Source: Crossaster papposus (Eukaryota; Echinodermata; Asteroidea; Velatida; Solasteridae). Taken from it: DNA of 64,000 bases. Positions 1 through 64,000 of the stretch are shown in pieces. Each line of letters starts with the position of its first letter. Position 1 is the stretch's first letter. The position numbers and the translations under genes are program-made. The notes under the pieces are model-generated. The model did not search any database. It saw only the letters and a list, made by a program, of their open reading frames with translations, and was not told the DNA's origin. Location of the stretch: NCBI GenBank assembly GCA_037893245.1, contig JBAIAA010000120.1, positions 62,001-126,000 on the forward strand. Direction: 5' to 3'.

Positions 1-1384
1 TATATACCATATTTTGTTGCTGAAATATAATTTGTAGTGATTTGGGCAGGGGTCAATGACCTTTGACCTCTAATAAAAAAAGTTCCCCAACCCCCATCCC
101 TCCTTCCTTTTTTTTGGTAGTTGTCCATACCCATACCCACCAAAATCAGTTGAAATTAGCTTCTTTTAAAAATTTTCACAGATGAACCTTAAGTTAGGGA
201 TACTATGTGTCGGCCGTGATATTAGATTCGGTTTATGAATGCCAAGTGTATTTTGCTTAACTATACAGGTATTCTAAAACCAGCTCTATTTTGATAATCA
301 AATAGTGCTGATTTGGCAATGGGCAGGGTACAAAAACAAATGTGTAAACGACTGGAGTGCAAACTATACGGTGTGCTACGCAAATTGAAGTGTTGCGCAT
401 GTATACAAATTACAAGGGAGGTTATTAAACCTGTAGTTTCCGTAATCAAAAACCGTCGAGTGTTGTTTGGATAAACAAAAAAGTGTCCTCTTGTTTGGTC
501 AAGCAGCTAGATGACGCGCGGTTAATTTACAGATCTCTTGGGGAAAAAACATGGGCAGATATTGCCTTGGCTGTTTCTTTGGAATTAAGATGCAGGTCTT
601 GAAAGCCATTTTTGTTTTTCCTTCGCGCGCGGACGTATACGTGTGCTGCGCGTTTGGCATTTACGTGATGATCCTGATATGAACCTGTATGCTTTCACGA
701 AACCGTGGATATTAAAAGGGTCTCTTAATATTTAGCTACGGAGTGGATGTAAGCTGGTGTGGGATGCATGCAACGCTCTGGGGATGTATAAGTTAATGGA
801 ATAAGAGGATTAATAAGGGTCGCGTGTGGGGATATGATTTTTTTTTTTAAATTGGCGCAAAGGCACCGAGTCGGCCGAAGGTAAAACTGAAGAGCGTAGG
901 CCTACGTGCGTTTGTTCCCGACTTCATTTCCTGCTGTGAGATTGAAATGGGATTTTGTTTTAGGCTGGTCATGTTTGTATCGCGGGAAGCCACTTAAAAT
1001 TAATGGAGAAAAAAAACCAAGGTATGAAGTCCTGTGAAGATGATAGAACTATCGCGTTGTTGCATCCAACTTGCATGCCTGTTGTGTAGCGATCCTTCTT
1101 GGCGCGTTTTTTGTGCAAACGGCAATAATTGGTATTTTGTTTGCGCCGTTCAAAATATTGGCCTCAACAGCAAACAAAATCATTTTTTTTTGACGGTCAT
1201 ATTAATAATGGCCTTTATGGGCCTCCTGCTTGGGGGGGGGGTTCGTTGGTAACAAATGAGGGGAATATGTGACCTGTCACAACAAAATAAGGGGTAAAGT
1301 CGCACGATGTGATTCGGAGATATGGTCATCCAAAGTCAAAATATGAAGGGGTGGTCAATTTTGAGATTTTGCTTGTGGTGATTT
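1..1384. other. Non-coding stretch, nothing recognised
   Basis: AT-rich sequence with short homopolymers. The open frames are short and show no family motif or splice-site context. I see no exon, RNA gene or clear repeat here. It could hold the missing TM7 exon of the minus-strand GPCR at 4.4 kb, but I found no TM7-like peptide. Confidence 0.4.
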
Positions 1385-1640
1385 TTGGCAAGGTATGCAC
1401 GTACCCCTGTAGTTGGAAATAGGTTGGCGTCGGTTCTTTACTCGCCTTTCAACGCTGTGACCCGGGTTCTGACCCCGCCTGCGGCCAATAAAGTGGATTG
1501 GGTTTTCAGACCCTGCCTGACTGCGTGGGTTTTCCCCAGGATATTCTTCTGGGGTATTTTCCTCACACCTCTAAAACTGTACCTTCTTCTCATTGTCTTC
1601 TCTCTACAGGTTTCTTCAGGCTTGCGAGCTACAGTGCTTA
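1385..1640 (+). repeat. Retroelement-like 3' tail (SINE/LINE remnant)
   Basis: The phrase running 'gactgcgtgggttttcccc' then 'ctcacacctctaaaactg' is typical of the 3' tails of L2/CR1-type retroelements and their SINEs in deuterostomes. The 123-residue open frame over it has no protein motif and is not called a gene. Assignment is from general familiarity with such tails, so the family is uncertain. Confidence 0.35.
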
Positions 1641-1699
1641 GAGCGCTTTTGAGGGATCCTTGGTTTCATTACCAGAAAGAATTAATAAAAATAAAAAAC

Positions 1700-1815
1700 A
1701 TTTTACTGGATACCAACAATCATTTTTTACTTTCAAATCAGTTAGATATTTCTTAATAATTCAGTAGTATTTGGTTTTTTCATCATCTCTAAAATGGTGT
1801 ATCCTACCTTTAAAG
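1700..1815. mobile_element. MITE-A, 3' fragment
   Basis: It matches the right end of the MITE-A family (full copies at 2884-3278, 49383-49798 and 53300-53687). Shared parts are the 'atttactttcaaat' stretch, 'aagatatttcttaataattc' and the terminal 'ggtgtatcctacctttaaa'. The left half is missing. Confidence 0.6.
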
Positions 1816-2176
1816 CGTTTAGTGTCCACAACCGACGCCTAGATGGACTGTGTTAGGGCAACACGCACCGGCATTGCACTTTGACAATGAGTCCGCTTCT
1901 TTCTTCTTTTTCCTTCCTTTTTTTATTCTGCGCGTCACTTAATAACACTCCGGTTACTTTAGCGACGCCATATACCTCACATACTCGAGATATTGTTGAC
2001 TTGAATGTCATGTTCGCTTGAATGTCACGTTCGTTATTGAATACGACGCGGTTAATATGTAGAGTGGGTTTCAAGCTTGTAGGCGCAAGGAATTGATTTT
2101 TTTTTTATCCTGGGTATTATGTTTGCATGCAGCACAGGAGACCGTGGTTCTAACGTAAAGTTGCGCAAAAATTTGA
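1816..2176. other. Non-coding stretch, nothing recognised
   Basis: Lies between a MITE-A fragment and a MITE-B copy. There is no coding or RNA signal. Confidence 0.4.
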
Positions 2177-2580
2177 TTAAAGGGATCGTATACGTTTGGT
2201 AATTACTTCAAAAATTTAAGGGCAATATTAACTTACTTGGTAAGAAGTACAGCAGCTTTGGATAGTATATTGCATTTTTAGAAACTGTTTACTTCGAAGT
2301 ACTGCGGTTATGAAAAAAGATATCACTTTTTATCCCAAACAAATTGAATCTGAGAAGCGTTATTGCAGTGACGTTTCTCAGATTGTGTATTCCAATGCAG
2401 ATTATTCTTCCTGCGTGGACATAACCGCTCCAAATTTTCGGCAATATCTCAATGAAATTAAATCGCTTCCACCTTTTGAAATGAAATTTGTACAGGTTAG
2501 TTTTATGGTATACATCTATAACTATATAGGATTGAAACAAACAATGGGTTCCAATCACCAAACGTATACGATCCCATTAA
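2177..2580. mobile_element. MITE-B copy 1 (TTAA-flanked)
   Basis: About 400-bp element bounded by TTAA, with inverted ends 'agggatcgtatacgtttgg' and its complement 'ccaaacgtatacgatccc'. Further copies lie at 11237-11632 and 54309-54687. There is no transposase, so it is non-autonomous. A TTAA boundary on both sides suggests piggyBac-type mobilisation. Confidence 0.8.
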
Positions 2581-2741
2581 CTAAAGTATGATTGATTTAT
2601 TTATAGATAGCCCGATATTGAATGCTCGGCGGGCGGTCGAGGATAGTACATGTCACCTTATGCGTATATAGAGCTCATCTTTTATTTCCAGCACTACAAA
2701 GACATTGTCTCCACAAGGTGAAACCGGGAAACCGGGAAACC

Positions 2742-2818
2742 GCCAAGATAGCTCAGTTGGTAGAGCGCCGGTCCGGTATTCCGGAGGTCGCAGGTTCAAG
2801 TCCCGCCTTGTCGATTTC
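2742..2818 (+). repeat. tRNA-derived SINE head
   Basis: Contains A-box-like 'tagctcagttggtagagcg' and B-box-like 'ggttcaagtcccgcc' at tRNA spacing. The 5' and 3' acceptor arms do not pair and the T stem has a mismatch, so this is a tRNA-derived SINE or pseudo-tRNA rather than a functional tRNA gene. A related inverted copy lies at 11640-11715. Confidence 0.6.
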
Positions 2819-2883
2819 TTTGTTCACTTTGATATTTATGCTAATTTACCTATGGCCAGATTGCCTTGTGGTTTTCGTGCGCA

Positions 2884-3278
2884 TTAAAGGCTGGATATAC
2901 CATTGGTAATTGCTCGAATTGTCATGAATGGGAGGATTTGGGGGGGGGGGGTTGTATTTCAGTATAGTAAATATCGGTTAACTGACCTGTTCGAAGTTTT
3001 ACAATCATGTATGGCGAGAAAATCACGAAAAACAGCGTTTTTTTCAACCGGCGTCAAGCAGTTATTCTTATGTTATTATTGTTTTTCCGCGATCGCCGTC
3101 CGGCGATCGCGAATTTTGTTTTTTTAAATTCTATTTTTCAGGATAATTACAGGATGTCTAGCGCGATCATTTTGCTGGATGCCTAGAATCATTATTTACT
3201 TTCAAATAAGTAAGACATTTCTTATCAATTAGGCAGTCAATATTTTCGATATCTGCAAATGGTGTATCTACCTTTAAA
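2884..3278. mobile_element. MITE-A copy (TTAA-flanked, about 395 bp)
   Basis: Starts TTAA then 'aggctggatataccattgg' and ends 'ggtgtatctacct' then TTAA. The inside holds a hairpin 'cgatcgccgtccggcgatcg' and the family phrase 'caaccggcgtcaagcagtt'. It has no coding capacity. At least eight related copies or fragments occur in the window. Confidence 0.8.
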
Positions 3279-3420
3279 GGGAGAAATGAATAGTATTACC
3301 CAGCATGAAACTATCCTTGAAAATTTACATATACAGGGTTTCTCTGTAAAGTGTTGGCGATGACATTATATAAGACGTAAAGGCAGATGGTGATTTAATT
3401 CACATGCTGTGTTTGAGTAA

Positions 3421-3885
3421 GGAGGTGTTTTTTATTCAATCTGAAGCTTGGGGTGGCCCAAACAAAAACAGACGAGCATTCTTCCACTACCTTGGGGCCA
3501 AGCCGACATTACACCAATGGACGGAGAATCTTTCTAGAAGAACAGTTATACCAAGATATCCCTATCTGAGCCAGTAGTTTTAGCTGCAGACCCTGTTTTG
3601 TGAAGCACAGTCAGGGTTCATTTCGCACTAAAACAAAACCGCACATGTTACAGTTTAGTTATTTCTTGGTGCGAAAGGACCACTGATTTCACTTTGACAA
3701 AATAGGGTCTGGAACTAAAACTACTAATTCGAGATATCTTTGTCAATTTTTTTCTTATAGAAAGATTCTCCATAAATTGGTATCATAGTTTTGGCCCCAG
3801 TGTAGTGAAAGTATGCTTCTCCGTTGAGATATTCTTGTCCGGATATTTTTAATATATATTTTTTTTTGTGGGGGGGACACCTCGT
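3421..3885. mobile_element. Foldback (MITE-like) element
   Basis: Long imperfect inverted arms: 'ttcttccactaccttggggcc' to 'ggagaatctttct' (about 3478-3538) is matched in reverse complement by 'agaaagattctcc' to 'ggccccagtgtagtgaaag' (about 3760-3812). The outer ends share 'gaggtgt'. No target duplication or protein was found. The superfamily is unknown. Confidence 0.55.
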
Positions 3886-4083
3886 ATAGGCTTTTTATTT
3901 TTAGGAGTAAAATGGAAAGGAAGAAAATGAGAACGTGAGGCACTCATTTTCTTAGTCATTCCCAAAACCTGAGAAACCTCTGCATTTGGCATGGTAAGCA
4001 CTTAAAGAGAACAACCAAAACGACGACCCTAAGCCTAGCGGCACTAGTGGAATGGGGCTATCCTAACTCTAACACTTCCACAA

Positions 4084-4208
4084 ACCAAAGCCACACGACA
4101 ATGTCGTAACCAAAGCCATACGACAATGTCGTAACCAAAGCCACACGACTATGTCGTAACCAAAGCCACACAACAATGTACGTTAACCAAAGCTGCAGGA
4201 CAATGCCG
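4084..4208. repeat. 25-bp tandem repeat, about 4-5 units
   Basis: The unit 'ccaaagccacacgacaatgt' plus 'cgtaa' is repeated about four and a half times with few changes. Each unit contains the near-palindrome 'acgacaatgtcgt'. It lies just downstream of the GPCR exon, probably in its intron. Confidence 0.8.
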
Positions 4209-4401
4209 TTTTTGTGCCGTTCTATTTGGTATATACGATCCTACAAGGTTTCTAGTTCAGTGAACATGTCGAGCAAATGTAACTGTGAACTTTATTTATT
4301 TTCTGTAGTGTGAATAGTTTACGCATAAAATCACAGGTGATCGAACTGACCACAAGGCAACACCAAAATGACAACTTTCACTAGATCCGAATTATACTTA
4401 C

Positions 4402-5481
4402 ATAGAACGGCAACCAGGACAGCGTGAAGACCATGGAGAAGACTAGGATCATGATACCGAACCTCATCTCGACCCGTCCCTCGTCGGGCTGCTTTGGGAA
4501 CGACGAGGTCCTCTCGCGTGAGGTGCTCATTGAGCGTGAGGTTCGCGCCCCGTTCCTCAAATCCACCGTGCTGGTGTTGTTCCTGGCTTCGTGGTCGGTT
4601 GTTCCGTGCGAGTTTTCCCTGGCGTGCGTGTGAGGGATGAGGTTCTTATTCCCGGGGTTGGTTCCCGGTGTGGTTCGTGAGGTTCCGCATCCGAGATGGA
4701 CCTCACCGTCTGCAGTGTGTGGCGCTCTCGACAACTCCGAGTCCACCACCACCACGAGTCGCCGCCTCAGCTTCAAGATTTGCCTGAGCACCACCGCGTT
4801 GGCGGCGTAAGTGACGACGAGGACTCCCAACCCCAGCGTGAAGAACATGAGGTTGTAGCTGAAGTCAAAGACAGTGGCGTGTGCTCTGAGGTCTCCGGGA
4901 GCCAGGCAGTGATACTCGCCACCGACGTAAACTTTGTAGGCTCCGAAGCCGAAGACGGGCAGCATGACCAGGGTTGCCGACGCCAGAATGGACAGGGCCA
5001 GCATGAGGTACGTCTTGGCGCGCGTGGCATGCGCGTGGTAGAAGAACGGCGCGCCCAGGGCCAGGCACCTGTCGAAGCTCATCAACATGTTGATCAGTCC
5101 CGAGGCCCAGGAGAAAACTAGGTTGCTGGCGAGGTCCAGGTCGCACTGAATCACGGTCTTCTGGTAGATGAACAAGCAGCAGCCTCGGACTATGAAGAAA
5201 ATCACGGCGCTGGTGTCTGTTGCTAGCAAGGCTCGCACTAGGAACCCTGGGATGGTGAGTTTGTGATGTCGGTTCTCCTTGGCGCACTTTACAGTAATAA
5301 AGACCGCAAGGCCGTTGGCTAGGAGTCCTATACTGAGCGTAATGATCATCGCGGGTACAAAGATGTTCTGCATTTGCGGCGTCAGGTCGAACTCTCTGGG
5401 GATGTATATCTCGGTCGGGCTGGGTTGATACAGCATCGATGTAGTGAGGTTCGAACGGGTAGACCCCGTGTCGTCGCCCAT
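4402..5481 (-). CDS. Prostanoid-receptor-like class A GPCR, first coding exon (partial)
   Basis: The exon encodes 360 residues from an ATG with G at -3 and +4. The frame is open 29 codons further upstream, but the MGDD start fits best. It shows an N-terminal glycosylation site (NLT), TM1 near 38-64 with LANGLA where most class A receptors have GN, a TM3/second-loop cysteine pair, a DRC in place of DRY, a long Ser/Thr-rich third loop and TM6 ending SWLPFY. A perfect donor (GTAAGT, complement of 4396-4401) follows that Tyr in phase 0, so the downstream open codons are intronic. Vertebrate prostanoid receptor genes have an intron at the end of TM6, and the DRCLALGAPFFY segment resembles their ERCLA motif. 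The TM7 exon was not found. Prostanoid ligand specificity is inference; class A GPCR is firm. Confidence 0.72.
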
Positions 5482-5568
5482 GACGCCCCGCCAACGCACG
5501 GCGAGGCTCGGCACTCGGATCACTAGACCACTTCGATAGAATAGCACCGGAGTTGACCGATCAGGCAC

Positions 5569-7440
5569 GAGTCTCCTCTACCGACAATATTTACCTTCTT
5601 ACGGTAGGCCACACCGCTCGCTCACGTCACGGTCCTCACAACAACTCGCAATCGCGGAATGATAGATAGCTCCGGGAAAAGCTCCAGTTGTCAGCCGCTG
5701 CAATGGTTGCCATTTTTTTTATTGATTCTGTGTGAATGATTAACAATATTTATATCAAATTCGCAGTCGGCGATAATAGTAACAACACCGTTTTAAAGAT
5801 GCATTTAAGATTATAAGGACATTTGTTCCGAAAACAGAATGTTTGCGAGCCACACTTTTGTTTTGCAGATCCTGGGTCCTAAAGCGGACGGACGATAATA
5901 AAAGGGATTTCATCGATTCAATGTTTTCATTATATATACAGGTGTATCCTGTACTCACTTTCCAAAACAAAAAAAGGAACAACAAATATAAATGACCACA
6001 CAGAACTAACCTGACGTTTGCGTGTTCGTGGAAATGTGTCTTCGTTTGTGTAGCCTCGCTGCTGTTATTAGTCTTGCTGCAGGACGGTCGTTACATCACC
6101 CCTCAGTAATATGCCGTACGTCTCCGTGTAATCCGAACTCGCGTCACATCCCACGTCACGATTCAAGACTAGCACCGAAGCCGAAAGGGAACAATAATAT
6201 TGCTGCGTCGATTCCTCGATCGTCGGGATATTATTTGAGGCTTTCAAATTGTCCGTAACGGTGGATGGTTTACGGAAACAAAGCAATCGTGCCTCTTGAT
6301 GTTTTTCTTCAATTTCCTCTCTCTTTTTTTACCCAGCTACGCTCATTTTACCGCGGCCTACATTGCCACGCAGCCGTAGCAGCCAGTAAGCCAACTCGTT
6401 CTGAAACTCGCCTAAGATTTAACGCCTATAGTTTCCGATCACCGAACGCGCATAAAGTGCACACCGCAATCATTCAGCCAATGAAAGGTAAGTGCCGGTG
6501 TCTTAATGGAATAAGCTATTTGCGCGTGATCCCGAGGTAAATTTAAATAACATCTGGTACACTGACTTGCTCACACCGCTTGGCACCGTTGATATTTTAA
6601 ATTCCCCAGACCAAAGACATAGTACTGTTGCTATATCATGTGATTCGGGGCAAGCCTTACGCTAGCAACCCCCAGCTCCGGAATGGTCTGGTGTCTTTGT
6701 GCCATTCTCACCCATTGTGAACAATGTATTGGTGCTGAACGTCGGTTACGTAACTATGCAAGAGCTTGCCCGAATCATTGGGACTCATGTTATAAGCAGA
6801 CGTTCTCTTCTACCTTATAATGTGTTCTAATTATCACACCTGACTTGTCAGTGTCCTAAAATCATCTTCTCGTATTATGTTATAATTATGCTAATCTATA
6901 GCCTTGGAATAGGTCATCTTTGTTCAATTTCTATGCCTTGTATTGCTATTCTTCCTATCGGGTCTTCTGGCCGTCGTGGTCTCTTGTTCTTTTTAATCCG
7001 TCAATTCGCCTCGCTCACCCTTTCTTTTATCAACTCGTGGTCTCGGCTAAAGTTTCATAACCCCTTTAAGACGTAGACTGGCTGGCGGTGGCACTTGGAA
7101 CTAATCTTAATGGTGGGACTGATGAGTAGTGTTTCTGCCAATGGACACAATTTCCCCCCCCCCAAAAAAATACATACAGTAGTTTTAGATTTTGCCAATG
7201 ATACCATGAAAATTGTATTGGGCCTGGCAAGATTATGTTCCATCGGGTCTGTTTTAGTTTTACGTGTATTTAATCAATAGAATGGATCCAAGGGCAAAAA
7301 AACTGCCCCTACAAAGTGGGTCCAAAAATTAACGGTGTTGGGTTTCGGGGATGCTGAAGAACTCCGGGGGAAATGAAATGTAGATGCTCTGTTTTGTGAT
7401 CTAATGTAATTTCTGACCACTTAAACAAATGTTTAATGGT
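5569..7440. other. Intergenic, 5' flank of the GPCR; no gene seen
   Basis: Open frames are short and lack family motifs. A short inverted pair 'tgattcggggcaagc' (about 6641) and 'gcttgcccgaatca' (about 6768) could form a hairpin. The GPCR promoter or a non-coding first exon may lie here but cannot be placed. Confidence 0.4.
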
Positions 7441-8330
7441 TTACGGAGTATAGCTGGCTTTTGGGGGAGGGGGGGGGGGGTGGGGTGGGGGTGGCCACCG
7501 TTGGCCCCTGGATCCTCCCTTGCTTTTTGAAATGAAAACTTGAACGGCGAAGCCGATCTGCCAATATTTTAAACAGGACTTGAATATATTAAACAATGGA
7601 GGTATAGGAAACACAGACAAACGCAAATATAATTTATAACCTACTACAACAGGTTCAATTTTGCAGTGCAGCTAGTGAACCCTATAGTGTCATGTTTTCT
7701 TTATTTCTTTATTTGTTTGTTTTATTAGTTTTTTATGTATCCTGTAGTTCTTTTCGTTGTATCTGATTGTATTTACTTTTTATTGTATGTGTACATTTGC
7801 CTGAATAAAGTGTAATTATTATCAATTAGGATCAGATTCAACGCGCAAAGATAGCGCCCCCCCCCCCCCCCCCCCCCCCACGGCTTTCGTTAAACCCATA
7901 CGAATGAAAATGTCTATCCAAGGTAAACCCAGCAAGATATGGGACCGAGCGACTCCCCCCTAGTCCCCCCATATATATACACTCCCTACACTATTGTTAA
8001 CTAACGCACCCCCCCCCCTTAAAAACCTCAAGAGAAACCGCAACTCCATAATCGCAATGATCGCCACAAAGGAGGGTGGGTTCTTCTTGTTCATTATAAT
8101 TGCTTCTTTTGATCCAATGTCCTTTCTTGCAGCATTGCATTTTAATTCCCTGCTGAATCCAACGGGCGCGATGCAAGCCATATAATTGAACAAAGATGGC
8201 AATTTCCACGGCTAGATGAGCATGTTCGCTACAGTACCCTGTACATAACCATAACAAACCGCAGAAAAAAAACCTTCCTTTAATTTAAATAAATTAATTC
8301 AGGCTGAATATGTAACATTATCTTGGTTCA
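7441..8330. other. Non-coding with G- and C-runs
   Basis: Contains a G-run near 7466-7495 and a C-run near 7856-7879, plus 'aataaa' near 7804. No exon is recognised. The homopolymers are likely length-variable and error-prone. Confidence 0.4.
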
Positions 8331-8339
8331 ACTATAACG

Positions 8340-8620
8340 CAGGCCTATAACTGTTTATAGATCGCAAAAGTAGAAAGAAAAAACCAAACCCCTTACCGAT
8401 AACTGTTTAAAGATCGCAAAAGTAGAAAGAAAAAAACAAACCCTTTACCGATAACTGTTTAAAGATCGCAAAAGTAGAAAGAAAAAGACAAACCCTTTAC
8501 CGATAACCGTTATAGATCACAATAAAGAAAAAGGAAAAACTAAACCCTTTACCGTTTACCGTTTATAGATCTGTATTAAAAAAAAAAATTACCGTTTACC
8601 GTTTATAGATCTGAAATAGG
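8340..8620. repeat. About 57-bp tandem repeat, 4-5 units
   Basis: Units carry 'aactgtttaaagatcgcaaa', then 'agtagaaagaaa' and 'aaaccctttaccgat'. The first three are nearly identical. The last ones decay to 'ttaccgtttatagatctg'. No coding signal. Confidence 0.75.
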
Positions 8621-9171
8621 ACAAAAGGAAAACGTATCGAGTGTTCCTAGCTGTTTGAAATGTGTTTACTGGAACAAGTATGGTGGCCCTGAAAGGACAT
8701 CACATTCCAGATTTGTGCACAAATAATTGCTATGTCGCAAAATTATTTTATTGCACATTCAATTTTCTGCACAGATTTCTTGCCGGCAAACTAGGTGTCC
8801 AATGATTATCATGGTTGTACACTTCGTATGTACATTGTGTTTGATTAGAGTTTGAATTTTGACATGTCCTATATGCCACCACACAAAATCCCTTGATTTT
8901 TAATGAGAATACTCCGTAAATATGAAAATATATTCAACTAAAATTTACCATCACCAGGGAGACAAATGTCCAATCGCACATGTTAATGTCATGGTTTTAA
9001 TTTGCAGAAATCAGCTATAATAAGACGTTTTGAGTTTAGTATTGAGATTTGATATTGTTTTGGTTTACCAAGAATGTTTACCGCCATGCGCTAGTGACTC
9101 CACAAACCGATCACCAGTGAACCATTGGTTCTTGATCGAACTTGCTCAATGTTTGTCATTATTTTCCACAG

Positions 9172-10388
9172 GTCAACTCCATAGCCTTTCACCTGAAGCA
9201 TGGCACCCTGGCCACGGCCGGTTCCATAGGCAACTTCAGCTTCTGAGACAAAGACGCTCGGACCAAACACAATTAAGACGTCTGACGAGATGGAGAACCC
9301 AATCTCTGCCACCTATGACGCCAAGGGCAATATATTTGCCTACGCAAACAGCTATGATTGGTCAAAGGTCAGTATACAACTATTGACTTTCAGTAATCGA
9401 CTATTGACTGTCAATATCCAACTATTGACTGTCAGTAATCAACTATTGATTGTCAGTATCCAACTATTGACTGACAGTAATCAACTATTGACTGTCGGTA
9501 TTCAACTATTGACTGTCAGTAATCAACTATTGACTGTCAGTAATCAACTATTGACTGCAAGTATTTAACTATTGACTGTCAGTGTTCAACTATTGACTGT
9601 CAGTATCTAACTATTGACTGCCAGTATCTAACTATTGACTGCCAGTATTCAACTATTGACTGTCAGTGTTCAACTATTGACTGCCAGTATCTAACTATTG
9701 ACTGTCAGTATTCAACTATTGACTGTCAGTGTTCAACTATTGACTGCCAGTATCTAACTATTGACTGCAAGTATTTAACTATTGACTGTCAGTGTTCAAC
9801 TATTGACTGCCAGTATCTAACTATTGACTGTCAGTAATCAACTATTGACTGTCAGTGTTCAACTATTGACTGCCAGTATCTAACTATTGACTGTCAGTAA
9901 TCAACTATTGACTGCCAGTATTCAACTATTGACTGCCAGTATCTAACTATTGACTGCAAGTATTTAACTATTGATTATCAGTACCTGACTGACTGACAGT
10001 ATCCACTATCCACTTTCAATATTGACTACCAGTCTTGAACTATTGACTACCAGTATCCACTATTGACTGTCAGTATTCAACTATGGAAGTCCTCATTGAT
10101 AGATTGATAGAAAAATAATAAATTAAAACAGTTCCTGTCATAAATCTGGGTTAAAATTTCCCATTTTTGACGGTCTACAACTCTGCTGAAAATGAGTTCG
10201 CAAGTATTGTAGTTTGCACACAGAAGAAAAACTTGGGGAAAAAAACCCAAAATTGTTATTTTATTATTATTATTTTTGTTGTTCTCTTTTGTCAGGGTCA
10301 CGAGATCTACATTCCGCAAAAGAAGAATCACGTCTTCCTCAGAGCAACTGCGATGGGGGAACTTCGGCCCAGAAACAGGAAGAGATGA
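9172..10388 (+). pseudogene. Partial RAE1 duplicate: last two exons only
   Basis: Copy of RAE1 exons 9 and 10. The exon-9 copy (9172-9367) keeps the AG acceptor and GTCAGT donor but is 196 bp instead of 195. It has TGA at 9244-9246 in place of the Trp of [11 protein letters not shown], and frame changes follow. The exon-10 copy (10296-10388) is still fully open, with the same length as the parent and the same PQKKN and RPRNRKR motifs. Between them lies the same 21-bp minisatellite as in the parental intron. No copies of exons 1-8 were found. Homology continues at least 250 bp past the stop, so this is a DNA-level segmental duplication, not a retrocopy. It lies in inverted orientation to the intact gene. 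Confidence 0.88.
9369..10085 (+). repeat. 21-bp minisatellite in the RAE1-copy intron
   Basis: About 34 units of 'caactattgactgtcagtat' type (21 bp) start right at the exon-9-copy donor. Unlike the large parental array, many units carry 'agtaatcaac' or 'agtgttcaac', so the two arrays diverged and expanded separately. Confidence 0.9.
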
Positions 10389-11236
10389 ATGTCCAAGCCT
10401 GACATCATCACAGCCCTTTGGTAACCATGACTGCAAAGATGATGCGTCGCCGTGGTTGCCAGTAATCGCCCGAAAACCACTACCGGCATTGGACATTCAT
10501 GACCTCGTCTGAACGGCCGCGAATCGCTTTTACAAGGTTACTACGGGTCCCGTTTGAGGAATTTGCCCCGCTGGTTAAACGTTTGAGGAAAACATTCTTT
10601 TATTTGTTTGAATGGAGCCTAAGAATTAGGACGTCATTGTTTGATTCTCTGTTTAATTTTACTGAAGATGTTTTTATGAATTTCATCCCCGAAGTACGTT
10701 ACTCACACATACTCACGAACGTTCGTAAACACCTTCCACCGTGGACCCCCCCTACTGGGCTCTCTTTTGTTTGTACTTTAAAGTTTGTGTGTCCGTGCTT
10801 TTAGAGGGTTGCACCCTGAAAAATTGAGTACAAATTGAGTACATTTTTGTTTAGCATTGTATTTGTTATGAGCTTTCGAATGAAATATCCCACGAAAAAA
10901 ATGACCATCGGCGAGTATGAATTAATTAAATTCATTGGCGCAGTGATAACAATGAATAAGGATGAAACTGCTTTCAAACTGCTTACTGGTTGGAATGCCC
11001 TGAAATATACAAATCAAATAAGTTAACAGGGTCTAATATTATTTCGATCTTAACAAGATCTTCTTAAACAATGTGTAAAAGCGAAAAATCTAATTTGTTC
11101 AATGGAAGTACATGGGCTTCCTTCGAAATTGTTTCAGAAAAGAAAATAACAGAGAAAAAAAGCACGGATATTAAACCCAACTTTAACTTTTTGGAAGGCC
11201 TCCTATATATTTTTCACACAAATCACAGTCGTGGAC

Positions 11237-11632
11237 TTAAAGGGATCGTATACGTTTGGTAATTACTCCAAAAACTAATGGCAATAAAAACTTATTTGGT
11301 AAGAAGTACAGCAGATTTGGATAGTATAATGCATTTTTAGAAACTGTTCACTTCGAAGTACTGCGGTTATGAAAAAAAGATATCACTTTTTATCCCCACA
11401 AATTTGAACCTGAGAAGCGTGACTGCAGTGACGTTTCTCAGACTGTGTATTCCAATGCAGATTATTCTTCGTGCGTGGACATAACCGCTCCAGATTTTTG
11501 GCAATATCTCGAAATCGCTACCACCTTTTGAAATGAAATGTTTACAGGTTAGTTTTATGGTATATAACTATAACTATATAGGATTGAAAAAAACAGTGGG
11601 TTCCAATTACCAAACGTGTACGACCCCTTTAA
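11237..11632. mobile_element. MITE-B copy 2 (TTAA-flanked)
   Basis: Same ends and length as 2177-2580: TTAA, 'agggatcgtatacgtttgg', then at the right 'ccaaacgtgtacgacccct' and TTAA. It interrupts the left arm of the RAE1 inverted duplication, so it inserted after the duplication or was lost from the other arm. Confidence 0.8.
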
Positions 11633-11639
11633 TGTCAAT

Positions 11640-11715
11640 TATCGTCAAGGCGGGACTCGAACCTGCGACCTCCGGAATACAATTCTGGCGCTCTACCGAC
11701 TGAGCTATAGTCAGT
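11640..11715 (-). repeat. tRNA-derived SINE head, inverted
   Basis: The minus strand reads an A box 'tagctcagtcggtagagcg' and a B box 'ggttcgagtcccgcc' at tRNA spacing. The acceptor arms do not pair. Same family as 2742-2818. Confidence 0.55.
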
Positions 11716-11775
11716 TTTCCTTGTGGTTTGTTTTTGTAAATGACTTGTTCTTACACGTGCCAAAGCTTGAACGTT

Positions 11776-12110
11776 TCCAGGCTGAATTTGTCTCAGCTCT
11801 GTTGTACATGACTTGTGATAAGTAAAAGTAGGTTTGGGTAGAAATGTAATGCATTGTGTTATCAATATTAATGTGAATATTAATTTGGAATCACGAAGGA
11901 AAGAGCTGTCGATATAAGATTTGCAACTAAATCGTATACAAATGTTCGGCCTTTTGGGAAAAAAATCATTGAATAATGGCAACAAACTATGCAATTTGTT
12001 TGTATTCGTTTGGTTTGGTTCATCTTTTTAATTTGTCGAAATATTTTAATTTGCAATTGATTAATTACAAAAGAAAAAAACAGCACTGTTTTAATAATTT
12101 TCTAGACACG
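11776..12110 (+). repeat. Left arm of inverted repeat flanking the satellite array
   Basis: Starts near 'ccaggctgaatttgtctcag' and runs through 'gtaatgcattgtgttatc' to 'gtattcgtttggtttggttc'. The reverse complement is at about 30610-30955. Together with the RAE1 copies it forms a discontinuous palindrome with the satellite in the middle. Confidence 0.85.
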
Positions 12111-12179
12111 AATTTGCTAAATTAATCTAAACCCCTTGTGTATCTTTACTAGACAGTATTCCGAATCCGCCAAAATCCA

Positions 12180-15100
12180 CATCAATCGATGAAAACAAAG
12201 CTAAAATTTGAAATATTTGGGCCAAAAAATGTATTATTTTGAAAATTTTAAAAAAATTACAAGGAGTTAACCCACTTTTTTATCAAAATTGGGCCAATAA
12301 TGGACTTTTATCTAAACGACTTAAATATCATCTCTGATGCAGGAGGAACATCAATCCATAAAAACAAAAAATTTATTATTTTGAAAATTTGAGAAAAAAT
12401 TACAAGGAGTTAACCCACTTTTTTATCAAAATTGGGCCAATAATTGACTTTTATCAACACGACTTAAATATCATCTCTGATGCAGGAGGAACATCAATCC
12501 ATAAAAACAAAGATTAAATTGCAAATATTTTGTGAAATATGACCTATTTTTGACCAATAAAACCGTATTTTTATTTGAATTTTCCTGAAATGTTCGACCA
12601 AATGTTTTATTTAACGTGAATTTCGTCCAAATTCCAGTTGGAATGGCTTCTCCTGTCCTGTAGGCTTCTTGTGAAGGAGTTTTAAAAAATAAGATTTTTG
12701 GCCAAAAATTGAAAAAAAATACAAGGGGTTGACCCACTTTTTTATCTAAATTTGGCCAAAAATGGATTTGTCTCCAAACGTATTGAATATCACCTCTGAT
12801 GCATGAGGAACATCATTTCACCAAAACAAAGCTAAAATTGCAAATATTTTGTGAAATATGACCTATTTTTGACCAATAAAAACGTATTTTTATTTGATTT
12901 TTCCTGAAATTCTCGACAAAATTTTTATTTAACGTCAATTTCGTCCAAATTCCAGTTGGAATGGCATCTCCTGTCCTGTAGGCTTCTTGTGAAGGAGTTT
13001 TACAAAATATAATTTTTGGCCAAAAATTGAAAAAAAATACTTTTTTATCTAAATTTGGCCAAAAATGGATTTGTCTCCACACGTCTTAAATATCATCTCT
13101 GATGCATGAGGAACGCCATTCTATCAAAACAAAGCTAAAATTGCAAATATTTTGTGAAATATGACCTATTTTTGACCAAAAAAAACTTATTTTTATTTCA
13201 TTTTTTCTCAAATTTTCGACCAAATGCTTTATTTAATGTCAATTTCGTCCAAATTCCAGTTGGAATGGCATCATCTGTCCTATAGGCTTCTTGTGAAGGA
13301 GTTTAAAAAAATATGATTTGGGGCCAAAAATTGAAAAAAACACAAGGGGTTAACCCACTTTTTTATCTAAATTTGGCCAAAAATGGATTTGTCTCCAAAC
13401 GTCTTAAATATCATCTCTGATGCATGAGGAACATCATTTCACCAAAACAAAGCTAAAATTGCAAATATTTTGTGAAATATGACCTATTTTTGACCAATAA
13501 AAACGTATTTTTATTTGATTTTTCCTGAAATTCTTGACAAAATGTTTTATTTAACGTGAATTTTGTCCAAATTCCAGTTGGAATGGCATCTCCTGTCCTA
13601 TAGGCTTCTTGTGAAGGAGTTTTAAAAAATATGATTTGGGGCCAAAAATTGAAAAAAACACAAGGGGTTAACCCACTTTTGTATCTAAATTTGGCCAAAA
13701 ATGGATTTGTCTCCAAACGTCTTAAATATCATCTCTGATGCATGAGGAACATCATTCCACCAAAACGAAGCTAAAATTGCAAATATTTTGTGAAATATGA
13801 CCTATTTTTGACCAAAAAAAACTTATTTTTATTTGATTTTTTCTCAAATTTTCGACCAAATGATTTATTTAACGTCAATTTCGTCCAAATTCCAGTTGGA
13901 ATGGCATCTCCTGTCCTGTAGGCTTCTTGTGAAGGAGTTTTTAAAAATATGATTTTGGGCCAAAAATTGAAAAAAAATACAAGGGGTTAACCCACTTTTT
14001 TATCTAAATTTGGCCAAAAATGGATTTGTCTCCAAACGTCTTAAATATCATCTCTGATGCATGAGGAACATCATTCCATCAAAACAAAGCTAAAATTGCA
14101 AATATTTTGTGAAATATGACCTATTTTTTACCAATACAAACTTATTTGTATTTGATTTTTTCTCAAATTTTTGACCAAATGTTTTATTTAACGTGAATTT
14201 TGTCCAAATTCCAGTTGGAATGGCATCTCCTGTCCAGTAGGCTTCTTGTGAAGGAGTTTTAAAAAATTAGATTTTGGGCCAAAAATTGAAAAAAACACAA
14301 GGGGTTAACCCACTTTTTTATCTAAATTTTGCCAAAAATGGATTTGTCTCCAAACGTCTTAAATATCATCTCTGATGCATGAGGAACATCATTCCACCAA
14401 AACAAAGCTAAAATTGCAAATATTTTGTGAAATATGACCTATTTTTGACCCAAAAAAAATTATTTTTATTAGATTTTTTCTCAAATTTGTGACCAAATGC
14501 TTTATTTAACGTCAATTTCGTCCAAATTCCAGTTGGAATGGCATCTCCTGTCCTGTAGGCTTCCTGTGAAGGAGTTTAAAAAAATATGATTTTGGGCCAA
14601 AAATTGTTAACCCACTTTTTTATCTAAATTTGGCCAAAAATGGATTTGTCTCCAAACGTCTTAAATATCATCTCTGATGCATGAGGAACATCATTCCATC
14701 AAAACAAAGCTAAAATTGCAAATATTTTGTGAAATATGACCAATTTTTGACCAATACAAACTTATTTTTATTTGATTTTTTTCAAATTTTTGACCAAATG
14801 TTTTATTTAACGTGAATTTTGTCCAAATTCCTGTTGGAATGGCATCTCCTGTCCAGTAGGCTTCTTGTGAAAGAGTTTTAAAAAATATGATTTTGGGCCA
14901 AAAATTGAAAAAAACACAAGGGGTTAACCCACTTTTTTATCTAAATTTTGCCAAAAATGGATTTGTCTCCAAACGTCTCAAATATCATCTCTGATGCATG
15001 AGGAACATCATTCCACCAAAACAAAGCTAAAATTGCAAATATTTTGTGAAATATGACCTATTTTTGACCAATACAAACTTATTTTTATTTGATTTTTTCT

Positions 15101-18100
15101 AAAAATTTTGACCAAATGTTTTATTTAAAGTGAATTTTGTCCAAATTCCAGTTGGAATGGCATCTCCTGTCCAGTAGGCTTCTTGTGAAGGAGTTTTAAA
15201 AAATATGATTTTGGGCCAAAAATTGAAAAAAACACAAGGGGTTAACCCACTTTTTTATTTAAATTTTGCCAAAAATGGATTTGTCTCCAAACGTCTTAAA
15301 TATCATCTCTGATGCATGAGGAACATCATTCCATCAAAACAAAGCTAAAATTGCAAATATTTTGTGAAATATGACCTATTTTTGACCAAAAAAAACTTAT
15401 TTTTATTTGATTTTTTCTCAAATTTTCGACCAAATGATTTATTTAACGTCAATTTCGTCCAAATTCCATTTGGAATGGCATCTCCTGTCCTATAGGCTTC
15501 TTGTGAAGGAGTTTAAAAAAATATGATTTGGGGCCAAAAATTGAAAAAAACACAAGGGGTTAACCCACTTTTTTATCTAAATTTGGCCAAAAATGGATTT
15601 GTTTCCAAACGTCTTAAATATCATCTCTGATGCATGAGGAACATCATTCCATCAAAACAAAGCTAAAATTGCAAATATTTTGTGAAATATGACCTATTTT
15701 TTACCAATACAAACTTATTTTTATTTGATTTTTTCTCAAATTTTTGACCAAATGTTTTATTTAACGTGAATTTTGTCCAAATTCCAGTTGGAATGGCATC
15801 TCCTGTCCAGTAGGCTTCTTGTGAAGGAGTTTTAAAAAATATGATTTTGGGCCAAAAATTGAAAAAAACACAAGGGGTTAACCCACTTTTTTATCTAAAT
15901 TTGGCCAAAAATGGATTTGTCTCCAAACGTCTTAAATATCATCTCTGATGCATGAGGAACATCATTCCACCAAAACGAAGCTAAAATTGCAAATATTTTG
16001 TGAAATATGACCTATTTTTGACCAAAAAAACATTATTTTTATTTGATTTTTTCTCAAATTTTCGACCAAATGCTTTATTTAACGTCAATTTCGTCCAAAT
16101 TCCAGTTGGAATGGCATCTCCTGTCCTGTAGGCTTCTTGTGAAGGAGTTTTTTAAAATATGATTTTGGGCCAAAAATTGAAAAAAAACACAAGGGGTTAA
16201 CCCACTTTTTTATCTAAATTTGGCCAAAAATGGATTTGTCTCCAAACGTCTTAAATATCATCTCTGATGCATGAGGAACATCATTCCACCAAAACAAAGC
16301 TAAAATTGGAAATATTTTGTGAAATATTACCTATATTTGACCCAAAAAAAATTGTTTTTATTTGATTTTTTCTCAAATTTGTGACCAAATGCTTTATTTA
16401 ACGTCAATTTCGTCCAAATTCCAGTTGGAATGGCATCTCCTGTCCTGTAGGCTTCTTGTGAAGGAGTTTTAAAAAAAATGATTTTGGGCCAAAAATTTAA
16501 AAAAACACAAGGGGTTAACCCACTTTTTTATCAAAATTTGGCCAAAAATGGATTTGTCTCCAAACGTCTTAAATATCATCTCTGATGCATGAGGAACATC
16601 ATTCCATCAAAACAAAGCTAAAATTGCAAATATTTTGTGAAATATGACCTATTTTTGACCAATACAAACTTATTTTTATTTGATTTTTTCTCAAATTTTT
16701 GACCAAATGTATTATTTAACGTGAATTTTGTCCAAATTCCAGTTGGAATGGCATCTCCTGTCCAGTAGGCTTCTTGTGAAGGAGTTTTAAAAAATATGAT
16801 TTTGGGCCAAAAATTGAAAAAACACAAGGGGTTAACCCACTTTTTTATCTAAATTTGGCAAAAAATGAATTTGTCTCCAAACGTCTTAAATATCATCTCT
16901 GATGCATAAGGAACATCATTCCATCAAAACAAAGCTAAAATTGCGAATATTTTGTGAAATATGACCTATTTTTGACCAATAAAAACGTATTTTTATTTAA
17001 TTTTTCCTGAAATTCTCGACAAAATGTTTTATTTAACGTCAATTTCGTCCAAATTCCAGTTGGAATGGCATCTCTTGTCCTGTAGGCTTCCTGTGAAGGA
17101 GTTTAAAAAAATATGATTTTTGGCCAAAAATTGAAAAAAACACAAGGTGTTAACCACTTTTTTATCTAAATTTGGCCAAAAATGGATTTGTCTCCAAACG
17201 TCTTAAATATCATCTCTGATGCATGAGGAACACCATTCCATCAAAACAAAGCTAAAATTGCAAATATTTTGTGAAATATGACCTATTTTTGACCAATACA
17301 AACTTATTTTTATTTGATTTTTTCTCACATTTTTGACTAAATGTGACCTGTTCCAACGAAACCTGGACAAAGTCGACTTTTTAGTTTTTCAGATTTTGCT
17401 TTTTTCAAATTCTCTAGGTTCTCAGCTTTAAAAATGATGTATCATTTACATATGTACCCCCCACCCTATCTTCCATGGGGTCTGGATTTAGTGATAAAAC
17501 CCTGACAACCTAATTATGAGATAAACAGCTTTGAAGTTCAGAAAAGCGTATTATTTCTATACACAAATGTTTCACAAAATTGACAAAAAAAAACACTTCT
17601 GGTAGACGGATTTTGTTCAAATTTGAGGAGATTGTAGATTAATAGTGAATGACTTAGGAAAACCTAAAACCTAAAAAATGGTAAAATCCATCAGGAATGA
17701 CTTCAGGAGTACATTGTGACAAAACACATTGTGCGACTTTGTCCGGGTTTCGTTGGAACAGGTCACAAATGTTTTATTTAACGTGAATTTTGTCCAAATT
17801 CCAGTTGGAATAGCATCTCCTGTCCAGTAGGCTTCTTGTGAAAGAGTTTTAAAAAATATGATTTTGGGCCAAAAATTGAAAAAAACACAAGGGGTTAACC
17901 CACTTTTTTATCTAAATTTTGCCAAAAATGGATTTGTCTCCAAACGTCTTAAATATCATCTCTGATGCATGAGGAACATCATTCCACCAAAACAAAGCTA
18001 AAATTGGAAATATTTTGTGAAATATTACCTATATTTGACCCAAAAAAAATTGTTTTTATTTGATTTTTTTCTCAAATTTGTGACCAAATGCTTTATTTAA

Positions 18101-21100
18101 CGTCAATTTCGTCCAAATTCCAGTTGGAATGGCATCTCCTGTCCTGTAGGCTTCTTGTGAAGGAGTTTTAAAAAAATGATTTTGGGCCAAAAATTGAAAA
18201 AAACACAAGGGGTTAACCCACCTTTTTATCAAAATTTGGCCAAAAATGGATTTGTCTCCAAACGTCTTAAATATCATCTCTGATGCATGAGGAACATCAT
18301 TCCATCAAAACAAAGCTAAAATTGCAAATATTTTGTGAAATATGACCTATTTTTGACCAATACAAACTTATTTTTATTTGATTTTTTCTCAAATTTTTGA
18401 CCAAATGTTTTATTTAACGTGAATTTTGTCCAAATTCCAGTTGGAATGGCATCTCCTGTCCAGTAGGCTTCTTGTGAAGGAGTTTTAAAAAATATGATTT
18501 TGGGCCAAAAATTGAAAAAACACAAGGGGTTAACCCACTTTTTTATCTAAATTTGGCAAAAAATGGATTTGTCTCCAAACGTCTTAAATATCATCTCTGA
18601 TGCATAAGGAACATCATTCCATCAAAACAAAGCTAAAATTGCGAATATTTTGTGAAATATGACCTATTTTTGACCAATAAAAACGTATTTTTATTTAATT
18701 TTTCCTGAAATTCTCGACAAAATGTTTTATTTAACGTCAATTTCGTCCAAATTCCATTTGGAATAGCTTCTCCTGTCCTGTAGGCTTCTTGTGAAGGAGT
18801 TTTTAAAAATTTAATTTTTTGCCAAAAATTGAAACAAAATACAAGGGGTTAACCCACTTTTTTATCTAAATTTGGCCAAAAATGGATTTGTCTCCAAACG
18901 TCTTAAATATCATCTCTGATGCATGAGGAACATCATTCCATCAAAACAAAGCTTAAAATTCCAAATATTTTGTGAGATATGACCTATTTTTGACCAATAC
19001 AAACTTATTTGTATTTGATTTTTTCTCAAATTTTTGACCAAATGTTTTATTTAACGTGAATTTTGTCCAAATTCCAGTTGGAATGGCATCTCCTGTCCAA
19101 TAGGCTTCTTGTGAAGGAGTTTTAAAAAATTAGATTTTGGGCCAAAAATTGAAAAAAACACAAGGGGTTAACCCACTTTTTTATCTAAATTTTGCCAAAA
19201 TGGATATGTCTCCAAACGTCTTAAATATCATCTCTGATGCATGAGGAACATCATTCCACCAAAACAAATGCTAAAATTGCAAATATTTTGTGAAATATGA
19301 CCTATTTTTGACCCAAAAAAAATTATTTTTATTTGATTTTTTCTCAAATTTGTGACCAAATGCTTTATTTAACGTCAATTTCGTCCAAATTCCAGTTGGA
19401 ATGGCATCTCCTGTCCTGTAGGCTTCCTGTGAAGGAGTTTAAAAAAATATGATTTTGGGCCAAAAATTGAAAAAAACACAAGGTGTTAACCCACTTTTTT
19501 ATCTAAATTTGGCCAAAAATGGATTTGTCTCCAAACGTCTTAAATATCATCTCTGATGCATGAGGAACATCATTCCATCAAAACAAAGCTAAAATTGCAA
19601 ATATTTTGTGAAATATGACCTATTTTTGACCAATACAAACTTATTTTTATTTGATTTTTCTCAAATTTTTGACTAAATGTTTTATTTAACGTGAATTTTG
19701 TCCAAATTCCAGTTGGAATGGCATCTCCTGTCCTGTAGGCTTCTTTGTAGAAGAGTTTTAAAAAATATGATTTTGGGCCAAAATTGAAAAAAACACAAGG
19801 GGTTAACCCACTTTTTTATCTAAATTTGGCCAAAAATGGATTTGTCTCCAAACGTCTTAAATATCATCTCTGATGCATGAGGAACATCATTCCATCAAAA
19901 CAAAGCTAAAATTCCAAATATTTTGTGAGATATGACCTATTTTTGACCAATACAAACTTATTTGTATTTGATTTTTTCTCAAATTTTTGACCAAATGTTT
20001 TATTTAACGTGAATTTTGTCCAAATTCCAGTTGGAATGGCATCTCCTGTCCAGTAGGCTTCTTGTGAAGGAGTTTTAAAAAATTAGATTTTGGGCCAAAA
20101 ATTGAAAAAAACACAAGGGGTTAACCCACTTTTTTATCTAAATTTTGCCAAAAATGGATATGTCTCCAAACGTCTTAAATATCATCTCTGATGCATGAGG
20201 AACATCATTCCACCAAAACAAAGCTAAAATTGCAAATATTTTGTGAAATATGACCTATTTTTGACAAAAAAAATTATTTTTATTTGATTTTTTCTCAAAT
20301 TTGTGACCAAATGCTTTATTTAACGTCAATTTCGTCCAAATTCCAGTTGGAATGGCATCTCTTGTCCTGTAGGCTTCCTGTGAAGGAGTTTAAAAAAAAT
20401 ATGATTTTGGGCCAAAAATTGAAAAAAACACAAGGGGTTAACCCACTTTTTTTATCTAAATTTGGCCAAAAATGGATTTGTCTCCAAACGTCTTAAATAT
20501 CATCTCTGATGCATGAGGAACATCATTCCATCAAAACAAAGCTAAAATTGCAAATATTTTGTGAAATATGACCTATTTTTGACCAATACAAACTTATTTT
20601 TATTTGATTTTTTCTCAAATTTTTGACTATTAATGTTTTATTTAACGTGAATTTTGTCCAAATTCCAGTTGGAATGGCATCTCCTGTCCAGTAGGCTTCT
20701 TGTGAAAGAGTTTTAAAAAATATGATTTTGGGCCAAAAATTGAAAAAAACACAAGGGGTTAACCCACTTTTTTATCTAAATTTTGCCAAAAATGGATTTG
20801 TCTCCAAACGTCTTAAATATCATCTCTGATGCATGAGGAACATCATTCCACCAAAACAAAGCTAAAATTGCAAATATTTTGTGAAATATGACCTATTTTT
20901 GACCAATACAAACTTATTTTTATTTGATTTTTTCTCAAAATTTTGACCAAATGTTTTATTTAACGTGAATTTTGTCCAAATTCCAGTTGGAATGGCATCT
21001 CCTGTCCAGTAGGCTTCTTGTGAAGGAGTTTTAAAAAATATGATTTTGGGCCAAAAATTGAAAAAAACACAAGGGGTTAACCCACTTTTTTATCTAAATT

Positions 21101-24100
21101 TTGCCAAAAATGGATTTGTCTCCAAACGTCTTAAATATCATCTCTGATGCATGAGGAACATCATTCCACCAAAACGAAGCTAAAATTGCAAATATTTGGT
21201 GAAATATGACCTATTTTTGACAAAAAAAACCTTATTTTTATTTGATTTTTTCTCAAATTTTCGACCAAATGCTTTATTTAACGTCAATTTCGTCCAAATT
21301 CCAGTTGGAATGGCATCTCCTGTCCTGTAGGCTTCTTGTGAAGGAGTTTTTAAAAATATGATTTTGGGCCAAAAATTGAAAAAAAATACAAGGGGTTAAC
21401 CCACTTTTTTATCTAAATTTGGCCAAAAATGGATTTGTCTCCAAACGTCTTAAATATCATCTCTGATGCATGAGGAACATCATTCCATCAAAACAAAGCT
21501 AAAATTCCAAATATTTTGTGAGATATGACCTATTTTTGACCAATACAAACTTATTTGTATTTGATTTTTTCTCAAATTTTTGACCAAATGTTTTATTTAA
21601 CGTGAATTTTGTCAAAATTCCAGTTGGAATGGCATCTCCTGTCCAGTAGGCTTCTTGTGAAGGAGTTTTAAAAAATTAGATTTTGGGCCAAAAATTGAAA
21701 AAAACACAAGGGGTTAACCCACTTTTTTATCTAAATTTTGCCAAAAATGGATTTGTCTCCAAACGTCTTAAATATCATCTCTGATGCATGAGGAACATCA
21801 TTCCACCAAAACAAAGCTAAAATTGCAAATATTTTGTGAAATATGACCTATTTTTGACCCCAAAAAAATTATTTTTATTTGATTTTTTCTCAAATTTGTG
21901 ACCAAATGCTTTATTTAACGTCAATTTCGTCCAAATTCCAGTTGGAATGGCATCTCCTGTCCTGTAGGCTTCCTGTGAAGGAGTTTAAAAAAATATGATT
22001 TTGGGCCAAAAATTGAAAAAAACACAAGGTGTTAACCCACTTTTTTATCTAAATTTGGCCAAAAATGGATTTGTCTCCAAACGTCTTAAATATCATCTCT
22101 GATGCATGAGGAACATCATTCCATCAAAACAAAGCTAAAATTGCAAATATTTTGTGAAATATGACCTATTTTTGACCAATACAAACTTATTTTTATTTGA
22201 TTTTTTCTCAAATTTTTGACCAAATGTTTTATTTAACGTGAATTTTGTCCAAATTCCAGTTGGAATGGCATCTCCTGTCCAGTAGGCTTCTTGTGAAGGA
22301 GTTTTAAAAAATTAGATTTTGGGCCAAAAATTGAAAAAAACACAAGGGGTTAACCCACTTTTTTTTTCTAAATTTTGCCAAAAATGGATTTGTCTCCAAA
22401 CGTCTTAAATATCATCTCTGATGCATGAGGAACATCATTCCACCAAAACGAAGCTAAAATTGCAAATATTTTGTGAAATATGACCTATTTTTGACCAAAA
22501 AAACCTTATTTTTATTTGATTTTTACTGAAATTTTCGACCAAATGCTTTATTTAACGTCAATTTCGTCCAAATTCCAGTTGGAATGGCTTCTCCTGTCCT
22601 GTAGGCTTCTTGTGAAGGAGTTTAAAAAAATATGATTTTGGGCCAAAAATTGAAAAAAACACAAGGTGTTAACCCACTTTTTTATCTAAATTTGGCCAAA
22701 AATGGATTTGTCTCCAAACGTATTAAATATCATCTCTGATGCATGAGGAACATCATTCCACCAAAACAAAGCTAAAATTGCAAATATTTTGTGAAATATG
22801 ACCTATTTTTGACCAATACAAACTTATTTTTATTTGATTTTTTCTCAAAATTTTGACCAAATGTTTTATTTAACGTGAATTTTGTCCAAATTCCAGTTGG
22901 AATGGCATCTCCTGTCCAGTAGGCTTCTTGTGAAGGAGTTTTAAAAAATATGATTTTGGGCCAAAAATTGAAAAAAACACAAGGGGTTAACCCACTTTTT
23001 TATCTAAATTTGGCCAAAAATGGATTTGTCTCCAAACGTCTTAAATATCATCTCTGATGCATGAGGAACATCATTCCACCAAAACGAAGCTAAAATTGCA
23101 AATATTTTGTGAAATATGACCTATTTTTGTCCCCCAAAAAAGTATTTTTATTTGATTTTTCCTCAAATTTTCGACCAAATGCTTTATTTAACGTCAATTT
23201 CGTCCAAATTCCAGTTGGAATGGCTTCTCCTGTCCTGTAGGCTTCTTGTGAAGGAGTTTTTTAAAATATGATTTTGGGCCAAAAATTGAAAAAAAAATAC
23301 AAGGGGTTAACCGACTTTTTTATCTAAATTTGGCCAAAAATGGAGTTGTCTCCAAACGTCTTAAATATCATCTATGATGCATGAGGAACATCATTCCACC
23401 AAAACGAAGCTAAAATTGCAAATATTTTGTGAAATATGACCTATTTTTGACCAAAAAAAACTTATTTTTATTTCATTTTTACTGAAATTTTCGACCAAAT
23501 GCTTTATTTAACGTCAATTTCGTCCAAATTCCAGTTGGAATGGCATCTCCTGTCCTGTAGGCTTCTTGTGAAGGAGTTTAAAAAAATATGATTTTGGGCC
23601 AAAAATTGAAAAAAACACAAGGGGTTAACCCACTTTTTTATCTAAATTTGGCCAAAAATGGATTTGTCTCCAAACGTCTTAAATATCATCTCTGATGCAT
23701 GAGGAACATCATTCCACCAAAACAAAGCTAAAATTGCAAATATTTTGTGAAATATGACCTATTTTTGACCAATAAAAACGTATTTTTATTTGATTTTTTC
23801 TCAAATTTTTGACCAAATGTTTTATTTAACGTGAATTTCGTCTACACTCCAGTTGGAATGGCTTCTCCTGTCCTGTAGGCTTCTTGTGAAGGAGTTTTAA
23901 AAAAATATAATTTTGGGCCAAAAATTGAAAAAAATACAAGGGGTTAACCCACTTTTTTATCTCAATTTGGCCAAAAATGGATTTGTCTCCAAACGTCTTA
24001 AATATCATCTCTGATGCATGAGGAACATCATTCCACCAAAACAAAGCTAAAATTGCAAATAGTTTGTGAAATATTACCTATTTTTGACCAAAAAATACTT

Positions 24101-27100
24101 ATTTTTATTTGATTTTTTCTCAAATTTTCAACCATTTTTTTTATTTAACGTTAATTTCATCCAAATTCCAGTTGGAATGGCATCTCCCGTCCTGTAGGCT
24201 TCTTGTGAAGGAGTTTTAAAAAATATAATTTTGGGCCAAAAATTAAAAAAAATACAAGGGGTTAACCCACTTTTTTATCTAAATTTTGCCAAAAATAGAT
24301 TTTTATCCAAACGTCTTAAATATCATCTCTGATGCAAGAGGAACCTCATTCCATAAAAACAAAGCTTAAATTGCAAATATTTTGTGAAATATAACCTATT
24401 TTTGACCAATAAAAACGTATTTTTATTAGATTTGTCCTGAAATTCTCGACCAAATGTTTTATTTAACGTGAATTTCGTCCAAATTCCAGTTGGAATGGCT
24501 TCTCCTGTCCTGTAGGCTTCTTGTGAAGGAGTTTTAAAAAAATATGATTTGGCGCCAAAAATTGAAAAAAAACAAGGGGTTAACCCACTTTTTTTATCTA
24601 AATTTGGCCAAAAATGGATTTGTCTCCAAACGTCTTAAATATCATCTCTGATGCATGAGGAACATCATTCCACCAAAACAAAGCTAAAATTGCAAATATT
24701 TTGTGAAATATGACCTATTTTTGACTACAAAAAATACTTATTTTTATTTTATTTTTTCTCAAATTTTCGACCAAATGTTTTATTTAACGTGAATTTCGTC
24801 CAAATTCCAGTTGGAATGGCTTCTCCTGTCCTGTAGGCTTCTTGTGAAGGAGTTTTAAAAAATATGATTTTGGGCCAAAAATTGAAAAAAATACAAGGGG
24901 TTAACCCACTTTTTTATCTATATTTGGCCAAAAATGGAATTGTCTTCAAACGTCTTAAATATCATCTCTGATGCATGAGGAACATCATTCCATAAAAACA
25001 AAGCTTAAATTGCAAATATTTTGTGAAATATTACCTATTTTTGACCAAAAAATACTTATTTTTATTTGATTTTTTCTCAAATTTTCGACCAAATGTTTTA
25101 TTTAACGTGAATTTCATCCAAATTCCAGTTGGAATGGCATCTCCTGTCCTGTAGGCTTCTTGAAAAGGAGTTTTAAAAAATATAATTTTTGGCCAAAAAT
25201 TGAAAAAAAATACAAGGGGTTAGGTTAACCCACTTTTTTATCTAAATTTGGCCAAAAATTGAGTTTTCTCCAAACGTCTTAAATATCATCTCTGATGCAT
25301 GAGGAACGTCCTTCTATCAAAACAAAGCTAAAATTGCAAATATTTTGTGAAATATGACCTATTTTTGACCAATAAAAACGTATTTTTATTTGATTTTTTC
25401 TCAAATTTTCGACCAAATGTTTTATTTAATGTCAATTTCGTCCAAATTCCAGTTGGAATGGCATCTCCTGTCCTGTAGGCTTCTTGTGAAGGAGATTTAA
25501 AAAATATAATTTTGGGCCAAAAATTGAAAAAAATACACTTTTTTTATCTAAATTTGGCCAAAAATGGATTTGTCTCCAAACGTCTTAAATATCATCTCTG
25601 ATGCATGAGGAACATCATTCCACCAAAACAAAGCTAAAATTGCAAATATTTTGTGAAATATGACCTATTTTTGACTACAAAAAATACTTATTTTTATTTT
25701 ATTTTTTCTCAAATTTTCGACCAAATGTTTTATTTAACGTGAATTTCGTCCAAATTCCAGTTGGAATGGCTTCTCCTGTCCTGTAGGCTTCTTGTGAAGG
25801 AGTTTTAAAAAATATGATTTTGGGCCAAAAATTGAAAAAAATACAAGGGGTTAACCCACTTTTTTATCTATATTTGGCCAAAAATGGAATTGTCTTCAAA
25901 CGTCTTAAATATCATCTCTGATGCATGAGGAACATCATTCCATAAAAACAAAGCTTAAATTGCAAATATTTTGTGAAATATTACCTATTTTTGACCAAAA
26001 AATACTTATTTTTATTTGATTTTTTCTCAAATTTTTGACCAAATGTTTTATTTAACGTGAATTTCATCCAAATTCCAGTTGGAATGGCATCTCCTGTCCT
26101 GTAGGCTTCTTGTGAAGGAGTTTTAAAAAATATAATTTTTGGCCAAAAATTGAAAAAAAATACAAGGGGTTAGGTTAACCCACTTTTTTATCTAAATTTG
26201 GCCAAAAATTGAGTTTTCTCCAAACGTCTTAAATATCATCTCTGATGCATGAGGAACATCATTCCACCAAAACAAAGCTAAAATTGCAAATATTTTGTGA
26301 AATATGACCTATTTTTGACTACAAAAAATACTTATTTTTATTTTATTTTTTCTCAAATTTTCGACCAAATGTTTTATTTAACGTGAATTTCGTCCAAATT
26401 CCAGTTGGAATGGCTTCTCCTGTCCTGTAGGCTTCTTGTGAAGGAGTTTTAAAAAATATGATTTTGGGCCAAAAATTGAAAAAAATACAAGGGGTTAACC
26501 CACTTTTTTATCTATATTTGGCCAAAAATGGAATTGTCTTCAAACGTCTTAAATATCATCTCTGATGCATGAGGAACATCATTCCATAAAAACAAAGCTT
26601 AAATTGCAAATATTTTGTGAAATATTACCTATTTTTGACCAAAAAATACTTATTTTTATTTGATTTTTTCTCAAATTTTTGACCAAATGTTTTATTTAAC
26701 GTGAATTTCATCCAAATTCCAGTTGGAATGGCATCTCCTGTCCTGTAGGCTTCTTGTGAAGGAGTTTTAAAAAATATAATTTTTGGCCAAAAATTGAAAA
26801 AAAATACAAGGGGTTAGGTTAACCCACTTTTTTATCTAAATTTGGCCAAAAATTGAGTTTTCTCCAAACGTCTTAAATATCATCTCTGATGCATGAGGAA
26901 CGTCATTCTATCAAAACAAAGCTAAAATTGCAAATATTTTGTGAAATATTACCTATTTTTGACCAAAAAATACTTATTTTTATTTGATTTTTTCTCAAAT
27001 TTTCGACCAAATGTTTTATTTAACGTGAATTTCGTCCAAATTCCAGTTGGAATGGCTTCTCCTGTCCTGTAGGCTTCTTGTGAAAGAGTTTTAAAAAATA

Positions 27101-29775
27101 TAATTTTGGGCCAAAAATTAAAAAAAATACAAGGGGTTAACCCACTTTTTTTATCTAAATTTGGCCAAAAATGGATTTGTCTCCAAACGTCTTAAATATC
27201 ATCTCTGATGCATGAGGAACGTCATTCTATCAAAACAAAGCTAAAATTGCAAATATTTTGTGAAATATGACCTATTTTTGACTACAAAAAATACTTATTT
27301 TTATTTGATTTTTTCTCAAATTTTCGACCAAATGTTTTATTTAACGTGAATTTCATCCAAATTCCAGTTGAAATGGCATCTCCTGTCCTGTAGGCTTCTT
27401 GTGAAGGAGTTTTAAAAAATATAATTTTTGGCCAAAAATTGAAAAAAAATACAAGGGGTTAGGTTAACCCACTTTTTTATCTAAATTTGGCCAAAAATGG
27501 AGTTTTCTCCAAACGTCTTAAATATCATCTCTGATGCATGAGGAACGTCATTCTATCAAAACAAAGCTAAAATTGCAAATATTTTGTGAAATATGACCTA
27601 TTTTTGACCAATAAAAAAGTATTTTTATTAGATTTTTGCAAATATTTGGTGAAATATGACCTATTTTTGACCAAAAAATACTTATTTTTATTTGATTTTT
27701 TCTCACATTTTCGACCAAATGTTTTATTTAACGTGAATTTCATCCAAATTCCAGTTGGAATGGCATCTCCTGTCCTGTAGGCTTCTTGTGAAGGAGTTTT
27801 AAAAAATATAATGTTTGTCCAAAAATTGAAAAAAAATACAAGGTTAACCCACTTTTTTATCTAAATTTGGCCAAAAATGGAATTGTCTTCAAACGTCTTA
27901 AATATCATCTCTGATGCATGAGGAACATCATTCCATAAAAACAAAGCTTAAATTGCAAATATTTTGTGAAATATGACCTATTTTTTACCAAAAAATACTT
28001 ATTTGTATTAGATTTTTTCTCAAATTTTCGACCAAATGTTTTATTTAATGTCAATTTCGTCCAAATTCCAGTTGGAATGGCATCTCCTGTCCTGTAGGCT
28101 TCTTGTGAAGGAGATTTAAAAAATATAATTTTGGGCCAAAAATTGAAAAAAATACACTTTTTTATCTAAATTTTGCCAAAAATAGATTTTTATCCAAACG
28201 TCTTAAATATCATCTCTGATGCATGAGGAACATCAATCCATAAAAACAAAGCTTAAATTGCAAATATTTTGTGAAATATGACCTATTTTTGACCAATAAA
28301 AAAGTATTTTTATTAGATTTTTGCAAATATTTGGTGAAATATGACCTATTTTTGACCAAAAAATACTTATTTTTATTTGATTTTTTCTCACATTTTCGAC
28401 CAAATGTTTTATTTAACGTGAATTTCATCCAAATTCCAGTTGGAATGGCATCTCCTGTCCTGTAGGCTTCTTGTGAAGGAGTTTTAAAAAATATGATTTT
28501 GGGCCAAAAATTGAAAAAAACCCACTTTTTTATCTAAATTTGGCCAAAAATGGATTTGTCTTCAAACGTCTTAAATATCATCTCTGATGCATGAGGAACA
28601 TCATTCCACCAAAACAAAGCTAAAATTGCAAATATTTTGTGAAATATGACCTATTTTTGACCAAAACAAACTTATTTTTATATTATTTTTTCTCAAATTT
28701 TCGACCAAATGTTTTATTTAACGTCAATTTCGTCCAAATTCCAGTTGGAATGGCATCTCCTGTCCTTTAGTCTTTTTGTGAAGGAGTTTTGAAAAATATA
28801 ATTTTTGGACAAAAATTGAAAAAAATACAAGGGGTTAACCCACTTTTTTATCTAAATTTGGCCAAAAATTGAGTTGTCTCCAAACGTCTTAAATATCATC
28901 TCTGATGCATGAGGAACATCATTCCACCAAAACAAAGCTAAAATTGCAAATATTTTGTGAAATATGACCTATTTTTGACCAAAACAAACTTATTTTTATA
29001 TGATTTTTTCTCAAATTTTCGACCAAATGTTTTATTTAACGTCAATTTCGTCCAAATTCCAGTTGGAATGGCATCTCCTGTCCTGTAGGCTTCTTGTGAA
29101 GGAGTTTTAAAAAATATAATTTTGGGCCAAAAATTGAAAAAAAATACAAGGGGTTAACCCACTTTTTTATCTAAATTTGGCCAAAAATGGAGTTTTCTCC
29201 AAACGTCTTAAATATCATCTCTGATGCATGAGGAACATCATTCCACCAAAACAAAGCTAAAATTGCGAATATTTTGTGAAATATGACCTATTTTTGACCA
29301 AAACAAACTTATTTTTATATGATTTTTTCTCAAATTTTCGACAAAATGTTTTATTTAACGAAAATTTCGTCCAAATTCCAGTTGGAATGGCATCTCCTGT
29401 CCTGTAGGCTTCTTGTGAAGGAGTTTTAAAAAATATAATTTTGGGCCAAAAATTGAAAAAAAATACAAGGGGTTAACCCACTTTTTTATCTAAATTTGGC
29501 CAAAAATTGAGTTTTCTCCAAACGTCTTAAATATCATCTCTGATGCATGAGGAACATCATTCCACCAAAACAAAGCTAAAATTGCAAATATTTTGTGAAA
29601 TATGACCTATTTTTGACCAAAAAATACTTATTTTTATTTGATTTTTTCTCAAATTTTCGACCAAATGTTTCATTTAACGTGAATTTCGTTCGAATTCCAG
29701 TTTGAATGGCTTCTACTGTCCTGTAGGCTTCTTGTGAAGGTTTTTATGATTTTATGATTGTTTTGTGAGGGGTTA
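12180..29775. repeat. Satellite array, about 320-bp monomers, about 54 units
   Basis: Head-to-tail AT-rich units. Each carries 'atcatctctgatgcatgagg', 'ccaaattccagttggaatgg', 'gtaggcttcttgtgaaggag' and 'aaggggttaacccac'. Successive copies of the first phrase at about 13091, 13411, 13731 and 14051 give the period. Edge units (12180-12480 and the last) are most diverged. Higher-order structure is visible: a 'gactacaaaaaatac' variant recurs at about 24722, 25672, 26317 and 27279, spaced by two or three monomers. A 685-bp step repeats an internally deleted unit at 27586 and 28271. Short open frames inside are translations of the repeat, not genes. A MITE interrupts it at 17342-17767. Confidence 0.95.
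17342..17767. mobile_element. MITE-D copy 1, inserted in the satellite
   Basis: Ends 'tgtgacctgttccaacgaaa' and 'tttcgttggaacaggtcaca' are inverted. The satellite phrase 'gactaaatgttttattt' is split with AA on both sides, i.e. a 2-bp duplication. A second copy at 48778-49191 is very similar. There is no open frame, so it is non-autonomous. Confidence 0.88.
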
Positions 29776-30294
29776 ACTTTGCATTTTTTTACAAAATAGT
29801 CAAATGAATTGAAAAAATTGGCAAATTAAAATTGGCCAAAACTGTTCTCCCAACAACGTAGAAATTCCTTTGGAACATGAAATTTAATTATTACGGAGGG
29901 AGAAAATGGCATCATTGACTGCTTTTTGTCTTAACTTTTTCAAACAATTTCTCTTCTAAATGTCACAGACGCAGCAAGAAAATCGAGCCATTTAGCAACA
30001 ATTCTATGTTTTATTTCGGTTGTGAAGAGAAATAGAGTGGGTAAAATAAAAATTAACACAATTAAACAACTTGTTTACTTTAACATTAAACTTCGACATA
30101 AATGCATGCGTTAACCTAAATCTCCCTGAATCCATCAAAATCCATATTTTTTTGTATTGGATTTTGGTGGATTCAGATGCCTCTATATTAAAAACTGGTG
30201 GATTTTGATGGATTGAGGATTGTTAACCTAGCGGTACTGGATGCATGGCTTTGATGGATTCAGAATACCTTCATTATTGAGCAGTCCCCAATTG
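29776..30294. other. Transition out of the satellite, nothing recognised
   Basis: Unique-looking AT-rich sequence with an inverted pair 'aatccatcaaaatccat' / 'ggattttggtggatt' near 30130-30180. No coding signal. Confidence 0.35.
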
Positions 30295-30588
30295 CAGGGA
30301 TGTAGTCGAGTCCATCATAAGTCCCTGCAAGTCTCTGCAAGTCCCTGCAAGTCCCTGCAAGTTCCTGCAAGTCCCTGCAAGTCCCTGCAAGTCCCTGTAA
30401 GTCCCTGCAAGTCCATCACAAGTCCTTCAGTTCCAATTCAAATCACAAGCTATTCAAATCAGCTTTGACAAAGGCATTCCTTTGTCATTGTTCATCCAGT
30501 TACTTGTGACTGCCTTTATGAAGGGACTTGTGACTGGCTTCACGAAAGGACTTGTAAAAGGACTTGCAGGGACTCGACTACAACCCTG
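30295..30588. mobile_element. hAT-type MITE with decamer tandem repeat
   Basis: Inverted ends 'cagggatgtagtcgagtcc' and 'ggactcgactacaaccctg'. Flanks 'cccaattg' and 'ccaaattg' are an 8-bp target duplication with one change. CAGGG ends plus 8 bp are typical of hAT elements. The left half holds about ten 10-bp units 'aagtccctgc'. A second intact copy is at 43067-43300. Confidence 0.85.
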
Positions 30589-30609
30589 CCAAATTGGTGG
30601 ATATTGTGT

Positions 30610-30955
30610 CTAGATAATGATGGAATCAATGTTGGATTTTCTGTTTGTAATTAATCAAATCAAAATCTTCCGACAAATCCAAAAGATGAACCAAACCAAA
30701 CGAATACAAAAGAAAGGCATAGTTTGTGGCCATTATTCAATACTTGTGAAAGTTTTTTCACTTATAAAAGGCCGAAAAATTTTTGTACGGTTTCGTTGCA
30801 AATCTTATAATCGACAGCTTATTCCTTCATGATTTCAAAATATATTCACATTAATATGGATAACACAATGCATTACATTTCTACCCAAGACTAATTTTTA
30901 CTTATCACGAGTCATGTACAACAGAGCTGAGACAAATTCAGCCTGGAAAACCAAT
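30610..30955 (-). repeat. Right arm of inverted repeat flanking the satellite array
   Basis: Reverse-complement match to 11776-12110, for example 'acacaatgcattacatttct' and 'gaaccaaaccaaacgaata'. It ends at 'gacaaattcagcctgg'. It places the satellite array inside an inverted duplication. Confidence 0.85.
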
Positions 30956-30987
30956 AATTTTGTTATTTTAGTTTAATCATTTTTTTT

Positions 30988-31226
30988 TTAACCAGTTTGC
31001 GCCGGGATTATTTTAACATCACCGAGCCGAGGTGCGGGATTTTTTTTAACGAAACTCGATCCGAGGCGTGTTCAGGCAGATGGTCCCGGAAAGCACACCC
31101 ACGCATTGCTGGCCTTGCTCGCTGCTGACAGACGTTTTCGGCCTTGCTTGTGGCGTGTTTATGCGTCATCCGTTTTGAATCTGGGGAAAACTTTGCGTTT
31201 ATATACGTCCTCCGGCGCAAACTGAT
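30988..31226. mobile_element. MITE-C copy 1 (TTAA ends)
   Basis: Begins TTAA then 'ccagtttgcgccggg' and ends 'ccggcgcaaactg' with a decayed TTAA. Inside it are 'gcacacccacgcattgctgg' and 'cgtttatatacgtcctcc', shared with copies at 35801, 43339 and 50438. It lies beyond the RAE1 3' end. Confidence 0.75.
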
Positions 31227-31489
31227 GCCATAGAAATTCAAATATCGGCCTTTTTGGGGAACAGAACTGTTTGGGTCTGTGGAGAATATATGATGGAGAT
31301 GACATACATTAAACATGTTCAGTGAAAAACCTAGGAGAGAAACATACAATGAAATCTTTCTAAGACTCCATCCAAAAAACGAAAACAAAATCCTCTTGAA
31401 ATTCCTCAAACGGGACCCGTGTGAACATTGTAAAAGCGTTTTACGACTGTGGAGACGATGTCAGGAATGTTCAAAGACAGCAGTGGTTT

Positions 31490-31576
31490 ACGGGGATGGC
31501 TGGTATCCAGGGCGATGGCTGGTATCCAGGGCGATGGCTGGTATCCAGGGCGATGGCTGGTATCCAGGGCGACGAA
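31490..31576. repeat. 19-bp tandem repeat, about 4 units
   Basis: The unit 'gcgatggctggtatccagg' is repeated about four times downstream of the RAE1 stop, in or near its 3' UTR. The duplicated copy near 10450 has a single diverged unit, so the expansion followed the duplication. Confidence 0.8.
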
Positions 31577-31673
31577 TCATCTTTGCAGTCACGGTTACCA
31601 AAGGGCTGTGATGATGTTAGGCTCTGTTTTTTACAGTTTTTTTTTTTTGTGGGGTGGTTTTTCCGTATAAGTT

Positions 31674-34600
31674 TTATCTCTTCCTGTTTCGGGGCCGAAG
31701 TTCCTCCATCGCATTTCCTCTTAGGAAGATGTAATTCTTCTTCTGCGGATTGTAGAATTCGTGACCCTGATAAAAGAGAAAACAAATTAAAAGAATAAAA
31801 CACCAACAATTTAATGACTTATTTTTTCCTGGGTGCAAACTATAATACTTGCGAACCAATTGTCAGTAAAAATTTAACCCAGCTTTATGACAGCGACTAT
31901 TTACTTAGCTTTGTTCTAAACAAATTGCTATACTTGAATACTGGCAGTCAATAGTTACATACTGGCAGTAAATACTTGAATACTGGCAGTCAATACTTGA
32001 ATACTGGCAGTCAATACTTGAATACTGGCAGTCAATACTTGAATACTGGCAGTCAATACTTGAATACTGGCAGTCAATACTTGAATACTGGCAGTCAATA
32101 CTTGAATACTGGCAGTCAATACTTGAATACTGGCAGTCAATACTTGAATACTGGCAGTCAATACTTGAATACTGGCAGTCAATACTTGAATACTGGCAGT
32201 CAATAGTTGAATACTGGCAGTCAATAGTTGAATACTGGCAGTCAATAGTTGAATACTGGCAGTCAATAGTTGAATACTGGCAGTCAATAGTTGAATACTG
32301 GCAGTCAATAGTTGAATACTGGCAGTCAATAGTTGAATACTGGCAGTCAATAGTTGAATACTGGCAGTCAATACTTGAATACTGGCAGTCAATAGTTGAA
32401 TACTGGCAGCCAATAGTTGAATACTGGCAGTCAATACTTGAATACAGGCAGTCAATACTTGAATACTGGCAGTCAATACTTGAATACTGGCAGTCAATAC
32501 TTGAATACTGGCAGTCAATACTTGAATACTGGCAGTCAATAGTTGAATACTGGCAGTCAATAGTTGAATACTGGCAGTCAATAGTTGAATACTGGCAGTC
32601 AATACTTGAATACTGGCAGTCAATAGTTGAATACTGGCAGTCAATACTTGAATACTGGCAGTCAATAGTTGAATACTGGCAGTCAATAGTTGAATACTGG
32701 CAGTCAATAGTTGAATACTGGCAGTTAATAGTTGAATACTGGCAGTCAATAGTTGAATACTGGCAGTCAATAGTTGAATACTGGCAGTCAATAGTTGAAT
32801 ACTGGCAGTCAATAGTTGAATACTGGCAGTCAATACTTGAATACTGGCAGTCAATACTTGAATACTGGCAGTCAATACTTGAATACTGGCAGTCAATACT
32901 TGAATACTGGCAGTCAATAGTTGAATACTGACAATCAATAGTTGAATACTGGCAGTCAATAGTTGAATACTGGCAGTCAATAGTTGAATACTGGCAGTCA
33001 ATAGTTGAATACTGGCAGTCAATAGTTGAATACTGGCAGTCAATAGTTGTATACATGTACTGGCAGTCAATAGTTGTATTATGGCAGTCAATAGTTGTAT
33101 TATGGCAGTCAATAGTTGGATCCTGGCAGTCAACAGTTGGATCCTGGCAGTCAATACTTGAATACTGGCAGTCAATAGTTGAATACTGGCAGTCAATACT
33201 TGAATACTGGCAGTCAATAGTTGAATACTGGCAGTCAATACTTGAATACTGGCAGTCAATAGTTGAATACTGGCAGTCAATAGTTGAATACTGGCAGTCA
33301 ATAGTTGAATACTGGCAGTCAATAGTTGAATACTGGCAGTCAATAGTTGAATACTGGCAGTCAATAGTTGAATACTGGCAGTCAATAGTTGAATACTGGC
33401 AGTCAATAGTTGAATACTGGCAGTTAATAGTTGAATACTGGCAGTCAATAGTTGAATACTGGCAGTCAATAGTTGAATACTGGCAGTCAATAGTTGTATA
33501 CATGTACTGGCAGTCAATAGTTGTATTATGGCAGTCAATAGTTGGATCCTGGCAGTCAACAGTTGGATCCTGGCAGTCAATACTTGAATACTGGCAGTCA
33601 ATAGTTGAATACTGGCAGTCAATACTTGAATACTGGCAGTCAATAGTTGAATACTGGCAGTCAATAGTTGAATACTGGCAGTTAATAGTTGAATACTGGC
33701 AGTCAATAGTTGAATACTGGCAGTCAATAGTTGAATACTGGCAGTCAATAGTTGAATACTGGCAGTCAATAGTTGAATACTGGCAGTCAATACTTGAATA
33801 CTGGCAGTCAATACTTGAATACTGGCAGTCAATACTTGAATACTGGCAGTCAATACTTGAATACTGGCAGTCAATAGTTGAATACTGACAGTCAATAGTT
33901 GAATACTGGCAGTCAATAGTTGAATACTGGCAGTCAATAGTTGAATACTGGCAGTCAATAGTTGAATACTGGCAGTCAATAGTTGAATACTGGCAGTCAA
34001 TAGTTGTATACATGTACTGGCAGTCAATAGTTGGATTATGGCAGTCAATAGTTGGATTATGGCAGTCAATAGTTGGATCCTGGCAGTCAACAGTTGGATC
34101 CTGGCAGTCAACAGTTGGATACTGATGTTCAACAGTTGAATACTGGCAGTCAACAGTTGGATACTGGCAGTCAACAGTTGGATACTGGCAGTCAACAGTT
34201 GGATACTGGCAGTCAACAGTTAGATACTGGCAGTCAACAGTTAGATACTGGCAGTCAATAGTTAGATACTGAGAGTCAATAGTTGGATACTGACGGTCAA
34301 TAGTTGGATACTGACGGTCAATAGTTGGATACTGACGGTCAATAGTTGGATACTGACGGTCAATAGTTGGATACTGACGGTCAATAGTTGGATACTGACA
34401 GTCAATAGTTGGATACTGACAGTCAATAGTTGGATACTGACAGTCAATAGTTGGATACTGACAGTCAATAGTTGGATACTGACAGTCAATAGTTGGATAC
34501 TGACAGTCAATAGTTGGATACTGACAGTCAATAGTTGGATACTGACAGTCAATAGTTGGATACTGACAGTCAATAGTTGGATACTGACAGTCAATAGTTG

Positions 34601-37600
34601 GATACTGACAGTCAATAGTTGGATACTGACAGTCAATAGTTGGATACTGACAGTCAATAGTTAGATACTGACGGTCAATAGTTAGATACTGACGGTCAAT
34701 AGTTGGATACTGACAGTCAATAGCTGGATACTGAAAGTCTATAGCTGGATACTGACAGTCAATAGCTGGATACTGACAGTCAATAGCTGGATACTGACAG
34801 TCAATAGCTGGATACTGACAGTCAATAGCTGGATACTGACAGTCAATAGTTGGATACTGACAGTCAATAGTTGGATACTGACCTTTGACCAATCATAGCT
34901 GACTGCATAGGCAAATATATTGCCCTTGGCGTCGAAGGCGCAGGCCGAGATTGGGTTCTCCATCTCATCCGACGTCTTGAGTTTGGTCCGAGCGTCTTTG
35001 TCCCAGAAGCTGAACTTGCCGTTGGAGCCAGCCGTGGCCAGGGTTCCGTGATCCGGGTGGAAGGCTATACAGTTGACCTGGGGGAAAACAAAATTACAAA
35101 CACTGGTTGAACAAATTTCCTGAACAGCACCCTCTATTGGTTGAAGTGTGCATGAAGGCTGCCCTCTATTGGTTGAGAAGTTCATAAAACAGCCCCCTCA
35201 ATAGGTTGAGAGAAGTTGATGTCGGTTGACTAATATTTCCACAGTCCAACTTACGGCAAATATATCTTGGTAGGAGTAAGTGGACGCGCCGTTGGAGCGA
35301 TGACACTTGAACGTAAAGTTGTCTTTTCTGAAAAACAAATAGCACAATGAAAAAACATTACTTTGATAGTAAATTATGAGGAATATAGGGGCAGAAAAAT
35401 AGAGGTTAGATGACATTTCTGTTTTCTTTAGTGCTACCGATGTGATCAACCTTGGCAATTGTGAAAACTTTTCTATTATTTTAAGTCTCCCTTTTTTGCT
35501 GTAGTTTTAGTAAAGCTGCTGTTTTGTGAAACTTACAGGTTATTACTTTTCTCTGTTGGTTCTTCAGTCAGAAATAAACAGATTAAAAGTGTTTTTTTTC
35601 AAAGACTAGCGCAATTACCAATTTTCGTTAATTAAGGGTTGTGTGGCTTCTGACTAGCGCCCCTAAACAAAGAAATTGACCAATTTGGGAAATTGCCACC
35701 ATAGGGGTGGATAGCTCAGTTGGTAAGAAAAATGGAACGGCAATCCGAAAGGTCGCTGGTTCAAACCCCACTCCAGTCAATTTCTTTGTAAAATTTTGTT
35801 TTAACCAGTTCGCGCCGGGATTATTTTAACATCACCGAGCCGACGCGCGGGATAATTTGTAACGAACCTCGATCCGAGGCGGGTTCAGGCCGATAATACC
35901 GGGAAGCACACCCACGCATTTTCGGCCTTGCTCGCTGCTGACAGACATTTCCGGCCTTGGTCGTGGCGTGTTTATGCGTCATACGTTTTGTATCTGGGGA
36001 AAACCTTGCGTTTATATACGTCATCCGGCGCGAACTGGTTAAATAATTAAAAAAACAAACATTAATTTACAGTGTTATATTACTAGCTTCCTACTTACGG
36101 AGTTGCAGGAGGTTCAAACTGTATGGCACATCTGCCTTCTATGCTGCCCAGCGCGTAGCCCGCCGGACCGGTCTTCTTAGAATCTTGGAATATAGCCACG
36201 CATCGATGCTATGGTCGGGAGCACATGAAGATACGGTTAATTTGGGTAATGATCAAGTGCAAGAGTTTGTCATTTCAGTTCTTGTATAAGTCACAGCTTG
36301 TCACCAGAAGTCACCGCAAGTCAGTAAGTTATTTCAAGTCATCACAATTTATTGTAAGGCATATGTCATGGCAAGCCATAAGATGGCGTTGCAGGTCGTC
36401 GCAGGTCGTCGCAGGTCGTCGCAGGTCGTCGCAGGTCGTCACAGGTCGTCACAGGTCGTCACAGGTCGTTGCAGCTCATGGCAGGTGGTGGCAGGTGGTG
36501 GCAGGTCGTCGCAGGTCGTCGCAGGTGGTGGCAGGTCGTCGCAGGTCGTCGCAGGTCATCGCAGGTTGTCGCAAGTCATCGCAGGTGGTCGCAAGGGGTC
36601 GCAGGTAGTCGCAAGTCGTCGTAGGTCGTGGCAAGTTGTGGCAATACATAGCAAGTCAACAAAAATTTCCCCAAGTCATCCAATCGCTAGTCAAGTCTCA
36701 ATTCATCACAAAGAACCAAGACAAGAGTCCTTCCTCTGTCATTGGTTCGTTTGATCCCCTTCAACCTTGTGATCCAACTAACGAATCACCTGGGATTACC
36801 TACCTGAAATTTTAGCGGTGACTCCTGATTCACCTTGACCTCCTGCGGACCGCTTTCCAGTCGGTACAAGTTGATCTTCTTCCCGGCAAGGCCGACCACA
36901 GCCGATGGATACACCTGCAAACAAGAGCAAGAAGCCATTAACCCTAACCCCTGAACCCTAACCCTGAACACTAACCCCCTAGGCTCTCGCACTAGTTGAG
37001 AACAATTCCCGGCCTCTCAATTTAATGTTCATACTGGGACATGCACTATGACTTGTTTTGGTAGAATCTAGTTTTTTTGTGGTCTAAATTTGTTTTCTTC
37101 TTAATTTGTATAGCATTTATGTCAATTTCTGAATCATGAAGGTGTCATTCCTATCAAGTTTCAGAAAAAAACATAAGGGGGTTTTTGAAACTTTTCCTTC
37201 GTCTTTGGCAAATCAAAATGGAAGCCAACGGACGTATTCTAACGGTTGGATTCATATCAATCGATCGAATGCTTCTGAAGCACAACAGGCATCAGAATGT
37301 GGCTGGAATTCTCGCAGATGGGAACTTGAAATCACCTTAACCCTAACCCTGCCAGATCCAGCACAGTGCATCTGTGGTGACTGCTTGACCTTGCTGCACT
37401 CTGCACACAAGTCAATGTGACAAAGTATGCAATCTGTTGCGTCTGGCAGGGTTTCTAGCCAAAATACCCTGGAGGGTTAGGGTTAAACCTCAGACAAAGA
37501 CAAAGCCAGGAATTCAAAAAGGCCCTTGCAATCAAAGAATTCAAATCTTTTTAGCATCAGGTATTTATTATTTTTTTTAAATCGAAACAGCTACCAGACA

Positions 37601-40600
37601 GACTAGAAGTAAAGGCAAGAATTCTCTTTAAAAAAACTCACCACATCGGCACAGAAACAGCGCTCACTCAGCTGGATATTGGCCATCGGGTTCGGGGATC
37701 TAGTGTCCCAAAACTGCGAGCAAAATAAAACCAAACAAATAAACACACATGAATTGTCAATTCAAAATTGTGAGACATTTTAGCAAAATGGGGCGGAACT
37801 GGCTTTGGGCACAGTCCACAGTGAATAAAAAAATAATGGAATTAGTGAGTGGGGTGATTATTTTTTGATTTTTCAATTTTCAGATTTATTGATATTTGTA
37901 ATTTTTGTTATGTCTACTAACTATTTTTGTAAAGAAACAGATTAAAAGTGGCTTTTTTCAAAGCCTAGCGCAATTACCAATTTTCGTTAATTAAGGGTTG
38001 TGTGGCTTCTGACTAGCGCCCCTAAACAAAGAAATTGACCAATTTGGGAAATTGCCACCATAGGGGTGGATAGCTCAGTTGGTAAGAAAAATGGAACGGC
38101 AAACCGAAGGTCGCTGGTTCAAACCCCACTCCAGTCAATTTCTTTGTTAAATTTTGTTTTAAACAGTCCACAGTGAATAAATAAATAATGGAATTAGTGA
38201 TTGGGGTGATTTTTTTTTGATTTTTCAATTTTCAGATTTATTGATATTTGTAATCTTTGGTATGTCTACTAACCATTTTTGTAAAGAAATGGTAGGAAAG
38301 TAGTGGAATAAAAGTGTTTTTAAGGGTGAAAAAGTTGGCCTTTTTCTTTTCGCATGTGCAAAACTTGAAACTTTTAAGGTCTTTGCCTTAACATTTTACT
38401 TTGGCGACTTGTTGATAAATGCATAAACAGGTATAACTTATTAACGGAATGTCTGATTAAAGAACAACAGCCAGTATTGTACAGAGAATTGTATTCTCTT
38501 TCCTAATTCTTGAAAACCCAGTCGATTATAGATTCATCATTTGTTAACCCTTGCTCTATGAGAGTTCTTTACTGCAAATCAGGGGCACATGCCAAATCAC
38601 TTCAGCTGCAGTGCATTGGAAGATTCTTTGCATGCACAGTGAAGGGCACTTCTGTAGTAAATAAATGGGCATATGGCTTTGCTTATCAGGGTTATACACC
38701 TTGGCCTCATAGCATGACTCACTTGACCTGCAGTTTCCTATGGCATTCCTTGGAGTGCTTTAGAGGGACAGGTAAACAAATAGGTTTTTTTGTGGGGGAA
38801 ACTGGGGAAAAGTGTGTTGGAGTGTAAACAGAAGTAAGGATTAAAGAGTCTGGACTTATCTGGAGTTTACCTTGAGCGTTCGGTCCCAGCTTCCCGTCAT
38901 GATGCAGGAATAGTTGGGGGATTTGATGTAGTGAATAGTCTTGATGGGCGCCTCGTGCTGAATGGGGATAAAACCAAGAGGAAGAAATACACAAATAAGA
39001 CGGCGACCAAATCACTACAAGCCATTAACCTCCACCCGTGACGTCACCCTATTGTCCTACCGCTCCATTATTTTGAACAAATGGAGCGTTGGAGGCGATA
39101 TCTCTCCATTATTTTGGGAAGGTAACGCAAGTGAACAAAGAGGAAGTCACTGAAACTAACCAGTGTAGCGGTTTTCGTTGTATTTTTTAAGAAACCTATG
39201 TACTCCAATCCGATTTTCCCTTCAATCTTGTTCTATGGTTAAACTAACCCATACGAAAATGTGTCGAAGAAAAAGACAAACATTATCGATAGTCGGATTC
39301 GAACCACAGACCTTTCGATCCATAGCTCTCCTCTCTACCAACTATGCTATTGACGAGTTGGTGAAAGAAGCTGTTCTTTATAATTCTTTATAGTTATTTA
39401 ATGTATATGAGTTGCCATTGCTCTTTCTCATGAATATTTTAATCACGAACCACCCAGCTCCTGGAAAAAAATATCACGAACCGCTACACCGGTTAGTATA
39501 AAGTGTCTTCTGAACAAAGACGCTCCATTCGTGCAAAATAATGGAGCGGTAGGACAATAGGTGGTGACGTCCCAGGTGGAGGTTAAGTCAGATAATGCCC
39601 TCGTTAACGCGCCATTCGTGGGTAATAATGTCCCTCGGGCTTCGCCCTCGGGACATTATTACCCACGAATGGCGCGTAACTCGGGCATTATCAATAACAT
39701 AAAGGCCTGAAAAAGCAACTTCCAAGTGCCCTCAATCCTGCAAAGTCCTGCAATTTCCAAAATGGGATTTTGCAGGATTTGGAATGGTTAGGATTAATTG
39801 CTTTACTTAATCCCTAGGGCCTGGGGCCAATTTCATGGAACTGCTAAGCACACAAATTTGCTTAGCATGAAAAATATACCTTGGCAAAAATATGGTTACG
39901 AACCACATGTTCAGGTGATGTACATCGTTTGTGACTGATATTCAGCTGGTTTTTGGCTTAGCATAAAAAAGCACATGGAGTTTTGGCTGGTAACCTGCTT
40001 TTACTAAGCAAGATTTTTGTTTGTGCTAAGCAAATTGTTGTGCTTAGCAGCTCCATGAAATTGGCCCCTGTACACATTTATATTGAAATTGATTCAGCAC
40101 ATTCAAAGTTAAAGGTCAAATCACCCACCTGTGCTACTTGTATGGCTTGGTTGCTGTTTAAGTCCCACATCTTCGCCGTCTTATCGCAAGATGCTGAGAA
40201 AACCTTGGTCCCGTCCTAACAAAAACAACACCAGACACCGAAAGAGAAACGTTTCTAAATTTTGTTTCACAGTCAACGTACCAGTATATAACCATATTAA
40301 CTCAAAGACCTTTTTACTCGAGGATGCCACTTCGATCCTGCAACATCCTCCCGACTGCCTCCACGTAAACATTGGATTCAGCCTCAATCCTCAAAGATCC
40401 TTCGATATTTCTATGAACGGTTGAAACTGACTTGCAGAGTTGTGTTCGAGTCCCTGCAAGTCCGTCACAAGTCCTTCAGTCTTAAGTCAAGTCGCTAGCT
40501 AGACAAATGAACTGTTAATGAAAGCATTTCGTTGTCCGTGTTCAACCAGTTACTTGCAACTGGCTTTATGAAAGGACTTGTGACTGGACTTGAGACTGGA

Positions 40601-41444
40601 CTTGTAACTGAACTTGAGACTGGACTTTAGACTAACAGGATTTCGGAAGGTTAGGATTCAAGATCGCCCTCTATAGTTACAGACACAATGCCAATACTCA
40701 CATCGTTCCAGCAGACATCTAGAACCGGTCCCTGGTGCGTCTGCTGCGCTTTAGGCACGGTGGCCCCAGTGTTCTGATTCACCTCCCAACACCGAACCTA
40801 AAAAAACAAAAAAAAACAATAAAAGGAAAATGTATCATTTATTTATTTAATCATTTATCTGGCCAATGGCCTCATTGGTCAAGTTTATGTTACGTCACTA
40901 GATTATGCACGTAACGTCACACGCGCATGCAAATGCAACACAATTCTACTTGTAATTTTCCAAGCGATTATGTTAGTTATCCAAGACGTCTTATTTGAAG
41001 GTAATGGCGTGGCCTACGGGTTATCTTGGGCATCTTGTTGGTACAACTATAGAATGCAGGGCCACTTAACTACCCTCGTCTTTATTTACCCTAGGACATA
41101 GAATGGAGTGGCCCTGTATTCTATGGGTATTGGGGTACAACTATAGAATACAGGGCCACTCCATTCTATGTCCTAGGGTAAATAAAGCCGAGAGTAGTCG
41201 AGTGCCCTGCATTCTATAGGTTACTCCGAGCCTAACTCACATTGTTGTCCCAGGACCCACCGATCAGGAATGTCATTGGCAAGGTGCCAGGGCTGAACGC
41301 CAGCGAGCTAATGCTGTCGTCTGGTGGACTGGTCACCTCGGAGTCCTTCATGGGATTGTGGGTGCCGCCTCCGGCCGCCGCAGTCTGGCCGAATAACCCC
41401 GTGTTGCTGGTGGCGGTCCCGAACCCTGTGCTTGGTCCAAACAT
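31674..41444 (-). CDS. RAE1: RAE1 mRNA export factor (WD40 beta-propeller), complete
   Basis: Coding exons in order: 41444-41241, 40797-40702, 40215-40129, 38957-38871, 37713-37642, 36914-36804, 36208-36099, 35327-35255, 35077-34883, 31766-31674. All junctions are GT-AG and phases join to 375 aa; human RAE1 has 368. Residues align along the family: FG-rich N-terminus, NPMKD and [11 protein letters not shown]-type blades at [16 protein letters not shown] and [13 protein letters not shown], and C-terminal PQKKNYIF and RPRNRKR. RAE1 binds the GLEBS motif of NUP98 at the nuclear pore, aids mRNA export and acts at the mitotic spindle. A UTR acceptor upstream of the ATG (exon edge 41535) implies a non-coding first exon, perhaps ending at a donor near 42087. 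It is divergent from EIF2S1. The last intron is almost all minisatellite. Confidence 0.96.
31925..34882 (-). repeat. 21-bp minisatellite filling RAE1 intron 9, about 140 units
   Basis: On the gene strand each unit reads as variants of 'gtcagtatccaactattgact'. The array starts directly at the exon-9 donor. Two domains are seen: 34262-34882 with 'tactgacagtcaatagttgg' and 31925-34250 with 'tactggcagtcaatagttga'. A cassette with 'gtatacatgtactggcag' and 'ggatcctggcag' recurs at about 33044, 33485 and 34002, giving a higher-order period of about 440-520 bp. Because 21 is a multiple of three, several frames stay open, including one of 995 codons. These are not genes. Confidence 0.95.
35545..35800 (+). 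repeat. tRNA-like SINE, copy 1
   Basis: Lies in RAE1 intron 7. It holds 'ggatagctcagttggtaag' (A-box-like) and 'ggtcgctggttcaaacccca' (B-box-like), preceded by 'tcttttgactagcg'-like flanking 'ggcttctgactagcgcccct'. It is near-identical to 37920-38155. Stems do not pair as in a working tRNA. Confidence 0.6.
35801..36042. mobile_element. MITE-C copy 2 (TTAA-flanked)
   Basis: TTAA, 'ccagttcgcgccggg' at the left and 'ccggcgcgaactgg', TTAA at the right. It sits directly after the SINE and 57 bp from RAE1 exon 7. Confidence 0.88.
36389..36650 (+). repeat. 10-bp tandem repeat in RAE1 intron 6
   Basis: About 25 units of 'gcaggtcgtc' and variants ('gcaggtggtg', 'acaggtcgtc', 'gcaagtcatc'). Decayed units ('gtcatcacaa') extend on both sides, 36290-36700. 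It gives serine/arginine-rich open frames that are not genes. The decamer phase resembles the 'gcaagtccct' repeat inside the hAT MITEs. Confidence 0.85.
37337..37496. mobile_element. TTAA-flanked element with telomere-like ends, copy 1
   Basis: TTAA then 'ccctaaccctgccagatcc' at the left and 'agggttaggg' then TTAA at the right. The core 'cagcacagtgcatctgtggt' recurs at 44771-44916. It lies in RAE1 intron 5. Confidence 0.7.
37786..38480. repeat. Interspersed repeat with internal SINE and duplicated flank
   Basis: A 130-bp segment starting 'cagtccacagtgaataaa' at about 37812 is repeated at about 38165, on either side of a tRNA-like SINE (37920-38155). A related sequence ('gatatttgtaatctttggta') is found in another gene's intron at about 51000-51270, so the host segment is a dispersed repeat. 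It lies in RAE1 intron 4. Confidence 0.55.
39025..39586. mobile_element. TTAA-flanked MITE, host of a nested element
   Basis: TTAA then 'cctccacccgtgacgtcacc' at the left, and 'gtgacgtcccaggtggagg' then TTAA at the right. Inner arms 'cctaccgctccattatttt' match in inverted order. It lies in RAE1 intron 3. Confidence 0.85.
39156..39496. mobile_element. Nested element with inverted ends and tRNA-like core
   Basis: Ends 'ctaaccagtgtagcggtt' and 'aaccgctacaccggttag'-type (actual right end 'cgaaccgctacaccggttag') are inverted. Inside, 39285-39360 on the minus strand, lies a tRNA-like segment with 'ggttcgaatccgactatcg'. The host MITE outside is continuous around it. Confidence 0.75.
39591..39692. 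repeat. Near-perfect 102-bp palindrome
   Basis: Arms of about 48 bp ('gataatgccc' to 'gtccctcgggc' and the complement ending 'cgggcattatc') are separated by 3-4 bases and differ at only a few positions. It starts 4 bp after a MITE. It could extrude as a strong hairpin. Confidence 0.85.
39823..40070. mobile_element. MITE with 'ggggccaatttcatgga' ends
   Basis: Left 'ggggccaatttcatggaact' and right 'agctccatgaaattggcccc' are inverted, and the arms continue into 'gctaagca' motifs. It ends 59 bp from RAE1 exon 3. There is no clear target duplication. Confidence 0.8.
40437..40640. mobile_element. Degenerate hAT-type MITE
   Basis: Starts 'cagagttgtgttcgagtccc' and holds 'cacaagtccttcag' and 'tttatgaaaggacttgtgac', as in the intact copies at 30295 and 43067. 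The right end is decayed. It lies in RAE1 intron 2, close to exon 2. Confidence 0.65.
41047..41219. repeat. 173-bp inverted repeat beside the RAE1 exon-1 donor
   Basis: The left arm 'ctatagaatgcagggcca' through 'accctaggacatagaatgg' is mirrored by 'ccattctatgtcctagggt' through 'ccctgcattctatag', with a short spacer 'ggtattgggg'. It ends 16 bp from the GTGAGT donor (41235-41240), so the folded RNA would sit next to that splice site. Confidence 0.85.
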
Positions 41445-41768
41445 GGCTCTGCTTCTGTTGAGCTTTTTGAGTCTTCACTGAAGACTTAGTCTTTGCAACC
41501 TCAATCAATTTGATTCCAATCGTACGTTAAGATTTCTGAAGAGAAAGAAATGGGTGGTTACTTACTATTAATTATGGAGAAATAATTCATCAAACATTGC
41601 CACAGGTCTTTTTAGTTTGAACTTTAAATTTTAAGTTGAAGTTCGCATCATACAAATTCCAACTTTCTTTCTAACATTGTCGTTAATCATGGCGTAGGTC
41701 GGCCCTGTGGTACCCCCAAGCAAATCTATCAAAAACAATATCAAGACTAAATCTTATTTTCGTACTAC

Positions 41769-41875
41769 ATGTACTTCCTACCCCCCTCCCCTCCTCCCCC
41801 CTCACCTGGCCTTCCACCTCACCTGGCCTCTCCCCTCACCTCCCCCCCCCCCCCACCCCTTGTGACCGGCAAAGG
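41769..41875 (+). repeat. Pyrimidine/C-rich low-complexity tract
   Basis: Runs of C with 'ctcacctggcc' repeats in the presumed RAE1 5' UTR intron. The proline-rich open frame over it is not a gene. Confidence 0.6.
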
Positions 41876-42086
41876 CGGCCTTGCCGCCACATTTCAAGCG
41901 CACGCAGCGCCAGCCCAACTATTTACATTTATAGTACCTCACCCAATTTCAATTATTTTTGCCGTGCCATTTTCCCCAGTCCTTAAATCCTACCTAAAAG
42001 AGAAAACTTGTTAGTTTCAGACAATTGTGGAAATGGAGAAGAAATAAACCTGTAAAACAGCAACACCCGTCGTTCACTTTACTTAC

Positions 42087-42303
42087 GCATTTCGTGGTAG
42101 TAGTGCGCCCTCTATGTCTATTTTTATTTATTCAGTCTGGTACCCGGCATTGTCTAACAGATGTGCAATAAGATATATATCATGCTTAGGGACTACGACC
42201 TGCCATGTGAAAACGAAACCGTGCAGAAACATATGCCGGTTGCATCATCTGTGCGTCATTTTTTTGGAAGAAACATCTGCGAACTGCGGTAATTTCGTTT
42301 AAA
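42087..42303. promoter_or_regulatory. Candidate shared RAE1/EIF2S1 promoter
   Basis: On the minus strand a GTAAGT donor (complement of 42081-42086) could end a non-coding RAE1 first exon. On the plus strand GTAAGT at 42304 could end a non-coding EIF2S1 first exon. The two genes are head-to-head, so their start sites would lie between. There is no TATA box or CpG cluster that decides it. This is inference from splice signals only. Confidence 0.4.
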
Positions 42304-42804
42304 GTAAGTAATCATGAGGACATTGATCGGGAGTATGAGTTAGTCTTTTGGCAAGTGTTTTTATGCTTTATCCTATAAATTCTGACGGAATGGCAAGTAC
42401 GTTACTACTTTTTGCCGGCGAAGAAATGAAAACAGCGCCCTCTTTTGAGGTATATTCTGTTTTACATGTTTCAGTTGCGCATGCCTAGCAGAGCGCCCTC
42501 TGTAGGCAGAGAGGAACAACACCACGATGATAAACACGCTATCATAGTATCAAGTATCATCTTGGTATAATGTATGTTTGTTATAGATATACTGCGCTGA
42601 ATTCAAGATGGCCTCGGATTCACACAAAGCATTATAGCCTATGACGCATTGAAAAAACCTATACATTTATAATACCATTTATTTAATATCGCTGTTGTCC
42701 ATTAAATTTTTCTTAATTGTTACGACAACGTTTTAATTTCTAATTCTATTACCTGTTTCCAATCGTAGTTTTGACCCGACCAACTCGGTAACGTTGATCC
42801 CACC

Positions 42805-45800
42805 ATGCCGCTCTTTTGTCGATTCTACGAGCAGCTTTACCCAGAGGTTGAAGATGTGGTCATGGTCAACATCCGCTCCATCGCCGAGATGGGAGCCTAC
42901 GTCAACCTCCTGGAGTACAACACCATCGAGGGCATGATCATGCTGAGCGAGTTGTCAAGGCGACGTATCCGATCCATCAACAAACTGATCAGGGTCGGAC
43001 GCAGCGAGTGCGTGGTTGTCATCCGAGTGGACCAGGACAAAGGTCTCACAAAATCTTACGACTACGCAGGGATGTAGTTGAGTCCATCACAAGTCCCTGC
43101 AAGTCCCTGTAAGTCCCTGCAAGTCCATCACAAGTCCTTCAGTTCCAAATCATATCACAAGCTATTCAAATCAGCTTTGACAAAGGCATTCCTTTATCAT
43201 TGTTCATCTAGTTACTTGTGACTGCCTTTATAAAGGGACTTGTGACTGGCTTCACGAAAGGACTTGTGAAAGGACTTGCAGGGACTCGACTACAACCCTG
43301 CGACTACGGCCGTTGTCATGGTCTCAACAAGGAGGATTTTAACCAGTTCGCGCCGGAGGACGTATATATACATGCAATGTTTTTTCCCAAGATTCAAAAT
43401 GGATGACGCATAAACACGTAACGAGCAAGGCCGGAAATGTCCGTCAGCAGCGAGCAAGGCCGGAAATGCGTGGGTGTGCTTCCCGGTACCATCAGAGTGA
43501 ACCCGCCTCGGATCGAGTTTCGTTAAAAATATTCCCGCGCCTTGGCTCGGTGATGTTAAAATAATCCCGGCGTGAACTGGTTAACCCTAACAAAATCCAT
43601 CATGCTTTAGCCCCATAAATAAATGTGGCTCAAACAAATGTGGACTTCCTCCATATATAGAGCCACAAATCGACCCGCACAAAAAGAAGGGAAAAGTCTA
43701 TGGGCGCCAAAAATGAGATTCAGGCTATTTGAGGATACCGTATCTTCATATATTCAGATATTTGAGAATTCTGTATTTTTAGATGTCGAAAAATGCTTAT
43801 TATTAGGTAAACAAAAATTCCCAAAAGTTGTTTTGTAAAAAAACAAAAAAATAACTTCAACATTTGATTTTAATTTTTTTACCGCCCTTAGACCCTGTCA
43901 AATTTCATGTTTAATATGTTCGTAATCCAATAAATAAAATAAATGCTGGCCTAACATTGTATGAACTTAAATTTTATTAGAGTTTTTTTTCTTTTCTTTT
44001 TTTCTTGATAAGGTTACATTGATTTGTCCAAAAGAAGAGTATCGACAGAAGAGATTGCCAAGTGTGAGGAGAAGTTTGCAAAAGCTAAAACAGTAAGTAA
44101 TCAAATAGTACACGTTCATGGACTGCACCTTTAAGTTTGTCTCTTATTAATGGGGGCCAGTGCAGCACATCAGCTGTGCTTTGTCAAGGGTATCTTTATC
44201 AGAAATTGGCATTATCTTATTTAAAGGTAGGATACACCATTTGCAGATATCGAAAAATGTTTACAACCGAATTATTAAGAAATATCTTACTCATTTGAAA
44301 GTAAAAATAATGATTGTAGGCATCCAGCAAAATGATTGCGCTAGATATCCTATAATTGTTCCGAAAAATTGAAACAATAACAACATAAGAACCACTGCCC
44401 GACACCGGTTGAAAACTGTACTTTTTCACGTGTTCAACTTTGTAAAATCTTCACCTTTAGGTCAACAGCATCTTGCGACACGTTGGTGAAATCCTTCACT
44501 ATGACAGCGACAGTAAACTAGAAGATCTGTACCAGAAGACAGCATGGCACTTTGATCGGAAATACAACAGGCCTGGCTACGGCGCCTTTGAAGCCTTCAA
44601 AACTTCGGTCAGGTAATAGGAAACTTAAACATTAGTACACATTTTAAAAATAAAACGCTCCTGCGTTTCCAGAATATATATTATGAACTGTTGAATGGGA
44701 TGGTGTCGGACTATTTTTGCATTCTTGCCTCACATTTAGAAGAAAAAAAATGTCATGTGGTTTTAAAAAAACCTAACCCTCCAGGGTATTTCGGCTAGAA
44801 ACCCTGCCGGATCCAGCACAGTGCATCTGTGGTCACACAGACTTGTGTGCAGAGTGCAGCAAGGTCAAGCAGTCACCACAGATGCACTGTGCTGGGTCTG
44901 GCAGGGTTAGGGTTAAGGTGTGTTTTATCACAAATTTTTAATTATTCATCAGAGAAGATAGGTAATTAATTTGACTTTAGGTTATTTCTATCGGCATGTT
45001 CCAAAAATGAAGATTTTACCTCGCTTCCAATTCATAATGGCCGACTCGCGAATAAAGTTCATAGGAAAAAAACAAAAACAGAGGACTCCTTGCAAATATA
45101 CATGTTGCGATGGTAAACTCTTTTAAAAAAAGGTTAATAAATGAACATCGAAAAGACAACATGAATGCATTTTTTTAAATCTGGCTGTCAAAAATTTAGG
45201 GTAGCGCCATAACCTGGAAAAAGTTAAAAGGTTTTTGCCTAAGCAAAACAACAATTTTGTTTAAATACTTTTAGCGACCCCGCAATACTGGACGAGTGCC
45301 AGTTGGATGAAGAAACAATGAAAGTATTGATGGAGAACATTCACAGACGGTTAACACCACAGGCCGTCAAAATCAGGGCAGGCAAGTATTCGATCATTTT
45401 GACAAATTCATTAGTATGACCCAATTCAATTAGTACCCTAACATTCTTATTTGTAGAATGCATTGGGCCAGAGGTTACGGAGTACGTTCGACTCATGTAC
45501 GATGGTGTCTTGGTTCGAACCCTGCCAGGAACATGGTGTTTGTGCCCTTGGGCAAGACACTTAACTACAATTGCCTCTCTCCACCCAGGAGTATAAATGG
45601 GTACCTGTGAGGGTCGAGGTCGATTAACCCTAACCCCCTTGGCCTTACTTTGGGCTAAAGAACTGCATACTACTTAGTATTTTGTAGCACTGGGTCTCTC
45701 TGTGACTGATGATTGGGTGTGTACTGACAGAGTACAGATACTGCCAACTACAAAATACTAATAGTGGCAATACAGGTCAGTAATACTTACCTGGCAAAAA

Positions 45801-47642
45801 AATGCAGTAGTCCAGCCTTGACCCATGTGTCCCAAGTGACAATGTTTGCTGTAGAGTTTAGAACACTTTACACAGCATACATGGGCCATGCACACTCAGC
45901 AAGCAGAGGGACCCAATGCTAAAAAGTACTAGGAGTGCAATTAGGGGTGAAGTACCAAATACTAAATATTACTACAGGCATTGCACACAAGTCAGTGAGA
46001 GTACTGCATACTACTTTTTACTACTGGTAGTAAAAAGTAGCATTAGGTAGGGTTAGGGTTAAGCACCTATAAACGGCTGCCGCGTGGTCTAGGGTTTGAT
46101 GATTGGGGTTATAAATTGTAAAGCGCTTGGAGAACGTCGATACGCTGGAAAGCACGATTATTATTATCACTGAACATTTTTTGATCACCTTATCTTTCAG
46201 ATATTGAGGTTGCCTGTTACGGCTACGATGGCATCGACGCGGTAAAGGAAGCCTTATTCAAAGGCTTGGATCTAACCACTGAAGAAATGCCCATTAAGGT
46301 ATCGGAGCATGACACATAATTGGATATCAATCAATAATCGCATAATTGGATATCGATCAATAATTGCATATTGGATATCGATCAATAATTGCATACACCT
46401 GCTTTTATATTGATCTGATTTGATTGATCTGACGTATCCAATTGTTTTTGATCATCATGAATTGGTTATTGATAAATTTGAAAAAAAAAGATCAATTCGG
46501 GCGATTCACAATGCAGTGCGCCACCAAGCGTTTGACTCAAAAGAGCCACTTTTAAACTTTACGGTCGACTTCTTCCGTATATCATACCGTAGTGAAATAT
46601 CTATTCTTCGTTGTTCACGCGAGGTACAACACAAACATAAATGTATCCGGCAGCGTCGTTGATTAAAACATTGTTATTTGCAGAAAAAAATTGGAACTTT
46701 AATCGTGCGCGTCCAAAAAAACGTAAAAACTGATGAGTTCATGCAAAATGAATACCGTTTTTCAAACTGATGCCGACTTTTCCCCATGATGCACTGCGAG
46801 TATAGCAGAATTTGCGCCTCCAACGGCAGCTTCTAGGTATTGTGAATCGCTCGAATTGATTGACATTGTTTTGTACTGGAGATGCGCCGATTAATTTATT
46901 GATGCTTCAGATACGGATTTATTAACCACGCTTCGGATTTGCTAAATAAGTATGCCAATTGATTTCCAAATTTGGCAGATTAACCCCAATGTCCTAGGCA
47001 TTCATTTAGGGTACAATACACCCTACTACACAGTTTCTTAGGCCAGTGTAGTAAGAGAACTACATACTACAGTTCACTCGAGTATTATTTTGTACCGAGT
47101 ATTAGGTTACGTTAGGGTTAAAATTGAATTGTTTTCCTCCCAAGAGTTTAAAATCAGTGGTCATTGACCAGTTTATGGTCCGATTCTTAAAACTCCCTTT
47201 TTGTTATGGTTTCAGATCAACTTGATCGCTCCGCCCCAGTACGTCGTGACGACACAGACGCTCGAACGAGCAGAGGGACTCGCGAAACTCAACACTGCCA
47301 TCGAACTCATCCGGAACTCCATCCGAGCCAGCGGGGGGGTCTTCAGCATAGTCATGGCAGTGAGTATTAGTTAACCTGATCAACACCATGAAATTTGCCC
47401 TTGGTCTTATTTCAAATGTTTGTAGCCCTTTGCCCTGCAGTAAGTTGGATTTTAAGACCTGTTTATTTTCTTTAATTTATTTTTGAATATGCTGTTGTTT
47501 CTCGCAGCCCAAGGTTGTCACGGATACAGAGGAGATGGAATTAGCCAAACAACTGGAGAAATTGGAACAGGCCAATGCGGAGGTTGCCGGGGACGACGAT
47601 AACGAAGAAGAAATCACAGGGATGGGAAACGATGAGGATTAA
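42805..47642 (+). CDS. EIF2S1: eIF2 alpha subunit (translation initiation factor), complete
   Basis: Coding exons: 42805-43042, 44013-44092, 44461-44612, 45275-45381, 46201-46298, 47216-47359, 47508-47642. Phases join to 317 aa (human 315). The start is in CCACCATG. An acceptor at 42767-42768 puts the ATG in a second exon. The S1 domain carries the [10 protein letters not shown] loop, whose first serine after SEL (residue 51) is the site phosphorylated by stress kinases such as PERK and GCN2. [12 protein letters not shown] and the acidic C-terminal tail are also conserved. eIF2 carries initiator tRNA with GTP to the ribosome. Two splice sites are odd: the first coding intron begins GTCTCA, and the fourth begins GC (GCAAGT at 45382). 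MITEs fill several introns. Confidence 0.96.
43067..43300. mobile_element. hAT-type MITE with perfect 8-bp target duplication
   Basis: Ends 'cagggatgtagttgagtcc' and 'ggactcgactacaaccctg'. Both flanks read cgactacg (43059-43066 and 43301-43308). It lies 24 bp past the end of the first EIF2S1 coding exon. It is closely related to 30295-30588 but has fewer decamer units. Confidence 0.93.
43339..43584. mobile_element. MITE-C copy 3 (TTAA-flanked)
   Basis: TTAA, 'ccagttcgcgccggagg' and right 'cccggcgtgaactgg', TTAA. It follows the hAT MITE by 38 bp, in EIF2S1 intron 1. Confidence 0.88.
44217..44450. mobile_element. MITE-A left part, abutting EIF2S1 exon 3
   Basis: Starts TTTAAAGGTAGGATACACCA and follows the family through 'gcatccagcaaaatgattgc' and 'ccactgcccgacaccggttg'. 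It fades at about 44440-44450, just before the acceptor at 44459-44460. Confidence 0.75.
44771..44916. mobile_element. TTAA element with telomere-like ends, copy 2
   Basis: Shares 'ggatccagcacagtgcatct' and end 'gcagggttagggttaa' with 37337-37496, in opposite order. It contains a longer inverted pair around 'cagcacagtgcatctgtgg'. Its left TTAA is lost. Confidence 0.6.
45460..46170 (+). repeat. SINE split by a TTAA-flanked insertion
   Basis: The head has tRNA-like 'cttggttcgaaccctgcc', then 'gcccttgggcaagacactta'. The tail 'aaagcgcttggagaacgtcg' ends in (att) repeats, as in L2/CR1-mobilised SINEs. The two parts (45460-45623 and 46063-46170) are separated by the element at 45624-46062. Confidence 0.6.
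45624..46062. mobile_element. TTAA-flanked element with CCCTAACCC ends
   Basis: TTAA then 'ccctaacccccttgg' at the left, and 'aggtagggttaggg' then TTAA at the right. It breaks the SINE cleanly, giving the target. The inside has repeated 'tagtattttg' and 'tactac' motifs. Confidence 0.65.
46318..46398 (+). repeat. About 28-bp tandem repeat, 3 units
   Basis: The unit 'ttggatatcgatcaataatt' plus 'gcata' is repeated about three times, directly after EIF2S1 exon 5 and its donor. Confidence 0.75.
46491..46860. mobile_element. MITE with 'atcaattcgggcgattcac' ends
   Basis: Left 'atcaattcgggcgattcaca' and right 'tgtgaatcgctcgaattgat' are inverted with few changes. About 370 bp in EIF2S1 intron 5, no coding capacity. 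Confidence 0.8.
46980..47121. mobile_element. Small TTAA-bounded element
   Basis: TTAA then 'ccccaatgtcctagg' and right 'ggttacgttaggg' then TTAA. It is internally rich in 'actacatactac' motifs like 45624-46062. Ends are weakly inverted, so it may be a deletion derivative. Confidence 0.4.
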
Positions 47643-48379
47643 CATTCTTAACAGTTTCTCCTACCTCTCCTCCCCCCCCCCCCCCCAAACAAAACAAACA
47701 CATTGAGATCATGACAGCGTCATGAAACTGATTACTGAAATGAAAATGTTCATTTTTGCCAAACTTCAAAGAGAAAACGAAAAGAATGTAGGATCCCGAT
47801 GCTACTTCGGGGGCGAGATTGGCCAAAAATGAACGAAACTCATAAGGACAACAGATCAACATATAGTTTGTGTTTGCCTAAAGGCACCCTCTTAAAATGT
47901 CGGTTGGTATTGGTCTGTAAAACAGTTTTAAAACAACACCTCGAGAAATTCCAGATTGCCGAAGAGATTCTTAAAAAATTCTTCGGAAATTCTGAAAAAT
48001 TTCACCCCTGGTTTTTTCAGTGAAGAGTCGAGAAAATTTTCAAACTATTTCCTCACAAAATTGGAAAGGTTTCTCAGTCCTAGATTCATGTATTTTCAAC
48101 TTGTTTACACTGACTGACCTTCACCGAGATGATATATAAAGAAAGACAAAAAAAACAGCGTCAGGTTGCAACATTCTTTCAGAGAAAATATGTAAAAAAA
48201 AAAAAAAAAATTGTCAGTGAGTCAATATTAAATTAACTTTCAGACTCCTGTGTTAACTTTTGTTGTTATCTATTCTCCAGCTATTTAAGACTCACAACTC
48301 AAACTTACTCTGCTAGGCCTAAATATCACCTGTCCCTTTTATTTGTGCACTGAATAATTAAAAGTCAGACTTCAAGAGA

Positions 48380-48385
48380 AATAAA
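48380..48385 (+). terminator. Candidate EIF2S1 polyadenylation signal
   Basis: AATAAA about 740 bp after the EIF2S1 stop, in unique sequence before MITE-D. Other AATAAA-like hexamers occur nearby, so the used site is not certain. Confidence 0.4.
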
Positions 48386-48777
48386 GTTGCAAACATATAA
48401 TAATGATTTGTGTCGAGAAATAACCACAATTCAGTTTGTTAATTAGTACTTTTTTTCAGTTACGGATTATGGTCTACCATCGTTAAAAATAACGATAATA
48501 TTTTATAATTATTGTTAAGAAGAGCAATTGAAAGATAATTTCATTTTTTGCTTGGTGCATTTATACTAAGACTACACACCCATTGTAAAGAATATTAAAA
48601 GTAAACGGATAAACTAAAAACTGGTGAAAACCTCAATGTTTTCTGTTCGTGAATAATAACCCGAGTCTACTTCTTAAAATTAGTCATAATTAGGTAGTCA
48701 TATAATATATTTCATAAATTTGATTAACTATTAAGAAAGCATATAAAACTATACCATACATTACATATGTGACCTGT

Positions 48778-49191
48778 TCCAACGAAACCCGGACAAAGTC
48801 GACTTTTTAGTATTTCAGATTTTGCTTTTTTCAAATTCTCTAGGTTCTCAGCTTTAAAATGATGTATCATTTACATACGTACCCCCACCCTATCTTCCCT
48901 GGGGTCTGGATTTAGTGATAAAACCCTGACAACCTAATTATGAGATAAACAGCTTTGAAGTTCAGAAAAGCGTATTATTTCTATACACAAATGTTTCACA
49001 AAATTGACAAAACAACACACTTCTGGTAGACGGATTTTGTTCAAATTTGAGAAGATTGTAGATTAATAGTGAGTGACTTAGGAAAACCTAAAACCTTAAA
49101 ATGGTAAAATCCATCCAGAAATGACTTCAGGAGTACATTGTGACAAAACACATTGTGCGACTTTGTCCAGGTTCCGTTGGAACAGGTCACA
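48778..49191. mobile_element. MITE-D copy 2
   Basis: Same ends as the copy inside the satellite (17342-17767) and very similar throughout. Flanked by TA on both sides. No open frame. Confidence 0.9.
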
Positions 49192-49382
49192 TATTCCTTA
49201 ATATCAAAACTCTTTTTTATACTAATTACTACATACATGTAGAGGTTTATTACCATATTTGCGTGCATCTACGGACACAGTAAATGTTTTGCTAGCACCA
49301 GGAAAAATATTTCCCAAATTTACACAAAACATGATAATCTAGGCCTGTACTATTATAGGTCAACTCGATGGAGGAAAGTGTC

Positions 49383-49798
49383 TTAAAGGTAGGATACACC
49401 ATTGGTAATTGCAATAACTTAATAATAGGAATGGGTGGATGTTGTTGTTGGGGTTGTATTTTATAGTAAATATTGTTTAAATGAGCTGTCCGACGTTTTA
49501 CAGTCATTGATGCCGAGAAAAGCAAGAAAAACGGCGTTCGTTTTCAACCGGCGTTTGGCAGTGGTTCTTATGTTGTTCTTGTTTTTTTTTCTCGAGATCT
49601 GGCGATCGCGAATGTTTATATAGAATAATGTTTATATAAAATTCAATTTTTCATAACAATTGCAGGATATCTAGCGCAATCCTTTCGCTGGATGCCTACA
49701 ATCATTATTTACTTTTATATAAGTAAGATATTTCCTAATACATGTAATTCGATAGTTAAATAGTTTGATATCTGCAAATGGTGTATCCTTCCTTTAAA
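49383..49798. mobile_element. MITE-A full copy
   Basis: TTAA, 'aggtaggatacaccattgg' and right 'gcaaatggtgtatccttcct', TTAA. It lies between EIF2S1 and the fusion gene's stop, so probably in the latter's 3' flank. Confidence 0.88.
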
Positions 49799-49988
49799 CT
49801 ACATGTACATTAATTAGTACATGTTCTGGGGCATTTTGCCCTCTTTTAATGTTCATATAAAAAACCACTTTTCTGCATGTATTGAAAGCACACACCCTTA
49901 CGAACTGGCACAGCTTGTACATGTTCCAGGGCCACTTTTATCCATATTCCTGCTGGTGGCCCCTCAATTTTGATCCATGAATACCTTG

Positions 49989-52900
49989 TTATTCAGGTTG
50001 CATAACCAGTACAGTCTTACCCCTGGCGTGTCCTTTCCGTACATGTTCCAGGGCCTTGTTGCCATCCTCCAAGCTAAACACCCTCTCCACGATAGGTTTA
50101 ATCTGGAAAACATGAATTACTGTCACTGTCAGCCATCTCAAAGAAAAATAAAAGTACTGGGGGGGGGGGGGGAACTTGTTTTGAAAGGTAGGATACACCA
50201 TTTGTAGATATCGGAAAATTGTATTACCATATTTTAAAGAAATATCTTACTAGTTTTAAAGTAAACAATGATTCTAGGCATCCACCAAAATGATTGCGCT
50301 AGATATTCTGTAATTGTTCAAAAAAAATCACGATCGCTGGACAACATAAGAACAACTGCCCAACGCCGGTTGAAAACAAACGCCATTTTTTCTTGCCTCT
50401 CTCAGCATCAAAGATTGTAAAACTTCGGACAGGTCAGTTAACCAGTTCGCGCCGGAGGACGTATATACACCCAAAGTTTCCCCCAGATCCCAAACGGACG
50501 ACGCATAAACAAGTCACGAGCAAGGCCGAAAATGCGTGGGTGTGCTTCCCAGTACCATCGGCCTGAACCCGCCTCGGATCGAGTTTCGTGAAAAATAATC
50601 CAGCGCCTCAGCTCGGTGATGTTAAAATAATCCCGGCGCGAACTGGTTAAACGATATTTACTATAAAATACGTAACCTCGCCAAATCCACCCATTCATGA
50701 TAATTCAAGCAATTCCCACCTTTAAGACAACATTTCCATAAAATGTTACCTTGTTCTGTTTTACGAGACTTGCGACAACATCCAAAGCATCTGCGCTGGG
50801 AGCGAAAAAGCCGTACTTGAAACTTCTTCCGTATAACAACTTCTGTTCCACAGAAAATAAAAGCCAATTATCAATTTTGGTCAAATAAAAAAAATATACA
50901 CGATCACAGGGATGTGGATTTAAAATCATAGGGTATTTTTGTGACAAAGACTGGAGCGTTTCAATACAAATAATATTTTACTACAAAGTAATCTATTCTG
51001 GCAAAATGAGGCGGAACAGCTACGGCACAGAACACAGTAAAAACTGCAAAATAATAAATATTGTGATTTTTTAAAATAATTTTTAAGATTGATATTTGTA
51101 ATCTTTGGTATGCCTACTAACTAAATTTTGTCAAGAAATAGTATGGAAGGAGTGAAATAAAAAGGTTTTTAAGGAAAAAATAATTGTCATTTGTCCATAT
51201 CACATTTAATAAACCTTAAAACTTCAAAGGCCTTTTTCTCGACATTTTACTTTTGCGATACGTCGATAAATGCGAACTTTAAATGCAACAACAGCATTGT
51301 AAAAGGTGTTTTTTGTTATAATACCGGACAACCTTCATTTAAACATCTGCCCAGTTATGTCTCAGTTTGCCAGAACCCCTCAAATCTTTTGGGTGGGGGG
51401 GAAAACGAGAAAAATACTTATCACTTGCCTGCGGAACGCTGATCCGCAACAGATCAAAGAGGGCCTTAGGTTGCCCCAGGTAAAAGCCGTACTTGTCCAA
51501 CGTTGACAGGTACGGGGAGACCACGGTGACGGTACAGCCCCCTCGCTTGGTCAGATTGAGACAGGCCTGGTAGGAAGCGGGGCCGAGGGTGTCGAGCACA
51601 ACATCAAACCTTACAAACAGAGAAACGAGGAGAAACAAGTCTGCGTGACACGTTCTACAAAGTAGACAATGGGATGATCGCTAGAATTGCAAAGGACGCA
51701 GCTACAACGTGGTCGAGCCGCTGGCACGTAAAGGCGCCTCTGGCAGCCGGCCACATGGACTCATATAGGACTACGGAGCACAGCCTGAGATCGAAAGTGT
51801 ATCATTTTTCCTGGAGAGAAGAAAACTGTAGAGCCCGGGGAAAAACCCTCGTGGCACAGGAGAGAACCATCGCAGGACTTGACTCGCATATGGTCCGGGC
51901 CGGGAATCGAACCCGGGTCACATTCATCCGAGGCGAGCACTTTACGCACAGTCCACCCATGCCACCCACCAAATCGTGCTGCCCATTTTTGCACCACACA
52001 CACAATGTCAGGTTACGGTTATTTTTTAATGAAATATGGTGTACGTTGATTGTCAATTACCGTGGCTTGTCCTTGAGGGCGCTCTCCAAGTCCGTCTTCG
52101 TGTAGTCCACCACATCGTCCGCTCCCAGCTTCTCAACCATCTCTCGGCCGCTAGTGCTACAGCTGGTGGTCACATGACCTCCCCACGCCTTGACCAGCTG
52201 GATGGCAAAGGAACCGACGCCGCCGGTACCAGCCAAAATAAGAACGCTGACAGTTGGAAGAAACAAAAAAATCAACAAAAATCAAAGAGTGCAATTAATT
52301 GACCTATATCCAATTGTGATTTATGCTGCGTTCCAATCGCGTCGTGTTTATCGTGTTCACTGTGAATTTCTTCATGTTCACGAGTGGGTTGCATTCCAAA
52401 CGCTACACACCACGACGCACGCGCACATGGACTCTCAAATTTGTATCCTAGTGGAGACATATCTCTTTGTTCTCGTGTACAAACTGCTTAAAAAGTCGGG
52501 CACCTTTTTCAAAATGCTCCTATTTCAACCACAATTAATTTCCTGGGTTGAAATTTCGACCCAATATACCCTATATCATACCCTAACCCAAACACTAACC
52601 CTAACCCACATCCTAAACCTAGTTTTTGATCAATTTGAGGCACACTCCAAAAATCTAATTCGTGAAATTCCCTGTGGCGACCTATTCATCTATAGAAATT
52701 TACCCTCCGGCGTCCTTTTGTCTCCATTATACACATTGTGTTCAGGTCTCCAGAGGGTACCGAATTTCAGATCAGTCGAGTTAGTTGTGCGGTAAGGACA
52801 TTTCCCGCACGAGAACTCTAACCCAGGGCCCCCAGGGAGAACAGTTCTTAGATAACTGATGGGGCTACCCTGGTAAAATAAAACGAAATAAATAAATAAA

Positions 52901-55900
52901 TAAATAAATAAACGTGAACCAACACGCATGCACGAGTATTTCATTCGTTTATGAAGTCCTGAACATGGAGACAAAAAATCCACCTCGAGTTCACCACTGG
53001 TTACTAACTTACCGTTTGCCAGCTGTGTTCTCCGGGCCCAGCCCGGCCGTTTTCACAAGCGCTCCCCACGTTGTCATGGCAACGTAAGTCAAGGCTGCCG
53101 ACTGAACATAAGAGAGTGAGGGGGGCTTCTGGGAGACTTGCCCTTCCTTGAGCAGAGTGTACTCCGCAAAGCTTCCCGGCATGACTGGCAGTCGATTTGC
53201 CGCCCACACCTAACACAAACAAATCAACCGGTTTTGTACAAAAATATAACCAGCATGGTACATAAAAAAGACATTGCCAGTTAGATCCAGGCAAGTCATT
53301 TTAAAGGTAGGACACCATTGGTAATTGCTTGAATTATTATGAATGGGTGGATTTGGGGGGTTGTATTTTATAGTAAATATCGTTTAACTATACCTGTCCG
53401 AAGTTTTACAATCATGAATGCCGAAAAAAGCACAAAAAAGCAGTGTTTGTTTTCAACCGGCGTCGAGCAGTTATTCTTATGTTATTTGTGTTTTTTCTTG
53501 ATCGCTGTCCGACGATCGCAAACTTTTCTTTATAAAATTATATTTTCCAGAATAATTAAAGGATATCTAAAGCAATAATTTTGCTGGATGCCTAGAATCA
53601 TTATTTACTTTCAGATGAGTAAGATATTTCTTAATAATTCGGTAGTAAATCTTTTCGATGGTACAAATGGTGTATCCTACCTTTAAATGTTCAGCTACCC
53701 ATGAGTTGGACTGTGTTAGATTGAGCAGAAAATTCATGTCTCTGTTGGATTTGGCAGGCAAGTCCTGGGGAACTAATTTGGGGGTTAGTTTTCAAGCTAA
53801 ACCACGGTTTCCAGAACAGCTGGAAAAACACAAGCAGTTTGAGAAGAACAAACAAAAATTCAACGACAATATAGTTCATAACAAAAGCATGTCTATCTGT
53901 ACCTCATCTCCAACTTTGACCTTTGACACAGCCTCTCCTACTGCCACCACGACCCCGGTGCAATCTCTCCCTAGAATCAGCGGAAACTCCTTCCCGTCAC
54001 CAGCAGACATCTGCAATCGTGAACCCATGTTGTACCATTAGCTCGACTCGGTGCATATGTCTAAGCTAGTCTTTGTCAAAATCAGTTCTCGACAGTCGCG
54101 TAAAATCTTTTAACGCCGTGGGCCTGCAAATTAACGACTCGATTATAGATCAGCTCCTCTACTCATAGTTATACTGTCTTCTCTGAAACGTGCCAAAATG
54201 GGGCGTAAATTTGTCATGCAAATTCGACCATAAATGCTTAGGAGATTTAAGCAGTGAACTGCTCATCCAAAAAAAAAAATTTGAAGTAATTTTTGACAGC
54301 TGAAGCCATTAAAGGGATCGTATACGTTTGGTAATTACTCAAAAAAATTATGGCAATAAAAACTTACTTGGTAAGAAGTAGAGCAGCTTTGGATAGTATA
54401 ATGCATTTTTTGAAACTTTTCACTCCGAAGTACTGCGGTACTTTTTATCCCCAAAAATTTGAATCTGAGAAGTGCTTCTGCAGTGACGTTTCTCAGAGTG
54501 TGTATTCCAATGCAGATTATTCTTCCTGCATGGACAAAAACCGCTCCAGAATTTTGACAATTTCTCAAAATCGTTACCTTATGAAATGAAATTTGTACAG
54601 GTTAGTTTTATGGTGTATATATCTGTAACTATATAAGATTGAAACAAACAGTGGGTTCCAATTACCAAACGTATACGATCCCTTTAATAAGTAACCAAGA
54701 AAAACTTTAAAGATACCTTCGCTATTCCACGCAGAAAATTTAGCGGCACCTTCCCGTATCCTTCCCCCATCTTAACGTCTACAGGGTTGACGGACGACGC
54801 TTGGACCCTCACGAGAATATCGTCCCGTAGGACCACCTTGGGCCTAGGGTGTTCCTCGTAGACCGCTGGCGTCTCGTTCCCGTACGCCTTTGTCAAGAGC
54901 GCCCTCATGCGGTGGATGCTAGAGAAGTAGACCATTTTCGTGGCTGCGTGGGCTTTCTTGTGGCATCGGTACAGCACGCCAGCCCAAAGCGCGATCAGGC
55001 CAGCGTTTATCATGGTAGACGACACTGCAAATGAATTTTCAGAAACGTTGACAATTACACACACAAAAAAAACAGTTAAAAATTTGACTTGCATGACTTA
55101 TAATTACATTACATTACATTACATTAATATTTATAATGCGCTTTTCCCAAAAGGCTCAAAGCGCGTACAATTATAAAATGTTACTTAGATATACTTACAA
55201 TAAAATAGTTACATTAAAACTAACAATTGAAACAATTAATGATTGCAGAATAATACAAAGGTAGGAAAATTATACAAAAAGATGCGTTTTCAAAGATTTT
55301 TTGAAGTTATTTACAGAGGTAGAAGATCTAACTGAGATCGGGAGATTGTTCCATGCACGGGAGGCACATACAGTGAAAGTTCTATCACCGGCCTGTACTC
55401 TTGTTCTAGGATATTAAAGTCGTAGGATATCATCTCCAGATCTCAGGTTATTTCTTCTTGGAACATAAGGGAATACAAGTGTGGTTTGCCAGTTTTAAAG
55501 AAGTATATTTCTAAAACTGGCTCATGGGCCTAGACGCGTTAATGCCCGAATAGAAGGAGAGGGCACTAACAATGTTCAAGCCAATGAGCCAGTTTTAAAC
55601 CAGTTCGCGATCGCGAGAAAAAATGAAAAAAAACAAGAACAACTGCCCGACGCCGGTTAAAACAAAAACGCCGTTTTTCCTGCTTTTGTTTTCTCGGCAT
55701 CCATGATTGTAAAACTTCAGACAGGTCAGTTAAACGATATTTGTGACCTGGCACCACGAAATGAGCACATTGCCAAAACGAGTTATTGGCCGAAACGTCA
55801 ATTTTTCAAGTGCGAGGTCGTTTTGGAGTTGTTAACGTTTTTACATATAAAAAAATCTTCTTTATCATTTCCCAAAATTGTATAGCTCAATTAAAACTCT

Positions 55901-58900
55901 AAAGTGTTTTTTTTTGTATGGCTTAATTGCACTGATTGGTAGTATAGTTGGCACAGTTCACGGACTTTGAACTCCGTTTTCTCAAAACAAGGGAGCATGA
56001 TGACTTAAGCCATGTTCGCACTGGACTTAAAATGATAAAACATACCTAGACGATGGGTCCTTTTCCCATTTTAAGTCCAGTGCGGACAGCCTAGGACGTT
56101 TTCCTCTCAGGTACTTCTCCCGAGTCCAGTGGGTACTTCTACCGGCCAACTGCTGCCCGGGAAAACGTCCCTGGTCACTTTTCCCTAGACGATAAGTCCA
56201 GTGCGAACAGCGCGACTCGGTAAAAACGTCCCACCCGGCCCTCCAGTGCAAGGTCACGCTATACAAAAGGCACTGCGCATGCGCTCTTTGCATTGTTTAC
56301 ATGCGGGCACGCTGATACATGCAAATCGCATCGTGATCACATTCGCACGTGGTTCTGCAAAAAGATTACGTAGAGTTGGGGTTCCTTTGGTCAATATTAT
56401 GGCAGATATTATTATTGATACAGTCGGAAGTTTGATTGGTGCTACCAGTGCATCATTTCAAAATGATAATAAAGAACGTCAACGTGTCTTACGACGAAGG
56501 AAAGCACGACAACGGATGCAATACCGTACCTACAATGGCATGGCGTCAATGATTTGATCGGGAAAAAAGCGCGCGCGCGCAAACGCGAATGGGTACACCG
56601 GGGTCAATGCAAAAAGGTCACGCAAAGCGCCCTCACGAGTCATTATAATGACAGCTTGGCTACTTCTCCCACGGTCTCGGTAAAATTTTCCCGTGTCGAA
56701 AGTCCAAGTGCGAACAGTGGTAACATTTGACCATTTTTTATTTTCCCATCGTCTCAGTAAAACCTTCCCAAAAAAAAGTCCAGTGCGAACACGGCTTTAA
56801 GCTATTTCAAAAGAGTATAGCGGCGCCTAGGAATAAGCTACATCAACTCACAATACATCATTTGAAAGCTAAGGACTTCTTCTTTCTAGAAATGTAATAA
56901 TGGCAACTGTTTAATTTCGCGATTTTCCACCCATTTCGTGGTGCCAGGTCATCACATTTACTACAAAACACAACCCCCTAAATCTACCCATGGTGTATCC
57001 TACCTTTAAATTGAACTTACTTCCTGTAGTATCTGCAATCGATGGGTACGGAAGAAAGGCCACACACAGTGGAAGTAAGACAGTCAACGAGACAGCTGGC
57101 ACCCAATTGGGACGGACTTCTTTCTCGAAACATCTGATGCTGTTCCCTAGAAACTCCTGGATGTCTGAGAATTGAGAAAAAAAAGACAAACTTGCCACTT
57201 GGACTGTGACATACACTTTTGAGTGAAGCTCATATGTGACCCGCTCCATCAAAATCAGGAATAAGTCTCAAAATGACTTTTTGAGATATGCACATGGTGA
57301 GAAAGGAAAATTCATAAGCTTTCTAATGATACCCATCACAAGTGTGTATCTTCTTAGGTTAACGAGTTATGGTCGGATGAAAATGACAAGTGTATATTTA
57401 TTTGCCGAATTCACATTCCGAGAAAAACAGCTTTGAAATAAACAAAATTGACCAAAATCATACGGACAGCGCACACAAATCCTCTTCATTTTCATCTTTA
57501 TTGATCGTTTTTACATACAAGGCATTAATGACAATAATTTGTGATAACTACACTTCCTAAAAATACAATGTTCAGAAAAACGACTTGGTCAGGATTTTCA
57601 CCCATGCGTTCACTTCAACGGCCGATTGCGTAAAACGGCCCCATCGACTTATTCCTGATTACGATGGAGCGGGTCACATATTATTTACTGGTTTCACACT
57701 AAGCTGTTACTCGGGTGATCCTAGCGTTATTAACAAAATATATAATGCATTAAATATATAATGCATTTCTCTGGGTTACGAATTCTCAGGGTTAAAGGTA
57801 GAAATATTGACCTTATTTGAAAGTAAATAATGTTTGTAGGCATCCAGCAAAATGATTGTGCTAGATATCCTATAATTGTTCAGAAAAATAGATTTTTATA
57901 TAAACAAAAATAATAATCGCCGGACGGCAATCCCGAAAAAAAAAGAACAAGAACAACATAATGACCACTGCCTGACGCCGGTTTAAAACGAACGTCGTTT
58001 TTTCTTGCTTTCCTCGCTTTTTTTGGCATCCATGATTGTAAAACTTTGAACAGGTCAGTTAATCAGTTCGCGCCGGAGGAGGTATATACACAGATCCAAA
58101 CGTCTGTTAAACAATTATTACTTTACTATAAAAATATTATATTTACTATAAAATACAACCCAAAATTCACCCATTCATGATAATTCAAGCAATTAACATT
58201 GGTGTATCCTACCTTTAAATTATGCCGAACGCCATTTTTTTATTTTTATGCAAATTATTCTTCAATATTTGTTGGAGACTTACAGTTGTTGATGACCAGA
58301 ACCGGTTTCGGTGGAAGAGTACCATTGGCCACAACTTCTTTCTGAAAAGCCTCGTCTTTGACCAGACGCCTGTACCACGCCAGCACTGCCGGGTACCGGC
58401 CCATCTCGAACAGGTAAATGAATCTCTCGACGTAACGGTAGACATTGCAACCCCAGCAGTAATCGGCCAAGGAGATCCGATCACCGACGAGCCATTCGTG
58501 TTGCGCAAGGTGCCCTTCAAGAGTCTGTAGCGCACTTCATCAAGGAAATTTAGAAGAAACCTAAAATGTAATTCCTTTTCTAAATCATCAGTGCCGAAAT
58601 GGAAACAGCGAACATATCAAAACCCAGTCGTAACTCAAAATCGACAACAAGTTCAATAAATATGATTTTGTTTTAGTTTTTTTACTTGTCTAGACTTACT
58701 CGTGAATTTTCTCGATGGCCCCATGAAGATCTTCGTCTTTCCAGGACCCTTCCCTCACCATCTTGTGGAACGCGTAGCCCTCCGGATTCTTCTCTTTCAG
58801 GCAAGCGAGACGCTCGTCGGTCTCCATGAACTTGGCAAAGTTCCCGAAGAGAAAGCGGAAGGTCATATATTTCATGGGTTTTTGGATCGTGCAATCCAGG

Positions 58901-60603
58901 TCCAGCCAGGAGTGGACGGCTTGCTTGCCTTCCCTAAAGGCAAAAATAAATATATGCAAAAACAACATCGACTGTAGAATGGGACTCGAACCAAAGACCA
59001 CCATTTCACAGTATTGATGGCGCAGAATGTTGCTTACAACAAGTGAGCAGAGTATATATTAGGTCGTGGATATTAGATATTTAGCCCCCCTGCTTTCTCC
59101 AAAGGTCGTATACGTACAAAGAAATAAAAATGGTTACTACCAAATTATCAACCCTTTAAACTCCGGCCTGTTTTCGAAAATTTTGTATGTGTTGCTAGTT
59201 TGTATATACAAATATCATTTGCAGTGTACAAATCCCATATAATCATTGGAAAGCTTTCAAATAGAGCTATATTTTGGGGGAATATTTGGACCCCCAGGAG
59301 CTTTTAAGGGACTTATAAGTCAGATGTAGCGCGGGGCTGAGTGTAAAGGGTTAAGAAATATCTTACTTATTTGAAAGTAAATAATGATTCTAGGAAACTA
59401 GCAAAATGATTGCGCTAGGTGTCCTGTCATTGTTCTGAAAATGTGATTTTTGTAAAAAAACAATTGTGATTGCCCTCCGGAATACAAATTTTCAGACTAG
59501 GAAACAATATACTATTTTGAGACTCGAACCCACACCCTTACGGCGTATTTGGTCGCAGGGGTATTTCTGGAAAAGCCTCGTCCAGATAGACCATGATATC
59601 CGACGATTCAATGTGAGTGACTCCATCGTGAACCAGTGCGGGAACCAGGCCCTGCGGGTGGATGGCAAAGTACCAGTCGGACTCCATTTCTTTTTGCGAC
59701 ATAACCCGGCTTTGCCATTTCAGCTTTTTGGCCTCCAGGCAGACACGAACCTATGAAAAGATAAACAAAAATTTTATTTAATTCAGCGATCTAATTCCCC
59801 ATTATGCCCAGCCTGACATTGATGATACTCTATAGGCCCATCACTCTTGGAACCCGACTATAGTCTGGTTCCAAGAGCGATATCAGAATATTATTGTCAA
59901 TGTGAGGTTGCATATGTCGGGAATTGAGATTGCCGACTGCCGTAACGATAGCCACTATAAAAGTATAATTGCTTGAATTATCAGGAATGAGTGGATTTGG
60001 TGGTTATATTTTATAGTAAATATCGTTTAACTGACCTGTCCGAAGTTTTCAAATCATGGATGCAAGAAAAACAGCAATCGTTTCCAACCGGCATCGGGCA
60101 GTTAAAGTTCAAGTTAAAGTTTTCCGCGACCATCGGCAAATCGCCGTCTTGCAATCGTGAATTTTGTTCATAACAAATTCAATTTTTGGAACAGTACAGT
60201 AATCAGTATCTAGCACAATCATTTTAATTTGCTGGATGCTTAGATTAGAATAATTAATTACTTTCAAATGAGTAACTAATAGATATTTCTTAATAATTTG
60301 GTAGTACAAATTATCGATATATGTATATTTGCAAATGGTGCATCTCACCATGGAGGGATTCCTCCAGACCATGGTCTAACAATGTTAAACTAAAAAAAGT
60401 ACATCATGTATGATGTAGACAGTGCTGCACAGAGTGTTGTGCAGGGCCATACTGACTACATGGACTAGGGCTTGTTTTGTGTCAGACGTACCCAAGTGTA
60501 GGCAGTTTTCACTGACCTTTTGCGAGGCATTTGACGGTCCCAAGTGGAATAAACACAGCCCTTCAATCCTCTTGGTGTCTTCGTTTCCTTCGACCACCAC
60601 CAT
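49989..60603 (-). CDS. GST / two-TM / RTN4IP1-like NADPH oxidoreductase fusion, predicted 703 aa
   Basis: Twelve exons: 60603-60517, 59750-59542, 58933-58700, 58534-58284, 57164-57021, 55024-54717, 54010-53903, 53209-53013, 52246-52061, 51609-51429, 50842-50750, 50102-49989. Phases match at every junction. Residues 15-95 are a thioredoxin-like GST N domain (GPSNASQKVRV, cis-Pro LVPALV, glutathione-binding ESSDI). About 105-250 is a GST C domain (LVGDRISLADY). TM segments lie near 281-299 and 313-327. Residues 340-703 are a whole MDR reductase of the RTN4IP1 type (NPVDVKM, LGRDCTG, NADPH motif AGTGGVGSF at about 518, C-terminal GHARGKTV). An in-frame TAA lies upstream of the ATG. Intron 10 starts GC. 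The GST part most resembles GDAP1-like GSTs; RTN4IP1 is a mitochondrial NADPH oxidoreductase. Two separate genes remain possible, but exon 5 has no Met and exon 4 has no stop before its donor. Confidence 0.82.
50183..50724. mobile_element. MITE-A copy split by MITE-C
   Basis: Left part from 'aggtaggatacaccatttg', right part ending 'aattcccacctttaa'. The family phrase 'caggtcagttaaacgatatt' is opened exactly at TTAA by MITE-C (50438-50650). It lies in intron 11 of the fusion gene. Confidence 0.88.
50438..50650. mobile_element. MITE-C copy 4, nested in MITE-A
   Basis: TTAA, 'ccagttcgcgccggagg' and right 'cccggcgcgaactgg', TTAA. The empty site is known from other MITE-A copies (for example 55724-55740), which proves TTAA as target. 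Confidence 0.92.
51000..51270. repeat. Dispersed repeat also seen in RAE1 intron 4
   Basis: 'gatatttgtaatctttggta' and the following 'gcctactaact' to 'gataaatgcg' match about 38240-38430. It is of unknown class. Confidence 0.5.
51640..51975 (-). repeat. tRNA-like SINE, minus strand
   Basis: The minus strand reads 'ggactgtgcgtaaagtgctc' and a strong B box 'cgggttcgattcccggccc'. The body continues downstream on the minus strand. It lies in intron 9 of the fusion gene. The acceptor arms are not paired, so it is not called a tRNA. Confidence 0.45.
53300..53687. mobile_element. MITE-A full copy
   Basis: TTAA, 'aggtaggacaccattgg' and right 'aaatggtgtatcctacct', TTAA. It holds 'caaccggcgtcgagcagtta'. 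It lies in intron 7 of the fusion gene. Confidence 0.88.
54309..54687. mobile_element. MITE-B copy 3 (TTAA-flanked)
   Basis: TTAA, 'agggatcgtatacgtttgg' and right 'ccaaacgtatacgatccct', TTAA. It lies 29 bp from the donor of exon 6 of the fusion gene. Confidence 0.88.
55095..55560 (-). repeat. Retroelement tail with (acatt) microsatellite
   Basis: 'attacattacattacatta' is followed by 'aatgcgcttttcccaaaagg' and 'ctcaaagcgcgtacaatt', a form common at 3' ends of CR1/L2-like elements and their SINEs. The rest (to about 55560) resembles a decayed retroelement but no RT motif is visible. Confidence 0.4.
55742..56956. mobile_element. TGTGACC-type element (1.2 kb) with nested insertion
   Basis: Ends 'tgtgacctggcaccacgaaa' and 'tttcgtggtgccaggtca' then 'tcaca' are inverted. 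It splits MITE-A with a TT duplication. About 800 bp of it is a further insertion (56005-56800), so its own body is about 420 bp, like MITE-D. Confidence 0.82.
56005..56800. mobile_element. Innermost nested element, TTAA at both edges
   Basis: Left TTAA then 'gccatgttcgcactggactt' and right 'aagtccagtgcgaacacggc' then 't' and TTAA. The 118-codon open frame at 56201-56557 has a basic C-terminal stretch (RRRKARQRMQYR) but no family I recognise. It may be a remnant of an element protein or chance. Confidence 0.75.
57235..57678. mobile_element. TGTGACC-type MITE with TA duplication
   Basis: Ends 'tgtgacccgctccatcaaaa' and 'gattacgatggagcgggtca' then 'ca', inverted. TA stands on both sides (57233-57234 and 57679-57680). 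It lies in intron 4 of the fusion gene. Confidence 0.87.
57792..58219. mobile_element. MITE-A copy with MITE-C fragment in its TTAA
   Basis: MITE-A from 'ttaaaggtagaaatattgac' to 'ggtgtatcctacctttaaa'. At 58059-58100 'cagttcgcgccggaggagg' of MITE-C is joined at the same internal TTAA used at 50438. Most of the MITE-C body is deleted. Confidence 0.78.
59353..59475. mobile_element. MITE-A internal fragment
   Basis: 'aagaaatatcttacttattt' and 'gcaaaatgattgcgctagg' match the family. Both ends are missing. Confidence 0.6.
59955..60350. mobile_element. MITE-A copy with decayed ends
   Basis: Carries 'gtaaatatcgtttaactgac' and 'ccaaccggcatcgggcagtt', and ends 'gcaaatggtgcatctcacc'. It lies in intron 1 of the fusion gene. 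Confidence 0.72.
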
Positions 60604-61820
60604 CTTGAAGTGAAGAGCAGGGACTTTCAGTTATGGCCTGGGTCTTAATATTGGAATATGGCCGGGTCGAAGCTATGGTCGAAGCATAAACAGCACTTCA
60701 CCTCTGTTGCAGCAGGACAAAGATTTGCATGAGTAATTACACAGCTTACAAATGCTCATGACATTGGCAAAATACTAATAAAATCGTAGAGAGTCAAGGA
60801 CACGAGCACTCATGCCTTTCAAGTTTCATTCAATCTGGAACCTCATATAATTCAAGGTCAAAGGTTATGAATATATGAATATTAATACGATATGCTCAAA
60901 CCGCGCCGCCCTCAACGTACATGCCTGGTCGGCAGCAAAAGGAGTATTCCTTTCTCAGGGTAAGGAGGCCTGTTCAGTACATACAGGATAAACTTTAGTT
61001 ATTTTAAGAACGCAAATCATGATACCAGTGACAAATAAATACCCAGTTATAATAATTGCCGACAATATGTTTACTACTGTCTCTACACACAAAATTAAAC
61101 TATTGTTACAATCGTGGACAATTTTATAAATTTGTGCATGAGAAAATGTGGTTTTCAAGTTGTAAAGATATCGCGGTCACCCAACTTACCCTAGTATTAA
61201 TTCGCTCCCCGTTGGCGGCGCCGCGCTATAGGCCTATTTTCTTTATAACCGCAGTGAGCCAATTCTCGTCGGACATCCGGGAACCTCGTTTATCTTCCCA
61301 TTGTTGTTAATGTTTGCGCCAATGATTTGCACTTTAATAGGGTAGAAATATCATTCCAGTTCCAACCAATCACAAACGTCGATGCCGTATTAAATTGGGC
61401 TAAAAAGTAGGTGAAGGGTTACCCGGTCTAATTACGTGGGAGACTTTAAGTTGAACAAGTTGAAGGAAATTCCCAAAATGTTTATTTTCGTAAATAACAT
61501 TTTGGAGCTATATATAGCTCCATCAGGATATTCATAAACAAAACTAGAAAACATTTTTACAGTGACAATTATTGTGTAGCGAGCGCGCAGCCACTATTTA
61601 CGATGTGGCCGGCCGGAACATTTAGGATTCTAGATATGCTCTGCACTGAGTCTGTGGTGCAATCTGAGGTGATTTCTCATTTGGCCACTTTCCTCGTAAT
61701 TCGTAATCGATTCTACCGATTTTCAGGTGTTTCGTGGTTTTTTTGTGCAATAAAATTTACTTTGCTCAGCAACCGAAGGGGAGGTATAGTGCCCCCCCCC
61801 CCCCCCCACCCCCCCCCCCC

Positions 61821-61859
<39 letters not shown>

Positions 61860-63157
61860 CCCTCCAAGTCCCCTCCACTAAGTCCGGAGTATTTGTGGAC
61901 ACTCAGCTCGTTTTCCCAGTGTTTTGTTTGCTGGGCTAAATATCACAATGTTATCATTGTTTACATGATTTTCAATAAGGTTTCAATAGGGTACAATTAG
62001 TGCCATTTTAAAACAACGTGATGAATTTAAATCTAATCGGTTATTATCTTTCCATATCCATCGATCCAAGATCCGTCGCAGAGCTACGCAAGGCGCCCGG
62101 CGCTCTCTAGTTTTGATCTTCATGGAGAACATTGGATGGTCCCTTCTTGGGACAACGTACATTGCAGTTGCAACATTTTTCAGGGATAGTTAAATCATGG
62201 AGGAATTCCTCCATGGTTAAATCATAGAACTTTCTTGTTCGTCTACAAAACAATATATTAATAGTATCTCCCTTTATTTGCGAAGCTATTTTTTTAGTCA
62301 GAGCCATCTGCGGTCCCCGCCCCGCCTAAAACTCTAGACATAATTTCTTATCGCACTCCTGCTAAACGTGATATGCGACACGCGGCTAGCTGTGCGCTAG
62401 TTTTACAACCTCGCGTATGATTTTGCATGCAGTAGGCCAATAGGTACAAAGGTTAGATAGGTTAGATAGAGTGTCTCATTATCATTCTGCACAGTTCCAG
62501 TATACAGTATAGTTGGCTGAAATTATTCGTGTAAACCCTGTTAATCCATGAGGGTGTCTTGCACTTCCTCGGGCCTTGTAAAATACTATGATTACTAGGT
62601 CAGCACTAGCACGACGCCAGATCATCCCCGGTATACATACGGCAACTCTTCGGACAAATTCAGAAAGTGTTCAACCTCACCGCGAGCAACCTGGGTCCCG
62701 TACACAGCCGGCCGAGGAGGGGCTGTATCATTTTCTCGGTAAGAAGCGGCATGCACTCACGACGGGTCACTGGCGGATCGCCCGCCGCGCCGGGCGCTGA
62801 CTTCTTAGAGGGACAAGTGGCGTTCAGATACAGGCTCTAGGGCTGTACTGCCATGTGGATATCTCTCCGCTATCCCCGTATATATATATTTGTGTAGCAG
62901 CTGTATATAGCGTCTGTGAAAAACTGGCCTGGCTTTAAAGTCAGAGATAGTCATGAATAATATAATGACGGGCCAAATAACAGACTGCTGCCTTTAAAAC
63001 CAAATAAACTGCACGTCTGTTTATATATTTATTTGACTTTTTATATTTATTTAATTGAATATATATTTACCTTTTTCAGGTAAAAGAGAAATAGTGCAAA
63101 CTTAGGAGTCGATTGACGCCAGCAGAGACACATTCAGTTTGCAGTTCTCTCGACAAC
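60604..63157. other. Divergent intergenic region between the two RTN4IP1-like genes
   Basis: About 2.5 kb with no exon recognised. It contains an 18-bp perfect palindrome 'ggagctatatatagctcc' (61504-61521) next to a small hairpin, and a C-tract of about 65 bases (61793-61858). The region should hold the promoters of both flanking genes. The 62588-62800 open frame has no family motif. Confidence 0.5.
61793..61858 (+). repeat. Long C-tract
   Basis: Nearly pure C with three interrupting bases (A, A, T). The complementary strand is G-rich and could form quadruplexes. The length is likely unreliable in the assembly. The proline-only reading frames over it are artefacts. Confidence 0.85.
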
Positions 63158-64000
63158 ATGTGGACAGTACCGCTGATCTTTCTCGGATGTGCCGTAATGT
63201 CTTTCATTTTTCTGCCGGCTGAGACAGTCTTACAGCTGAGCGAACTACCGGGTAGGTATCGATCTGTCTTTGACACGAATCAGGAACTAAAACCGTGTCA
63301 GATGAGACTCAAACAAAAACTACCCAAATCGCTCTTTTGACAATAATACAAGCCACAACAAAAATCATATCTCGAATGAAGTTCTTTTTTTTCAACTCTC
63401 TCTTTCAGTAAACAACACAAGCCTGTCTGTACTTTTTACCATCCTGTCCGTCGTCACCTTTATCAGAGATTACATCGACAGCCAAAAAAGTATACGAACG
63501 CGTGACACAGATGCGCCGACTACTGCGACACCTCTCATCACGAACCTCAACAAACCTCACGCGAAGACTATGAAAGGCGTCACCATTGAACACTACGGCG
63601 AGAATAGCGTAACGGTGAGCGACGCGGCACCTCGGCCAGAGCTCAGGTACGCCGAGGAGGTGTTGGTGCGAGTTCGTGCGGCCTCGATCAACCTGGTAGA
63701 TATTCAAATAAGCCACGGGAGAGGTCAGGAATTGTGCAATAGAATGAGGTCCATGCGAGCGGTAAGTTAATTACCTCTGAATAATATTCTTAAACAGGTT
63801 CAAACAAATATTTCGAGTGGCAAAGACCTATATACCTCAACGGAAATGTAACTCAAACATTAACCATGAGGGCGCTAGAGTAATTCCCCTCAATAGTAAC
63901 ACGTCTCAAGGTTTAAGACAAGACCCTGTTGTTACAACTCGACAACCTTTACGGACCTCTTTCCCTCCAGATACCCGCCGGGGGAGGAGACGAGTTTCCC
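63158..64000 (+). CDS. RTN4IP1-like oxidoreductase with two N-terminal TM segments (partial, runs off window)
   Basis: Exons 63158-63251, 63409-63761 and 63971-64000 (cut by the window end), all GT-AG, phases 1 then 0. These are the same two phases as exons 5-6 and 6-7 of the fusion gene on the other strand. Residues 3-22 and about 36-50 are hydrophobic (membrane hairpin). Then comes an MDR N-terminal domain with ILVRV-like EVLVRVRAASINLVDIQ, and the last exon starts as GGGDEFP, matching GDGKEFP of the fusion. The NADPH motif lies beyond the window. A stop lies upstream in the ATG frame (63092-63094). No GST exons are seen within 2.5 kb upstream, so this copy seems to lack the GST part. Substrate is unknown. 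Confidence 0.85.

Follow-up and report, generated by a model that had tools for sequence, protein, structure and literature searches.

A predicted gene of Crossaster papposus that joins GST domains, a membrane hairpin and an RTN4IP1-like reductase

Does a single gene of the starfish Crossaster papposus encode both a GST and a membrane-bound relative of the oxidoreductase RTN4IP1? The question is raised by a locus within a stretch of 64,000 nucleotides (hereafter the window; contig JBAIAA010000120.1, called C120 here, positions 62,001 to 126,000), for which a first-pass annotation had proposed one polypeptide composed of a GST, a membrane hairpin and an RTN4IP1-like reductase. RTN4IP1 itself is described as a matrix oxidoreductase for CoQ synthesis (PMC10830421, PMC12489013), and EEF1G and VARS1 are among the other GST-domain proteins reported to carry additional domains (PMC10452860); a literature search of partial coverage found no paper on a GST-RTN4IP1 fusion. 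We have rebuilt the gene, classified its parts and searched the 1.02 Gb (1841 contigs) of the same assembly. The mitochondrial code fits an echinoderm: over 248 codons of COI set against a generic COI, AAA coincides with Asn at 7 of 7 places, TGA with Trp at 7 of 7, ATA with Ile at 13 of 15 and AGA with Ser at 2 of 4, which is the code of echinoderms and flatworms. Frames resembling ND1 and ND2 by eye stand opposite COI across a tRNA cluster, an order reminiscent of starfish. In our judgement GST, hairpin and reductase probably belong to one gene (a probability of about 0.75) whose product, as predicted from the DNA, is a new domain combination of known parts.

Rebuilding from the minus strand reproduced the single-strand frame first described: 12 exons running from 60603 to 49989 (Table 1), with compatible phases throughout, give 2112 nt, that is, 704 codons comprising 703 residues and the stop. 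Two particulars of the first-pass annotation were recovered in the rebuilt frame, namely an exon 4 that stays open up to a phase-1 GTAAGT donor and an exon 5 whose frame contains no Met. Every intron is bounded by GT-AG except that after exon 10, which is GC-AG with the donor CAG/GCAAGT ('/' being the exon end), and this GC donor is retained in a second copy of the gene on contig C682. Scored with a small leave-one-out matrix, the donor of exon 4 is equalled or beaten by 32 of 704 GT sites and the acceptor of exon 5 by 23 of 584 AG sites; the splice signals at the exon 4-5 junction are good, not exceptional. Exon 4 itself has a weak acceptor (187 of the 584 AG sites in 49500-61000 score at least as high), and so do exons 6 and 7 (171 and 268 of 584).

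Table 1. Positions of the fusion gene and of its divergent neighbour in the window
Feature	Position	Strand	Basis or remark
Exon 1: start codon, GST N-terminus	60517..60603	-	rebuilt frame; ATG retained in C682 copy
Exon 2: GST N domain	59542..59750	-	rebuilt frame, Pfam; 0 non-synonymous differences from C682
Exon 3: start of GST C domain	58700..58933	-	rebuilt frame
Exon 4: end of GST C domain, phase-1 GTAAGT donor, weak acceptor	58284..58534	-	rebuilt frame, Pfam, splice scoring
Intron 4: junction of GST half and hairpin-reductase half, repeat pieces and MITE-like element	57165..58283	-	repeat comparison
Exon 5: linker and first predicted transmembrane segment, no Met	57021..57164	-	rebuilt frame, C682 comparison
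Exon 6: second predicted transmembrane segment and reductase start	54717..55024	-	rebuilt frame, structure match
Exon 7: reductase (ADH_N)	53903..54010	-	rebuilt frame, Pfam
Exon 8: reductase	53013..53209	-	rebuilt frame, Pfam
Exon 9: nucleotide-binding motif VLILAGTGGVG	52061..52246	-	rebuilt frame, Pfam
Exon 10: reductase, GC donor	51429..51609	-	rebuilt frame, C682 comparison
Exon 11: reductase	50750..50842	-	rebuilt frame
Exon 12: reductase end and stop	49989..50102	-	rebuilt frame
Divergent paralogue exon A: ATG and first predicted transmembrane segment	63158..63251	+	rebuilt neighbour gene
Divergent paralogue exon B: second predicted transmembrane segment and reductase start	63409..63761	+	rebuilt neighbour gene
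Divergent paralogue exon C, beginning	63971..64000	+	gene continues past the window in L007, reaching 66858 in window numbering

A domain search of the joined protein, which the first-pass annotation had suggested, found the N- and C-terminal GST domains followed by a medium-chain reductase. Eight of nine Pfam families exceed their curated cut-offs on the 703-residue protein, GST_C_3 falling just under (21 against 21.6), and the C682 copy retains the frame as well; the two together are more than chance would give. The families above cut-off include GST_N_3 (18-91), GST_C_2 (169-233), ADH_N (376-476), ADH_zinc_N (522-604) and ADH_zinc_N_2 (553-698). The domains of the cytosolic GST superfamily score 51.3 (PF13417, cut-off 22) and 44.5 (PF13410, cut-off 24.9), while membership of the MDR superfamily, in its RTN4IP1-like part, is indicated by ADH_N, ADH_zinc_N and ADH_zinc_N_2 and by the nucleotide-binding glycines in VLILAGTGGVG at 514-524. 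None of the NCBIfam models reaches its cut-off for either half, and an identity of the GST with maleylacetoacetate isomerase (zeta GST) was rejected at 65.2 bits against an equivalog cut-off of 171.05. Within the GST half, V65-P66 and E77-S78, both encoded by exon 2, fit what we take to be glutathione-site motifs.

The reductase half is RTN4IP1-like, as first proposed: when the C-terminal 395 residues are compared with solved structures, RTN4IP1 (2vn8) stands far ahead at 261.6 bits, the next entry reaching 112, and the alignment extends over 362 residues. Through this alignment G215 and R103 of human RTN4IP1 map to G521 and R407 of the fusion protein, and both are kept; in the human enzyme G215A, within 208-VLILGASGGVG-218, abolishes activity, and R103H is a patient variant (PMC10830421). 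The fusion protein differs from RTN4IP1 in its added GST and membrane hairpin and in having no evident presequence, its N-terminus (MVVVEGNEDTK) being acidic and, by eye, without one. The mitochondrial location once suggested is weak in view of that N-terminus and of the canonical RTN4IP1 being a separate gene.

The N-terminal 308 residues match many GSTs of solved structure, each weakly, with a best score of 60.4 bits summed over stretches. The GDAP1 family of membrane-anchored, GST-like proteins resembles the fusion in that hydrophobic segments come after the GST N and C domains; the fusion, unlike GDAP1, then has two predicted passes with a reductase behind them. Hydropathy has maxima at residues 281-299 (1.97) and, more modestly, 308-326 (1.36). 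The parallel with GDAP1 drawn at the outset does not extend to closest kinship, for GDAP1 chains are found among the structural matches at 36.9 bits and below and are outscored by several other GSTs, among them 6to3 (60.4, summed over stretches), LigF (51.5) and 4o7h (45.1), so that GDAP1 was rejected as the closest GST among solved structures.

The second copy bears on the gene model. GST exon 2 is present twice in the genome, on C120 and on C682, and for about 40 kb C682 runs broadly collinear with the window, its longer pieces being some 90-98% identical. C682 preserves the 12 exons complete, together with the ATG, every splice dinucleotide and the stop, and shows 54 substitutions and no indels in the 2112 nt of coding sequence; the donor of exon 5 is weaker there (GTACAT), a point against the fusion. 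This copy is either the other haplotype or a recent segmental duplicate. Bearing on that choice, the canonical RTN4IP1 turned up once among the scored genome matches. For C120:1007001-1009500 and C120:1000001-1006000 the scored candidates, both lists of which were swamped by repeats, included no second long copy.

What separates the two halves is intron 4, and the two copies differ markedly here: it measures 1119 nt in the window and 382 nt on C682, while intron 3 is 165 nt in both. In the window, two pieces of the intron (58221-58139 and 58092-57785, 391 nt in total) match interspersed copies elsewhere in the window, and a MITE-like element of 450 nt is bounded by 36-nt inverted arms that match each other (57232-57267 and 57646-57681, 72 nt). 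The C682 copy is without this element and without part of the other repeat, and its intron 4 is itself mostly interspersed repeat, with, by eye, about 40 nt before the repeat and about 65 nt after it. The sequence between the GST and reductase halves thus looks mostly repeat-derived. The hexamer AATAAA occurs in the intron of the window at 58244, 57502 and 57402, whereas both AATAAA and ATTAAA are absent from that of C682, where AGTAAA is present; past the stop in exon 12, ATTAAA and AATAAA follow at 140 and 739 nt in the window and at 138 and 737 nt on C682. An in-frame ATG upstream of exon 5 in the window (about 57249) sits in an arm of the MITE-like element and is missing on C682. There another open frame, which begins in repeat and contains its own in-frame ATGs, continues into exon 5. 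The two copies have no intron 4 ATG in the frame of exon 5 in common.

On the opposite strand, an eight-exon neighbour beginning at 63158 encodes 440 residues with two hydrophobic segments followed by an RTN4IP1-like reductase. All seven of its junction phases (1,0,0,2,2,0,0) agree with the phases that follow exon 5 in the fusion gene, and the two reductases are 43% identical over 352 residues; unlike the fusion, it has no GST and has its own ATG, and an unfused hairpin-reductase therefore stands beside the fused one. The neighbour is intact, ATG included, in both the window and C682 copies, and no match to the GST exons of the fusion was found on its strand. Homology of the first transmembrane exons of the two genes was rejected, 1036 of 2000 shuffles scoring as high, and only their position, phase and hydropathy are retained as likenesses. 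Either the fusion gained a GST or the divergent paralogue lost one. A separate first exon with its own ATG for the reductase half, named in the first-pass annotation as what would tell against a fusion, is thus realised in the neighbouring paralogue, and none was recognised for the fusion gene.

The canonical RTN4IP1 lies elsewhere, on C465, as an uninterrupted open frame of 451 codons from a TTG or 443 from the first ATG, which by eye reads like RTN4IP1 and has a basic N-terminal region; the fusion gene is therefore a paralogue, its reductase sharing 40.5% identity with it over 353 columns, and is not itself the canonical RTN4IP1 of the genome. This canonical gene (L016:4329-5684, minus strand) appears intronless. 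Genome searches returned at least 12 matches to GST_N_3 (six on C8, two on C231 and one each on C120, C682, C577 and C846) and at least 15 to RTN4IP1 (one each on C465, C8, C664, C580 and C756, two on C110 and four each on C120 and C682), these counts being lower bounds because only the best candidates were scored. Among the matches listed, C8, C120 and C682 alone carry both GST and reductase; they are far apart on C8, and GST exons lie beside a reductase on C120 and C682 only. C8 bears bacterial-looking open COX1, reductase and GST genes (L023, L024, L028, L041-L044) and is probably a bacterial contig in the assembly. Viral contigs were rejected as a source of reductase relatives (ten stretches fit a pattern, none encoding a relative), and bacterial and archaeal genomes were uninformative for the GST, 45 stretches fitting a pattern and five encoding relatives at 24-28% identity. 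A search for a spliced retrocopy of the exon 4-5 junction gave no match genome-wide at up to three mismatches, which counts against the fusion.

How, then, might the frame mislead? Two adjacent genes on the same strand could have been wrongly joined, a GST whose end falls within exon 4 or beyond it and a hairpin-reductase with an unrecognised first exon. Chimeric gene models are common in annotation: 30 genomes yielded 605 confirmed cases, invertebrates accounting for 314 and a cluster of 12 GSTs being included (PMC12220653). The divergent paralogue, which matches the fusion in intron phases and begins at an ATG that belongs to it, is exactly such a stand-alone form and keeps this reading alive; the ATGs within the C682 open frame ahead of exon 5 also speak for it. 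The 382 nt of the C682 intron, however, are largely repeat and lack AATAAA and ATTAAA, though AGTAAA is present, and the copies share no start in the frame of exon 5; that one gene could hardly end and the next begin in so small a space is our chief argument for fusion. As the intervening sequence is mostly repeat and candidate starts and AATAAA are not common to both copies, we favour a single fused gene and consider wrongly joined neighbours unlikely. Slightly less probable again is that a fused mRNA would exist beside a GST-only form ending in intron 4, a reductase-only form from an internal promoter, or both. Unspliced, exon 4 runs in both copies to a stop after nine more codons, which would make a GST-only form possible, and Met309, straddling the exon 5-6 junction, and then Met313 offer internal starts; a start at either, however, would drop the first transmembrane segment.

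A different doubt accepts the fusion as real and concerns the work of its GST part, which might be non-enzymatic and act in dimerisation or binding, the role proposed for GDAP1, leaving the reductase to work alone. Between the copies dN/dS is 0.28 overall, being highest in exons 1-4 (0.58), lower in the hairpin part (0.21) and lowest in the reductase (0.09); non-synonymous and synonymous differences number 17 and 8 in the GST half against 3.5 and 12.5 in the reductase (Fisher p 0.011 or 0.004, set by the rounding of half counts). Change between the copies is thus quicker in the GST half than in the reductase, and the contrast implies weaker constraint on the GST or different selection; with 0.58 for exons 1-4 and a value above 1 for exon 4 alone (11 non-synonymous and 3 synonymous differences), constraint on the GST half may be relaxed. 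Against a non-enzymatic GST stand exon 2, with no amino-acid difference between copies, and the VP and ES positions, which are typical of a glutathione site and are kept. GDAP1, which is GST-like with hydrophobic and transmembrane domains, is for its part reported inactive towards classical GST substrates in PMC7873046, within which an earlier study suggesting activity is also cited. A GST without catalysis is a serious contender in our view, if short of an even chance. Amino-acid differences between the copies cluster in exon 4, perhaps under relaxed or positive selection.

The window holds other features of note. Interspersed repeat pieces (ggtaggatacacca and its continuation) recur in introns 1, 2, 4, 5, 7 and 11 of the fusion gene. 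A 995-codon open frame of a QYPTIDC-type minisatellite lies beside a RAE1-like WD-repeat exon (31908-35197, minus strand), and a second RAE1-like fragment with LLTVSIQ-type repeats is found at 9024-9565 on the plus strand, the names in both cases being given by eye. Six places in 12474-28533 (minus strand) carry one recurring open frame, 90-113 residues long (QEAYRTGDAIPTGIWTKFTLNKTF and variants). Also recognised by eye were a GPCR-like open frame (4384-5577, minus strand) and an EIF2S1-like exon (42775-43074, plus strand).

The full proposal, that a GST was joined 5' of an RTN4IP1-paralogous hairpin-reductase and that the two are expressed as one 703-residue protein, we hold to be somewhat better than evenly supported. 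On this proposal, a GST-like gene would have been joined, via a short phase-1 intron since filled with repeats, to the 5' side of a hairpin-reductase gene, one mRNA would serve both halves, and two membrane passes near residues 281-326 would leave the two soluble domains facing one side of the membrane; from the positive charge of the flanks, this may be the cytosolic side of the ER or of the outer mitochondrial membrane. The C-terminal half may carry out NADPH-dependent reduction of quinones or enones, and the N-terminal half may bind glutathione and perhaps conjugate the same electrophiles. The single GST-hairpin-reductase polypeptide of the first-pass annotation stands as the best-supported gene model (frame, Pfam, 2vn8 match and C682 copy), and the chemistry that it was said to couple is something that we infer. 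We read the product as a putative membrane-anchored two-domain protein handling quinones or enones, catalysis by its GST being uncertain; that it should be a bifunctional membrane-anchored detoxifying enzyme, treating quinones and enones at NADPH and glutathione sites and conserved across starfish or echinoderms, seems to us doubtful.

If expressed as one chain, the protein would physically link glutathione conjugation with the NADPH reduction of conjugated carbonyls or quinones, and it would tether a relative of RTN4IP1 to a membrane. With an unfused hairpin-reductase next door, the locus would also let one ask how a GST was gained, or was lost by the neighbour.
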